From Hygrocybe punicea (Eukaryota; Basidiomycota; Agaricomycetes; Agaricales; Hygrophoraceae), in contig OY744461.1 in assembly GCA_963556145.1 (NCBI GenBank), positions 5,082,891 to 5,146,890 of the forward strand: a DNA stretch of 64,000 nucleotides, given 5' to 3'. The position numbers and the translations under genes were made by a program. Positions 1-64,000 of the stretch are shown here, in pieces. The notes beneath the pieces are model-generated. The model saw nothing but the letters and a program-made list of their open reading frames with translations. It ran no database searches and had not been told where the DNA came from. The stretch's first letter is position 1. The number at the start of each line of letters is the position of its first letter.

Positions 1-72
1 GGAACGTTGTCCGCAAGCTACATAGACGTCAGAAACCATTAGAAGTGGAATAACATGACACTTACGCCACAA

Positions 73-1113
73 TTAGGGAACTCGTAAATTTGGTCCGATA
101 CAATTAATTTGAGGAGGTCGTCGAGTGGTCCATATCATCCCCCTCAGATGGATGGGACAATTTTCAATACAACCGCATCTTTTAGAACTGTTTGGAGCGT
201 GTCGAAATCGCGACAGACCTAGAAAGCGGCAGATATTAATTAGTTGTGGAAATAACGGAAGAGGTTTCATATATACCTCTGCGAGAAACGATGGGTGAGG
301 GCGCTCCAGCGTACCAAATGCGACATATTCCCCAGTCGATGGGAGAGATATTGCTGTAGAACGTAAATAAAACGACATTTAATAAATAAATATTCTTACC
401 CAATTCCGGCTGCCATCCATGGCCAGCCTTGAATCGCTCGCTAACTCCGAGCGAGTATATCTCTTGGTGCGCTATTAACAAGTGCTCTTCCAAACCACAC
501 AACGGCCATCTAGGAAATCCAAGGTTGAACTGGTCGTAAGCGAGATCTAGTATCTGGGACCAGTTCAAGATGTGGGAACGAATCTCATTCAGGACGATCT
601 TTCCGGGGGTGATCTTCAAGAATGAAGGTGCCCTGGGTATATCAATACGGTACAGTCCCCGAGTGGGGGGCCGAGTGATCGGGGGGATAAGGGCGGTCGA
701 AGGCAGAAGGGTTGGGGGGGGTGATCGGAGGGGGGATTGTAGGGGTGGTCGGATGGGGGATTGTAGGGGTGGTCAAATGGGGAATTGTGGGGGTGATCGG
801 AGGGGGAATTGCAGGGGTGATTGAAAGAGGGATTGTAGGGATGATCGAAGGAGAAATCGGTGGAGGGGTGATTGGACGAGTGACGTTGCTGAAATCCGGC
901 ATCTGGCCAAACACGATGCGGGGGTCGATATACAATTTTGGGGGCATCTTTAGCCTCTCTAGCGACGAGATACCATGCAGCAGAGCGCTATGCGCTGAGA
1001 AGCTATCAGTGAATACCAGCTGTATAATGGAATATCAACTTACTCTCCATTTTGGGCGCTGGGGCGGTGCCTTCGAATTGTAAGAGGAACTGCAGTAGGT
1101 CGAAGTTGTCCAT
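73..1113 (-). CDS. Unrecognised spliced gene with proline-rich 8-residue repeats
   Basis: I do not recognise this protein. A four-exon model joins cleanly on the minus strand. The start ATG lies at about 1113 (MDNFDLLQFLLQFEG). A GTAAGT donor follows, with an acceptor ending TTCTCAG that restores frame into a segment containing MPPKLYIDPRIVFGQMPDF. Next is a run of TPTIPP/TPTIPH units encoded by a 24-bp tandem repeat. A possible 40-bp intron (GTACCG...TTGAAG) then leads to the segment with SQILDLAYDQFNLGFPRWP. A 46-bp intron (GTAAGAATA...CTACAG, about 354-399) keeps frame into the last exon, which ends at 73. The 40-bp intron is short for a basidiomycete and is the weakest join. No catalytic motif is visible. 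The three in-frame joins are the main argument that it is a real gene. It could also be an orphan transposon-borne gene. Confidence 0.5.
712..865. repeat. 24-bp G-rich tandem repeat
   Basis: The core GGGATTGTAGGGGTGGTC recurs with its ATTGT anchor at 736, 760, 784, 808 and 832, an exact 24-bp period. As 24 is a multiple of three, the minus strand reads an 8-residue Pro/Thr/Ile unit within the gene at 73-1113. Confidence 0.8.
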
Positions 1114-1536
1114 TGATAGGTCACTCGATATCTTGGTTCATCATAATATATTCGGTTTATTCGGCAACTCCAAAAAAGTTAGCATACACGTGTGAAATAC
1201 ATTAAATGACCGCATAAATCGTAAATAAATAAATAAATAATATTGTATAGCTACAACTACAAGGTAAGTACGAAAGGGATGTAAAGTACATGTAGCTAGG
1301 TATATATACTGTGTATCTTTAGGGCACGTGGAGCTTAAATAACATACATGTGCCACAGATATACACGTGCCCACAGAACCTTCCAAGGTGACGAGTCGAC
1401 GAGTCGGAACACTTTTCGCTACCAAGTACTAAGTCCTGACATGGAAAACAGAGCCAGTCTTGCCGCAATTTAGCCAAAGAAAATGTGTCGCGACGCTTAC
1501 AAATTATATTCTAGTTCAGCACTTACTTAGACCTGG

Positions 1537-1881
1537 ATGCTGAGGTGTGTGAAGAGGAAGAGAGTGAGTCGGATGAGGGAAGTCTTTACAGTGAGTTTAG
1601 TCGCTGGGTTTCACGGGCCTACCATGACTGACAGCCCCTTAGATTTCATTAACGACTCTGATCCATTCTCTTCCCCTGACCCACACCCTGATCGACAGTT
1701 GTTACCAGAACTCAAAGAACACGTGGAACTGTTTCATCAGGCACAGATGATCCAGGAGCGATACAGACAGCCCTCTCTCCCGGCCAACCACATGAATCGA
1801 CACTTGGATGGAGAGTCAGAATGGCAGGCTTTTTGTGCTACTTTTATACTACTGAGAGGGATCCTGTGCTGTAGTAACTAA
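1537..1881 (+). CDS. Short open frame, possible orphan exon
   Basis: An open frame of about 114 codons whose central part, from the second Met (MTDSPLDFINDSDPFSS), reads like an acidic, proline-containing unstructured segment followed by a helix (LLPELKEHVELFHQAQ). No family is recognised. The last 20 or so residues are hydrophobic and probably read into an intron or untranslated sequence. It may be one exon of a larger broken gene. No neighbouring exon could be joined with confidence. Confidence 0.25.
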   Translation: MLRCVKRKRVSRMREVFTVSLVAGFHGPTMTDSPLDFINDSDPFSSPDPHPDRQLLPELKEHVELFHQAQMIQERYRQPSLPANHMNRHLDGESEWQAFCATFILLRGILCCSN

Positions 1882-2917
1882 GTACTACAAGCCAAGGCTG
1901 TAAATGATAGGGGTGGAGTGGAGTGGAGGATAGGAAGAATGCTATGTACTAGGAGACGGGAAATGAAGATACATGATATATTACTATAAACGTACTGATT
2001 CCAGGTCGTTAGGGACATTGCATCTTGAGTAGGAACGATTCCGGAGGCAGAATCCAGAGCGGAATCGATAGAAAGAGCGGAATCGAGCGGAATCGATGAT
2101 ACGGGAATGGGAATGGACAGGAGCGGTGTCTGATATGAAGGGGAAACAGATCCACACGATCCAGAGCCTCTACAACGGTTATGCCAGCCTAGACAAGGTG
2201 GATGAAATCCCAGCACCAAAGAGGGATGAAATGCCCAGGTGAGTTTTCATGAGCCTCTTTTTTTGTCAGTAACTCACCTCCCAACTCTGTTTTTCATTGT
2301 CGCCTAGTTACTTTTTAGTGGAAATGTAAGTTCCCCTGTTGATTTGTTCTGACGATCATGCTCTCACCCCTGTCAGCTTGAAATATCTGTACCTGCTCTT
2401 TATCGACACAGATCTCATCCTGCTGGACAGATTCATGCTCAACATGGAGAGTCATCCTTTCCCCATCTTCGAATGGTCCCCTTGGGAGAAGAAAGTGCAT
2501 GATTCAATGTTCCATTGAAGTTAATATTCCGAACACACGCTGCTGAGTTATTGTACATGTTGTAAATGAAGAGTGAAACTTGTAGATTATATTACAGAAC
2601 TGCCTGACTCGACTGGCCAGCCCTAAAAATGGAATGAGATGCTGGTCACACTTCCAATGCGGCATTGCATTAGGACCAAGGACACTACTCTATCAATTAT
2701 TTTAGCCTGCGATAATCCACAACTTAGCATAAAGTATATCTGAATATAGAAGTTCTCGACTCCAGGGCGATGATGACATCACCGTTAACGATGAGCACAA
2801 CTTATTGGTGTGGTAGATCTTCAAGTCACCTGTCACCACGTCATTCATCGTCATCCCCATTCGCGACCCCTATGACATAGTTTTTACTTCCATCTTTCAC
2901 ATGCTTATCCCATCAGT
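1882..2917. other. Interval without a recognisable gene
   Basis: A purine-rich stretch at 2040-2130 repeats GGAATCGA/GGAATGG-type words. The remainder is AT-rich unique-looking sequence. Short open frames on the minus strand at 1878-2219 and 2315-2500 show no motif and are probably chance. Confidence 0.4.
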
Positions 2918-3108
2918 ACTAGTGATGGTACAGTTCGGTTCTGAACCTGGGTTCGAACCTGAACCTACATGAACCGAACCTAAGTTCAGTTCGAGGTTCA
3001 GGGTAATGCCTGAACCGAACCTTAGGTTCAGTTCACGGTTCAGTCAAGGACGGAATCTTGTGAACCTGGTTTGAACTGGTTCAAACCTGAACCTAATCTT
3101 TCACTAGT
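2918..3108. mobile_element. Small TGAACC-rich inverted-repeat element
   Basis: ACTAGTGA at 2918-2925 is mirrored by TCACTAGT at 3101-3108. Between them about 190 bp consist almost entirely of GGTTCA/TGAACC words in both orientations, for example TGAACCGAACC and GAGGTTCAG, so the whole piece can fold on itself. No target duplication is clear. It resembles a miniature hAT-like or foldback element but could be a simple-repeat expansion. Confidence 0.45.
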
Positions 3109-3759
3109 GGGGTGTGGGCCATTGCTTTGCATGGCAGGTTACTCGTCTCTTTTTAGTAATGAGAGTATACAAATAATACAGTATTATTACCCTTCTATGA
3201 TAATAAATATTTGCGAAGTTATTGATATTTCCTTTATTATTACATACTGATGCTAGTCAGATACCATTCTGATACCATACTACAATGATATTAATTGATT
3301 ATATCCTGTTTCTTCCAATTTGTCATGACCCAATATCAGATCCCAAATTGACATATTTCATATAAAGTTTGCAGTGTTCGAGTTGGCAGATATATAACTA
3401 ACTACCTTACTACTTTATTATTAGTCATAGTTACTCTGAAGATTTTACAGAATGTGTAGTAAGTATATCCAGAAATGCTAAGTATCTGAATTATTTGTCA
3501 GGTCAGGAACAACCTCCTGTGAGTATCTGTAGAAATAATCCCATGCACAATGATACCAATTGCACTGCTATTGAAATCACTTTGATAAGATTGCTGGTTT
3601 TGATGAGTACCAGAATCAACAATATGAATGGTTCAGCTTGTGTACACTGGCAATGCTGCAGATTAAATGAAGCTGGGAAATTGGTGAGGCAATGTTCTTG
3701 TCAAACAGTTTGATGAGTATTGGACACCTGAACCACTTCCAGCACACATGATCAAGATA
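3109..3759. other. AT-rich interval without a recognisable gene
   Basis: AT-rich sequence with scattered short frames. Nothing supports a gene. The 72-codon frame at 3495-3713 shows no motif. Confidence 0.4.
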
Positions 3760-4790
3760 GGTGTGGCATGCATGCATGGAATTTATGGAACAGACAGTGT
3801 CTGTTGCACTGCAATGCTGCATACTGTGCCTGAGTCACTGGCCCAATGATTTGCTGAAAACCATTCAGCCTATTGTACCTGTATTGAGAATGTATTAAGT
3901 ATGATGTGCATTGCAAGGTTATATAGCAATAGTACAGACCCATCCAATATACAGGTCATACTACTGTTTGTACAATGGCATTGCCCAGCATTGAAGCTAG
4001 AAGACCATATTATACCTGGGAAGCTTGCTGAATGCTTTCTGATACATTGTTCTACCTGTTAAATGAGTAAGCACTGCTTGCATTGTTAATGATTTCAAAG
4101 TGCATACTACATCACAGACACATCCAATGTGCAGTTCATACAGTGGTTTGTGCATTGGGAATGTCTCAGATGAAAACTGGAACACCTACCAAACACTTAC
4201 CAAACACCTTTGGACCTGTGTGACGAATAGTCAGATACATCCATTATGTTGTTCGTACAGATGTTTGTGCAAGGGAAATGCCCAAGATTGAGGCTGGGAC
4301 ACTGACCGAACACTTTACCGAACACACCGGACACATTTGGGCCTGTGTGACAAATAGTCACTGCCTGCATTGTCAGTAATTCTAATGCACATTGTACATG
4401 CATCTACATTACAGATACATCCAATACGTTGTTCGTACTGATGTTTGTGCAAGGGAAATGCCCATGATTGAGGCTGGGACACTCACCGAACACTTTACTG
4501 AACACATCGAACACATTTGGAGCTGTGTGACAAATAGTCACTGCTTCCATTATTATTAATTCTAATGCACATTGTACATGTATCTACATTGCAGACACAT
4601 TCAATACGTTGGTCATACAGATGTTTGTGCAAGGGGAATGCCAAAGATTAAGGCTGGGACACTGACCGAACACTTCAAATGCCTTTGGACCTGTTTGACA
4701 AACAGTCACTCTTTTCATTATCAACAATTCTAATACACACAGTAGATGTAGCTACATCACAGATAGCACTTACATATTTTTCATTCATAC
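3760..4790. repeat. Degenerate 180-bp tandem satellite
   Basis: The word CATCCAATRY, followed by GT-CATACAG-TGTTTGTGCAA, recurs at 3941, 4121, 4238, 4418 and 4598, with a decayed copy near 4772. Spacing is 180 bp except one 117-bp step, which implies an internal deletion in that unit. Units also share CTGGGACACTGACCGAACAC and TGTGACAAATAGTCACTGC. The two best-preserved copies (4238 and 4418 onward) look more than 90% alike by eye. Confidence 0.8.
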
Positions 4791-5076
4791 ACGGCACATT
4801 GCATTACCAATGCCTGTGATTATTATAAGACGCTGATTGCAATTGCAATACCAACAAAATATAATACTACCCATTTCCAATTTGGCTGCTGTGATCCGGC
4901 TGCCTTATTGTTCTTGCTGATTGGGACAACAAATTCTCACACTCAAGTCCACCAAGTCACACGGTTTCATAGTTATTCCCAGGGCTTCAAAATAGTTCCC
5001 ACAGTTTGGAAATTTTGTTCCCATGGCTTGGCAAATTAGAGTGTGACCCTGAGTTGAAAAATCTGCCGTATAGAAC
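4791..5076. other. Interval related to Helitron 5' regions
   Basis: The last 100-150 bases before the 5077-5100 hairpin faintly resemble the region just inside the 5' ends of Helitrons A and B (TTCCCAC words, a CAAATT...TGTGACC context). No coding sequence is supported. Confidence 0.3.
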
Positions 5077-5100
5077 GATTCCCTTATAGGGACTCGTAAC
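5077..5100 (-). repeat. Helitron-like 5' terminal hairpin (relic)
   Basis: Read on the minus strand, TTACGAGTCCCTATAAGG continues to GAATCG. CGAGTCCCT and AGGGAATCG pair with one mismatch around an ATA loop. The same terminal word (TTACGAGTCC, then a hairpin to GGGAATCG) ends Helitron A at about 14054 and Helitron B at about 46847. This marks the 5' end of a further copy whose body would lie to the left, but no Rep coding sequence remains there. Confidence 0.5.
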
Positions 5101-5700
5101 ATATTAGTCTAATTTCTGCTGAGTAGAGACTTAGTTTTGGTCCAACTATTTGCTCACTTGAAATTTCAGCACCATTAATAACAGAATCTAGATTAGTTAG
5201 AGTTTATAGGAATATTTGCAAACTCAAATATATTTTAAAATGTAAAGTTGAAATTCAGCCTAGGATGCCATGTTGTTTGATTCAGTTATACTGATTGCAA
5301 GGTCTTTTCTTCCTGTTAAAACACTGCAAAACATTTGCAATGACCATCTGAACAGTTGTCCAGGATATTTCATGCTTACTGTGCTTCAGACACATCTAAC
5401 ACAAGATTCTATTGATTCATTCACAGTGAACATGGACACAGTACATGTAATTGAAGAGTCAAACCATTACTACTTCTTTGTATGTCTAAATCTATATAGT
5501 GCCATGCAACATCTATGCAAGTCTATGCAGTTGGCTGTCTCACCTGTATAGAGCTGTATAGACCTGTCAACTATCTGTATAGTACTACATAACGGCATCC
5601 AGACTGCAGCCAGAGCACTTATTTTATATTTATATTCCAATATTTTCATCGTTATATAAAAGAAAAGCAAAAATAATTATCTTGATCTACTAGGCTAAAT
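5101..5700. other. AT-rich interval without a recognisable gene
   Basis: AT-rich. A 93-codon frame at 5270-5551 on the plus strand has no recognisable motif and no obvious splice partners. Confidence 0.35.
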
Positions 5701-7000
5701 AACCTATGACCACGTCCTTCATCATTCTCGTTCTCATGGTCCTCATCCCAGTCCTGTGCAGTCATTGTGGCAGTCCTTGTTCTCATTGCTCGATGTCCCT
5801 GTCGTGGTGTCTTGCCCTTGTTCCTGTTGGCTTTGTGGCCATGGGCATAGCTAGAATGTCATTAGTAAAAAATCCATGAAACATAAATAAAAAACTCAGA
5901 TGCTTGGGCACATTGCCATTCACCGCTGCTGTTGCCGGTAGCCGCTATCGCCGTTGCAGCTGTTGCAGCTGCTGTTGCCACCATAGTTTGCTGCTGCTGT
6001 TGTGTTGGGCGTTGCCGTTGGGGTCTGGCCTCTTTAACCTACCATGACCCATTGCAGGGCATTTGGATGTGGTGGGGTCCTCATTTCACATTGGTGTGAT
6101 CTGTAGTACAACATGAGGAATATATAATGCAAAGCAAAACAAAATCATACCTGGGCAGTGGGGGTCCCCACTGCGTCTGTTTTTACTGACCTCCCTATTG
6201 CCCCTGTCTCCTCCACATTTAGTCGCATCACATTGTCTGGGGTCATTACTGACCATTGCGTTGTAGTAGTGGTGCCTGGCAGGTCACGTGACCACACCCT
6301 TAGTCAGTAGTCATTCCTGATGTGGTAGACAGTTCTCTATCCCATCCACCTTTGACCATTCCGTGCGATTCCGTCCCCGATCCCGAGAGGTCCCTTGGGA
6401 CCACTCCAGCGTGTCAGGGCCACTTCCCTGTTTGTTATGGACATTGAGGGCACAGGCGTGGGCATGGGTGTCATAGGTAATTGTCAGTTTCAAAATAAAA
6501 AGGAAAACAGGAAAATACATACTGGTGTGGGGGTTAGCACACCACCCCCCTCAGGTGGCATTGGCATTGGCATTCCCATTCCCGTTGACCCATCGATGTT
6601 CCCACTCTTGTTCCCGTTGGTGTTCCCATTGGTGTTCCCATTGGTGCCCCCCTGGTCTCGTTCCCATTCCTGTTCCCATTTGCATTCCCGTTCTTGTGGG
6701 CATGGACATGGACATCGTAGGTAATAGTCAGTAACAGAATTTAAAATATTAAATATTTTTAAAAAAAATACTGATGCAGGGGTGGGCACATCACCACCCC
6801 CTCCATGGCCACCTGCATTTGTCCAGGTCATGAAGTTGCTGATGCCATTGCTGTTGGTGTTGGTGTTCCTGTTCCCTAACCCATTCTGCTGTTCTCATTC
6901 CCATTTGTGTTCTTGTTCTTGTTCCCATTTTGCCGCTGTCATTCCCTTGTGCGTTCCCTTTCCCGTGTGTGTGGGGTGTTAGGTGTTGGGCATTGTTGTG
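5701..7000. repeat. Low-complexity GGGAAC/GTTCCC-rich region with intron-like breaks
   Basis: Blocks dominated by GTTCCC, CATTCC and CCCATTG words are separated by AT-rich 50-80-bp pieces that, on the minus strand, begin GTAT and follow CCCACACCA or CCCCTGCATCA. The minus strand would read Asn/Gly/Thr-rich segments (NGNTNGNTNGN) broken by introns, but stops occur and no continuous gene could be built. It resembles, in composition, the open frames inside the foldback element at 18441-26302. Confidence 0.45.
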
Positions 7001-7162
7001 TTCAATTCAGTCGGCACTGAAGGCCCACAGGCGCTGGTGGCTATGTTGCCCGAGATTGGGAGCTTGAAGTCATGGCACCACTCCTTTAGAATTTGTTTTG
7101 GTTGGCCAAGCCTGAGCTCACAGTGTCAGCCAATCAAGGGACAATTGCAAACAAAACCCTTT

Positions 7163-7196
7163 TTACGAGTTCTTTTAATTTATTAAAAGACTCGTT
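7163..7196. repeat. Hairpin resembling a Helitron 5' end
   Basis: ACGAGTTCTTTTAAT and ATTAAAAGACTCGT form an inverted repeat with one bulge around a TT loop, preceded by TT. The TTACGAGT start matches the 5' terminal word of the Helitrons in this window, here pointing right. No element body is recognisable downstream. Confidence 0.35.
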
Positions 7197-7486
7197 CTTT
7201 ATCAGACCTGGTTCAGTGAGGGTTCGTAATTAATTAATTAATTAATGAAGTTGATCGTATGTAGGGGACTTTTTTTTTTGGTAAAAGATATGATTCTACT
7301 TGTTATACTGAAAAATAACATGTGGTCCAAGCCATGTGTGGACAAGCTTACATAAGCATCCAAATATGGGTTGCCTCAGAAAAGACGCATTACCTTCAAA
7401 TTACATTCAAAATATTCATACTGACTTCAATTCTTATTGGAATCAGCTGAAAATTGAACTGCTGACTAATATAACCATTTCGGGCA
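7197..7486. other. AT-rich interval without a recognisable gene
   Basis: Contains a TTAA/ATTAATTAATTA run near 7230-7250 and otherwise unique AT-rich sequence. No gene is supported. Confidence 0.35.
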
Positions 7487-7700
7487 AGGTGTGACAGTCA
7501 CGTGTGACCAATCTAACCATATAAGGCAATTTCTGATATTGTATAGCAAATTTTTTACTGATCACAATGGTGACAGTCACATGTGACCAGTCTAACCATA
7601 TAAGGCAATTTTACACTATAAATGCTAAATTTTGAGCTGATCACAGGAGTCATAGTCACATGTGACCACTATTACTATATATGAAAATATCAGCTATATA
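7487..7700. repeat. 79-bp tandem repeat with GTCACRTGTGAC palindromes
   Basis: GTGACAGTCACGTGTGACC at 7491 recurs at 7570 (GTGACAGTCACATGTGACC) and, decayed, at 7649 (GTCATAGTCACATGTGACC). The repeats are followed by CTAACCATATAAGGCAATTT in the first two units. Each carries an inverted GTCACRTGTGAC core that contains an E-box-like CACRTG. Confidence 0.7.
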
Positions 7701-7857
7701 AGCAGAAATGAGCTTAACTCAGATAATATACTGATATTTTTACTTAAAACATAAAATTCAATGTGATATTGCCATATATATACATTATCTTATATGCTAA
7801 TTTATTTCAAGCAAAATTATGGTGTTCATAATAATCATACAAACAAAAATCCAATAA

Positions 7858-8719
7858 AAGAAAAAAGACTTTGTTCTTGCCATATGTAACATTAGCCCAA
7901 TCATCAAGCACAGCTGTCTTCATGTTGTCATCTGTTGTACAGCATAGAAGGTCCTGGAGAAGGTAAGTCAATTATTATCATAATGTTTAGGAGGCAGTTG
8001 TATTTGACAGTTGACCTATTGCCTCCTCAACATTTCTTTTTTGGCTGAGAATATTATATAATGATACAGCACAGAAGACATGATAGTAAGAGAGGAGGTT
8101 GATGAACGCTCAAGACACTTTATGTAGTTTTATTTTTTCTACTTTTCATGTTGCTGAGGTGAGAGATGGGCTTATTAGAATAATTGGCAGTATACAACAT
8201 ATGCTATGTATCTTATACCATATGTAACATGCTTTATGCAATTGTTTACTTCATCATGGAAGTGGAGAGGGGAAAAAAAGAACTCGTTCATGCCATGCGC
8301 AGCACTGGCCCACTAAACAAGTGGTAATCTGTTGTGTAGCATTCAAGGTCATGGAGAAGTAGGGTTGAGCAAATGTGAGTTAATTGTCAGCACACTGTTT
8401 GGGGGGCAGTTGTGTTTGGCAGTTGACCTGTTGCTCCCTGAGCAATTGCTTCATGGCTGAGAGTGTTGCATGATGGTGCACCACAGAGGAGATGGCAGGT
8501 AGAGAGGAGGTTGATGAAGACTCAAGACACTCTATGTAATATTGTTTTATGCTAGTTTATATATTGCAGAGGTGGGAGGTGGGCTTATTAGAATAATATG
8601 CAATATGCAATATGCAACACATGTTATGTATCTTATGCTATCTATTACATGCTTTACGCAATTCAAACTTATTGCTTCATTCAGCAAAGAAGTGGGGAGG
8701 GGGAAAAAAGAACTCGTTC
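7858..8719 (-). repeat. Tandem ~425-bp units each ending in a Helitron 3' terminus
   Basis: Three termini occur at 7863 (decayed), 8280 and 8710. The last two read GAACTCGTTCATGCC then GCGCAGCACTGGC identically. The intervening pieces (about 415 and 430 bp) are similar to each other: both have TGTTGTRYAGCAT, GGCAGTTGTRTTTG, ACAGTTGACCT or GCAGTTGACCT, and GAGAGGAGGTTGATGAA. Minus-strand reading gives a subterminal hairpin (GCCAGTGCTGCGCATGGC) about 2 nt before GAACGAGTTC. Confidence 0.7.
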
Positions 8720-8750
8720 ATGCCATGCGCAGCACTGGCCCACTAAACAA

Positions 8751-11700
8751 GTTTAGATTGGAAGCACCCGTATTAGGTTCTACAAAAGTCTGTTCAAAGG
8801 TATCTCTTGGGAATCGTCTTTTGCATTCTCCTTTATCATTAAGACAATTTGGTCATTTTGGACCATCATGTGTGTTATGTACGTTCAATCTCAGTAATAG
8901 ATCATCAACGATATTTTTGAATTTTTGCCACCAAATTTTGTGTCTGTTTTGACAATTGTTATCGCTGCCACAATATTTTGAACATATGTGAGGTGCTTCT
9001 GGAAGAACACAGGTTGGCAATTTATATTCGGGATTTTCTGCAGCACCCCTAACTTTTGCTGATATTTCATCTTTAGTACCCATCATGAATTGACCAACAC
9101 ACAAGCTTTCTAAATATTCCACCAGTGTCCTCTGAAATTCAGAAGTGTTATCCAAAATTTTGTCTCGTATTTCTTGGGGTGTTAGACATCTAGCAATCCA
9201 TAGCAACATGTGAAGATGTAAGGTAAGACGGCCTTGTTCTTCTACAGTTCCATAATAAGCAGATGTTTTGCCATAAAGACCATGACGAGACTCATTTACA
9301 CACAGAACATGTTTGATAAACATTTCAGTAATATAATGAAAGAAGCGAGCACCAGCAACCGGATTATTTGCAATAAGTTTATAACAATCTTTGGGGAGAC
9401 ATAATTTTGGGTGAAATGCTTCTTTGTTGTCAGCATAATATAAAGAAATTGGGTGATTGATATCAGCCGGTGCAAATGTGATAAACCAAGTCGGAGCGCC
9501 ACTGTAGGATATCAATGACCAAATTTCATTTCGCATATATTTTTTTGCAGTGATAGAGCCTTCAACCTTACCACCCACATGATCTAGATCAGAAATCAAT
9601 TTGTAGCATGCTGTTTCTTCAGGTGTCACAGGCTTTACTCTTTCACCTTTAGACAACCTTTTGGCGAGGTCTGCTAAAACTCCTGTGTCAATGTTCATCA
9701 AACGATCCGCAATTTCATCAAAGTTTTGTTTATTGGTCAACAAGTAACCACCACTTGTACTTCTTTTGATCTGTTCTTGATTGAATGCGACTAGTGGAAA
9801 GTATGCATCAGTTTGGAATCTTTTGTCATGGTACATCAATAGGTGCCTTTTGTGCATCATGTCACTAATATCCATTACTTCCTCAGTAATGCTGCCGATA
9901 CCTCCTAAACCATAAGGAAAAAGACAAGGAAACATCATAGGATATAATTGAGGGTTATTATAAAAAGACTCTGGATTTTTTGCATGACTTATGGCGAGAA
10001 CACCACCGTGGTCATCTATCACGTGCTTTGTTGCTCTTGCAATCAATGCTTTTGGGCTATTAATTTCAAGATCTTCACCAGTAATACCACTGACAACAAA
10101 TGGACAAGGTCCATCTTCAACTCCATCTTCTTCATCATTGTCGAATGCACTGGTAGCTTCAGGTTCTTTGTTTGTTTCCTTCATATGATATGCAACCACA
10201 ACTGGAATTCCATTTTCTGGATACTGTTCTAGATTTTTGTAAGAGATGTCCAAATCGTAATAGTCGACGTGGTTCAACTTTAGCCATTCTAAAGCCGAAG
10301 ATACCATTTTTCTGCGAACCAACAAAGGAGTGCGATCCATATCCTCTGGTGTGGGTCTGATAGGACCAGTAAAAATAAATGCCAAAACATTGTCAAGTTC
10401 TTCGACTGAGGGAGGCAATCGTTGATATATCTTTGGTGTTGGATTTTGAAACATTATGGCATTTGCTTTCATTTTATGCATTCCGGAAGAAACACGTACA
10501 ATGCATTTGTTATGTCAAACTCGAGCAATCAAAATTTGTTCAGCAAATGTCAAATTCTGTAGTTGTGGTGAAATGGCACCAATCCATAATCCATTTGCCA
10601 ATGCATATTTCGGAGTGCATCCTCAGTTTAGACAAGTTTCACATGGATGGCATATCCATTTGCACGCACTGTCTATTACAGGACCTTTCATATCTTGTAT
10701 CGGATCAGAGCTATGAAATCTCTCACACCTGGTAATATTCATGTTTTCTCTATTCAAAATGTTTAGGTCAACTTTTGTTTTTGACAAAAGTGTCATCCTC
10801 TTCAATGGAACCAATTGTCCACATACTGCACACCCACTTTCTGTAAAGTTTTCAGGTGCCACAGCTTCACACCAATTAGATATTATGGTTTCCTTTAATG
10901 CAACACTCGGTGGTTTCGGTGGAAATGACTGCAACTTTGATGTATTTTTCGTATTTATTCTATGTTGTCCCATATTAATTTCTTCTTTAACATCTCGGTT
11001 CTTTCTTCTATGAACATCTCTTTGATTTTTTTATTTTTCTGCTCTGAATTTGCATTCTTGTGCCATAATTTATATCTGTCTGCATTTGATTTAACAATAT
11101 GAACAGAAAAAACTGTAACATGCGTTTGACATATTTCACAATTATGATTATTCAAAATGAGAGGAATGTCAGAAACATGCGCTCTCGATGCTGCTAATCT
11201 TATAGCATGTAATTTTGCTATTGCACGGATGTCTTTCATCGTAAGTTGTGGCAAAAATTTGATTAAGGGAACAGAACCCCAAATGTGATCTTTGCTATTA
11301 TTAAAAGTTTCTTCAGCCACTATCCGCGGAACATGATCGATATACTTAAAGATTGTTTCAGGACTGTATTCCATTTTAAAGGAGTTGAGCATATATGGCT
11401 CCAGTAACTTGAATTCAAAAGTTGGAATGCGATAACCACCACCAATGTAATTATTTGGCATGTTGGTGCATTCAGATTTTCCATATATATTTTGTATGTG
11501 AATGAATGCAAATTTGATATACATCATGAAAGCTAACAAAACGTTGTTTGAAATCATCAAAATGGATGTACATAATTTAGAAATGCATTTCCGCACATGT
11601 GTTTTGAAGTCGTGAGCATACATCAGATGGCGATACAAAAGCATTCTAATCAATTGACATTTGTCTTTGATGATTGGAATTGTATGATAACCCAAGCATA

Positions 11701-12106
11701 TAAGCATAAAGCAAAAATAAATTCGACAGGGTAGATTAGATTGTGGAATAAAACCACAAAAGATATTGCAGAGGCGAAATTTTGCCCTAGACAAAGTTGA
11801 AAGATCATCCAATAAATTGAATACATGGACGAACGATTGGAAATTCTTGTTTTGTATACCCATTTCTTGGATAAATTCACGTTTTGTGAATTTTGAAATT
11901 GAAACACCCAGTTTTGGGGCAAGACTGAGCGATTTTAAAGCAGTATGACTAGATACCTCAGAACTGGATTGGTTAATATCAAACTTTTGATGATCATCGT
12001 TGACCGAATATCGTTTTGAGAGAGTAGTGAGAAAACGACCCCCGTATGAATGAAGACATAACAAAAAGATGAGGAGCAGACAAACAAAAATTTTGCAGGG
12101 GAGCAT
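8751..12106 (-). pseudogene. Helitron Rep (HUH endonuclease) N-terminal gene, decayed
   Basis: The product would be the replication-initiator half of a Helitron RepHel protein, which nicks single-stranded DNA. The best segment is 8853-10481. It holds NNPQLYPMMFPCLFPYGLGG, PTWFITFAPADINHP and the HUH motif in LTLHLHMLLWI. Upstream, 10623-10973 carries a Cys-rich patch (CAVCG, CHPC). 10955-12106 is the N-terminal part, with CEIC followed by His residues. Breaks: a frame change at about 10960-10973, a TGA at about 10620 (CLN-stop-GCTPKYA), a TGA at about 10519 (ARV-stop-HNKC; Helitron B has Gln there) and a TGA at 8850-8852 (GPK-stop-PNCLNDKG). The conserved stretch ends after EPNTG, so all helicase motifs are absent. 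A hydrophobic start (MLPCKIFVCLLLIFLLC) may not be the true N-terminus. Confidence 0.8.
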
Positions 12107-14054
12107 GGTGGGTGAAAATCAAGGCTGATTGATTATGACAAGATGAGCGGCATTTAAAAAAACAAAGGATAATTCAATTTCAGATGTAACAATTTGCTTA
12201 CAAATAGTAATCACGTGACATTGTGAACATTCAGATGCTGGAAACGGAAACGTTTTCTTTAATTTGTTAATGACTGGTTCTTTACCAGCTTCAGCACACG
12301 TTTGTAATCGATGTAATAATATGAGTGTCGAATCATTTTTAACAGAGAAAACTTGTTATTCTGAATCGCTCTCAATGTCCCAGGCAACACTGTCATAATT
12401 CAACAGATGTTTTCATTTGAAACCAATCTGGAGGACAACTAAATAACGTATTGCAAGTACTCTGCAATTTGACCAAAATATACTGGCCAAAATACTTTTT
12501 CCTTCTCGAGCAATCCAGCTTGCTTGTCGAAATCCATCAAGTTCTTGTTTCTCATGCTCACTCAGATTCACCTGTTTGGCTTGAACACAAGTGCACAATA
12601 ACATTGGATAGTTGCAGCCAAGTCAATTGCTTCAATCAAATCATAACATTGAGTGTCGGAGATAACAGACTAAGTTTATGGTTTTTGGAGATATCTGCAT
12701 CAAGGTGGTTTGAGAACTTGTGCCAAATTGAACAAGTTGTAAATGGGTGATCCAAGCAATTTCGTCAAATCACAAGTCCTGTGGAATATCTTATTTTATT
12801 ACGCTTGCTTAGAGAGTTGATTAGTGCAAAGAACATTGGATTGACTAAATGATTGCTGTCTTGAAAATAGAAGAATAGTTCTTTCGAAAAATGTGCATTA
12901 GAGAAATCTTCAGCAACAACTTAATTCAGGGGGATATTAACTTGACGAAACCATAGCTCCATATATCTAAACTTTATTCATATTGTTAAAAGTCAGGCAA
13001 AGTTCTTGAACTTGCCAGCTACGTGATGTGATATGGAACATCGCTTTCCCTTTTTTCCCAAGCTTCGGCAATTCATGCATTGATTAATGCCACAATGGTA
13101 TAATTTCCGAAAGTTTCGGAAAATTCAAATGCATTTTTACCTTGTGGATATATCAGGTTGAATGGACTTAATTTAAACATTTGTCATGCGAGAACATAAA
13201 TGTGTGTGAATGACCGGCAAGAACATTTGAATATTCAAGTGATCACGTGACCTTTGCGTCATAAAACTTGTAAGTTAGTCAACACGTTATACATGTGTTA
13301 GTGGAGGTATCTTGTTGATGGAGAACTTCCACGAGATGCATGCCTGGTTGTTGCTCATAGGGGAGATAGACCCCACCTCACTAAGGTGTAACTATGCACC
13401 GCAAACTCCACATTCGCTCGCCATTGTTGAAAATTTGATCAACAAATAAATAATTCATCCTTAAAGTAATCCATAGAACTCAGTATTAAACACCCTGGTT
13501 GCTTGATCCAAAGCGAAAATCAGACAGTTATTGCATTGCAAGTTGTTCTTTTAACAAAAATTCTGCAACTAAGCATAAATGAGGTTACATTCATAATTCC
13601 ATTGACTTTGGGATACAAAGAATTTGCAGTAACTTCTGAAGTTTTCAACATAACACATCGAAATCAGAGTTTAGGTACTGGAAATCATGTCCAAGACTTG
13701 GCCTTAAGAGGATAAAAATCAATGTTATTCTATGTCATTTATGATATGTCTGCCAAATAATGCAATGCTGACACCAGAATGCATGAACTAAAGTAGAGCT
13801 GGCTCAATAGCTATGACAAGGAAATGATAGATTCTTGTGGTTTCTTGACTGTGGGAAAGTATTTCCTTTTTGGCTCAAATTCCACGAGTCAGATTGCTTC
13901 ACAATGGACTATCATTTTTATTTCCCACAGTTAGAAATGATTTCACATGGCTTATCGAAATAAGTTCTCACGACTTGTAAAATCAGCGTTAGCGACAATT
14001 TTGTCATTGGTGGAAAACGACCTCATAAAACGATTCCCTTAACAGGACTCGTAA
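12107..14054 (-). other. Non-coding 5' region of Helitron A
   Basis: About 1.9 kb between the Rep start and the 5' terminus, closely matched by 44840-46847 in Helitron B. Small open frames on either strand (for example 12451-12750 and 13503-13715) are not conserved between the two copies as proteins and are treated as chance. Upstream control sequence of Rep presumably lies here. Confidence 0.55.
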
Positions 14055-14486
14055 TGGTTCCACGTATCATTACTTCTTAGGCATTAATCCAAACTCATCT
14101 GGTAAAAATGAAGCCACCAACATTGCTCAGCTGAAGGCCAGATTAGAAGGAGTTGACTACATATTCATTGATGAGGTTTCAATGATATCTTGCCATGACT
14201 TGTATAAAATCAGTGCCAAACTTGCTAAAGCAACAAACATTCATGACCTGCCATTTGGTGGGATAAACATGATATTTGCTGGAGACTTTGCACAATTGCC
14301 ACCAGTTGGAGGATCAGCATTGTATAGTGGAACAGTTGGCACACAAGCACATTCTGGATTAACACCATATGCTCAAGAAACCGCTGTTGGCAAAGCGCTT
14401 TGGCATCAAGTAACCACTGTTGTGATTCTTAGAGAAAACATGAGACAGAAGACTCAAACTGCTGAAGATGCAAAGTTCAGAACTGC
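14055..14486 (+). pseudogene. PIF1-type Helitron helicase, 5' fragment before the gypsy insertion
   Basis: The reading frame GSTYHYFLGINPNSSGK continues through Walker B (FIDEVSM, about 14164-14184), motif III (GDFAQLPPV, 14281-14307) and LRENMRQK. It ends at FRTA, where the gypsy LTR begins at 14487. The remainder resumes at 32204 (LVNMRYGKCTPND), so this is the front part of one gene split by the retrotransposon. The Walker A P-loop that should precede it is missing: the frame starts exactly at the 5' end of Helitron A, and nothing helicase-like lies left of that element. The ATPase is therefore dead as it stands. Confidence 0.8.
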
Positions 14487-15280
14487 TGTAGAGGGTCCTC
14501 GACCTTCTGAGGCCGTAACATCGATATCTAGCGAATCCGCTCGAACCCGACGTCTCTAGCAATCTACATTCGAACCCGACGCAACCTGATGCAACCCGAT
14601 GCATACCAACTAGCACGGCCGCTCACGTACCTGGTCGGTCTATCTCGTAAACTCGCGGAACTTCAAATATCAAAGATAGATCTCATCGGACTGGGATCCC
14701 GACATCGGACTTGCCTTATTCACGCCTAGCGTCTCCCTTATGGGGATATAGTAAAGTATATTGCATCTTTTACGGTTTTTTATATCTTCCACCCATTTTC
14801 CCTGTCATCGTCGCCTCGCAACGCTCTTCCTACTTCCGCATTTTTATTCTCCTTTGTCTCCTCTCATCGGCCAAGGACTCTCGTCCGAAACTAGGTACAG
14901 AAATTTGTAGTATAAAAACGGTGCCCAAGCGCCGTCTCAAAATAAGAAACCAGTTCCCCCGTTTCCTCTCTCTGAGAATTAGTCTCTCAGTAAAATCCAT
15001 CGCACATATTACTCGTCGGTTTCCTCGACGCTCTCCCCGTCCTTCTACCGTCCTAATCTCTACGTTTCTCGTCACCCGACACCCGACCCGCCGTACCCGA
15101 CATCGTCGGCTTCGTCGGCTTCGATCGGTCTCGATAGATTTCAGTAGTTTACTCGGCGGCTTCTTACCTTTTATATCCTATTATCTTACTGAAGCTTGTT
15201 AGACTATTCCTAGTCACTTCTACGCTGACCCCACAGGCTTAGGATTATTATTCCGCAGCCACCCCGACCTCGCCTTTACA
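14487..15280 (+). repeat. 5' LTR of the gypsy element
   Basis: 794 bp, TGTA...TACA ends. About eight differences from the 3' LTR by eye, nearly all transitions, that is about 1% divergence. The segment near 14915 has TATAAAAACGG, a plausible TATA box. Confidence 0.93.
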
Positions 15281-15304
15281 TCTGGAGCCCACCGCGAGGA
15301 ATAG
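15281..15304 (+). promoter_or_regulatory. Candidate primer-binding site region
   Basis: Two bases after the LTR comes TGGAGCCCACCGCGAGG, which begins with TGG as expected for pairing with a tRNA CCA end. The tRNA species was not assigned. Its position immediately after the LTR is the main evidence. Confidence 0.45.
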
Positions 15305-15775
15305 TCTAGCACCACCATAGCTTCCTCTTCCCGTATCCCTCCCTCTGACTGTCGTCTTCGAGATCTTCCTCGAAGAACTCTTCAACAAGAACTCTCTTTA
15401 GCCGCCTTCGACCCGACAATCGACGACGACTTCTTCCAGCTAGTACCCGACCACCTCGCTCGACATAACAACCTCCCGCTCGTCTCAGGGTCAAACACCC
15501 CCCTATATCTTTCATCCGACAGTCTCGAATCGGTCGATATACCGATAATTACCATCACACCCGACTCATCCGATCTCAGTTCGACACCAGCATCGCCTAC
15601 GTCCCCGACTTTGACCTCGTTAGAACCCCCGTCCACGTCTTCGCTCTCGACATCGAAAACTCCGTCATCGTCATCGTCTCCGTCTTCGCTCTCGACATCG
15701 AAAAATCCGTCATCGTCATCGTCCCCATCATCGTCATCGCCTACGCCGTCATCGTCCCCGTCATCGTCTTCGCCT

Positions 15776-18115
15776 ATGCCGTCATCGTCCACGTTACCCG
15801 ACCCGCTCATCGCACACCCGACAACCGCTTCATCGACATCTCAGCTCCTTCCACCCACAATGACTTCAACCTCTGGATCCTCAACCGCTCCCCACGTTAC
15901 CGCTCCCCATGTTACTCCACGACAAATGCCTGCTCGCGGTCACTCCACGGCCCCGACCTTCGACGGGAACCCGCTCAATTTAAACCGCTTCTTCGAAGAA
16001 GTCGAGATACTTGCTGCCGATGCCGCTCTCGACGACGCAGGACGCATTAAGCATAGTCTGCGCTACGCGTCGCTTAGCGACTACGAGCTTTGGGCAAGTT
16101 TACCTAGCGCGACCGGCATCGATTATGCCGCATTCAAAAGGAGCGTACTCGTGCTATACCCGGGCACGGAAGACGATCACCGGTACGCTATGGCGGATCT
16201 CGACCGTCTTACGCACACCCAAACCGCTTATGGTATCCGTACCCGCGCCGAACTTGGCGAATATTACCGCGAGTTCATTCGGATCTCGGGATTCCTCTTA
16301 GACAAGGGTCGAATCTCTCCTCGAGAACACAACATCGCATACGAGAACGGCTTCCATGTCGAGCTTAAAAAGGACATCAAAACCCGTCTGCAGTACCAAA
16401 AACCGAACCATTTCCATAGCGACCCTTACGACTTCCAGGACTTCCACAATTGCGCCCACTTCCTGCTGGCCGGAACCGCGGCCGAACCGTCCACCGTCTC
16501 TCGTCTATCGTCAACGTCGCCTGCCGCCATCCGGTACTCGACTCCAATAGAACCCGCCACCCGCTACCCGCCACCCACTCGCTATGACCCGGTCATTCCT
16601 AAAGCAGAACCGGTCGAACCTAACGTATCCGACCTATTTCGTCTCGTTTCGCAACAACTCGCCATCCTCACGCAAGCCCTCACCGAACGCAACAACCCCC
16701 CAAAGCCGTGTGCAAATAGGGCCGAGCCGACCACCGCGGGACAGGGTTTCACCAACTTCAACTGCCTCTTTTGCGACGACCCGTTCCATCGTATACGCGA
16801 TTGTCCCATCTGCGAGCAGTACACTCGAGACGGAATATGCCGCAAGAACGAGCATGGCCGCATCGTGTTGCCTAACGGAATGTATCTTCCAAAGGCTATC
16901 GTCGGCAAAAATATGAGGGAACACTTCGACGCGTGGCACGCACAGAACCCCGGCAACCGCGCTCCCCCTGCCTGCAACCCCACAGAACCGTTCCAACGCG
17001 ACCCGCCGCCTCATGTCAAAGCTAACTTCGTCTCCGCCGTCGAAGTACCCACCTACGAACCAGAGGCCACTACCGAGTACGCCGACATCTTTCAGTCCAC
17101 GACGTCCGACATCGACAACGACAACGAACAGATTAAGGTTCTGGAAGCCGAAGTGCAGCGGCTTCGTAAACGGGTTAGATTCGACAGTGTAGAGATCCCA
17201 TCGAAGGCGAAAGGCAAGTCTAGAGAAACGTTTCCCAATCTGCCCACCACTTCCACGTCTGTCCCCGCCCAGAAACCCGCCGAGAAAACGGCCAGACCTA
17301 TCAACGAGCAGCCGATCACCATAGTCCCACCTTCGAACACGTGGCCGACGGAGCCGACCGCCTTCGTGCCGCGCACTCCCCAGAACCTTCCCGCATCGCA
17401 CCCCCAGTACCGCTACCAAGCCCCCATCGAAGATCCCGGTATCGCCAAATCCGTCATCGACCGCGCGCTCAATTCTCAAGTCTGCATTTCGCAGCGAGAA
17501 CTTTTAGCCATGTTGTCCGACGCCCGCCGTCACATGAAGGACCTCACTACGTCGAAAAAGGTCACCGCCGAAAGTAACAACGTCGAGGTTTTCCATTTTC
17601 ACGCACCCGAAATCCCCACTCGCGCTTGTCAACACTGTCAGGAAAACGTCCCGCTCGTCGTCGGCCGCGACTCAGTCCCTCTCCGTGCGGTCTACCCGCT
17701 CATCAACGGCAAATTCGTATTCGAGTGCGTCCTTGACAACGGTTCCATGATCATCGGCATGCGACGCGATATTTGGGAGAAACTCGGTTACGGCCTCCAA
17801 AATATGAAGATGCGGATGCAGTCGGCAAATAAAAGCGACAACGACACCCTCGGCCGGATCGCCAACCTAAAATTCACTTTTGGCGACGTCGATCTTTTCC
17901 TCCAAGTCCAAGTCGTCGACGACGCCCCCTACGAGATCCTCATCGGCCGCCCGTTCTTCATGCTTTCCGAAGCCCTTATGAAGGATTATAAAAACGGAGA
18001 ACAACAAGTCATGATCACGGATCCAAACACCGGCGCCGTCGTCACCTTGCCCACCATCGAGCACAACCAAAAGAACCGACAAGAGCGGTCCGACACCGGA
18101 AAGCCAGATTTTTAG
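15776..18115 (+). CDS. Gag and aspartic protease of the gypsy element
   Basis: The polyprotein packages element RNA and cleaves itself. The frame is open from 15305 with no ATG until 15776, so the start is uncertain and may lie upstream at a non-ATG codon. Its first part is a Ser/Pro-rich tract. A gag-like helical region follows (about 15960-16480). A CCHC zinc knuckle, C-X2-C-X4-H-X4-C (CLFCDDPFHRIRDC), lies at about 16760-16803. A coiled-coil segment (VLEAEVQRLRKRV) sits near 17145. The retropepsin domain at about 17640-17990 has the active-site Asp in LDNGSM (17735) rather than the usual D-S/T-G, and the flap and exit strand ILIGRPFF. The frame ends at TAG 18113-18115, with pol in the -1 frame. 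No internal stop: this is the best-preserved element gene here. Confidence 0.9.
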   Translation: MPSSSTLPDPLIAHPTTASSTSQLLPPTMTSTSGSSTAPHVTAPHVTPRQMPARGHSTAPTFDGNPLNLNRFFEEVEILAADAALDDAGRIKHSLRYASLSDYELWASLPSATGIDYAAFKRSVLVLYPGTEDDHRYAMADLDRLTHTQTAYGIRTRAELGEYYREFIRISGFLLDKGRISPREHNIAYENGFHVELKKDIKTRLQYQKPNHFHSDPYDFQDFHNCAHFLLAGTAAEPSTVSRLSSTSPAAIRYSTPIEPATRYPPPTRYDPVIPKAEPVEPNVSDLFRLVSQQLAILTQALTERNNPPKPCANRAEPTTAGQGFTNFNCLFCDDPFHRIRDCPICEQYTRDGICRKNEHGRIVLPNGMYLPKAIVGKNMREHFDAWHAQNPGNRAPPACNPTEPFQRDPPPHVKANFVSAVEVPTYEPEATTEYADIFQSTTSDIDNDNEQIKVLEAEVQRLRKRVRFDSVEIPSKAKGKSRETFPNLPTTSTSVPAQKPAEKTARPINEQPITIVPPSNTWPTEPTAFVPRTPQNLPASHPQYRYQAPIEDPGIAKSVIDRALNSQVCISQRELLAMLSDARRHMKDLTTSKKVTAESNNVEVFHFHAPEIPTRACQHCQENVPLVVGRDSVPLRAVYPLINGKFVFECVLDNGSMIIGMRRDIWEKLGYGLQNMKMRMQSANKSDNDTLGRIANLKFTFGDVDLFLQVQVVDDAPYEILIGRPFFMLSEALMKDYKNGEQQVMITDPNTGAVVTLPTIEHNQKNRQERSDTGKPDF
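18107..18115 (+). promoter_or_regulatory. Candidate -1 frameshift site between gag-pro and pol
   Basis: The gag-pro frame ends GAT TTT TAG. A run of five T immediately before the stop lets the ribosome slip back one base into a frame that is open on both sides (KARFLEVEDPEIPLG) and leads into pol. It is not a textbook X-XXY-YYZ heptamer. No pseudoknot was tested. Confidence 0.4.
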
Positions 18116-18117
18116 AA

Positions 18118-18440
18118 GTCGAGGACCCGGAGATACCTCTCGGAAAGGACGCACCGGGAGATGAGAAGCCGCCACTCGATAGCGACCACACCTATACCAC
18201 GAACTATGCTTCCCTTTTGCCGTTTCCCCTAGAAGAGGACTTATGTTTTTCTATCGATTTAGATTTCTCTTCGTCTCAGCCTCAGACTGCCGCCCAGTAC
18301 ATTTCATTGTTGACCGATGTACAAAATCAGCTACGTACTACCGATACCCTTCCTTCGTCTTGTTCCGTCTCCGCTCCTGCGTCACATATTTCTTCTTCGA
18401 ATATTTGTAACAAAGCCTCTACTGAACACGCTACTTATAT
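18118..18440 (+). pseudogene. Pol N-terminal segment before the foldback insertion
   Basis: Open in the -1 frame relative to gag: VEDPEIPLGKDAPGDEK, then LPFPLEEDLCFSIDLDFSS and on to EHATYI, where the foldback element enters. Removing the element and one copy of its target duplication (7,869 bp, a multiple of three) continues the same frame into SYTTPPTRDLKG on the far side. This shows that pol was one frame before the insertion. It is a linker region without a known domain. Confidence 0.75.
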
Positions 18441-18499
18441 CAGTAGACCCAGTCATTTTGGTTAACCCAATCGCAGATATAGTTGCAAAAGGTAGGTAC

Positions 18500-20100
18500 A
18501 CATAGCGCAGTTGCTTGCTGGGGGGGTAGGTTAACCCAAGAGACAGCTCTTGCTGGGGAAATGTGGGGTGGTAGGTTGACCCAGGTACAGCTCTTGCTGG
18601 TCAAGGGTGGCAGGGTGGGTCAACCCAGTGTCAGCTCTGCCATGGGGTAGGTTAACCCAGGACAGCTATTCTGGGAAGGTTGGGTTGACCCAGGTCCAGC
18701 TGTGCAAGCAACGTGGGTTGACCTGGGTTGACCGTGGACCAGCTCTTGCTGCAGGCTTGGGTTGACCTGGGTCCAGCTGTTGCTGCAGCACTGGGTTGAC
18801 CCAGGCCCAGCACTTCCTGCAGGGTGGGGTGGCTGGGGTCCAGGTATTGCTGCAGCACCGGGTTTACCAGGGTTCAGCTATTGCTGCAGCACTGGGTTGA
18901 CCGGGGTCCAGATATTGCTGTGGCACCAGGTTGACCCAGATCCAGCACTCGCTGCAGGGCTGGGGTTGACTGGGGTCTAGATATTGCTGCAGCACTGGGT
19001 TGACCTTGGTCCAGCACTTGCTGCAGCACTGGGTTGACCGGGGTCCAGCACTTGCTGCAGCACTGGGTTGACCAGGGTTCAGCTATTGCTGCAGCACTGG
19101 GTTGACCAGGGTCCAGCACTTGCTGCAGCACTGGGTTGACCAGGGTTCAGCTATTGCTGCAGCACCAGGTTGACTGGGGTCCAGCACTTGCTGCGGGGGT
19201 TGGGTTGACCCAGGTCTGGCTCTTCCTGCAGGCTTGGGTTGACCTGGGTCCAGGTATTGCTGCAGCACTGGGTTGACCGGGGTCCAGATATTGCTGCAAC
19301 ACCGGGTTGACCTGGATCCAGCACTCGCTGCAGGGCTGGGGTTGACCCAGGTCCAGCTCTTCCTGCAGGCTTGGGTTGACCTGGGTCCAGCTATTGCTGC
19401 AGCACCAGGTTGACCGGGGTCCAGATATTGCTGCAGCACTGGGTTGACCTGGGTCCAGCACTTGCTGCAGCACTGGGTTGACCTGGGTCCAGCACTTGCT
19501 GCAGCACTGGGTTGACCAGGGTCCAGCACTTGCTGCAGCACAGGGTTGACCTGGGTCCAGCTATTGCTGCTGCACCGGGTTGACCGGGGTCCAGATATTG
19601 CTGCAGCACTGGGTTGACCCAGATCCAGCACTCGCTGCCGGGCTGGGGTTGACCAGGGTCTAGATATTGCTGCAGCACCAGGTTGACCGGGGTCCAGCAC
19701 TTGCTGCGGGGCTTGGGTTGACCCAGGTCCCACTCTTCCTGCAGGCTTGGGTTGACCGGGCTCCAGCTATTGCTGCAGCACTGGGTTGACCTGGGTCCAG
19801 CACTTGCTGCAGGGCTTGTGTTGACCAGGGTCCAGCTCTTGCTGCAGCACTTTGTTGACCCACATCCAGCACTCACTGTAGGGTAGGTTGATTGGGGTCC
19901 AGCCTGTCCTGTAGCATTGCATTGACCCCAGACCCACCCATGTCGCAGGTTTGGATTCATGAGGGTCTGGCCATTGCTCCAGCATTGGGTTGACATGGCC
20001 CTGCTCTTGCTGCAGAATAAGGTTGACCCTGGCCCAGCTCTCACTGCAGGATTAGGTTGACCAGGAGCCCGCTTTTGCTTTGACATGGGCCCAGCCACAT
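18500..20100. repeat. 34-bp satellite, left arm
   Basis: Unit GGTTGACCNGGGTCCAGCAC followed by TTGCTGCAGCACTG, measured as 34 bp between successive GGGTTG anchors (for example 19031 and 19065). About 45 units are present, increasingly diverged toward 18500 and 20100. Because 34 is not divisible by three and no unit frame contains a stop, long frames appear on the minus strand. The right arm (24290-26240) holds the inverted counterpart. Confidence 0.9.
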
Positions 20101-20123
20101 CCCACTCTGCCTGCATGTATTTA

Positions 20124-20935
20124 CAGCTGTTTTTAATGATCTTGGCACTTTTTGAAAACTTTTGATTAAAAGAAATGATATGGACTTAGTGAAAATTTCT
20201 GTGCTCTACCTAGTATCTCATGAAATACTACATGGATTAACATGGTTATAGAGGGAAAGTTGTACTGTTTCTTAAGGGCTATCCACTTCTATAATTACAT
20301 TTGGACAATATTTAGTATTTGGTGACTTGTAGATGAAACAAAAGGTAAACCAGTACTTATTGACACCCAAAATGACATTGTCAAATTATGGCATCAAATG
20401 AGCTCCTATGAAAAAGATTGTAGAGAGAAAATTGTTCACTTTTTCAAGGGCTAAAAGTACATATACCGTGTTTTTCTTTATTTTTGTCCTTTGAGCTTGT
20501 AATCATGATTCTTGTGGCATTTCAAGTGTAACATGGACAAACATAGCACAAATGAAATATTGCCTCAAAGGACAAAAATAAAGAAAAACACGGTATATGT
20601 ACTTTTAGCCCTTGAAAAAGTGAACAATTTTCTCTCTACAATCTTTTTCATAGGAGCTCATTTGATGCCATAATTTGACAATGTCATTTTGGGTGTCAAT
20701 AAGTACTGGTTTACCTTTTGTTTCATCTACAAGTCACCAAATACTAAATATTGTCCAAATGTAATTATAGAAGTGGATAGCCCTTAAGAAACAGTACAAC
20801 TTTCCCTCTATAACCATGTTAATCCATGTAGTATTTCATGAGATACTAGGTAGAGCACAGAAATTTTCACTAAGTCCATATCATTTCTTTTAATCAAAAG
20901 TTTTCAAAAAGTGCCAAGATCATTAAAAACGGCTG
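20124..20935. mobile_element. 812-bp TA-flanked foldback MITE
   Basis: CAGCTGTTTTTAATGATC at the left end is mirrored by GATCATTAAAAACGGCTG at the right, and inverted repeats of about 380 bp meet near 20,530. TA flanks both ends (20122-20123 and 20936-20937). The right arm of the host element preserves the empty site (TATTTAATGTTGAC on the complementary strand near 24250), which proves the insertion and its TA target. This is typical of Tc1/mariner-type MITEs. A truncated relative lies at 37629-38312. Confidence 0.9.
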
Positions 20936-20937
20936 TA

Positions 20938-21344
20938 ATGTTGACAACATTGACAGAGCTCACAACAGCTCAAACCAATATTTATTCAGAACCTGCCATA
21001 TATATAAAGTAATCAAAATGTTTCAATCTGTACTTCACATAAATGTACGATGTAATATAATTTGAATGCAATTATTAACAGCACAGGGAATAGCAAAATT
21101 ACACAATTATTATTTTGACACTGCACAATATCTTACTTTTACTATCAGCCATCAGCCATTACAGGAGCTACTTATCCCCAATGCCAATCTATGGCAAAAC
21201 CAGAAATTACCCCACTTGGAATATTGTGCTTTTCTATTTAATATTGCTCAATTCTCTATTGGAATCAATATATATAACCTTACTATTACTTAAAATAGAC
21301 ACATACATTTAATGATTATTAAAATACATAATTAAATAGTAAAG
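20938..21344. other. AT-rich segment of the left arm
   Basis: AT-rich sequence inverted relative to 23880-24240 (shared words around CCAATATTTATTCAG and GTGGGGTAATTTCTGG). No gene is supported. Confidence 0.5.
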
Positions 21345-21660
21345 GGCAGGAGGCAGGTGAGAGGAAGGTGGGTGTGGACTGGGAGGAAGGGTGTGGGTGT
21401 GGGAGGAAGGTGGGTGTGGGTGTGGGAGGAAGGTGGGTGTGGAGTGGGAGGAAGGTGGGTGTGGAGTGGGAGGAAGGTGGGAGTGGGAGTGGAGGAAGGT
21501 GGGAGTGGGAGAAGGGAGTGGGAGTGGGAGAAGTGGGAAGGTGGGAAGGCAGGAGGCAAGGGCAGCAGGGAGAGGGAGAGGGAGAGGGAGAGGGAGAGGG
21601 AGAGGGAGGAGGAGAGGGAGGAGGAGTGGGAGGAGGAGTGGGCGGAGAGTGGGATGTACG
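21345..21660. repeat. GGAAGGTGGGTGTGG and GAGAGG microsatellites
   Basis: Tandem GGTGGGTGTGGGAGGAA words to about 21540, then GGGAGA repeats to about 21630. The right arm has the complement at about 23625-23870 (CCCACACCCA, CCCTCC). Confidence 0.85.
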
Positions 21661-22419
21661 TACCCGTTGCGTTCCCCTCGTCCTCGTCGTCTTCGTCTAC
21701 GTCTCCGTCGTCCCCGTCCCCGCCGTCCCCGTCCCCGTCGTCCCCGTCCCCATCGTCCCCGTCTCCGCGTTCCGGTCCCTGTCGTTCCCGTTCCCGTCGT
21801 TCCCCTCGTCGTCGTCATCGTCCTCGTTGTCGTCGTCATCCCCCGTAGTCCTCGTCGTCCGCTGGATCGTCGTCGTCGTCTCCCTCGTCCTGTCGTCTCC
21901 GTCGTCCTGTTGTCCTCTCGCTGGCCGTCTCCGTCCCGTCGTCGTCCCCTGGCTGGCCGTCTCTGCCCTCGTCGTCTCTGTCCTCGTCGTTGCCGCTGTG
22001 GTTGTCTCGGACGTCTGTCTCGGTCGTTGGCGCATCCTCGTACCCGGCCTCGCGGCCTCGTTTCCGTGGCCGTTTTCATCGGCATCCGTTCTGTTTGCTG
22101 GGGTGGCCGTGGCGTTGTTTTCTGGGCTGGTGTTGGGTTCGCCTGTGTTTGTCGTGGGTGTAGCTGCAATCATTATAAACATTAGCATACAACTCACAAA
22201 AAATTCAAAAAAGACATTACCTTGGGTGCTCTTCTGCACCCGTTTCCTGTTGTTGACGCGTTCCTGTTGTTGACGCGTTGTTGAAAACGAGTCGTTTGAA
22301 GTCGCGTGAAAGCCAACCGGCAGTTGCCGATTTCCCAAACGGGTTCGAGTTGCCAAACATGGATGTGTGGCTGAAGCTTTTGAATCTTCTGGCATGCACA
22401 ACAATGCATGCATACCCAA
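21660..22419 (-). CDS. Low-complexity open frame in left arm
   Basis: Function unknown. The minus-strand frame from about 22419 reads ATRTRLGNRQLPVGF, then an Arg/Gln-rich stretch. A possible intron (GTAATGTC...GATTGCAG) precedes a long Thr/Gly/Arg/Asp segment with TGTGTTGTG repeats that ends at an AACGG/GTACGTACAT junction. The right arm has a counterpart with the same ATRTRLGNRQ word and the same splice-like positions, so the gene architecture is duplicated by the palindrome. Composition is driven by GACGAC/GGGACG repeats, so coding is uncertain. Confidence 0.3.
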
Positions 22420-22985
22420 AGTCAGATCCTCAAAAGATGTAAATATAGTATACCTACCCTCATGTCAAATTTTGTATTTTATTCGGCCCTGCGTAAAGAG
22501 CTATTCACCATTTATTCCATTCCTCTGCCAGAATTGGACCCTTAATGATCTAACTTTGTCTTAAAAATCTGAAATTAATCTAAGGAGTACTTGAAGAAGT
22601 ACTCATTGTGGTACACATAAGTGCCTGATTGTTGGTGGACCAGGACCTTTGTTGCAGCCAAGCAAATGCACAGAATTGTGCATTGTGGCTGACCCATCAA
22701 CCGAGTCCAAACTTCAGCTTTACTCTGAACCTTTCATTTCTTGGCTACAACAGATTTCTGGGACCACCAAGTGCCAGGCACTGATCATCAATACAATAGA
22801 TACTTTACATAGTAGTTTCACAATTATTTTCATATTTTTCAGAGCAATATTGGTAAAGTTGCACTTTAAGGGCCTGAAATTGGCAGGGAGGTATCAATGA
22901 ATCATAAATATCTCTCTATGTAGGCCATAATAAAATACAAAATTTGGGGAGGATGTAGTTATAGGCTACTTCTATCCCCTCATGG
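22420..22985. other. Central spacer of the foldback element
   Basis: Imperfect inverted similarity continues inward (AAATTTTGTATTTTATT near 22470 and AATAAAATACAAAATTTGG near 22930; CTGCCAGAATTGGACCCTTAA near 22525 and its inverse near 22875). The loop proper is about 200 bp around 22,720 and has no coding features. Confidence 0.6.
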
Positions 22986-23623
22986 TCTTAAATGTGTTAC
23001 AAAGTTGTTGTGCTCTATGCAATAACATTGAGAAAAGTCAGATCATGCTTACATATAAGGCAACTCGCACCCGTTTGGGCAATCGGCAACCTCCGGCGTG
23101 CGTTCAATCGTCGGCGATTCGTCGCGTACTCCACGATGCGTCCACGAAAACAGCAGCAGCAAAATCAAGTAGAAGGTAAGTAGATTTCTCAAATTTATTA
23201 TCCATTACTATGCTAGCTAATATTGTTGTTTTTATGTAGAACTTTCTCATTGCCGTGCCGGGAATGGACCGCAACACGCTTGCCCGCGCCACGTCACGTC
23301 AACGCCAAACTGAAGGGCCGAAACGGCGGATGGCAGGCAACGACGAGGACAGAGGCGATGAGGGCACAGACGGCCAGCCAGGGAAGACGACGGGGACGGA
23401 GACGGCCAGCGAAGAGACGACAGGACGACGGAGACGACGACGACGATCCAGCGGACGACGAGGACTACGGGGGATGACGACGACAATGAGGACGATGACG
23501 ACCACGAGAGGAACGACGGGAACGGGAACGACAGGGACCAGAACGGCGGGGACGGGGACGACGGGGACGAGGACGGCGGAGACGTAGACGAAGACGACGA
23601 GGGCAACGGGAACGCAACAGGTA
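22986..23623 (+). CDS. Low-complexity open frame in right arm
   Basis: Mirror of the left-arm frame. ATRTRLGNRQPPACVQ at about 23061-23110 leads to a GTAAGTAGA donor at about 23176 and a TTTTTATGTAG acceptor at about 23239. A long Arg/Thr/Gly segment follows (RGTTGTGTTGTRTAGTG) and ends near an AACAG/GTATGTACAT junction at 23621. The two arms share the order of word, intron and repeat, but residues differ by many substitutions. No domain is recognised, and it may be non-coding. Confidence 0.3.
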
Positions 23624-24285
23624 TGTACATCCCACCCCTCCGCCCTCGTCTCCTCCCTCTTCCTCTGCCTCTCCCACTCCCACTCCCTGCTGCCCCTCCC
23701 TCCTCCCTTCCATCCTGCCCTTCACCCTCCCTTCTCCCACTCCCACTCCCACTCCGTTCTCCCACACCCACACCCATACCCATACCCACACCCACACCCA
23801 CACCCACTTCCAGTCCCAGTCCCAGTCCCAGTCCCAGTCCCACTCACACCTACCTTCCTCCCCCCCAACCCCTTTATTATTTAATTATGTATTTGGATAA
23901 AATAATAATTAATTTGATATGTCCATTCTAAGTAATAGTGAGTGTTTGTGTACTGATTCCAATTGAGATTTGAGTAATATTAAATAAAAAAGGCACAAAA
24001 TTCCAAGTGGGGTAATTTCTGGTTGTTATATATAAAAATTTTGTTTGGGAATAAGTAGCTCATGTGAGAGATAAAGCTAAGAGTGAGAGATTGTGCATTT
24101 TCAAAATAAGAATGTTGTAATTTTGGTATTATCTGTGCTTTGAATTATTGCATTTGAAATTATATTACATTTGAAGAAACTGAGACATTTTCTTTACCGG
24201 ATATTGCATTTTCTGAATAAATATTGGCTTGAGTTGTTGTGAGCTCTGGCAATGTTGTCAACATTAAATACATGCAGGCAGAGTG
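23624..24285. other. CCCACACCCA microsatellite and AT-rich segment, right arm
   Basis: A pyrimidine-rich CCCACACCCA/CCCAGTCC microsatellite runs to about 23870. AT-rich sequence follows to about 24240, inverted relative to 20938-21344. The uninterrupted empty site of the 812-bp MITE lies near 24250-24270. Confidence 0.6.
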
Positions 24286-24289
24286 GGAT

Positions 24290-26240
24290 GTGGCTGAGCC
24301 CGTGTCAAAGCAAAAGCGGGATCCTGGTCAACCTAATCCTGCAGTGAGAGCTGGGCCAGGGTCAACCTTATTCTGCAGCAAGAGCAGGGCCATGTCAACC
24401 CAATGCTGGAGCAATGGCCAGACCCTCATGAATCCAAACCTGCGACATGGGTGGGTCTGGGGTCAATGCAATGCTACAGGACAGGCTGGACCCCAATCAA
24501 CCTACCCTACAGTGAGTGCTGGATGTGGGTCAACAAAGTGCTGCAGCAAGAGCTGGACCCTGGTCAACACAAGCCCTGCAGCAAGTGCTGGACCCAGGTC
24601 AACCCAGTGCTGCAGCAATAGCTGGAGCCCGGTCAACCCAAGCCTGCAGGAAGAGTGGGACCTGGGTCAACCCAAGCCCCGCAGCAAGTGCTGGACCCCG
24701 GTCAACCTGGTGCTGCAGCAATATCTAGACCCTGGTCAACCCCAGCCCGGCAGCGAGTGCTGGATCTGGGTCAACCCAGTGCTGCAGCAATATCTGGACC
24801 CCGGTCAACCTGGTGCTGCAGCAATAGCTGGACCCAGGTCAACCCAAGCCTGCAGGAAGAGCTGGACCTGGGTCAACCCCAGCCCTGCAGCGAGTGCTGG
24901 TCACTGCTGGATCCAGGTCAACCCGGTGTTGCAGCAATATCTGGACCCCGGTCAACCCAGTGCTGCAGCAATACCTGGACCCAGGTCAACCCAAGCCTGC
25001 AGGAAGAGCCAGACCTGGGTCAACCCAACCCCCGCAGCAAGTGCTGGACCCCAGTCAACCTGGTGCTGCAGCAATAGCTGAACCCTGGTCAACCCAGTGC
25101 TGCAGCAAGTGCTGGACCCTGGTCAACCCAGTGCTGCAGCAATAGCTGAACCCTGGTCAACCCAAGCCTGTAGGGAGAGCTGGACCCGGGTCAACCCAAG
25201 CCCCAAAGCAAGTGCTGGAACCAGATCAACCCAGTGCTGCAGCAATAGCTGGACCCAGGTCAACCCAAGCCCTGCAGCAAGTGCTGGATCTGGGTCAACC
25301 TGGTCCCACAGCAATATCTGGACCCCGGTCAACCCAGTGCTGCAGCAAGTGCTGGACCAAGGTCAACCCAGTGCTGCAGCAATATCTAGACCCCAGTCAA
25401 CCCCAGCCCTGCAGCGAGTGCTGGATCTGGGTCAACCCAGTGCTGCAGCAATATCTGGACCCCGGTCAACCCAGTGCTGCAGCAATAGCTGGACTCAGGT
25501 CAACCCAAGCCTGCAGGAAGAGCTGGACCTGGGTCAACCCAAGCCCCGCAGCAAGTGCTGGACCCAGGTCAACCCGGTCCTGCAGCAATAGCTGGACCCC
25601 GGTCAACCCAGTGCTGCAGCAATACCTGAACCCTGGTCAACCCAGTGCTGCAGCAATAGCTGGACCCCGGTCAACCCAAGCCTGTAGGGAGAGCTGGACC
25701 TGGGTCAACCCAAGCCCCAAAGCAAGTGCTGGAACCAGATCAACCCAGTGCTGCAGCAATAGCTGGACCCAGGTCAACCCAAGCCCTGCAGCAAGTGCTG
25801 GATCTGGGTCAACCTGGTCCCACAGCAATATCTGGACCCCGGTCAACCCAGTGCTGCAGCAATAGCTGAACCCTGGTAAACCCGGTGCTGCAGCAATACC
25901 TGGACCCCAGCCACCCCACCCTGCAGGAAGTGCTGGGCCTGGGTCAACCCAGTGCTGCAGCAACAGCTGGACCCAGGTCAACCCAAGCCTGCAGCAAGAG
26001 CTGGTCCACGGTCAACCCAGGTCAACCCACGTTGCTTGCACAGCTGGACCTGGGTCAACCCAACCTTCCCAGAATAGCTGTCCTGGGTTAACCTACCCCA
26101 TGGCAGAGCTGACACTGGGTTGACCCACCCTGCCACCCTTGACCAGCAAGAGCTGTACCTGGGTCAACCTACCACCCCACATTTCCCCAGCAAGAGCTGT
26201 CTCTTGGGTTAACCTACCCCCCCAGCAAGCAACTGCGCTA
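24290..26240. repeat. 34-bp satellite, right arm
   Basis: Inverted counterpart of 18500-20100: CAGTGCTGCAGCAATAGCTG then GACCCNGGTCAACC units, about 55 copies. The end of each array away from the termini (CAGAGTGGGATGTGGCTG at 24281 and its inverse at about 20090) is shared. Copy number differs between the arms, so units have been gained or lost since the arms arose. Confidence 0.9.
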
Positions 26241-26302
26241 TGTGTACCTACCTTTTGCAACTATATCTGTGATTGGGTTAACCAAAACGACTGGGTCTAC
26301 TG

Positions 26303-29300
26303 CTTATATCTCGTATACCACCCCCCCTACCAGGGACCTAAAAGGAGTCGTTACCAAGAAAAAGTATAAGAAGGTAGCCGATCGTATCCGCCCAATTTCT
26401 ACCACTCTCCCCGATGAATACCGCATCATACGCGAGATCACCGGCGACCCGCTAGCCGATTTACCCACGCTCCCGACTCACCCGCCCGACTTTACACCCG
26501 GCACCCGCTATACTCAGGAACGACACGACGCGATGCCGATGAACCCGGATGGATTCCTTTGGCCTGAGGAAGAAAAACTCGGCCACCATATCATCAAAAC
26601 GCAAGAAGCCGCCTTCGCCTGGAACGAATCCGAGAAAGGCCAGTTCAATACAGACTACTTCCCGCCGATCCACATTCCCACCGTACCGCACGACCCGTGG
26701 GTCCATCGCAATATCCCAATCCCACCCAGCATCCTTAACGAAGTCATCGGCATCATCAAAGACAAAATTAACGCCGGTACCTATGAACCCTCGAATTCGT
26801 CATATCGCTCCCGCTGGTTCTGCGTTTTGAAAAAGGACGGGAAGTCTCTTCGAATCGTCCACGATCTACAGCCGCTTAACGCCGTCACTATCCACGATCC
26901 CGCCGTACCGCCCATGACCGAGCACTTGGCCGAGGCCTTTGGCGGCCACTCTTGCTATGCTTCCTTCGACCTCTTCGTCTCTTTCGACCAACCCCTCGTC
27001 CACCCCTCGTCTCGGGACTATATGACCTTTCAGTCTCCACTCGGAACGCTTCGACTTACGCGGATTGCTATGGGATACACAAATTCCCCGCAGATCCTAC
27101 ACGGTGACTCCACGTACATCCTCCGTGACGAAGTCCCTCATCTTGCCGTTCCGTATATGGACGATATTCCTGTCAAAGGGCCTCCAACCCGCTACGAGCA
27201 ACCCGACGGTACCTACGAGACTATACCCGAGAACCCGGCAATCCGACATTTCATTTGGGAACACTTCCAAGGTGTCAACCGCGTCATCCAGCGTTTCCGC
27301 TATGTCGGCGGTACCTTCAACGGCAAAAAACTCGAGTTGTGTCGACCCTCAGTCATCGTTGTTGGCCACCAATGCACATACGAAGGAAGAGTAGCCGACG
27401 ACTCCAAAGTACAGAAGATTCACGATTGGCCACTGCCGACCAACCTCACCGAAGTTCGCGCCTTTCTCGGTATCTGTGGCATCTTGCGTATTTTTATCAA
27501 GGACTTCTCGCTCCACTCCCGACCCCTCATCCGTCTTACCCGCAAAGGTATACCCTTCGAATTTGGTGAAGAAGAAGAGACCACCGTCGACTACCTCAAA
27601 AATGCCGTCATTACGTCGCCAGTGCTGCGCGCTATCAACTACACGCGTGAATGGGAAGTGATTCTCGCCGTCGATTCATCCGTTCTTGGAGTCGGCTTCG
27701 TTCTTATGCAAATCCGCGCCGACGGAAAGCGCTATCCGAATCGCTTTGGTTCAATATCGTGGAACGAACGCGAAGCCCGATACTCCCAGTCCAAGCTCGA
27801 ACTCTACGGCCTCTTCAGGGCCCTCCGCGCCTACCGAATCTTCATCATCGGCGTCCGCAACCTCACTGTTGAAGTCGACGCGAAGTACATAAAAGGGATG
27901 CTCAACAACCCCGACATTCAGCCCAATGCAACGATCAACCGATGGATAGCCGGCGTGCTCTTATTTGACTTTAGACTCGTTCACGTACCTGCTTCCGCAC
28001 ACGGTGCACCCGACGGACTCTCCCGACGTCCCCATGCTGCAGAAGACCCCGAGGAGATCAACGATTCCGACGATTGGCTCGACCACTCCTACGGTTTCTT
28101 TATGGAAGTCGTCAACTACCGACCTGTCCCCATACCGTCTAAGCCGATTGCCGTATGCGGCCGCTGCCGTGCCACAGCCGACCGACTCCAAGAATTACCC
28201 GCCGTCCTCGTCTACACAAATCAGGAAGCCGTTTCTGACATACCGCGATCCGATAAAGCCCGCGCGGCCGACGCTCGTCTTGCCCTCATCGAGATCTGGT
28301 TACGAGATCTAACCTGACCCGCGAACTTCACGGACGAAGAATACCGTCTGTTCTTACGATACGCCCTTGAATTCTTCGTCACCGATAACAAGCTTTGGCG
28401 CAAAGACCGTCACGGAAAACACAAACTCGTCATACCGCCCGACCGCCGGCTTCAATTACTCAAAGACGCTCACGACTCTCTCGGCCACAAAGGTATATTC
28501 TTTGTCCGCGCTCGGCTACTCGATCGTTTCTGGTGGCCGCACCTCGACCACGACGTTAAGTGGTACGTCCAGTCTTGCCATCAGTGCCAAGTACGGCAAA
28601 TGCGTTATCATCACATTCCGCCCACCGTCGCTACACCGGCCTCACTATTTCGTAAAGCGTATGTCGACACAATGTTTATGCCACGATCCGGCGGCTATCG
28701 ATACATTGTCCAAGTCCATTGCTCCCTGTCCGCTTACCCTGAGTTCCGCATGTTACGCCGCGAGACCGGCTCGACCATCGGCACATTCCTGTTCGAAGAC
28801 ATCTTATGCCGTTGGGGCACTCTCGAAGAAATCGTTACCGACAACGGCAAGCCGTTCGTAGAAGCGCTCGACTATCTCGCCTCCCGCTACGGTATCTGCC
28901 ACATCCGTATTTCGCCCTATAACTCACAAGCGAACGGACCCGTTGAGCGTCGCCACCTAGATGTCCGGGAGGCCATTATGAAAAGTTGTGACGGAGATGA
29001 AAAGAAATGGCACACCGTAACCCACTCCGTATTTTGGGCCGAACGGGTCACGACACACAAAAGCCTCGGATACTCGTCCTACTACATCGCACACGGAGTA
29101 GAACCGCTTTTTCCATTCGATTTTGCCGAAGCTACATACATGGTTCCGACACAAGATACGATGTCTACGACCGACCTCATAGTCATCCGCACCCGACAAC
29201 TTCGTAAACGAGAAGCCGACCTCGATCGGGTCAAAGAAAAGCTTACCAAATCTCGGCTCGCGTCCGCCAGGCAATTCGAGCAGAAATACGCCAACACGAT

Positions 29301-29634
29301 CAAAGTTTTCGACTTCGAACCCGGTAACCTCGTTCTCGTCTGAAATTCACGTATCGAAATGTCTCTCGATCGTAAAGCAAAACCGCGGTACTTTGGACCC
29401 ATGGTTGTCGTCAGGAAAACAGAAGGCGGATCCTACATACTTGCCGAACTCGACGGTGCGGTTTCTAAATCTCGATTTGCCGCTTTCCGAGTCGTACCCT
29501 ACCACGCCCGCTCAAAAATATCGATACTGTTGGATGACTTCTTACAATACCCCGATGCCGACGATACCAATTCAAACGATCTTGATGATCCGATGTACCC
29601 GCCCTCTATAGACTCCTCACCCGACGACGATTAA
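26303..29634 (+). pseudogene. Pol: reverse transcriptase, RNase H and integrase, two stops
   Basis: This is the replication enzyme of the gypsy element. Order: linker; RT at about 26700-27500 with RWFCVLKKDGKSLRIV and the catalytic YMDD (PYMDDIPVKG, about 27150-27180); RNase H at about 27640-28010 (AVDSSVLGVGF, SKLELYGLFRAL, VEVDAKY); integrase with an HHCC finger (HDSLGH ... CHQC, about 28470-28590); and a DDE core (YVDTMF, VTDNGKPF, NGPVERRHLD). The frame is continuous to 29634 except for TGA at 28315-28317 (RDLT-stop-PANFTDEE) and TGA at 29341-29343 (NLVLV-stop-NSRIEMS). Both are single C-to-T steps from CGA (Arg). The C-terminal segment PRYFGPMVV is chromo-barrel-like. Inactive as read. 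Confidence 0.92.
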
Positions 29635-29842
29635 GCATTTCATTTATATTCTGTCCACGTTATACCCCCATTTTATTTAGTTCCTCTTAGTTTTCTAACG
29701 ATATGACAAATGATGCGAATAGTCCTATGTCTTCGGGAGCCGATCGGCTTTCCTTAGCTGGGTGAACAAGCTGACACATCTTTTATGTACACAATATATT
29801 TTTTTATATATACAATGGGCTCGTTATTTTTATATATATATT
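29635..29842. other. Pol 3' end spacer, convergent with the antisense gene
   Basis: Short AT-rich spacer between the pol stop and the antisense gene stop, with TATATATA runs near 29790-29845. Both genes would need to terminate here. Confidence 0.4.
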
Positions 29843-31239
29843 TTACAGGCGGCCGGTCTCGTAATCCCGCTTCAACATCGCCAACCTTGAGGTCGACCGT
29901 TCGAGATCGACGCGAAGCCGCTGGAACTCTTGACCGAAGTGGACGAGGTGACGGTTGACATTGGTGCCCAGGGCTCCCAGCTCCTCCGTAAGGACCGCTA
30001 GCCGCGCCGACACTTGCTCGTAATTCTCCATCGTCAAAACGAACGGGTTCGCTGCTGAGGCCGTCCTAAGCCTTTTCGTCGGCCGCTCTTCCTCCGACTC
30101 CTCCTCGTCTTCGTCATCGTCCTCAACCGACTCCACGTCCTCGACCCGTGGTTTGCTCATTGAGGCCCGGGCAGGCCTACCGCGGATGGGCTTTGTCGTG
30201 AACGACAACGGCTTCCTTGTGCCGACCGCGACCTCTTTGCCCTTTCCGGTATCCACCTTGCACCGACCCCCGCCCGTCCGGTGTGTAGCGTTAGTACATC
30301 TCTTCTTCAGCCTCCGGCATCGTTCGCACACGTAGCCCGTGACGCCTCGACACGCCTCTTGCGCCTTGACGCAGTTGGTGCAGGGTTGTAGGGGAAACGG
30401 CCCGGTGAACTGTTACCAGGATCAGTGACTAAAGAACAAATGAACCGACACAAGAACTCACCGTCGTACCAGCCAAGTCTCCGGTCTCTACGCCCGGCGT
30501 ATCTACGTCTTCTACATCGGCCGGTGTCTCTGGTGCCGGGTCGACGGGGCCTTCCTCTGGCTCAACTGCGGCTTCGCCTTCCGGAATCGACTTAGTCCTT
30601 GGTTCACCCGCGACTGATGCGTTTGCTTCAGCTCGCCGTTCTTCGCTGAGCTGCCGCTGATACGCGGCTCCATCCCTTTCAACCTGGTCCGCTTCTTGAT
30701 TCCAGCGCTGCTCGTGTTGTTCTATTCTAAGCCGCTCTTGCCTTTCCTCTGCCGCCTTTTGCCTTTTCTCCGCCTGCGCTCGTGCATTTGCCTCTGCCAT
30801 CCGTCTGGCCTCCTCTTCCCGTGTAGCCGCTTCTTCATCCACCCACCGTCTGGCTTCTTCCTTTTCCTGCCTCTCTCGGTCCGCCGCTTCTTTCAGCCAC
30901 TCTTCGACATCGTTGGCGTACAATTGGCGGTCGGCCCATAACGGTGGCATTACTGGCCTCGTACCACCAGCTCGGAGTTCCACGACGATTCCATTATAAG
31001 CACGCTGGCAGGACGACATGAGCTATCTTAGGACACACGTAGTCAATAAGGAAACTCACCAGCGCTTTCTTGCGGCCGCTTAACCATTGTTGGGCCATCC
31101 CCTCGTTGCCGTCCACCATCGTTACAAGGTCGTCGCTATGAAACACGGTGACCGCGTTGACGGCCTCTTCGTAGTCCGCCCAGACATTGGGTTCGATGCT
31201 TTCGACAAAGGTGAGGAAGTTGTCGTAGACTTGGGACAT
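29843..31239 (-). CDS. Antisense accessory gene with Zn2Cys6-like cluster
   Basis: A three-exon gene on the strand opposite to pol, between pol and the 3' LTR. Exon 1, 31239-31060, starts MSQVYDNFLTFVESIEP. Exon 2, 31004-30462, is a long charged Glu/Arg/Ala coiled coil (EERQERLRIEQHEQRW). Exon 3, 30409-29843. All junctions are in phase 0 with GTGAGT donors and CTGCCAG or TAACAG acceptors, giving about 429 residues and no stop. Exon 3 opens with cysteines spaced C-X2-C-X6-C-X7-C-X2-C-X6-C, the signature of fungal Zn2Cys6 DNA-binding domains. However, the basic run (RRLKKR) lies between Cys5 and Cys6, not Cys2 and Cys3. An acidic tract (DDDEDEEESEEE), a basic TKRLR and a C-terminal helix follow. 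Role unknown; DNA or RNA binding is inferred. Confidence 0.75.
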
Positions 31240-31409
31240 TGTGAACGTGTGATTGTGTAGAGGAAAGGTCGGATCAACAACGAGAATTTTTTTATTTTTT
31301 TTACTTTGCCGTTGTTTGGCCGCTCACGTGATTGGCCACATTCGCGACCCGCATTCGGAGACCCCATATTCTCGACCACGGATGGTCTCTATTAGAAGAC
31401 CCAAGGAGA
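31240..31409. promoter_or_regulatory. Promoter side of the antisense gene and polypurine tract
   Basis: It contains a long A/T stretch on the antisense upstream side (about 31290-31305). The purine-rich AGAAGACCCAAGGAGA abuts the 3' LTR at 31410, where a polypurine tract for plus-strand priming is expected. Confidence 0.45.
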
Positions 31410-32203
31410 TGTAGAGGGTCCTCGACCTTCTGAGGCCATAACATCGATATCTAGAGAATCCGCTCGAACCCGACGTCTCTAGCAATCTACGTTCGAACCC
31501 GACGCAACCTGATGCAACCCGATGCATACCGACTAGCACGGCCGCTCACGTACCTGGTCGGTCTATCTCGTAAACTCGCGGAACTTCAAATATCAAAGAT
31601 AGATCTCATCGGACTGGGATCCCGACATCGGACTTGCCTTATTCACGCCTAGCGTCTCCCTTATGGGGATATAGTAAAGTATATTGCATCTTTTACGGTT
31701 TTTTATATCTTCCACCCATTTTCCCTGTCATCGTCGCCTCACAACGCTCTTCCTACTTCCGCATTTTTATTCTCCTTTGTCTCCTCTCATCGGCCAAGGA
31801 CTCTCGTCCGAAACTAGGTACAGAAATTTGTAGTATAAAAACGGTGCCCAAGCGCCGTCTCAAAATAAGAAACCAGTTCCCCCGTTTCCTCTCTCTGAGA
31901 ATTAGTCTCTCAGTAAAATCCATCGCACATATTACTCGTCGGTTTCCTCGACGCTCTCCCCGTCCTTCTACCGTCCTAATCTCTACGTTTCTCGTCACCC
32001 GACACCCGACCCGCCGTACCCGACATCGTCGGCTTCGTCAGCTTCGATCGGTCTCGATAGATTTCAGTAGTTTACTCGGCGGCTTCTTACCTTTTATATC
32101 CTATTATCTTACTGAAGCTTGTTAGACTATTCTTAGTCACTTCTACGCTGACCCCACAGGCTTAGGATTATTATTCCACAGCCACCCCGACCTCGCCTTT
32201 ACA
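31410..32203 (+). repeat. 3' LTR of the gypsy element
   Basis: 794 bp, same ends and length as the 5' LTR with about eight differences. The host helicase frame resumes directly after it. Confidence 0.93.
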
Positions 32204-34230
32204 CTGCACTGGTCAATATGCGATATGGAAAGTGTACTCCAAATGATATTATATTTTTCAGAAGCCGAATTTCAGGAAAAAGACCTGATCAACCTAATGT
32301 TGCCTCAAAGAATTTCAGAAATGTGCCAATCATCTGCGGCATTCACTCTCAAAAGGATCAGATCAATTTGCTTGGCTGTGAAAGATTTGCAAAAGACACA
32401 AACCAGAAAGTAATTAACTTTTATTCCATTGACAGATGGGGAAAAGAAAAGGATGCATCTATGAGAAATAAATCAAAAGGCAAATCAAAAGCACTTCATG
32501 AATCTGGTGAGATAGACTTTGATACTCAAAGAGAAATATGGAAGGTGCACCACGGTGGAACAGAAAACTTTGCTGGTAAATTATCCTTGTGTGTTGGAAT
32601 GCCAGTCATGCTTAGAAACAATGATGCAACTGAACTTTGCATTACCAAGGGACAAGAAGGATTTGTTGTTGGTTGGCAGTCTTCAAAAGCAGATCATGGA
32701 AAGCGTGTACTGGACACATTATTTGTGGAGCTTCAAAATCCACCAAAGCTTGTGCAGATTCCTTCACTGCCAGACAATGTTGTTCCGATTGTGAAAAGCA
32801 CCAAGACAGTTCAGTGTGTATTTCCAAGTGATTTAAAAGAAAGAATAGAAAGACAACAGGTTTGGGTTTTGCCAAACTTTGCAATGACTGCACATGCCGC
32901 TCAAGGAAAGACAAGACCATATAATGTTGTGCATTTAAACAGCTGCTTTTCACATATGGCATATTATTCATCTTTGTCGAGAAGCGCTACTGCTGCTGGT
33001 ACTGTAATCATACAAGGATTTGACAATAAGATGATCACCAGAGGATGCTCTGGATATCTCAGACAAGAATTTAGGGAACAAGAACTGCTTGATGACATCA
33101 CAAGAATGAGATATGAAGGCACATTGCCAGAACATATTGCACAAGATGTTCGGTCATCAATGATTCAAAAGTTTCAACAATGGAAAGGCACTGGATATGT
33201 TCCATCTAAAACTGATGCAGCTTTGAAGTGGTCAGACAGTGATCCCCTGGTGATTGCTCCTATGGAAGTCAGTCCATGGCACATCATTGAGAAGAACAAA
33301 AATAAGCAAGCAACCATGTCAATTTCTACTCCTTTTATCCCTGCCAAAGGATCTGTTCCACTTTTGTCCAGGAAGCATTTGATTGAACCTTGTGAACTGC
33401 CAGCAGCTAAGAGACAACGAACAGATATGTCAGCTTTCCCAGCAGGTTTGCCGTGGGATGAAAACAATTACAGTTGTGCATATGATTCTATCCTGGTTAT
33501 ATTGTTTGATCTCTGGAAGGAAAACCATATAGCATGGTCTGAAGTATTTCATGATATGAATGATTATCTGGCTACTTTATCTGATGGCTTCTCAGATATA
33601 TTGAAAGGCAATATGACATTTGTGCAACTCAGAAATGAATTAAGGGCTATTTTGCATGATAAGCATCCTGAGACATATCCAATGGGACCTGTTGGGATTA
33701 GTGTTGCAACTCTAGCCATGGAGCTTTTACACATAGACACAGCAGTCACATCTTCTCAGCATCAATGTACAAGGTGTAAATTTGCTGAAAAACCAGTGGA
33801 TAATCAACTTGGTTATGTTTTACATGGAGAAACTTCAGTTCAATGGTCTACTATGAATTGGATGGAAACATTGTCCCAACAAACACATCGAAGGTGTTCT
33901 AAGTGTCAATCGGCTATGCAACAAATCTTATTCTACAATAAAGTGCCACCTGTGCTTGTTTTGGAATATCCACTCATGGACATTGAGACCAGTCATATAC
34001 TTGAGTTTGAGACTGACAAAGGCATCAAGTTATTGAGGTTGAAAGGAATTGTTTATCATGGCCAATATCATTTTACCAGTAGAATCATAAGTGCAGACAA
34101 GAAGGTTCGGTTTCATGATGGCATGACTACTGGAAATACTTGTTCATATGATGGTATGCTTGATAAATTATCTGATGCTGATGTTAGACAATGCAGAGGC
34201 AAGAATCTTGTGCTGGCAATATATGCTTAA
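32204..34230 (+). pseudogene. Helitron helicase C-terminal half fused to a USP-like protease domain
   Basis: Continuation of the gene cut at 14486. Residues LVNMRYGKCTPND lead to helicase motif V (TAHAAQGKT, about 32887-32915) and motif VI (LSRSATAAGTV, about 32975-33005). After a linker, a second domain starts at WDENNYSCAYDSILVILF. Its Cys codon is 33475-33477, matching the nucleophile box of ubiquitin C-terminal hydrolases. Two CXXC pairs follow (CTRC about 33768, CSKC about 33898), like a USP zinc finger, and then a His box (YHGQYHFTSRI, about 34056). The frame is open through 675 codons without a stop, a contrast with the other Helitron genes. As it stands it lacks its 5' part, so any expression would need a new start. 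Confidence 0.85.
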
Positions 34231-34431
34231 AGTTATATGTGGGTGAGTGGGTGGCCAAAATTTTCTCTAAATTTGTATGAGATATGAAATAAAACAAGGT
34301 TGGGCTCATCAAGTCTACATCAACAACTTTTGCACTAGAATAATGGGTGGGTGTGGTGGGCTTAGTCTTGCTCAATATGATTTATGAGGTGGCAGTGTAT
34401 CAACTCAGAGCAAAGATTGGAACTTTAGGAA
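34231..34431. other. Downstream flank of the helicase gene
   Basis: AT-rich 3' flank with a possible polyadenylation word (GAAATAAAAC near 34285). No gene. Confidence 0.4.
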
Positions 34432-34475
34432 GAACTCGTTCATGCCATGCGCAGCACTGGCCCTCTAAACAAGTA

Positions 34476-34989
34476 TTTGGAATTTGAGATCCCACAGGGA
34501 ATCTCTAGAGGACTGTCTCTTCAGAAATTTCAAATAGCTACTTTAATCTTTTTCAAAAAAATAGAGTACTTTCTCTCTGTGACCAGCCCTATTGACCAAC
34601 ACAGACAACTCTGCCTCTGAAAATATTATCTGCGATACCCATATACATCCTCTAGGGAATTGCCAATTCACCTTTCTGCTACTGTGTACAGAACATTTAT
34701 AATTAAATTCCTTGTGAAACTCTTATGTTGAGTAATAACTATAGTCCAGCCAAAGGTTTAATTATAAATGTTCTGTACACATTAGCAGAAAGGTGAATTG
34801 GCAGTTCCCTAGAGGATGTCTATGGGTATCACAGATAATATTTTCAGAGGCAGAGTTGTCTGTGTTGGTCAATAAGGCTGGTCACAGAGAGAAAGTACTC
34901 TATTTTTTTTGAAAAAGATTAAAGTAGCTATTTGAAATTTCTGAAGAGACAGTCCCCTAGAGATTCCCTGTGGGATCTCAAATTCCAAA
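34476..34989. mobile_element. TA-flanked foldback MITE
   Basis: TTTGGAATTTGAGATCCCAC at the left is mirrored by the inverse at 34970-34989. The arms, about 240 bp each, converge near 34,730. TA flanks both ends. It lies just inside the Helitron 3' terminus, splitting AAACAAG from the following sequence. No coding capacity. Confidence 0.75.
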
Positions 34990-35059
34990 TATTAGAGCAA
35001 TTGGACATGTTTTGAGTAAGATATGATGGTTTTTAGAAATTTTCAAAAAAAAAAAAAAA

Positions 35060-37582
35060 GCATTTCTGCCCTAAGTTCCACAAATAGCTGTAATTCAGGT
35101 GAAATGTGATTCCATTGTGCTGTCAAAGTTTCCTTGCTTGATGAAAACACTCTTTCAAAAGGTACTGCTGAAGCTTGTATTGGTAAAATGTCCATGGTGA
35201 GAGGAAAAATTCTTAGATACTGAACTTGATTTTCCTGGCCCGACTATCTGTAGCATGAAATGGATACACCTATCAGCTTCACATACCTGCCAGTAGGTCA
35301 GATTTTTCATTGCTGGCTGTGCTTCGCGAAGGTAAGCTGCAGCTTCAACTTCTATTGCCCGATTGGCAAGTGATCAATTTCGAATACAGTTGAGGCCAAG
35401 GATATCTCTTGCAGTGGGATGTGAAGGGACTGCAGGTGGTTCTGGATTGGCTACAGCAGGGGCCTCGGTTCCAACATTAGAGTCGTACAAGTGAAGCTTT
35501 GTCAGATAAAATAAGTCAGGCTATAACAGCAGAAATATTAGTATGCACAGCATGAGTAAATAAATCTTTGGTCCATTCAACCTGCTCTGGCATGTACTCC
35601 TCAAACCATGTCAATTTGATGGAGGGATCCAGAACTGGAAAAAAAAACCTCAGTAAAAGTAAAAGATTAGTTAGATACAGACTCATGGCTAATGTGTAAG
35701 CAGGGACCATGTCTGTTTGGCTACCATATGATTCAAGTTTGTCAATCCCATTCTGGACAATGTCAGAAGTTTCTGGATTCTGCTGTTGATGTACTTTCCA
35801 GACATTGAGCATCACTTCAAATGCAAGTACCGCATGACATAATGTTGGTGTCTTCTCATGTGATAATATTTGTTGGAAGGCATGTGAGATCTGAAAATGA
35901 TAATACATTATATAGAAATGGAACAATCAAATACACTCACCTCGAGAATAGATTGAAATTTTCAAAGAGCATTCCAGTCAGAATCATTGAGTTTGAACTT
36001 ACACAGTTCAGTGAATTCCTGGCTTTCAAGGAAGGTGTCAAGAACCTAGATAACCATGTCAACTTTGGTAATGAAAATGAAAATTTCAAAATACTTCTTG
36101 AAGATCAATGGCTCGTTCAATCATGAGTAATGTCGAAGACCACCTCACTTCCATGTCACATAGAAGCTCAAGTTATTTCTTCTCTAGTCTCTCAAATAAT
36201 GAAGAAAAATACTGTCAGTGCAGAGAAGACGATCGGATCTAGTATAAATTAATGTTTGTGCATCAGATGGTAAGTTGCTGCACAAGATAGCAAGAGAGAC
36301 ATACTGCACAAATGAGAGATTGGACAGTGGCAATTGGATCCCAGTCAATCCCTTTCAAGATGTTTGAAGGACAGAAGTCATTGGTGGTTTCAGCCACGTA
36401 GTTGAGATTGGTGATTGCTGCTAGTATAGCTTTGCAGGCAAGGTTAACAATGTGAGGAAAACATCTGGAGGCAAACAGTCTTGGTAATTATGCCGCAGCA
36501 ACAATATCATGTCACCTACCTGATTCGACGCTCAATTCTATCAAATTTGATTTTCCGTTGCCAGAGTTCACGCTCTAACATAGTCATGAACAAATCATTG
36601 TTTGAGGCATTGTTCAGAGTGATCCATCCAATCTGAGAGAGGATGAGGGTCAACGAGAACACAAAGAAAATTTGAATATTGGATACCTGGTGGGTAATAC
36701 CAAGCTGATCCGTAACATGTATAAATACATGGGCGAGATGCTTGCCATCATGTCGCCCAGGCCGTGATGAAATCCTACTAAGTCAGAACATAATCTGAGA
36801 ATGTGTTGATGGCCAGCTGGGGTTTCCTCAGTATGTGATTGGATCCAATGAGCCGTGATGGCCATGAAAGGAGAACGATTCAGATTGGACCACATGTCCA
36901 TTGTGAATGAAGTCTTGCCTACCAAGTGCTGTTCCTTTATTAACAAGGCTGGTCAAAAAGGCAGGTAGCAGCTGCTCTCACCTGCATGTCTATACTTAGT
37001 TGATGTAAATGTTCTTGGAGTGTCTCTTCAATGCATTTACAAATTGTAGTTCTGCCAGGAATATCTGACTCCCGAAGTTCTTCTCAAAGCATCAGAAAAA
37101 TTGCAGGAAGATGCGATGATTTGACAACATTGATTGACTAAAATAATAATAATTTATTAATACGGGAACATAAAATAATAGAAAAATATACCTGATCATC
37201 ACCAACAATGAACTGGACAATTGTATCAACAAAAGCTTCCCTCGAGTATGGCATCCGTCCTTCTGGTGTCTGCCCTGTTGATTGCCCTTTACCCTTTTAA
37301 TATTCATTCAGGGCCACCTGGACACTCTTCACCGTTATATTGATGTCCAACTTGTCACAACCAGACACCCAAGCATTCATGTGTTCCTCCATCAAATGAT
37401 GGCGAATAGTCCTGGTATGTCTTGGTACTAAATGTCATAATCTTATGGTGTGGATTCATTGCATGGATATTCCTATTTAAGTTGTTCAACATCATATAAT
37501 AACTAGGATGTTGAAACACATACCCACAAAACGAGCAACTATAGTGGTTTCCCCTCTTTTCAAAGAATGTCCATGCGTCCAA
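35060..37582 (-). pseudogene. hAT transposase, decayed
   Basis: Cut-and-paste transposase on the minus strand. N-terminal BED-type finger at 37355-37582 (WTFFEKRGNHYSCSFCGYVF, then the His pair HAMNPHH). RMPYSREAFVDTIVQFIVGD lies at about 37190-37265. The first catalytic block, SFTMDMWSNLNRSPFMAITA, is at about 36840-36930. RPGRHDGKHLAHVF and WITLNNASNND follow. VVAFEVMLNVW-type and DPSIKLTWFEEYMPEQVEW segments are at 35550-35830. The dimerisation signature DILPIQASAVPFERVFSSSK is at about 35120-35200. Breaks include TGA in FLML-stop-EELRESDIP (Arg expected, CGA to TGA), a frameshift around GFHH/RPGRHDG, and others in the C-terminal third. Terminal inverted repeats were not found; both flanks are MITEs. 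Confidence 0.85.
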
Positions 37583-37628
37583 TGTGGTGTAACAAGACTT
37601 GTTGCCTGCAAGGCCATATTACGAACAA

Positions 37629-38312
37629 ATGGGTATAGAGGGAAAGTTGTACTATTCTCAAAGGGCTATCTGCTCCTGTAATTATATTTGGGCAATCTTT
37701 AGTGGATGATGAGTTGTAGATGAAACAAGAGGTAAACCAGTACCTTTTAACACCCAAAATGATATTGTCAAATTATGACCTCAAATGAGCTCCTATGAAG
37801 AAGATTGTAGGGAGAAAATTGTCCATTTTTTCAAGGGCTAGAAGTAGATATACCATGTGTTTCTTTATTTTTGGTCTGTGTGTCCATATTTATGATTCTT
37901 GTGGTATTTCACTGCCATGCAGACAAACGATGCAATATGGACTCAAAGAACAAAAATAAAGAAAAACATAATATATCTACTTCTAGCCCTTGAAAAAATG
38001 GACAATTTTCTCCCTACAATCTTCTTCATAGGAGCTCATTTGAGGTCATAATTTGACAATATCATTTTGGGTGTTAAAAAGTACTGGTTTACCTCTTGTT
38101 TCATCTACAACTCATCATCCACTAAAGATTATCCAAATCTAATTACAGGAGCAGATAGCCCTTTGAGAATAGTACAACTTTTCCTCTATACCCATCTCAA
38201 TCCATGTAGTATTTCATGAGATACAAGATTCAGCATTGGAAATTCCACTAAGTTCATATTTCTCAATTGATTGAAAAAGTGCATTGGCTCCCAAGAATTA
38301 TGTAAACAGCTG
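37629..38312. mobile_element. Truncated relative of the 812-bp MITE
   Basis: The right end GTAAACAGCTG plus TA (38313-38314) and the internal sequence (GAGCTCCTATGAAGAAGATTG, GAAAACATAATATATC) match the MITE at 20124-20935. The left end begins abruptly at ATGGGTATAGAGGGAAAG and lacks about 130 bases of that arm, beside the hAT remains. It was inserted at TA within the Helitron B coding sequence (after DNELQ). Confidence 0.8.
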
Positions 38313-38314
38313 TA

Positions 38315-38916
38315 ATTCATTATCTGTTTTATTATTCATGATGTCAGTTGCAACTACATTTGTTCTTTTTTTCTCTTTTGACACTCTTTTGGGTTTTATC
38401 ACAGAAAAACGAACTCAGTCATATAACGATACATCTTTATACAAAACAGGTCTAAAAATGTAATTGTCCACCTTGAATAGCCCTACATATGTTCCATTGT
38501 TCTTACCAATAACAACTTTGTTATTGCTATCTTCCATTATTTCATTTGTATCTTCATTATACTCTGCATTGAACACTTTGTTAACATATGGTCTCCAATA
38601 AACTGGCACAAACTTATGGCCAGTGTAATGATCAGGGTTTCCAAGTACATACAATGAGGCCATAGGTGCACCAATCTCCAATTTTGATGTTAGAGAATTG
38701 ACTACTTATGTGAATAACTTCTGGACCTTCTCTTTTCTTGTCAAATTGCCGCCAATCATTTCTGAATTCCTATCAAAAACACTCTTTATTACCTCAAAAA
38801 CGCTATAGGTCTTTAACGACATTTTTGTAATGTAATCTGTTACATATGCTACAACAGCTTTGATTGCAGTACCAGACAATAGACTGGTAACATCAGAATT
38901 ACACCGAAGTATATAT
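38315..38916 (-). pseudogene. Helitron B protein, segment after the CACTA-like insertion
   Basis: The minus strand reads LRCNSDVTSLLSGTAIKAVV then YVTDYITKMSLKTYSVFEVI, EIGAPMASLYVLGNPDHYTG, HKFVPVYWRPYV and DVSLYD. This is the region between Rep and helicase in Helitron proteins. It joins in frame to GEPWINTFTPELTY on the far side of the insertion. Stops: TAA after KLFT (about 38697-38699) and TGA after DVSLYD (38415-38417), where TGG (Trp) is expected, followed by VRFSVIKPKRVSK. It ends at the MITE. Confidence 0.85.
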
Positions 38917-41524
38917 CACATCAGGAATTTCAACATTTAGTGGGGATCTAAAGTTATTTCTAAAGTTAGCAGCAAAATATAATCTTTGGATTTACATTTG
39001 GGCCAAATCTAAATATTGAATTTAAGTCATGAATAAATAAATGTCTAAATTAATTCTTTTCTCTTGCCTTTAGATTAGTCCTGCAATCAAAATAATAATC
39101 AGTGCTAAAGTGTGGAGGGAAAGTATAATTTAGATTTGAGTTTACTCTGGTTTGCTAGTCCACATTCAGGCATCACTTAAAGACAAACTGAAAGTTATAA
39201 TTTCGATGAAATTAAAATATTTAATTTATTGGGTATCAAAATGTACCATTTTGGGAGTTATCAAAAGTTAAGATTCCGTCAGAACTAAAGTGATTGTACA
39301 CTCCCATCGCCCACTCATCGCCCACTCATCGCCAACCCATCGCCACTCGCTGCCCACGTGCACGTTAAGATAAGACGATGCCATCGTCTTCGACGGGTCC
39401 GGATCGGAGTGCTAGTTCAGTCACAAGTCACAACAACAACAACTACGAAGACAACAAGAAAAACAACGATACTGACAACGATGGTCATCACCAGCGAGGC
39501 TGGAGGAGTGGTGGCGATGACGATGACGGATGACGGATGACGGTGATGACGCAGACAAGGACGGCGATGAGGACAACAAAGACAGCAGTATCGGTGGCGG
39601 CACCACCACCCCACCACAGCCAGATGACGGCGACGACCTCCACTGCCAACAGGCAGCAGCAAGGCGACGACGACGGTGGCGGCGGCGGCGGCGGAACGGG
39701 GGTGTCAGGTATCGGGCGTGCTCATCGCCCAGCCATCGCCGACCATACCTCCCTCCCACCCGTCGCCCCAATTAATCCAACGGCGGCAACGATAATGAGG
39801 GCCCAGTGGACCATGACCACAACCACGACCGCTGCCGTCGAGTATGAATACCGGCCAGCGAGGGGACGATGGCAGTGGCATTCACCACCACCTTCACCAC
39901 CACCATCACTTCCTCAACCACTAATACCACCACCACGACGATGGATGACGACGATGCGGACGACGACGGCAACGGCCCCACGGAATGGCGACAAGATCTC
40001 CACCACCATCCGGCAGCGGCAAGACGACGATGGCGACGGCAGTATCACCACCACCACTGCCATCACCATCACAAGTGAAGTAGCCGCTGAGCAGCGGCAG
40101 GACAATGACGACGACCTCCTACGACCTCCCCCTGCCCACGCATGACGCCCATCTCCATCGCCCTCGCTCCCATCACCACCCGGGCCACCTCCGCCGCCCA
40201 TCCCATCGCCCGCGCCCGTCACCCTCACATCCACCCTGTCTCCCCGCCCACGCCATCTCCCTCGTCCACGCCATCTCCCTTGTCCACACCATCTCCCTTG
40301 TCCACGCCACATCACCTGCCTATGCCTGCCCACACCAAATGCCACCTCCCTCGCCCGCACCCCACGTCATCCCCCTCACCCTCGTCGCCCACGCCACCCC
40401 CACCGCTTACACCCTCTCCCCAGCCTCCCATCGCATCGTGCCCACACCATCTCCCTTCCCCGCTCTCCCATCCCATCATCTCCCTCTCCCTCGCCCACAC
40501 CCCACGTCATCTCCCTTGTCGCCCACACCGTCTCCCCGCCACCATCATCTCCCCTGCCCACGCCATCTCCCTCGCCCACACCCCACGCCATCTCCCTCGC
40601 CCACACCCCACGCCGTCTCCCTCACCCTCGTCGCCCACGCCATCACCCATGCCATCTCCCCGCCATCTCCCCCTGCCGCCATCTCCGTCACCCACACCTC
40701 TCCGCTCCCATCCAATCATGCCCCCACCATCTCCCCCTGCCCACGCCATCTCCCTCACCCGCCCCTATTGCCCACCATCCCCTACCTCTGTCATCACCTC
40801 ACGAACCCCACCACCACGTCAATTGACGTTGGAGCTGGGCTCGTGAGGTCATATGATTTGGTCCATTGGGAGATGGGTGGACGATGGATGGATAACGGGT
40901 GGACGATGGTGGGCTGCGTCCCACGCCATCATACCCATCTCCTTGCCCATGCCATCTCCCTCGCCCACACCATCAAGGCTCCCTGCCTCTGCCATCACCT
41001 AGGCCCTGCCTGGCGCTGCGCCGATTAATGTCGGTGAATAGTAGGACGCCCTCAAAGCCCACGGAACAATGATGACCAATGGGTGGGTGGCGGGCGGGCG
41101 AAGGGTGGGCGATGAGTGGGCGACGGGCAGGCGATGGCGCGGGCAATAGCTTTAGATCTGATGGCAACTTTGAATTTAAATAGCTGCCGAAATCTTATAT
41201 TTTGATAACTATTAAATTTATTATTTTAATCCTACTAAAAGTTTTAATTTTGGTCTGCCTTTAAGTGATGCCTAAATTTGGACTAGAAATTTTGAGTAAA
41301 CTTGAAACTAAATTATGCTTTCCCCTTACAATGTAGATCGGATAATTATTTTGATTGAAAGAATAAGCTAAAGATGAAAATAAATAAATGATTTAGATGT
41401 GTATTTATTCATGACTTAAATTTAATATTTAGGCTAGGCCTAAATGTGAATCTAAAGATTATATTTTTCTGCTAACTTTAGAAATCACTTTAGTTCTCAA
41501 CTAAAGGTTGGAACTCCTGATGTG
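38917..41524. mobile_element. 2.6-kb CACTA-like non-autonomous element
   Basis: It begins CACATCAGGAATTTCAACA and ends with the inverse (GTTGGAACTCCTGATGTG). TAT flanks both sides (38914-38916 and 41525-41527). The empty site is recovered as the in-frame Helitron B sequence around LTYILRCNSD. CAC...GTG ends with a 3-bp duplication fit CACTA (CMC) elements. The terminal inverted repeats are about 400 bp, AT-rich. The interior is GC-rich low-complexity sequence without a transposase. Confidence 0.8.
39300..41160. repeat. Low-complexity interior of the CACTA-like element
   Basis: Starts with CCATCGCCCACTCATCGCC repeats (39305-39350). GACGACG/ACCACCACC trinucleotide tracts run to about 40130. 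CACGCCATCTCCCTCGCCCA repeats run to about 40990, and GGGTGGGCGATGAGTGGGCG near 41090-41145 inverts the start. Long frames here (39537-40145, 40105-41028, and several on the other strand) are Thr/Pro/Ser or Gly/Arg-rich, follow the repeats and show no domain, so they are not called as genes. Confidence 0.8.
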
Positions 41525-41527
41525 TAT

Positions 41528-44500
41528 GTGAGTTCAGGTGTAAACGTGTTTATCCAGGGTTCTCCTTTTTTTAGATTGAGAGTACCCGTATTAGGTTCTA
41601 CAAAAGTCTGTTCAAAGGTATCTCTTGGGAATCGTCTTTTGCATTCACCTTTATCATTAAGACATTACGGTCGTTTTGGACCATCATGTGTGTTATGTAT
41701 GTTCAATCTCAGTAATAGATCATCAACGATATTTTTGAATTTTTGCCACCAAATTTTGTGTCTGTTTTGACAATTGTTATCACTGCCACAATATTTCGAA
41801 CATATGTGAGGTGCTTCTGGAAGAACACAGGTTGGCAATTTATATTCGGCATTTTCCGCAGCACCCTTTACTTTTGCTGATATTTCATCTTTAGTACCCA
41901 TCATGAATTGACCAACACACAAGCTTTCTAAATATTCCACCAGTGTCCTCTGAAATTCAGAAGTGTTATCCAAAATTTTGTCTTGTATTTCTTGGGGTGT
42001 TAGACATCCAGCAATCCATAGCAACATGTGAAGATGTAAGGTAAGACAGCCTTGTTCTTCTACAGTTCCATGATAAGCAGATGTTTTGCCATAAAGACCA
42101 CGATCAGACTCATTTACACACAGAACATGTTTGATAAACATTTCAGTAATATAATGAAAGAAGTGAGCACCAGCAACCGGATTATTTGCAATAAGTTTAT
42201 AACAATCTTTGGGGAGACGTAATTTTGGGTGAAATGCTTCTTTGTTGTCAGCATAATATAAAGAAATTGGGTGATTGATATCAGCCGGTGCAAATGAGAT
42301 AAACCAAGTCGGAACGCCACAGTAGGATATCAATGACCAAATTTCATTTTGCATATATTTTTGTGCAGCGATAGAGCCTTCAATCTTACCACCCACATGA
42401 TCTAGATCAGAAATCAATTTGTAGCATGCTGTTTCTTCAGGTGTCACAGGCTTTACTCTTTCACCTTTAGACAACCTTTTGGCGAGGTCTGCTAAAACTC
42501 CTGTGTCAATGTTCATCAAACGATCCGCAATTTCATCAAAGTTTTGTTTATTGGTCAACAAGTAACCACCACTTGTACTTCTTTTGATCTGTTCTTGATT
42601 GAATGCGACTAGTGGAAAGTATGCATCAGTTTGGAATCTTTTGTCATGGTACATCAATAGGTGCCTTTTGTGCATCATGTCACTAATATCCATTACTTCC
42701 TCAGTAATGCTGCTGATACCTCCTAAACCATAAGGGAAAAGACAAGGAAACATCATAGGATATAATTGAGGGTTATTATAAAAAGACTCTGGATTTTTTG
42801 CATGACTTATGGCGAGAACACCACTGTGGTCATCTATCAAGTGCTTTGTTGCTCTGGCAATCAATGCTTTTGGGCTATTAATTTCAAGATCTTCACCAGT
42901 AATACCACTGACAACAAATGGACAAGGTCCATCTTCAATGCCATCTTCTTCATCATTGTCGAATGCACTGGTAGCTTCAGGTTCTTTGTTTGTTTCCTTC
43001 ATACGATATGCAACCACAACTGGAATACCATTTTCTGGATACTGTTCTAGATTTTTGTCAGAGATGTCCAAATCATAATAGTCGACGTGGTTCAACTTTA
43101 GCCATTCTAAAGCTGAAGATACCATTTTTCTGCGAAACAACAAAGGAGTGCGATCCATGTCCTCTGGTGTGGGTCTGATAGGACCAGTAAAAATAAATGC
43201 CAAAACATTGTCAAGTTCTTTGACTGAGGGAGGCAATCGCTGATATAGCTTTGGCATTGGGTTTTGAAACATTATGGCATTTGCTTTCATTTTATGCATT
43301 CTGGAAGAAACACGTACAATGCATTTGTTATGTTGAACATGAGCAATCAAAATTTGTTCAGCAAATGTCAAATTCTGTAGTTGTGGTGGAATGACACCAA
43401 TCCATAATCCATTTGCCAATGCATATTTCGGAGTGCATCCTTGGTTTAGACAAGTTCACATGGATGGCATATCCATTTGCACGCACCGTCTATTACAGGA
43501 CCTTTTATATCTTGTATTGGATCAGAGCTATGAAATCTCTCACGCCTGGTAATATTCATGATTTCTGTATTCAAAATGTTTAGGTCAACTGTTGTTTTTG
43601 ACAAAAGTGTCATCCTCTTCAATGGAACCAATTGTCCACATACTGTACACCCACTTTCTGTAAAGTTTTCAGGTGCCACAGCCTCATACCAATTAGATAT
43701 TATGGTTTTCTTTAATGCAACAGTTGGTGGTTTCGGTGGAAATGACTGCAACTTTGATATATTCTTCATATTTATTCTATGTTGTCCCATATTAATTTCT
43801 TCTTTAACATCTCGGTTCTTTCTTCTATGAACATCTCTTTGATTTTTTTATTTTTCTGCTCTGAATTTGCATTCTTGTGCCATAATTTATATCTGTCTGC
43901 ATTTGATTTAACAATATGAACAGAAAAAACTGTAACATGCATTTGACATATTTCACAATTATGATCATTCAAAATGAGAGGAATGTCAGAAACGTGCGCT
44001 CTCAATGCTAATCTTATAGCATGTAATTTTGCTATTGCACAGATGTCTTTCATCATAAGTTGTGGCAAAAATTTGATTAAGGGAAGAGAACTCCAATGTG
44101 ATCTTTGCTATTATTGAAAGTTGCTTCAGCCACTATCCACAGAAGATGATCAATATACTTGAAGATTGTTTCAGGACTGTATTCAATTTTAAAGGAGTTG
44201 AGCATAGATGGCTCAAGTAACTTGAATTCAAAAGTTGGAATGCGATAACCACCACCAACGTAATTATTTGGCATGTTGGTGCAGTCAGATTTTCCATATA
44301 TTGTTTGTATGTGAACGAATGCAAATGTGATATACATCATGAAAGCTAACACAATGTTGTTCAAGACAATCATCAAAATGGATGTACATAATTTAGAAAT
44401 GCATTTCCGCACATGTGTTTTGAAGTCATGAGCATACATCAGGTGGCAATACAAAAGTATTCTAATCAATTGACATTTGTCTTTGATGATTGGAATTGTA

Positions 44501-44839
44501 TGATAACCCAAGCATATAAGCATAAAGCAGAAATAAATTTGACATGGTAGATTAGATTGTGGAATAAAACCACAAAAGATATTGCAGAGGCGAAAATTTG
44601 CCCTTGACAAAGTTGAAAGATCATCCAATAAATTGAATACATGGATGAAAGATCGGAAATTGTTGTTTTGTATACCCATTTCTTGGATAAATTGAAACAC
44701 CCAGTTTTGGGACAAGCCTGAGTGATTTTAAAGCAGTATGACTAGATACCTCAGAACCAGATTTGTTAATATCAAACTTTTGATGATCATCGTTGACTGA
44801 ATATTGTTTTGACAGAGTAGTGAGAAAACCACTCCACAT
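41528..44839 (-). pseudogene. Helitron B Rep N-terminal gene, decayed
   Basis: Close copy of the Helitron A Rep gene. The long segment 41665-43419 contains LWIGVIPPQLQNLTFAEQIL, NNPQLYPMMFPCLFPYG, PTWFISFAPADINHP and the HUH motif LTLHLHMLLWI. Upstream pieces are 43446-43790 (CTVCG), 43772-44068, 44077-44715 and 44621-44839. Breaks: a missing base at about 43450 (CHPCE-LV), the same frame change as Helitron A at about 43780, loss of the 12-residue segment around SKFTKREF near 44690, and TAA at 41662-41664 (GPKRP-stop-CLNDKG). Past that stop the frame runs GTLNLKKGEPWINTFTPELTY to the CACTA-like insertion at 41527. Confidence 0.85.
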
Positions 44840-46847
44840 GAATGAAGAAATAACAAAAAGATGAGGAGCAGACAGACAGAAAATTTGCAGGGGAGCATGG
44901 TGGGTGAAAATTGAGGCTGATTAACACACGATGAGCGGCATTTAAAACAACAAAGGATAATTCAATTTCAGATGTAACAATTTGCTTACAAATAGTAATC
45001 ACGTGACATTATGAACGTTCAGATGCTGGAATTGGAAACATTTTCTTTGATTTGTTAATGACTGGTTCTTTACCAGCTTCAGCACACTTTTGTAATCGAT
45101 GCAATAATATGAGTGTCAAATCATTTTTAACAGAGAAAACTTATTATTCTGAATCGCTCTCAATGCCCCAGGCAACACTATCATAATTCAATGGATGTTT
45201 TCAATTGAAATCAATCTGGAGCAGGACTAAATAACGTATTGCAAGTACTCTGCAATTCGGCCAAAATATACTGGCCAAAATAGTTTTTCCTACTCAAGCA
45301 ATTCAGCTTGCTTGTCAAAATCCATCAAGTACATGTTTCTCATGCTCACTCAGATTCACCTGTTTCACTTGAACACAAGTGCCCAATAACATTGGATAGT
45401 TGCAGCCAAGTCAATTGCTTCAATCGAATCATAACATTGAGTGTTGGAGGTAACAGACTAAGTTTATGGTTTTTGGAGATATCTGCATCAAGGTGGTTTG
45501 AGAACTTGTGCCAAGTTGAACATGTTGTAAATGGGTAATCTGAGCAATTTTGTCGAATCACAAGTCTGGTGGAATATCTTACTTTATTACGCTTGCTTAG
45601 AGAGTTGATTGGTGCAAAGAACATTGGATTGACTAAATGATTGCTGTCTTGAAAATAGAAGAATAGTTCTTTCGAAAAACGTGCATTAGAGAAATCTTCA
45701 GCAACAACTTAATTCAGGGGGATATTAACTTGATGAAACCATAACTCCATATATCTAAACTTTATTCATATTGTTGAAAATTTGGCAAAGTTCTTGAACT
45801 TGCCAGCACCATGATGTGGTATGAACATCGCTTTCCCATTTTTCCCAAGCTTCGGTAATTCATGCATTGATTAATGCCACAATGGTATAATTTCTGAAAG
45901 TTTCTGAAAATTCAAATGCATTTTTACCTGGTAAATATATCAGGTTGAATGGACTTAATTTAAACATTTGTAATACGAGAACATAAAGATATGTGCGTGA
46001 ATATGACCAGCGAGAACATTTGAATATTCAAGTGATCACGTGACTTTCATGTCATAAAGCTTGTAAGTTAGTCAACACGTTATACATGTGTTAGTGGAGG
46101 TATCTTGATGATGGAGAACTTCCACGAGATGCATGCCTGGTTGTTGCTCATAGGGGAGATAGACCCCACCTCACTAAGGTGCAACTATGCACCGTAAACT
46201 CCACATTCGCTTGCCATTGTTGAAATTTTGATCAACAAATAAATAATTCATCCTTAAAGTAATCCATAGAACTCAGTATTAAACACCCTGGTTGCTTGAT
46301 CCAAAGCGAAAATCAGACAGTTATTGCATTGCAAGTTGTTCTTTTAACAAAAATTCTGCAACTAAGAATAAATTAGGTTACATTCATAATTCCATTGACT
46401 TTGGGATACAAAGAATTTGCAGTAACTTCTGAAGTTTTCAACGCAACACATCAAAATCAGAGTTTGGGTACTGGAAAACATGTCCAAGACTTGGCCTTAA
46501 GAGGATGGAAATCAACATTATTCGATGTGATATATGATACGTCTGCCAAATAATGCAATGCTGACACCAGAATGCACCAACTAAAGTAGAGCTGGCTCAA
46601 TAGCTATGACAAGGAAATGATATAATCTTGTGATTTTGCGACTGTGGGAAAGTATTTTCTTTTTGGCTCAAATTCTGCAAGTCAGATTGCTTCATAATGG
46701 ACTATCATTTTTATTTCCCACAGTTAGAAATGATTTCACACAGCTTATTGAAATAGGTTCTCACGACTTGTAAAATCAGCCTTAGCAACAATTTTGTTGT
46801 TGGCAGAAAACGACCACATAAAATGATTCCCTTAATGAGATTCGTAA
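44840..46847 (-). other. Non-coding 5' region and terminus of Helitron B
   Basis: Matches 12107-14054 of Helitron A over its whole length with scattered, mostly transitional differences. It ends at the 5' hairpin word TTACGAATCTC...AAGGGAATCA. No conserved open frame. Confidence 0.6.
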
Positions 46848-49293
46848 TAGGAACACAACCATGGCATCATTTGAGGGAACAACTGAGGATTATTGTAGAT
46901 GGATTGTGGATCACTCTCATGTCCAATTGCCAAGATCTTTTTATTATCCATTAAATGTTTGAGAGCAATCGCTTTGATAGCTTTGATACTTTTGGAAGAG
47001 TACTCTTTACCGGTCAGACCATGAACTACAAATGGACACATGCCAGTGTCAGTTCCTTCTTCCTCTTCCATGTAATTAACAGCAGTAGCTTCTGGGTTTT
47101 TGTTAACAAATGATTGTCTATACTCCACCACAACTGGTATGTCATTCTCAGGATATTGCTTCAAGTTTTCTTCTGAAATCTTCAAGTCAAAATAGTCATA
47201 ATCATTCAGTTTTAACCAGTTTAAAGCAGTGGCAACTTTGTTTCTCCTAACCAGCAGTGGTGTATGCTCAAAATCAGATTTTGTAGGCTTACATGATCCA
47301 GTATAAATAAATGCTAGCATTTCATCCAACTCATCAACAGGTGGGGGTAAAATGTCATAAACATTCGGAGTTGGATTGGCAAATGTAATGGCATTTGCAC
47401 TCATTTTGTGCATTCCTGAAGAAACTCGAACTATGCATCTATTGTGTCTCACTCTAGCAATTAACAGTTGTTCTGCATAAGACAAATTAGTTAATTCATC
47501 TGGAATCTTTCCAAGCAATAAACCATTTGCCAGAGACATAGTTGGGCATTTTCCTTTGACCAAAGACTTGCGACACTTCTTGCAAATGCCATGGAGATCT
47601 CCACTTATTATAGGGCTATCTGTAGATTGTATGGGATCATTTACTGAGAAGCACTCTGTTTGAGTTATACCAGCTTGTCTCAAACAACTCAAATTCAAGT
47701 CTGTGTATCTTTGCAATTGAGAGACTGGAGTCAATCTTCCACAGACAGCACAACCAGATTTAATAAATTTGTTGGGAGAGGTATCACCACAAAATCCTGA
47801 AATAATAGTGTGTTGCAATTTTGCTGAAGGTGAATCAGGAGGGAATTGAATATTATCTCTGTATGTCTGAACAGCAATCTGATTTGTTTGTGCATGCTGC
47901 TCAGGGTGGTTCATGGTATGTCTTCTAACTGCATTTAATGTGTGCTGCAGATGCTTGTCAAGATGATCAACTTTGAACTTTGTAACAGCTGCAAGGTTTT
48001 GTATTGCATGCCTCTCAGGATGTTTTAGATGATATTTCTGCATAGATGTTGTTTGGCATGCTTGTCTGGATTTCCACTCTGAAATCTTTGTACAGCTGAC
48101 AGATTTTGTTTGGCATGCCTATCAGGACATTCATTGTGACATTTCTGCACAGCTGCTAGATTTTGTTGTGCACATTCATCAGGATGTTGTGCTTTAAACC
48201 TATTGACTGCTCTGCTGTGTGAGGTTTTCTTGTGCATTGCAATTGCTTCTTCATCAATAAATTCAACGATTGATACAAATTCAGGACAGTTGGAGCACAC
48301 ATAATTTTGTATTGCCATTTGAATTGATCCCTGCTTCATTTTTGAGTGGACAAGAATGCTATGATGAGCCGCAATTACTTTCAAATTGGCAATGGTCAAC
48401 TTTGGAATCAACAGTTCAAATGGGTGATTTACAATTACAAGTGACTTTTCAGATGATGATTCCAATGAGAGGGCTTCATTTTTTGGCATGTAAGAGTGGA
48501 ATTTACATTTAGCTGCATCCATACTGGCATTGTTATTGGTTGAAGCAGGCATTAGTTCATGAAATGAGAATATATTTGCTTTGCCTCCACCAATGCATTC
48601 AATATCAATGTTAGGATTAAAATGTATATTTTCAGACTTGAAAATGTCAAATAATTTCGAAGTTTGATTGCAAATATATTGAGCAGACACTTGACAACCT
48701 AGGTAATGATACAGAACCAAGAAGAAAAACAGAATGGCTCCATTGGCTAATATTGGTTGTTTTGTCACATATTTCAAGTAAGCTCTGAAGTCATGTTTTC
48801 TGAACAGATTCTGTTGAAGTTTCAACTTAATATACACACATTTATTAGCAATGCTAGGTGTACAATGATACACAGCAAGCAAATCAAACATGTTTAAAAA
48901 GACTCTGGTATATAGTTCAAAAAGAAAAGAGATATGAGCTGATTGACAACTAGAAAGAACAAATTCATTACTGTTGTGGATACTTGTGATTGTTTCAGAG
49001 CTTTGTGATGAGAAAGAAGAGGTGGACTGGAGACCAATATGATGAACAGGGACTAAACTTGGTAAATAAGTGGGATTTTCATTTTCATACTTTGGCAAAT
49101 TGTCTTTATAAAAATTCAAAGTAACAGGGCATAGAATGACATTTTGTATGACAGAGACAGTTGGTGTGACAGGGACATTTTGTATGACATTTGCAGGAGG
49201 CACAAGGCAAATCCCAGTGACAGCACATTGTACCCAAGACATTGCAATGATAAAAATCATAAGACATTGTGACATAGATGACATTTTTAACAT
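46848..49293 (-). pseudogene. Helitron C Rep N-terminal gene, truncated by Helitron B
   Basis: A more distant Rep relative. 46848-48043 contains GFCGDTSPNKFIKSGCAVCG, GICKKCRK, LLIARVRHNRCIVRVSSG and NNPQLFPQMMPW. It is cut at WLCSY by the 5' end of Helitron B, so the HUH motif is absent. 48025-49293 is the upstream part in another frame: the two overlap at AKQHLCRNII/MQKYHLKHPER, which indicates an indel. Notable is a run of about eight 15-16-residue units of the form HPDxHAxQNLAAVQKF between about 47880 and 48210, absent from Helitrons A and B. An NYVCSNCPEF zinc-ligand patch precedes it. The remainder of the gene is not in the window. Confidence 0.8.
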
Positions 49294-49652
49294 TTTTGTG
49301 AACAGGTTTATAGTTTTTGGAAAATAAAAGCTAGAGAATAATATGGATATGTCAAATATATCTGGAGAAGATCAATAAACAACATACCAATACAAATTCC
49401 AGCACATAGAGCAGTAAAAATCGAAAAAATCCACAAAATTTTGCATTTTAAGACTATATATGGAAATATTATGTCAGCATGTGATCTTAAATGGTAAGAC
49501 ATTCATACCTGAGCCAGGAAAGATTCACTGTAAACCTGTAGGTTAAGAAATGACTTTATACAATCTAAAAAGATGAAAAAATGTGAAATTTCCACATACT
49601 TTGAATGTTGACAGGGAGATTGGCTATCAAATGATATAGGCTTGTTCTAAAA
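49294..49652. other. Upstream flank of the Helitron C gene
   Basis: AT-rich sequence with no supported gene. Confidence 0.35.
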
Positions 49653-49668
49653 GGCTCCCCGGGGAGCC
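49653..49668. repeat. 16-bp perfect palindrome
   Basis: GGCTCCCCGGGGAGCC, flanked by CTAAAA and ACAAAAATTTTC, sits at an abrupt change from AT-rich to GC-rich sequence. It may be an element terminus or a regulatory site; no partner copy was seen. Confidence 0.4.
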
Positions 49669-50094
49669 ACAAAAATTTTCTTATATAGGGGGGAGGAGCC
49701 AGGGGCAAATGGCGCCCCATATTATACAATCGCGCTGTGAATCTCAGTATTTTTAATCAAGATTAACTTAGATACACGATTCGAGCCTAGACAATTACGT
49801 TGGCTGAGTGATTTGAATAGAACTATATTTGGCTCGACAACTTTCTCTACTAGGCAAAAGCCTCCTTCAACTGTAGGGATGGCTTCGGGATGTCAAACAA
49901 CAGTATGTAGCATTGGATGGGTATGCTAGAGGGTCAGGGTAGGTGAAAAAAGGAGCTGAAGGTATAGTGATGTGGCAAAATGAGAGGTCCTAAATGGCGC
50001 TGGTGGATGTTTGAACATGGCAGAGGGGACTTGTTCTGGGGGACAAAGGGGAACAGGAGGCTCTGGGTGCTGAACAAGGGTTGCGTGGGGGGTT

Positions 50095-50480
50095 GTCCAA
50101 ACACTGTGGGGCTGGGAATAGTGGAAAATGTGGGCCGCGCAATGGTGAAATGATGGGGTGTCTGAACACAGCGGCAGGGACTCATTTGGGGAGACGAGGG
50201 GGAATGGGGGCTCAGGTGGAATGTGGGAGCATGGGATCGAATGAAGGTGCTTGGGACAAACACTCTGGGGCTGGGAATAGTGAAAAATGTGGGCCATGCA
50301 ATGGTGACATGATGGGGCATTTGATCACAGTGGCAGGTGCTTGTTTGGGGAGATGAAGGGGAATGTTGGCTCTGGAGGGTGGAACATGGGAGCATGGGGT
50401 CGAATAGAGGTGCATGAGGTCGGGGATGGCAAAATATGGGGATTGCACTATGGTGATATGGTACATCACGCTGGAGCTCT
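50095..50480. repeat. ~158-bp tandem repeat
   Basis: TGGGGCTGGGAATAGTG at about 50107 and about 50265, then GTCGGGGATGGCAAAATATG near 50420, each followed by GGGCC/GGGGATTGCRCAATGGTG and TGATGGGG. About 2.5-3 units. Frames through it on both strands are treated as shadows. Confidence 0.7.
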
Positions 50481-50789
50481 AAAAACAATGTAGAGGGGCT
50501 TCATTTAGGACAACAAAGGGGAATGGAGGGTCCTGAAGTGGTGAACAAGGGTCTGCAAGGTTGATCGCAGGTGTGTGAGGTCAGGGATGGTCTAGGTGGG
50601 CACACCTTACAGTGTATCTTGTCCATGAAACATGGGTTAGCCGAGATGGACAATTCCCACTTGAAGTGGGCCAGCTGACCTCGGCCGACCAATATCTTTT
50701 CCCAAGGCAGATGGCTTGGCCAAGGCATACAGCTGGCCAGCCCGAGTGGGTTGGCCAACTGGGGGATATTTCCCGCAACCTAATGGGGG

Positions 50790-50940
50790 TTTCAGCTTGC
50801 CATCAGACATGGGTTGGCCGACCCTCTGCCATATATTGGCTGCCCATCAGACGTGGGTTGGCCAACCATCTGCCATATAATGCCTGCCCATCAGGCATGG
50901 GTTGGCTGACCCTCTGCCATATAATGGCCAGACAACCATT
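50790..50940. repeat. ~45-bp tandem repeat
   Basis: CCATCAGRCRTGGGTTGGCC followed by RACCCTCTGCCATATAATGG recurs three times (about 50800, 50847 and 50890). Confidence 0.75.
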
Positions 50941-51026
50941 ATCTGTTGGCAGAGGGTTATGATCCAGTTGGTCAGGTATATATATCAGTTGATTCTCATG
51001 GGCTATATCTTCTGTGATAATATTTA

Positions 51027-54000
51027 TTAATCCATCTTGTTGACAAATGCAGTTTGTGCTTGTGCTATCATCTTTGTCCACATCACGATTTGTTTTTCTG
51101 CACAACAGATGTGACCCCTCAGTCCCAGACCAACTTTGTCACGACGTGCTTCCCATCGCACTTTCTGGTGTTGCAACCATCGAACAGTGTTACCCATTTC
51201 TGACTTGATGCTTTGCAATTCTTCAGACCACTGATCATATCTGGCCTTTCCATGGAGCCAGTTTACACGATACATTGTATAGCAGTGAGATCTTCCATGA
51301 ATTGCTGTAGGAGAATCATTTACCTTCCTGCATCCAATCGTTGTCCCCAGTCTTATTCCTATCTTTCATCTGCCAGATCCAGGACAGCTTGTGACTCTTC
51401 TGGCCCACTCTATTCTCCTCAAGCATATCACCACTCATCTTGAGATCCTCCTGCCTCAGTACTTTGAAACCGTCCAGCATTTCTACACTTCCCCCTAGAT
51501 TGACCAATGCCCAACGAGCCTGCCTGTAGCTTGTGGCATATTTGCCAACCTTTTGCTGGACAGCATGCACATCATCCCATGCTCGAGTCTTCTTCTTCTG
51601 ACTATTTGCTCCATGGACAGAGGTTTGAAAAATTACCATTTTCTCACCCAGTGTTATCCTCAAATTTTCCAAACTGTCATTTGCTTGCCCCACCCTGAGT
51701 TCCACCTCCTGAGCAGCCAAATTTTCCAAACTCAGCCAAGCACATTCCTCAATTCCCAAGGTAGATGGCATTGTAAGTCAACAGTTTTCAGGCCATTCTG
51801 TGACATTGTCATCATCTTCTTCATCTACCTTGCCCTCCTCATCCAAATCCATGATCCAATCATCAGCATCCGATTCACAATTCACCAAATTACAGTCATC
51901 CACTTGTTCACCCAGTATTCTGTGCATTTTTCTGTGGAACGAATTGATTCGAGACTGAAGTCTATTTTGACGATCCTGGCTATGGTGATGATATGTATTG
52001 ATGATATGCCTGTGAATTACGTACACATTCCTACCAACTTCTTCCAATTGGAATCTCTCATGAGGTCATCCAGGATCTCACGTTGTTGGGATTTTGACAT
52101 GAAACGAATAGCACTGGCAATCTTGTTGATGATAGCCCAGAGTGTCTCCAAAATTTTGCCATCCTGCTGACCGGCCCCATGAACGAAGTTGAGACTGAAC
52201 AGGGCAAAACACTTGGTAACATGTGCACCAAGATGAAACTTGCCCACAGCCCCAATGATCTCGAGCGCCTCAGGGAGAGTGAGGTGGTCAGAATCGGAAA
52301 CCCTTTTAGCAAAATTGATGAGCCAACGGCAGATGATATCATATTCCACCAGTGCTTCCTTGATACCACTGTGGCACAGCCTATTGAGAGCATTGCATAT
52401 TGAATAATCAACATTCATGTGTCTGATGCAGGCTGTTTAATAAATTTGTGATGATTCATAGCTTAAAATACATGACTGACCATTCACCCTTCTGGAAGTC
52501 GACGACACTGTGCGGTACAAAGCAACCATGCTTCACATAAGCACATGCACCAATGCCAGTAGCATATAAGTGATGATGATTGGCATTTGCTTGGTTGACA
52601 GCCTTGTGATTGGAGCACTGTGACCTCTGATACAGGATCATTGATTTAGCATTCACAAAATTCACAATTCGATAAATACCTCTTTGGACTTCAAGGAAGC
52701 TGCCAGATGAGCATGATAAGGTGCATCCTCAACCATATAGCCTTGTCCATCAATAAGCCCAACGTTGTCATCAGGCTTCCGCATGTTAATCTGCTCAGGT
52801 TTGAAATTCCCGTTGACGATGATGCTGGGCCTGTAAAGCCACCTGTTTCCGTGTTTGGTGAGGAACTACATGAAACCTGATCAGAATGTCCCACTGATGA
52901 GGTCTATCCATCCAATCCTGGGGAAGATTTATCCCGGGCTGGGGGCATGCAGGGCAAAACAATGCAAGATTGCCATTACCAGGCTCCCTCTCAGTCTCAT
53001 GCCCAAAGCCGAATCGTTTCTTGAGGTTTAAGTATCGCCACTGTCTTGAGACCCTCATCAGTTCATGATAATGATCCTGAACAACATAGCTCAGTACTTT
53101 GTCCTGTATGTACTCTGTAACCAAAGAAGTATATCATGAACTGGCAATGTATCTGGAAATGCATTGCAAGACAGTCTCCTTAACTTGTTGTAGAAGTTGT
53201 TTGCAGACATTTTGCACTCCATCGAATCAATGTAAAAGTAATCCAGCAGCTGGAAAGTGAACGCTGATGATGGCCTTTTTGCCGTTGCAGGATATAAACC
53301 CATACAAAGCAGTTGAATGTCTCGAGCTGGGGCATCTTCGCACGAGCACCATCAGATTCAACATCGGTAAATTCCAGTCGTGTGAGTGACGGTGATGATA
53401 TCTTCCTTGGCGTGAACATCCAAACCCGGATCCAAATCATCTTCCTCACCAACACCAGACATGAGAACATCATGCAGATACATATCTTCAACACTTTGCT
53501 CTGGTTGAACATTTTGATATGTGGGACAATTGCTTCCACCATGGCCAAGAGCCATGACTAGCCCAATTTCATGAAGGTCATGAGGTAAAAAACATCTGCC
53601 ATTCCATATCTCAATTCTGTGGAATTGATGATGCTTGTGTGCCTGCAAGCAACAACATTGGCAGAAGGAAAGGCACCCATAGCAATCAGGGCAACGAAAG
53701 GAGATATCAGCCATGAGACACGTTTGACATGTAGCATCAGAAGGTGCCACCTCAGATGATAAGAGTTCGGAGAGGTATTGCTTGTGAATGATTTTCCAGG
53801 CCTCCATTTGGTCATTCTGAGTCTGAACAACAGCAAATTAAGATCAAACAGAACAGGTAAATATTTTATTAACCTGTCCACTTTTACGATTCCTCTGTCT
53901 CACAGGTTCCTCCTCATCCAAATTCGACGTGGAGGCAAATGGAGTCTCTTCAGTCTGTTGTGTCCATTTTATGGGACTGGGGGGTCTGATAACGGGCCGG

Positions 54001-54107
54001 GCCTTGACTGTCTTTCCACCTTGTTTGGTCAGCACCACTGTAAATTCCACCTCTCTCGCAAACTCTTTCTTTTTGCCTGAGCGTGATGTAACTTTTGATT
54101 TCACCAT
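51027..54107 (-). CDS. KDZ transposase with CxC2 domain
   Basis: Predicted cut-and-paste transposase of the KDZ (Kyakuja-Dileera-Zisupton) class, common in mushrooms. Multi-exon, minus strand. Exon 1 starts MVKSKVTSRSGKKKEFAREV at 54107. The CxC2 zinc cluster (CQTC, RCPDCYGC, CQCCCLQAHKHHQFHRI) is at about 53590-53740. AFTFQLLDYFYIDSMECKMS follows (about 53215-53280). The first catalytic block reads SIIVNGNFKPEQ (about 52795-52830), where Asp is expected at the N before GNF. CSNHKAVNQAN and YATGIGACAYVKHGCF follow, then the second block VEYDIICRWLINFAKRV and VHGAGQQDGKILETLWAIIN (52100-52350). The C-terminal helical region (ELRVGQANDSLENLRITLG, ENRVGQKSHKLSWIW) ends at 51027. I see no stop once introns are placed. 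The D-to-N change would abolish activity if correctly aligned. Confidence 0.85.
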
Positions 54108-54236
54108 GGATGCAACAACTTGCTGAAAATGGGAAATGACGGGAAAGACCATGCCATTTTATAAAGAAAAACACATGGCAAAACACATGGCAAACAATAA
54201 GACAATAAAAGTTATGTAACAAGGCTGGCAGTAATG

Positions 54237-55710
54237 TCACAAATCCCATTCACTATCAGAATCAGAGACAATCATTTCGATGTCCTGCCAACCTCGCACC
54301 AATTTAACTTCACCAGGTGAACTAGGAATACCAACATCTTCTGAGTCCAATGTTATCCCATCAACCCAATTTCGAATTGCTTGCTTACACAAGGCTTGTT
54401 GGAGTTCTCCACGCAAAGTTGCAATTTGTCTGGGTTGCCAATCAACGGTTGCACTGACTCCTCCTGTTGTGCCATGCTTCAGGAGTTCTTCTAACATGCC
54501 TTGAGGATTTTTGAGGAAGATCCGAAGGAAGTGAATCAAATAAATACCACAGTCATCAAAGTTAGGTTATTCCAGCACCTAAAACAATGTTTGTCAATTA
54601 GCCACCCAACCGAGGTGGAAATGGTTAACTGTGGGTGTGATTGTCGTGATGGGAGCCAGCTTTGTGACCTTCCAAGTGTGCTTTGCAACAGAGGCAAGCC
54701 AGTCATGCAGACGTGAGACATCATTTTCATGATCACCAGGTGGTAGAGAATCGAGCACACAGGTTATACTGCATCAAGAATAAGCAGGAAACATGTCAAC
54801 CTGTGTTGGAAATGCATGTGTGCAGTCCATCCTGCCGGTTTTCAGAAAGACATCCTCCAGGATTGATGACGATGATCAAATACCAGTGGGATCTGTAGCT
54901 GAACTCAACTCTGTCTGCATAGAAATGCACAAAACGACATGACTCACCCAGTGGGAACAGGAAATACCAAATATCTGCATGCAAATATGTCATAGGCCTT
55001 TGTCCACCGCTTCACACTCCTCACACCATTCTTCCTGATGTCTCCATGAGACAGAATGACCTTACTGGCAAAACAAAATGGGGCAGACCTTAGTTTCTCC
55101 ATAAAAAATGTTATAAATATGTGAGTGTCGTCATATAATTGCGGTTGAGACTTTGATGCTTCATGCAGCGCATAGCTTGGGCAAACATTGAGGTACTCAG
55201 AAAGGACACAGACAAGATACTCACTACGTTTCAAAGTTGATCAACTCATCATCCAACCAAGCATGGTCCAGATGTTGAAAAGAAATCCATGGCACTGCCC
55301 CCTGAGTTGAATATTTGGCAACAATGTGTGTCCCTTCAATGCTGGAATGCATCAGGACCATGCATTGTCACAAAAATAATGAGACTTACAGAACTGGTTC
55401 AGGTATCTCATTTAAAGACACCATTTTGCAAGTGGTTTCGATGTCATTTCTTTCACAATAACCATGTAGTGGGGACAGCAATATGATGTGGTCACTCACA
55501 GAAAATAGGTTATCCTTTCATCACCCAGTGTGCTCGACAACAGACTGAGCAGATCATCATATAATTCCGAACTCCATGACTTGTGCTCTGGGTCGAAATA
55601 GATGCCCACATGGTGCGTGGATATGATGGCTACATACTCATTGCACCATGAACGCAATAGGTAGGACGTGGAACCATACCATTGTTGTCTCTGCCGAGGA
55701 ACTTGCAAGA
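54237..55710 (-). pseudogene. Ulp1/C48-type SUMO-protease-like gene
   Basis: Cysteine protease of the Ulp1 fold, which in eukaryotes removes SUMO from proteins. Multi-exon, minus strand. Upstream segment YGSTSYLLRSWCNEYVAII to GDERITYFL (55496-55708). The core starts with DHAWLDDELINF (about 55230-55265). ACRYLVFPVPTG joins through a 55-nt GTGAGT...CTACAG intron to SHWYLIIVINPG, giving the catalytic His. CVLDSLPPGD gives the catalytic Asp. A 51-nt intron leads to the nucleophile box PNFDDCGIYLIHFL, giving the Cys. The codon before it is TAA (54567-54569) where Gln (CAA) is expected. This Gln forms the oxyanion hole, so one C-to-T change both stops translation and removes an active-site residue. 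One junction, after CISNTG, could not be resolved. A helical tail ends SDSDSEWDL at 54237. The 5' end is uncertain. Confidence 0.75.
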
Positions 55711-56760
55711 GGCGTTGTCCATAGGACGTGATGCAAACAAATTGAACACCAAACCATGGTTGTCCTCAGCATTGGGTTTTGTCACCTAATGACTTCCCTC
55801 AGGATATGCTGGGGAGGATATGTATAATGCAACTCGCCTGACAATTGTGGATGTCACGTTCCACCCAAATCATTAGCAGGATGGAGGATTCACCTGCGAT
55901 GGTGCATTTGACACTTGGGGATGCGATAAGTGGTGGTTGTGGACTGTGTGGAGAATTACCTTGACCCAGAACATTCAAACATAGCCCAGGAAGTCCCATC
56001 CTTGACTTTGTGATAACTGTTATGGCCTAACATTGCGAATAGGATGGGAAGGGAGAGCAATAGCATCTTTTGAGGAATGTCGCAAAATTTTCTTGACCCA
56101 CGTGATGGTGTTGAGATCACACATGTGACCAGTCACACCTTAGCAATGGTAACTGTCACAGGTGTGATGTCACGTCTGGGCACCCAGACGTGATGGTCAC
56201 AGGCGTGACCATCCATGACATTGAGATGTGAAGTCACACAAACCATATTCAAGTCATGAAGGGAGTTTGCGACTGGAGATTAGCCAGGCTAGGTGCATTT
56301 CAAAGTGCTTCCACACAGACTGCACTATTTGTTGCGTAGTCATACAAGTCGTTGTAGAACCAATTCATGCACCTATTTCATGTAGTCCCAATTTGGCCAT
56401 TCATTGCTCAGTCATCAACAATATAGTGGACACCACATTGATTGCAAGGTATGTTGCTGCAGCTTGATTGACTGAAAGTTAACCTGCTGTGCAATACATC
56501 TGATGAGTTTTCTTCTGTTTCATAGCATGTGCATTAAATCCATCCACATATTTTCTTGTGGCCGCCACACCACCCGAATGATATTCTGCGATATGGCCAC
56601 AAGACGTGCCAATGGGAGACGTGTGCCATGCAGACAATGTGCCTGAATGGTGGCAGGCAACAAATATGTGGTGCGGGCGGACATGCTCGTATCTCCATGG
56701 ACTTTTCCACTCACCAACACATTAGGTGAGCTTCTCATGCTCTGACCACTCCGGTCTTAA
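55711..56760. other. Interval upstream of the Ulp1-like gene
   Basis: Possible N-terminal exons on the minus strand (55799-55999; 56520-56738, with HGTRLPLARLVAISQNIIRV) show protein-like composition but no family. Between them (56095-56240) is a cluster of TGTGAC/GTCACA words with an 11-bp inverted repeat (TCACGTCTGGG-CA-CCCAGACGTGA, 56170-56193). Confidence 0.4.
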
Positions 56761-57386
56761 CTTTTAATGATCAGGTTGAGCGATATATGCACTGTGAATT
56801 CGAATTTATTGTTACAAAAGCAACCTGTTGTTTAAGGTCACAGGAGACGTATGAACAATTTTTGCAATCATCCGAGATTTAGATGTCCCTCAAATATTGA
56901 AATTGTTTGTAATGTTGTGCTATGTCCAAATGTATGGTAAACTATAACATTGTCTAACAGTCATATTTCTATGGCAGCTAATAGTGGCAAAATTGTATCA
57001 GATTTGTTCTCCACAATGACAAACATATTGGAATGCATATATGTAAATGTTGGGACATTGGGGAAACGGCTTTAATCATCTGTCTCCTGTATGTCCCAAC
57101 ATTTATTGTCAATGCCACAATTTAGCAGATGAATGTCACGGTCACATTGTGTGACCATCACCTCATGTGATGACCCCATGTGATTTCAACAAAACGCATT
57201 GGTCACATGTATACAAACAAACATTGGTCGCTGTTTAAATTTTTTTTGTCATCTTGTGTCCCCTTCTCATCATCCAAACCAGAATCCCCGATTGTTGTGC
57301 CGGGCAACAATTGGGTATTCTGGTATGGACCACCCTTTTCTCGTGCCCTCACCAGCAATGTGAGTGTTTCTAGTGTTTGCCTCATT
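56761..57386. other. AT-rich spacer between divergent genes
   Basis: Lies between minus-strand and plus-strand groups. It has GTCACGGTCACATTGTGTGACC near 57134 and CATGTGAT words, similar to the 56.1-kb cluster. No gene is supported; the 57180-57425 frame has no motif. Confidence 0.35.
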
Positions 57387-57645
57387 GTTCACGGGAGTTA
57401 TCTAGGCCGCCGTTCTCTCCGTTGACACAGGTGAGTGATATATGTGTGTGTACATTATTACAAGTCAGTACTTCATCCCTACATGCCCCATCGCTCACAT
57501 TTTACCCCTTATTGTTCATGGTAGTTATCTAGGCTGCCGGTCTCTCCATTGACACAGGTGAGTGATATGTGTGTTCATTATGACAAGTAAGTACTTCGTC
57601 CCTATGTGCCCCATGGCTCACATTTTACCCCCTTCACCATCATAC
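57387..57645. repeat. ~129-bp tandem duplication
   Basis: GGGAGTTATCTAGGCCGCC, GTTGACACAGGTGAGTGATAT and CCCCATCGCTCACATTTTACC at 57387-57515 recur with about ten changes at 57517-57645. Confidence 0.75.
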
Positions 57646-57996
57646 CATTCGGCATCTCAGTATGCCAAACCGTTGGTGGCCGGTCCTTAGAAATGAGCGC
57701 TAGCTACCATGGGTCCCCAATAAGGAATTCAGGGAGGGTGAATCCATCTGAATTCCATGCTGGGCAACCTACTTTGTAGCAGGCCTGGTGGTGTCGATCC
57801 CAACCAGCCAGGCAGGTTTTGCTTACATTTGGCATCCTTCTTTTGCTGATAATGCACCCCAACAGGTTTGTGTTAAAATTCAACGCTTCATGATTCACTT
57901 ATCCCGGCATTCTTATTTACGGATTTGTTTCTTTCTGCTTGATTTTTCTTTGTTTCAGAAAAATTTCACTTTGCAGGTTTCAATCTTTTCACGTTG

Positions 57997-58047
57997 ATCT
58001 GTCTTGATCAACAAGGAGAGAGCTCCTCCTTTGAGATCAAGACAGAT
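57997..58047. repeat. Nested perfect hairpin
   Basis: ATCTGTCTTGATC (57997-58009) pairs with GATCAAGACAGAT (58035-58047). Inside it AAGGAG (58013-58018) pairs with CTCCTT (58026-58031). It lies 3 bases inside TTG/TGA on each side. It could be a foldback terminus or a transcript hairpin. Confidence 0.6.
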
Positions 58048-58529
58048 TGATAATGGTTTCCTTGTCTACCTTTCCTCATTTTTGACTTTGAATATTATTG
58101 GATTATATTACAATTGCCTTGTATGTATATCAAAATCGTCCACTGAGACTATTATCGCAATTTGGCACATTTAACCCTAACCTTAAGTCAACCATAAATG
58201 CCTCGAGGCTGCCATGCACAATGCGCTGGTATTTTTTCTTTCTCACCACACCATGTATGCCGATAGACTCCCCTTGCCCACTCCCAAAGATACATCCAAT
58301 GAAGATTTCTGTAAAGATTTCAATAATGATGACCAGAACAAGATTGAGGCAGTTCCATACCCATCAAGAAAAAACACCTGTGGATCAGGCTACGACAGAT
58401 ACTGTCAAACACAACATCGTATTATAGGAAGAGAGGTATGCGTTTGCCGAAAACTCCTGCAGAGGAAAACAACCAGCTGAGGTGAGATCTGTGCTGTTTC
58501 AATGGCATATCTGATGTCTTGTGTAGGTC

Positions 58530-59814
58530 TCGCCTAATGATGTTGAGGGACCAGCTGCCACTCAGCAGTGATTTGGGTCAATCGGTCTCTGAGGCTGAAC
58601 TGGAGAGAGTTCTCCTTACTGTAGCAGCTGCGATCTTAAACCCCAGTATGTGATGGTCAATAAATTCATTATGCAGGAACCAATGAATTTCGTGAAAGTA
58701 ATGGTGCCCCTGGATGCCAATAGACTTGCAAATTGAGTCAAGAATATCAAAGAAGCATCTGTCGCTGACAATAAACATTTCCTCAAATTTTTCGAGACAA
58801 TTTGTATTGGACATGTGAATGAACCAGCGATGGTGGTCGACATATATGGTTCTATTTTGGTCTGGTATCTACCTGATATTTTGACTCAAACTCGTGTAGT
58901 AAGTCCCCTACATCTCAGGATGGCTGATTTGTGACTGGTACTCACTGTGGCACTCACTGTGGCACACAGGAGGAATTGAATATGAGTACAGAAATGATCA
59001 CAGAAATGCTCGCGGTTTCCTATGCCGACTCAGTCAAAAAACTGGAGAAAGGGCAAGGTCTCTCCTGGAGAAAAGACCCTGATTTGTTCTTTCTGCCTAC
59101 GAATCCACGCTTCCACCCAGGGTCTGTGAACTTTTCAGCAGCATGGTTCGCTCAGGGTAGAGAGGTAGCTAAAATGTTCGGTCATCTATTCAGAATGAGT
59201 TCCTTGACATTCTTTGTTTTCAGCAGCTGAATGACCAGTTAATCACTTCCACGATGCTCCGAAACTATGAAGCTACCATGTGGATGGCTGTGGTCCAACC
59301 CAGTGAGACCATCCTCAACGAAATTACAGCATTGACTCATCGTGCATTGTACAAGGCAGGACTCATGGCATTGACAAAAATCGCGAAGAATGACATGCTT
59401 GACAAAGTCAACACACACAAGAATGCTGAAGAATGGCCATCGGTTTACACTGGCATCAGTGTAATCCTGAACAGGCTTACCACTTGTCACCGAGATTCTG
59501 GTGGGTGTCCAGAATGGTACGATTTGCTTGCAAGCTGTGGGACGCATACCAAAGCAGAGCTCACCATCCCCGAAATAGGTGCTACCTTCTCTTACTCACC
59601 TGGCACCATCATTGAAATCTGCGGAAAAGTTCTCAGTCACAATGTAGATGGATGGGAGGGTGGCAAATGGATATGCATGGCCCATTACATGAGGAACATG
59701 GTACATGATCATCTTGAGATAGACAAGCCAATCTGGAGCAGACACAATGTGTTTGCAAGGGAGATGAATGCAAACTTTTGGGCCTCACAGGGCTGGAGTT
59801 GGCCAACTACATGA
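58530..59814 (+). pseudogene. TET/JBP-family 2-oxoglutarate/Fe(II) dioxygenase
   Basis: Members of this family oxidise 5-methylcytosine or thymine in DNA. Inferred exons: one containing MLRDQLPLSSDLGQSVSEAE (from about 58537); a second with IYGSILVWYLPDILTQTR (to about 58890); a third, about 58970-59168, EELNMSTEMITEMLAVSYAD to WFAQGRE; and 59224-59814 after a GTAGCT...TTTTCAG intron. The last exon carries the core: VYTGISVILNRLTTCHRDSG with the iron ligands H and D of HRD at 59488-59496, EWYDLLASCG, SYSPGTIIEICGKVLSH with the distal His at 59638-59640, and GGKWICMAHYMRNMV with an Arg that may bind 2-oxoglutarate. The catalytic exon is intact. The second exon has TGA at 58734-58736 (RLAN-stop-VKNIKEA), one C-to-T step from Arg, unless splicing skips it. 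It lies divergent to the KDZ transposase. Confidence 0.75.
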
Positions 59815-60040
59815 ATAAATAATTTTGTATCGAAAACTACCACATTTCCCAGCATAATGACTTTGTACAATTACTGTCAACACTTGAATCTGGATGTCAT
59901 GTGATCCCAACTGGCGGTTAGCCACTCCAACATGTGATCACCACAAATGGTGATGTGTCCTTTTTTTTTTCACCTTTTGCCCATCATCACTGAGCTTAGC
60001 CTCTCCTCTGGAACTGTTCTGAAATTTCATATTTTACAAA
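59815..60040. promoter_or_regulatory. Spacer between TET/JBP-like and JmjC-like genes
   Basis: Contains AATAAATAA just after the TET stop, a plausible polyadenylation signal, and ATGTGATCCC/ATGTGATCACC words. The downstream gene's promoter would be here. Confidence 0.35.
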
Positions 60041-63000
60041 TGTCATCATCTTCTAGCACCTCCCAACCCTCGTCTGGCCCTCCAGATGCTTCTAGGATAT
60101 CTGGCTGTCTATTCCGGAGCCAGAATGTGTTCCAGGATTTCCCTTGGGTCAATGGCATGCCAGTCTCTGAAGACTCTTGAGAAGGTGATCATTACCCTGA
60201 TAGGCAATCAGACCACCCTAGGCAACACACCATCCACCTTAGCAGTCATGGTGAATCGACTTCTACAGTTGTACAAGGACACTAATTTTCTGTTAGGCCC
60301 TAGCGAAGCAATTAGATCATGCAAATCCCCTGGGTGACAAACACCAGGTGTTCAAGAATACCTGTCAGCTGATGGCTCTGCAATGCATGATGTCACGAGG
60401 TGGAATAACTCATACCGAAACGACCTCCTATTAGCGGCCCACTCAATCCTTCGCTATACCTTGCTGGATAAGCTCATGGATGCTGTTGGGTTGCCCCGTC
60501 ATCCAAGTTTCAAAGTAATTGGGCAGTCTGCCAAACCAGAGATGAGCGAGAAATTCACAAGGGCAAGTTCGCTATTCACATTGACATGATGTTTTACAAT
60601 GATCTTGCAGCTTTACAAAAGCCTCAAAGATTGGAGTAAGCCGATCATGAAACTTCGTACCATGTGCAAACGTATAATGATTACGGAACCTGCCCAAGAG
60701 GTGGATGGTGTTTCAGCTGTGGCTCTGCAGCAGAAATTGCCATCCAGCATGGACAGCATCCCCATCTTTGCAGTCACACTCCCTGAAAACTTGTCACCAG
60801 CCCAAAAAGAGGTAGAAATGAGCCTCCGGATGCTTTACCATGCATCAGTCAACCTCAAATCTTCAGAAATCGACCAGGTCCTCCTCAATATGGAGCTTCT
60901 GGCATACGCTTTTGCTTGGTTTGGTCAGGTATGTGACGAATCTTCAACGACAATTATGTTAAACATATTTATGCAAACAGGGCAACTCTTGCGTCGACCG
61001 TGAGTTCACAACATGGGTGGAGGTATTACAGAGGTTGGACTTATATTATAATCACATAAACATTTTTGCCAAATAAATATCTCTGCCTGGATTCAGGAAA
61101 TCAAAGGGCATTGGTCTACCATTGCAAGACTCATTTCTCGACTCCCTCACCAAGAAATCTTTTGGAGGAATGATATATGAGCGGATGAGAAACCTGTGTC
61201 ACCTGAGCCTCACCCTCTCACCCATCCTAGCTCTTCTCCCACGACACTTCAATCACGAGATTCACTCACGGCCATCTCTCTTGGCAGTAAGTGCATTACC
61301 TGTGTTGTGGTTGATATAAATAATAACAAATAGGTCACGTTTGCCTTGGGTAATGCATGGCCTCCATTCCTTGCTGCAACCAAGAGGGCCCTTTGGAGGG
61401 CCATTACACGAATATGTTTAGGATCTTCGGCGATGGAGGAGTTGAATGTGTTCCTCCGGGAATATGACCTGTTGGAAGAAGGTTTCCAGGAAGGCGAGTA
61501 GGACCTCAGTTGGTTTTGTTTCGACGGTATGATTGTCCAATGCTTCTATATATTACTTATCACCAGGACTCACACAAGATGGTTATCCAAAGATGCCCAA
61601 GTGCAGGATCTTGTGAACTCCACAAGTCAGCTAACTGTTGAATCAAAACCAGCGGATGGCAAAGGACCTCAGGAAAACAAGGCAGAGAATGAGAAGTCGG
61701 CAGATGGAAAGCCTGTGTCCAGCGATGACGAACCACTTCTTTTGAAAATTGCCAGGAAGAAGGGGAGTGGAAAATCGAAAGCAGCCAAAACCACTGGACA
61801 GGGCTCCATGTTGACAAGGAGCCAGGTAAAATTATTGGGCCAGGGCAGTGATTCAGCAAAAGGCAAGGGGAAGCCAAAAGCAGAAAAAATCGTGGTTGCA
61901 CCTGGGAAGTCATATCGGAAGAAGAGGAGCTAAACTGGCCCATCAATAAGAAGTCATCCCAAGTCGAAGAAACGCAATGATCATGAGGATGAGGATGAGG
62001 ATGAGGATGAGGATGACTACCAGAAGATGCCAGAGAAAGTCAACATCATTATTGACCTTACTGGAGATGTGAGTTATTACAGAAGATGTATGTCACTTGT
62101 TAACAGCAAATCTTTTGACAGGATTATGGAGAACCGGATTTACTCAGCCGTCCAGTGCCATGGTTTGTGTCCTGTTGTTCAATAACATGCCGACCCACTC
62201 ATGATTCACACAAGAGAGCAGCAGAGGGCGTTCATCTCACCTTGTATGACGGCGACCCCCTGCATGAACCTGTTCAGCATGTGCACTATTCACCATCTGT
62301 GGTTGTATGTTGATGTTTGATTTTTTGTACCGCTTCGTCGTTGACTATTCTTGATACAGGCAAAAGTGGAACATGCATTGTTGCGGGAGATATATGACCT
62401 GGTCCGATCGACTTATGTTGATGGGCTTCCTCCACATTGGTTGCCTAGCGCACAAGAACAAACATATGATCCTCAAGCATCGTGTGTCTTTGTGGTGGAA
62501 TGGAACACCTTCAAGTTGATGGATGCTGCCACAATTCAAGGAATATTTCATCATCGTCACATCCTTATCCTCAATTCTCCTGTAGAGATGGTGGAATTTG
62601 ATAGGGAAGGTTTGGAGTCTTTGGGGTCTTTGTCCTCCATTCATTCAGTGCAAGGTACATTGCTGGGTCACCATTTGGGCATGAATATTGACCTGCCTTG
62701 GTTAGTCGCTGAATTGCGATTAGTGGCTGACATCAAGAATATGAACAAACCTGGCACATTGGAAACATTATATCAAGTTTCGATTGACCCCAACAATGAA
62801 TGGGTTTTCAACTTCCTTGACCTTCCTATGGGTCATATGACATTGGACCCACCTCCAAAGTTTCGGTGAGTGACCGGGTTTCGAACATGGAACATATCAT
62901 TTACCTGTCTATATGGCAAAAGGTCGCTTGCGTCATCCGAGGTTGCTTGGCATGAAACCCACGGCCGATGGGGGTTTATCCATGAGCAGCCTTTGAACGA

Positions 63001-63963
63001 CGATTTGGCTTGGGGAATGGCGGTGACAGCTTGTGCCATTTCTTGGACACACATAGACAATGATGGCTTTGGCATGGTGGTTATTGTCAGGACTGGTGCA
63101 AAGTACTGGGTCCTGATGAGGCCTCGAAGGGACATCGAATGGGATTGCAAAGCTGGCAATCTTGCCACTAACAAGGCCTATCCTCAGGAGTGGCAGCCGA
63201 GCAAACATAGTGGGAAAGGCTTGTGGGAAGCAGAAGGAGTACTGCTCATGAAGGGTTTGGTGCTGTAAGTGGGAATATATTCTGTGACGACTCGGATGTA
63301 TGCTGAAACACACAGTTACATGAGGCCATGCACCCCGCATTATGTCCTAGGTGTGGAGCACTCCATTGTGAATGGGCATCATCTCTATGCGAATACGGGA
63401 TACCTGTTATGGGATTATCCATACATTCGTGATGAGTCATTCCATCACAAACGCAGAGCACAATGTGACACACACATTTCTGCAGCAACCCCTCACCGTG
63501 TGGATTGACTACTTCATGGGAAACCATGAATCATCATGTGAGCTACTTTGGACAATGTTTTCAATTTGCCCCAATGCTAAATGCTCACTCCACAGCGACT
63601 GCCTTCACAAGGTCTCATATCCCTGATATTGCAACTGAAGATGGCTTCCTCAATGTGGTGATGGTAGGAAATTATCTCGAGCTTGCCAATATCATTAACA
63701 GGATGTCCTACAACCACACCATGACAGCTGACATTCGCGAGGAGCAGAATATTGCCCGGTGCAGATATAGACATTTCCAAACATGGTTTGCGGAACATTT
63801 CGTTGTCTTGATGGAAGAACACTGGATCAGTTCCTCATACATTTTTAAATGCAGTCTTCTGGAGTTGTCTGCAGCAATTTTTGGGTATAAATTGGACAAG
63901 GATTGGGTTGTGAAGGCACCCCCATATTGCACAGCGAAAGCTGTTGAGCTGGCGGTCCACTGA
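60041..63963 (+). pseudogene. Large JmjC-like 2-oxoglutarate/Fe(II) protein, 3' end frameshifted
   Basis: A multi-exon plus-strand gene. The proposed start, MSSSSSTSQPSSGPPDASR at 60041, is uncertain. A helical N-terminal region spans about 60380-61500 (HDVTRWNNSYRNDLLLAAHS; VTFALGNAWPPFLAATKRAL). A Lys/Ser-rich linker runs from about 61560-61930 and an acidic DEDEDEDEDD tract near 61990. NIIIDLTGD (62042-62068) has the form of a SUMO-interacting motif. The fold follows: HHRHILILNSPVEMVEFD (about 62550), WTHIDNDGFG with iron ligands H and D at 63050-63058, TGAKYWVLMRPRRD, then a GTAAGT intron, and YMRPCTPHYVLG with the distal His at 63338-63340. After HHLYAN the sense continues in another frame (IRDTCYGIIHTFVMSHSITN) and again in a third (IPDIATEDGFLNVVMVGNYL), so two frameshifts or unusual splices break the C-terminal region. 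The substrate cannot be told. Confidence 0.65.
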
Positions 63964-64000
63964 TATTTCAAGAATGATTGGCCAGATTTGTTCCCCAAGC

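Follow-up and report, generated by a model that had tools for sequence, protein, structure and literature searches.

Iyer et al. (2014) is reportedly the founding report on transposons of the KDZ type that carry a TET gene. In the passages available from a more recent study (Kojima 2025; PMC12730594), TET-positive Kyakuja elements, a kind of KDZ transposon, are described from Agaricomycetes, TET transposons are stated to code for no other protein that would carry out further modification, and a third, unnamed protein is mentioned in TET-positive Harbinger families. On that account, the equipment known earlier did not go beyond a transposase, TET and one unnamed third protein. The reference enzyme CcTet is a 5mC dioxygenase, according to passages of the same study and of PMC11040006. 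Here we describe an element of Hygrocybe punicea in which a KDZ transposase and a TET/JBP dioxygenase gene are accompanied by an Ulp1/SENP-type peptidase gene (C48), a JmjC-like gene (JMJ) and a further conserved gene (gene 5). The window, which is the whole stretch of 64,000 nucleotides analysed, holds most of a decayed copy of this element (Table 1).

Table 1. Positions of the features in the window and the grounds on which they were placed.
Feature	Position	Strand	Basis
Left flank of the element, 7 bp	50594..50600		Start by left-end pattern; 7-bp length from the duplications of other copies
Left terminus CACACCTTACAG... and subterminal repeat region	50601..50928	+	In other copies, present again at the right end in inverted orientation
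CxC2 KDZ transposase gene	51027..54107	-	Pfam, dN/dS; gene start by eye
CxC2; C-terminal half of KDZ domain	about 53358-53837; 52017-52436	-	Pfam
Ulp1/SENP-type cysteine peptidase (C48), core exons	54237..55240	-	Pfam, PDB relatives; start upstream at ~56.7 kb by eye
TET/JBP dioxygenase gene	58187..59814 (catalytic domain 59173-59814)	+	PF12851, CcTet; 5' part approximate, by eye
JmjC-like gene, 12 exons	60040..64000 (3' end beyond window)	+	Splice model
SUMO-interacting-type motif VNIIIDLTGD	62039..62068	+	End of exon 7
Predicted Fe(II) ligands: HxD; distal His	63050-63058; 63338-63340 (intron 63265-63315 between)	+	Invariance in subfamilies A, B and C

A preliminary description of this sequence had inferred that the transposase, protease, TET/JBP and JmjC-like genes, in a block starting at 51027, form one element, and had found no shared terminal repeats. 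The left-end pattern moved the start upstream to 50601 (C1:5133491). The element extends beyond the right edge of the window and its right terminus lies outside, which explains why the repeats had escaped notice. They exist in other copies, whose termini CACACCTTACAG...CTGAAAGGGCTC are imperfect terminal inverted repeats (TIRs), and the element is ~18-22 kb long. In the host genome (92.2 Mb), the end patterns occurred at 138 left-type and 208 right-type places, compared with 0-1 for the reversed-pattern control. Pairing used the 69 exact left ends on contigs C1-C34, taken from a listing that covered 100 of the 138 left-type and 100 of the 208 right-type places, the latter reaching into C34; exact ends listed for later contigs, and three that carried one mismatch, were set aside. 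Among the listed ends, 41 pairs were obtained: 20 enclosed all four genes in identical order, three enclosed some of them and 18 none. Target-duplication flanks were read for the 20 four-gene elements only. An exact 7-bp duplication was present in 13 of them (mismatched-pair control, 0/380) and one with at most one mismatch in 17 (control, 2/380), while lengths of 5, 6, 8, 9 or 10 gave none in these 20 elements. The preliminary description had proposed to look for inverted repeats with 8-9-bp duplications; imperfect inverted repeats were found, with a duplication of 7 bp.

The layout of the four genes was conserved at 37 of the 73 JmjC-like loci listed, against a mean of 0.16 and a maximum of 4 in 2000 random placements, a uniform null that ignores TE clustering. 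Loci were typed by hand with one place per locus (at least 73 for JMJ, 67 for C48, 99 for KDZ and 90 for gene 5), and the genome match lists comprised the best 150 of 429, 40 of 64, 150 of 411 and 86 of 224 candidates. Because the termini are shared, the 7-bp duplications surround the whole set and the layout is conserved, the four genes are one mobile element, a conclusion that we hold with near certainty. The earlier inference was therefore borne out: common ends enclose all four genes instead of each gene having its own boundaries, and the set recurs in 20 elements within the H. punicea genome. Five further copies were compared with the window. Three matched the block at 50.6-64.0 kb, with insertions and, in one case, an inversion, and two matched it partly (50.9-62.5 kb and 54.5-62.6 kb); most pieces were 92-96% identical to the window block and a few 86-91%. 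With PF18758, a CxC zinc cluster and, in other copies, whole-unit termini with a 7-bp duplication, the element has the defining features of a KDZ transposon.

Pfam scans in three frames each of 49001-58500 (minus strand) and 56001-64000 (plus strand) returned KDZ, CxC2, CxC1, C48 and Tet_JBP only, and neither a MULE transposase nor VANC. The minus-strand CxC2 KDZ transposase that had been proposed matched PF18758 (E 2.4e-25) and PF18803 (4e-22). The window gene lacks 477 bp at 51977/51978, a stretch kept in four of the five compared copies; the fifth, C34_744, ends short of that spot. C48 adjoins the transposase on the same strand, and its joined exons matched Peptidase_C48 (PF02902) at 4e-18, with 66.5 bits against a cut-off of 20.7; a single exon alone gave an E of only 0.022. 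Its best PDB relatives, the closest with solved structures, were SENP7 (1.6e-11), Ulp2 (3.7e-8) and SENP2 (7.2e-7), from which it differs in riding on a transposon. The catalytic His, Asp and Cys motifs HW, LDSL and DCG were recognised by eye, and the C-terminal tail reads hydrophobic-SDSDSE. This gene, already described as an Ulp1-type protease, is confidently predicted to encode a C48 peptidase; the window copy is broken by a stop directly 5' of the catalytic-Cys motif NFDDCG. The genome contains at least 195 C48 matches. The plus-strand TET/JBP gene reached 43.6 bits with PF12851 (E 2.3e-11; cut-off 34.9) and matched CcTet in the PDB at 5.9e-19, with HRD and the distal His aligned to those of CcTet, and its predicted assignment as a dioxygenase is likewise confident. 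It agrees with the preliminary description, as does the association of TET/JBP with KDZ in mushrooms, already known from the TET-positive Kyakuja passages of PMC12730594. Gene 5 was present in all 20 end-to-end four-gene elements and had no Pfam match over cut-off and no PDB match below E 0.3. An HMG-like reading of it, made by eye, found no support in these searches.

Comparisons between subfamilies A and B gave dN/dS values of 0.22-0.26 for JMJ, 0.11-0.16 for TET, 0.18-0.28 for KDZ, 0.21-0.40 for C48 and 0.11 for gene 5 (the latter from one pair only, with a dS of 2.2). These ratios indicate that all five genes are under purifying selection between A and B; changes within subfamily A look nearly neutral. 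Subfamily C keeps JMJ and gene 5, at 41% and 33% identity. C48 was detected neither in the stretch of subfamily C that was read, which did not include the KDZ side, nor near its loci (PF02902 search, by eye), and therefore the SUMO protease is not universal. Among copies we counted 365 private CpG transitions, 0.097 per site and copy versus 0.0081 at other C:G sites, and all four single mismatches in the 7-bp duplications were transitions at a CpG. Copies thus decay mainly via CpG transitions, as expected for methylated DNA. The element is not alone in its CpG depletion: values of 0.46-0.53 were found in other parts of the window.

JMJ has 11 introns of 46-69 nt, at places common to the window gene and subfamily B. 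The window gene is decayed: exons 7 and 12 contain in-frame stop codons, and the reading frame is shifted in exons 1, 2 and 11. Its VNIIIDLTGD sequence, which we take to belong to the SUMO-interacting-type motif class, has the counterparts VNVIIDLTGD in subfamily B and EEPVIIIDDDSESE, in an unspliced frame, in subfamily C. The motif is short. Pfam gave no match to the joined JMJ protein at E<=1, nor to a subfamily C piece of 503 aa at E<=10. For short core fragments, JmjC_2 (PF08007) was the best family in one (0.029; Arm-DNA-bind_3, 0.07) and the second in another (0.17; Arm-DNA-bind_3, 0.054), with 14.3 and 11.9 bits, below the cut-off of 22. The fourth gene could be another cupin or an unrelated fold instead of a JmjC enzyme, a reading that we consider rather unlikely. 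Besides the about equally weak Arm-DNA-bind_3 matches, it draws on the lack of any PDB match when a profile of the JmjC-like alignment was used as query, on a single-sequence structure model of window 62360-63400 without a reliable fold (pLDDT 30) and on an hhalign comparison with the E. coli RoxA profile, in which the probability was 6% over 35 columns and the HxD part stayed unaligned. This RoxA profile is narrow (13 of the 120 relatives listed, each sharing 76% or more identity with E. coli RoxA). Yet the score of 29.1 exceeded those of 60 column shuffles (<=24.9) and of the reversed profile (13.9), the distal His aligned with the conserved PH motif of RoxA in this weak match, and HxD, KYW and the distal PHYV/VHYV were invariant across subfamilies A, B and C. 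We call the gene JmjC-like, on a sub-threshold profile and an invariant HxD...H set. The gene and motif announced earlier were thus recovered, and of the profile searches that had been suggested, those for KDZ/CxC2, Peptidase_C48 and Tet_JBP passed their cut-offs, while JmjC remained below. Among 5816 candidates from the annotated proteins of other species, no homologue of the JmjC part was found at E<=0.001. The same search with KDZ as positive control retrieved 915 proteins, and among the 120 listed the species was a mushroom wherever named, so the database does reach mushrooms.

The same data bear on how the genes came together and on what they do. A nested pile-up, in which unrelated transposons or genes landed side by side, might be suspected in a TE-rich genome where nested insertions lie inside some copies, where the other three genes are all absent within 25 kb at 12 of the 73 JMJ loci listed and where a duplication is missing from three of the 20 paired elements; but in 17 of the 20 the complete set lies between common termini and 7-bp duplications, and the layout was seen at 37 listed loci instead of 0.16, which together rule it out, and we give it practically no credence. 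DNA transposons capture genes, and the accessory genes could have been host passengers acquired by read-through and dispensable for the element, as the nearly neutral changes within subfamily A might suggest. This is very improbable: the A-B dN/dS of 0.11-0.40 excludes it as the main reading, and subfamily C has kept JMJ and gene 5, whereas passengers would decay. A more serious competitor accepts the single element and has the accessory proteins serve transposition itself, through assembly, target choice, repair or deSUMOylation of the transposase, and not anti-silencing. It accords with accessory genes that form one unit with the transposase, with selection on all genes and with C48 lying next to the transposase on the same strand, and sequence does not tell it apart from anti-silencing. 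Nevertheless, the kinship of TET with CcTet implies action on 5mC, and the heavy CpG mutation load of the copies points to methylation as the problem met, so that we hold this role to be possible but the less probable one.

Our preferred reading, which we consider probable, is one autonomous-type KDZ (CxC2) DNA transposon with four accessory genes as an anti-silencing cassette. The transposase would cut and paste the whole unit, which the host would methylate at CpG and pack into SUMO-marked heterochromatin. TET would oxidise 5mC both at the element and near it. The JmjC-like protein may be drawn to SUMOylated chromatin via its SUMO-interacting motif and oppose heterochromatin, either by demethylation or without catalysis, like Epe1 of fission yeast, and the Ulp1 protein could deSUMOylate either silencing factors or the transposase. 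Jointly, these activities would preserve the capacity of the element to be expressed and to move. We lean slightly towards this mechanism. The function first suggested, editing of DNA bases, chromatin and SUMO marks by the module, is plausible and agrees with purifying selection and CpG decay; for a coordinated multi-layer kit, in which TET oxidation, a SUMO-guided JmjC-like protein, Ulp1 and a fifth factor would work together, we see even chances. The gene set would point to 5mC, a JmjC-sensitive mark and SUMO as the relevant host layers, and the retention of the SUMO protease, JmjC-like protein and gene 5 in one unit, under purifying selection, suggests that selfish DNA can assemble a set directed at more than one layer of silencing. 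The five protein queries, the termini and the 7-bp duplication also provide a resource for mushroom annotation.

Compared with the TET-positive Kyakuja elements, as far as the available passages of PMC12730594 describe them, the element shares the KDZ transposase, a TET/JBP gene of the CcTet kind, mushroom hosts, the 7-bp target duplication and the CA start. The two Laccaria Kyakuja families presented there have 5'-CA..TG-3' ends and no TIRs, whereas here imperfect TIRs and a 3' end CTC are found; because the termini differ, we class the element as KDZ and do not call it a Kyakuja as described there. KDZ elements with TIRs have a precedent, since a TIR motif is stated for the KDZ and Plavaka elements of Marasmius oreades in the passages seen of PMC8290104. 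The unit stands apart by C48, the JmjC-like gene and gene 5, and the main text of PMC12730594 mentions no SUMO, protease, Ulp, peptidase or JmjC. Our literature search found no report of KDZ with JmjC or with Peptidase C48, and the protease passages in the parts of the Kyakuja/Zisupton literature covered concern a retrotransposon protease or protease inhibitors, which are unrelated. TET-bearing KDZ transposons were thus known before and the SUMO/JmjC-like set is new with respect to the literature searched. For JMJ, a model by description only is Epe1, a fungal JmjC-type protein that opposes H3K9me heterochromatin according to PMC7192584, but which is a host gene and not transposon-borne. The plant VANDAL/KIU elements, as presented in part of PMC13317346, are likewise DNA transposons that join an anti-methylation function with a conserved Ulp1-type domain, and differ by their MULE transposase, plant host, VANC instead of TET and the lack of a JmjC-like partner. 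The resemblance is likely to be convergence, and the parallel pairing of an anti-silencing gene with an Ulp1 domain suggests that transposon silencing in general involves a SUMO step. If our reading is true, fungal transposon silencing would include a SUMO-linked step that this element attacks, as KIU apparently does independently in plants.

The window copy of the element, a KDZ-type transposon, begins at 50601 and runs beyond the right edge. The preliminary description had named four genes here, and Pfam profiles upheld the KDZ, Peptidase_C48 (C48) and Tet_JBP assignments but not JmjC, for which all matches fell below the cut-off. The peptidase gave an E-value of 0.02 for a single exon compared to 4e-18 after joining exons; its closest solved structures were SENP7, Ulp2 and SENP2, while that of the TET/JBP dioxygenase was CcTet. 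The JmjC-like gene (JMJ) comprised 12 exons and 11 introns of 46-69 nt, GT-AG throughout except for one GC-AG. Intron positions were kept in the diverged subfamily B, where 10 of 11 introns had GT-AG ends, the exception being the sixth.

Genes of the window copy and the identity change between element subfamilies A and B (L048, a fetched stretch; C3_4041, a subfamily A copy)
Feature	Position	Strand	Basis
CxC2 KDZ transposase gene	51027-54107	minus	KDZ Pfam 2.4e-25, CxC2 4e-22
Ulp1-type peptidase, core	54237-55240	minus	Peptidase_C48 4e-18, exons joined
TET/JBP gene, catalytic part	59173-59814	plus	Tet_JBP Pfam 2.3e-11
JMJ, multi-exon	60040 to beyond window	plus	splice model
Sharp A/B identity change	L048:1539-5855 and B coordinates 9208-10656 vs C3_4041		

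These genes, together with a fifth conserved gene (gene 5), form a mobile unit. The genome of the same species (92.2 Mb, including the window) was searched with the TET segment and, among the 40 of 64 candidates scored, nine further full or near-full length matches (89-95% identity), one partial match at 93% and 29 matches at 74-75% were found. Three of five fetched copies aligned to window 50.6-64.0 kb, with insertions and, in one, an inversion, and the other two aligned partly (50.9-62.5 and 54.5-62.6 kb); identity was 92-96% for most pieces and 86-91% for a few. The left terminus was CACACCTTACAG (window 50601) and the right terminus, reading inward, GAGCCCTTTCAG, followed by a common inverted stretch. 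Extended end patterns with up to two mismatches occurred 138 (left) and 208 (right) times in the genome, compared to 0-1 for reversed controls. Pairing the 69 exact left ends listed on contigs C1-C34 with the listed right ends yielded 41 end-to-end pairs, of which 20 carried all four genes in window order, 3 some and 18 none. Fifteen of the 20 four-gene elements measured 17.9-22.0 kb. Their 7-bp flanks were identical in 13 cases and differed by one base in 4, whereas mismatched pairs gave exact duplications in 0/380 and one-mismatch duplications in 2/380; this was scored on the 20 paired genomic elements, and the right end of the window copy falls in a stretch that reads N. No duplication of another length from 5 to 10 bp was detected in these flanks. 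Three of the 20 lacked a target duplication, and two of these span >40 kb and may be wrong joins. Thus, the earlier proposal that the four genes constitute a single element holds, since termini and 7-bp duplications enclose the whole set; the inverted termini and duplications that it named as a check were present, the latter at 7 bp rather than 8-9 bp.

TET, C48 and KDZ matches lay at window spacing and strands around 37 of 73 JMJ loci, while random placement, uniform along the genome and ignoring transposon clustering, gave a mean of 0.16 and a maximum of 4 in 2000 trials. A second layout recurred at 10 further loci: TET and KDZ both lay on the opposite strand, and C48 had no match among those listed. 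Twelve of the 73 loci had no listed TET, C48 or KDZ match within 25 kb. Gene 5 was located near the right end, on the strand opposite JMJ, in 20 of 20 full elements, and it also adjoined JMJ in subfamily C, where the two genes share a strand. It had no Pfam family above cut-off and no convincing PDB match. In subfamily C (C6:1636001-1647500, L051+L050, and other loci), gene order was rearranged: KDZ and TET share a strand, opposite a 41% identical JMJ and gene 5; no C48 was found in the stretch read at C6:1636001-1647500. Distant gene-5 relatives (25-28% identity) lay 6-14 kb from a TET match in at least eight places, e.g. C36:2368339, C8:1010777 and C3:2952621, these eight without detectable JMJ within 20 kb; of the TET partners, gene 5 may be the one that is shared most widely.

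Window gene order was kept in the compared copies other than C39_496 (L035-L037), in which the internal stretch corresponding to window 57723-61447 is inverted, splitting JMJ. In C3_4041, a palindromic 463-bp insertion (21551-22012), likely a small MITE, breaks the right terminus. The 18 pairs with no match to any of the four genes (2.6-25 kb), which carry element termini, are probably non-autonomous relatives.

The JMJ protein is likely JmjC-like, as judged from sequence. Pfam returned no family for the joined protein, nor for a 503-aa subfamily C piece at E<=10. For short core fragments of C and B, JmjC_2 was the best (0.029) and second-best (0.17) family, below cut-off, and Arm-DNA-bind_3 was about equally weak on core fragments (0.07 and 0.054). 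The pattern W-x-H-x-D-x-D-G-F...G-x-K-Y-W-V...R-P-x-T-x-H-Y-V was invariant in the three subfamilies, in an alignment whose first row mixes window and C3_4041 and whose other rows share 81% and 44% identity with it. Against a profile of E. coli RoxA relatives, 35 columns around the distal His aligned with RoxA's conserved PH motif at an hhalign probability of 6%, the HxD part lying outside the alignment; the score was 29.1, compared to a maximum of 24.9 over 60 column shuffles, 13.9 reversed and 15.3 for a KDZ profile. A PDB profile search with JMJ gave no match and a single-sequence fold model gave nothing. Between the N-terminal and cupin parts, all three subfamilies carry VNIIIDLTGD, VNVIIDLTGD or VIIIDDDSESE, which we take to be a SUMO-interacting-type motif; the sequence around the C motif is barely alignable, and the C gene was read unspliced.

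Compared with a single subfamily B copy (C2:8146501-8166500), dN/dS was 0.22-0.26 for JMJ and 0.11-0.16 for TET (6 A copies each), 0.18-0.28 for KDZ (5 copies), and 0.21-0.40 for C48 (109-114 codons in 5 copies); for gene 5 it was 0.11, from one copy at a near-saturated dS of 2.2, a second being saturated. Within subfamily A, most frames showed no clear third-position excess, as in dead copies. Together, both patterns indicate that the genes were retained while the element lineages lived, with little behind the case of gene 5. Since A-B dS differed strongly among genes (about 0.32-0.38 for KDZ, 0.55-0.70 for JMJ, 1.0-1.2 for TET and 0.9-1.6 for C48), the subfamilies may have exchanged segments. 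The KDZ segment was 88% identical between A and B and the adjoining C48 and TET segments just 73-74%; the sharp change suggests modular exchange between elements.

The window copy is a relic. Its transposase lacks 477 bp present in four of five compared copies (the fifth ends short of that spot), its JMJ reading frame is interrupted by stops in exons 7 and 12 and shifted in exons 1, 2 and 11, and a stop immediately precedes NFDDCG in the C48 frame. Among the matches listed, many other copies had open KDZ and C48 exons. In subfamily A, changes private to a copy were dominated by CpG transitions, of which there were 365, a rate of 0.097 per site and copy; other C:G sites had a transition rate of 0.0081 and A:T sites one of 0.0039. 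All four single mismatches in target duplications were transitions at CpG. The window element had a CpG observed/expected ratio of 0.41, the B copy one of 0.65. This decay is consistent with 5-methylcytosine deamination. Outside the element, the ratio was 0.46-0.53 at 1-8 and 32-48 kb of the window and 0.83-0.99 at 16-32 kb, and G+C was 0.44-0.57 at 14001-32000 compared to 0.36-0.42 in the immediate flanks; because both vary, the window appears as a mix of gene-like and decayed repeat-like blocks. Just outside the element, a 448-codon open frame on the minus strand (48025-49371) with repeated 'NPDKHAKQNL'-like units seems to belong to a different mobile element.

In the working that we propose, the KDZ transposase would cut and paste the unit, TET would oxidize 5mC, C48 would remove SUMO and JMJ would be drawn to SUMO-rich chromatin and counter heterochromatin in the manner of Epe1 (PMC7192584). 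The main rival explanation is that the extra proteins act directly in transposition.

TET-bearing KDZ transposons were already established (Kojima 2025, PMC12730594), and the main text of that paper makes no mention of SUMO, Ulp, protease, peptidase or JmjC. It reports that TET-positive Harbinger families have a third protein, which it leaves unnamed, and describes two Laccaria Kyakuja families with 5'-CA..TG-3' ends and no TIRs, from which the H. punicea element differs. No paper combining KDZ with JmjC, or KDZ with Peptidase C48, was found in the open full-text literature. Among annotated proteins of other species, a JMJ search gave no homolog and a KDZ search 915 matches; the element may be limited to this lineage or merely unannotated elsewhere. 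Some of the KDZ matches listed were predicted KDZ-TET fusions. P0127, P0147, P0151, P0166, P0188 and P0224, annotated proteins of Suillus, Pisolithus and Sparassis, combined CxC2, KDZ and Tet_JBP, as gene fusions or fused gene models. In plant KIU/VANDAL elements, anti-silencing is coupled with a Ulp1 domain (PMC13317346), a likeness that probably reflects convergence. Compared with the TET-bearing KDZ transposons in the main text of Kojima 2025, the unit additionally carries C48, JMJ and gene 5.
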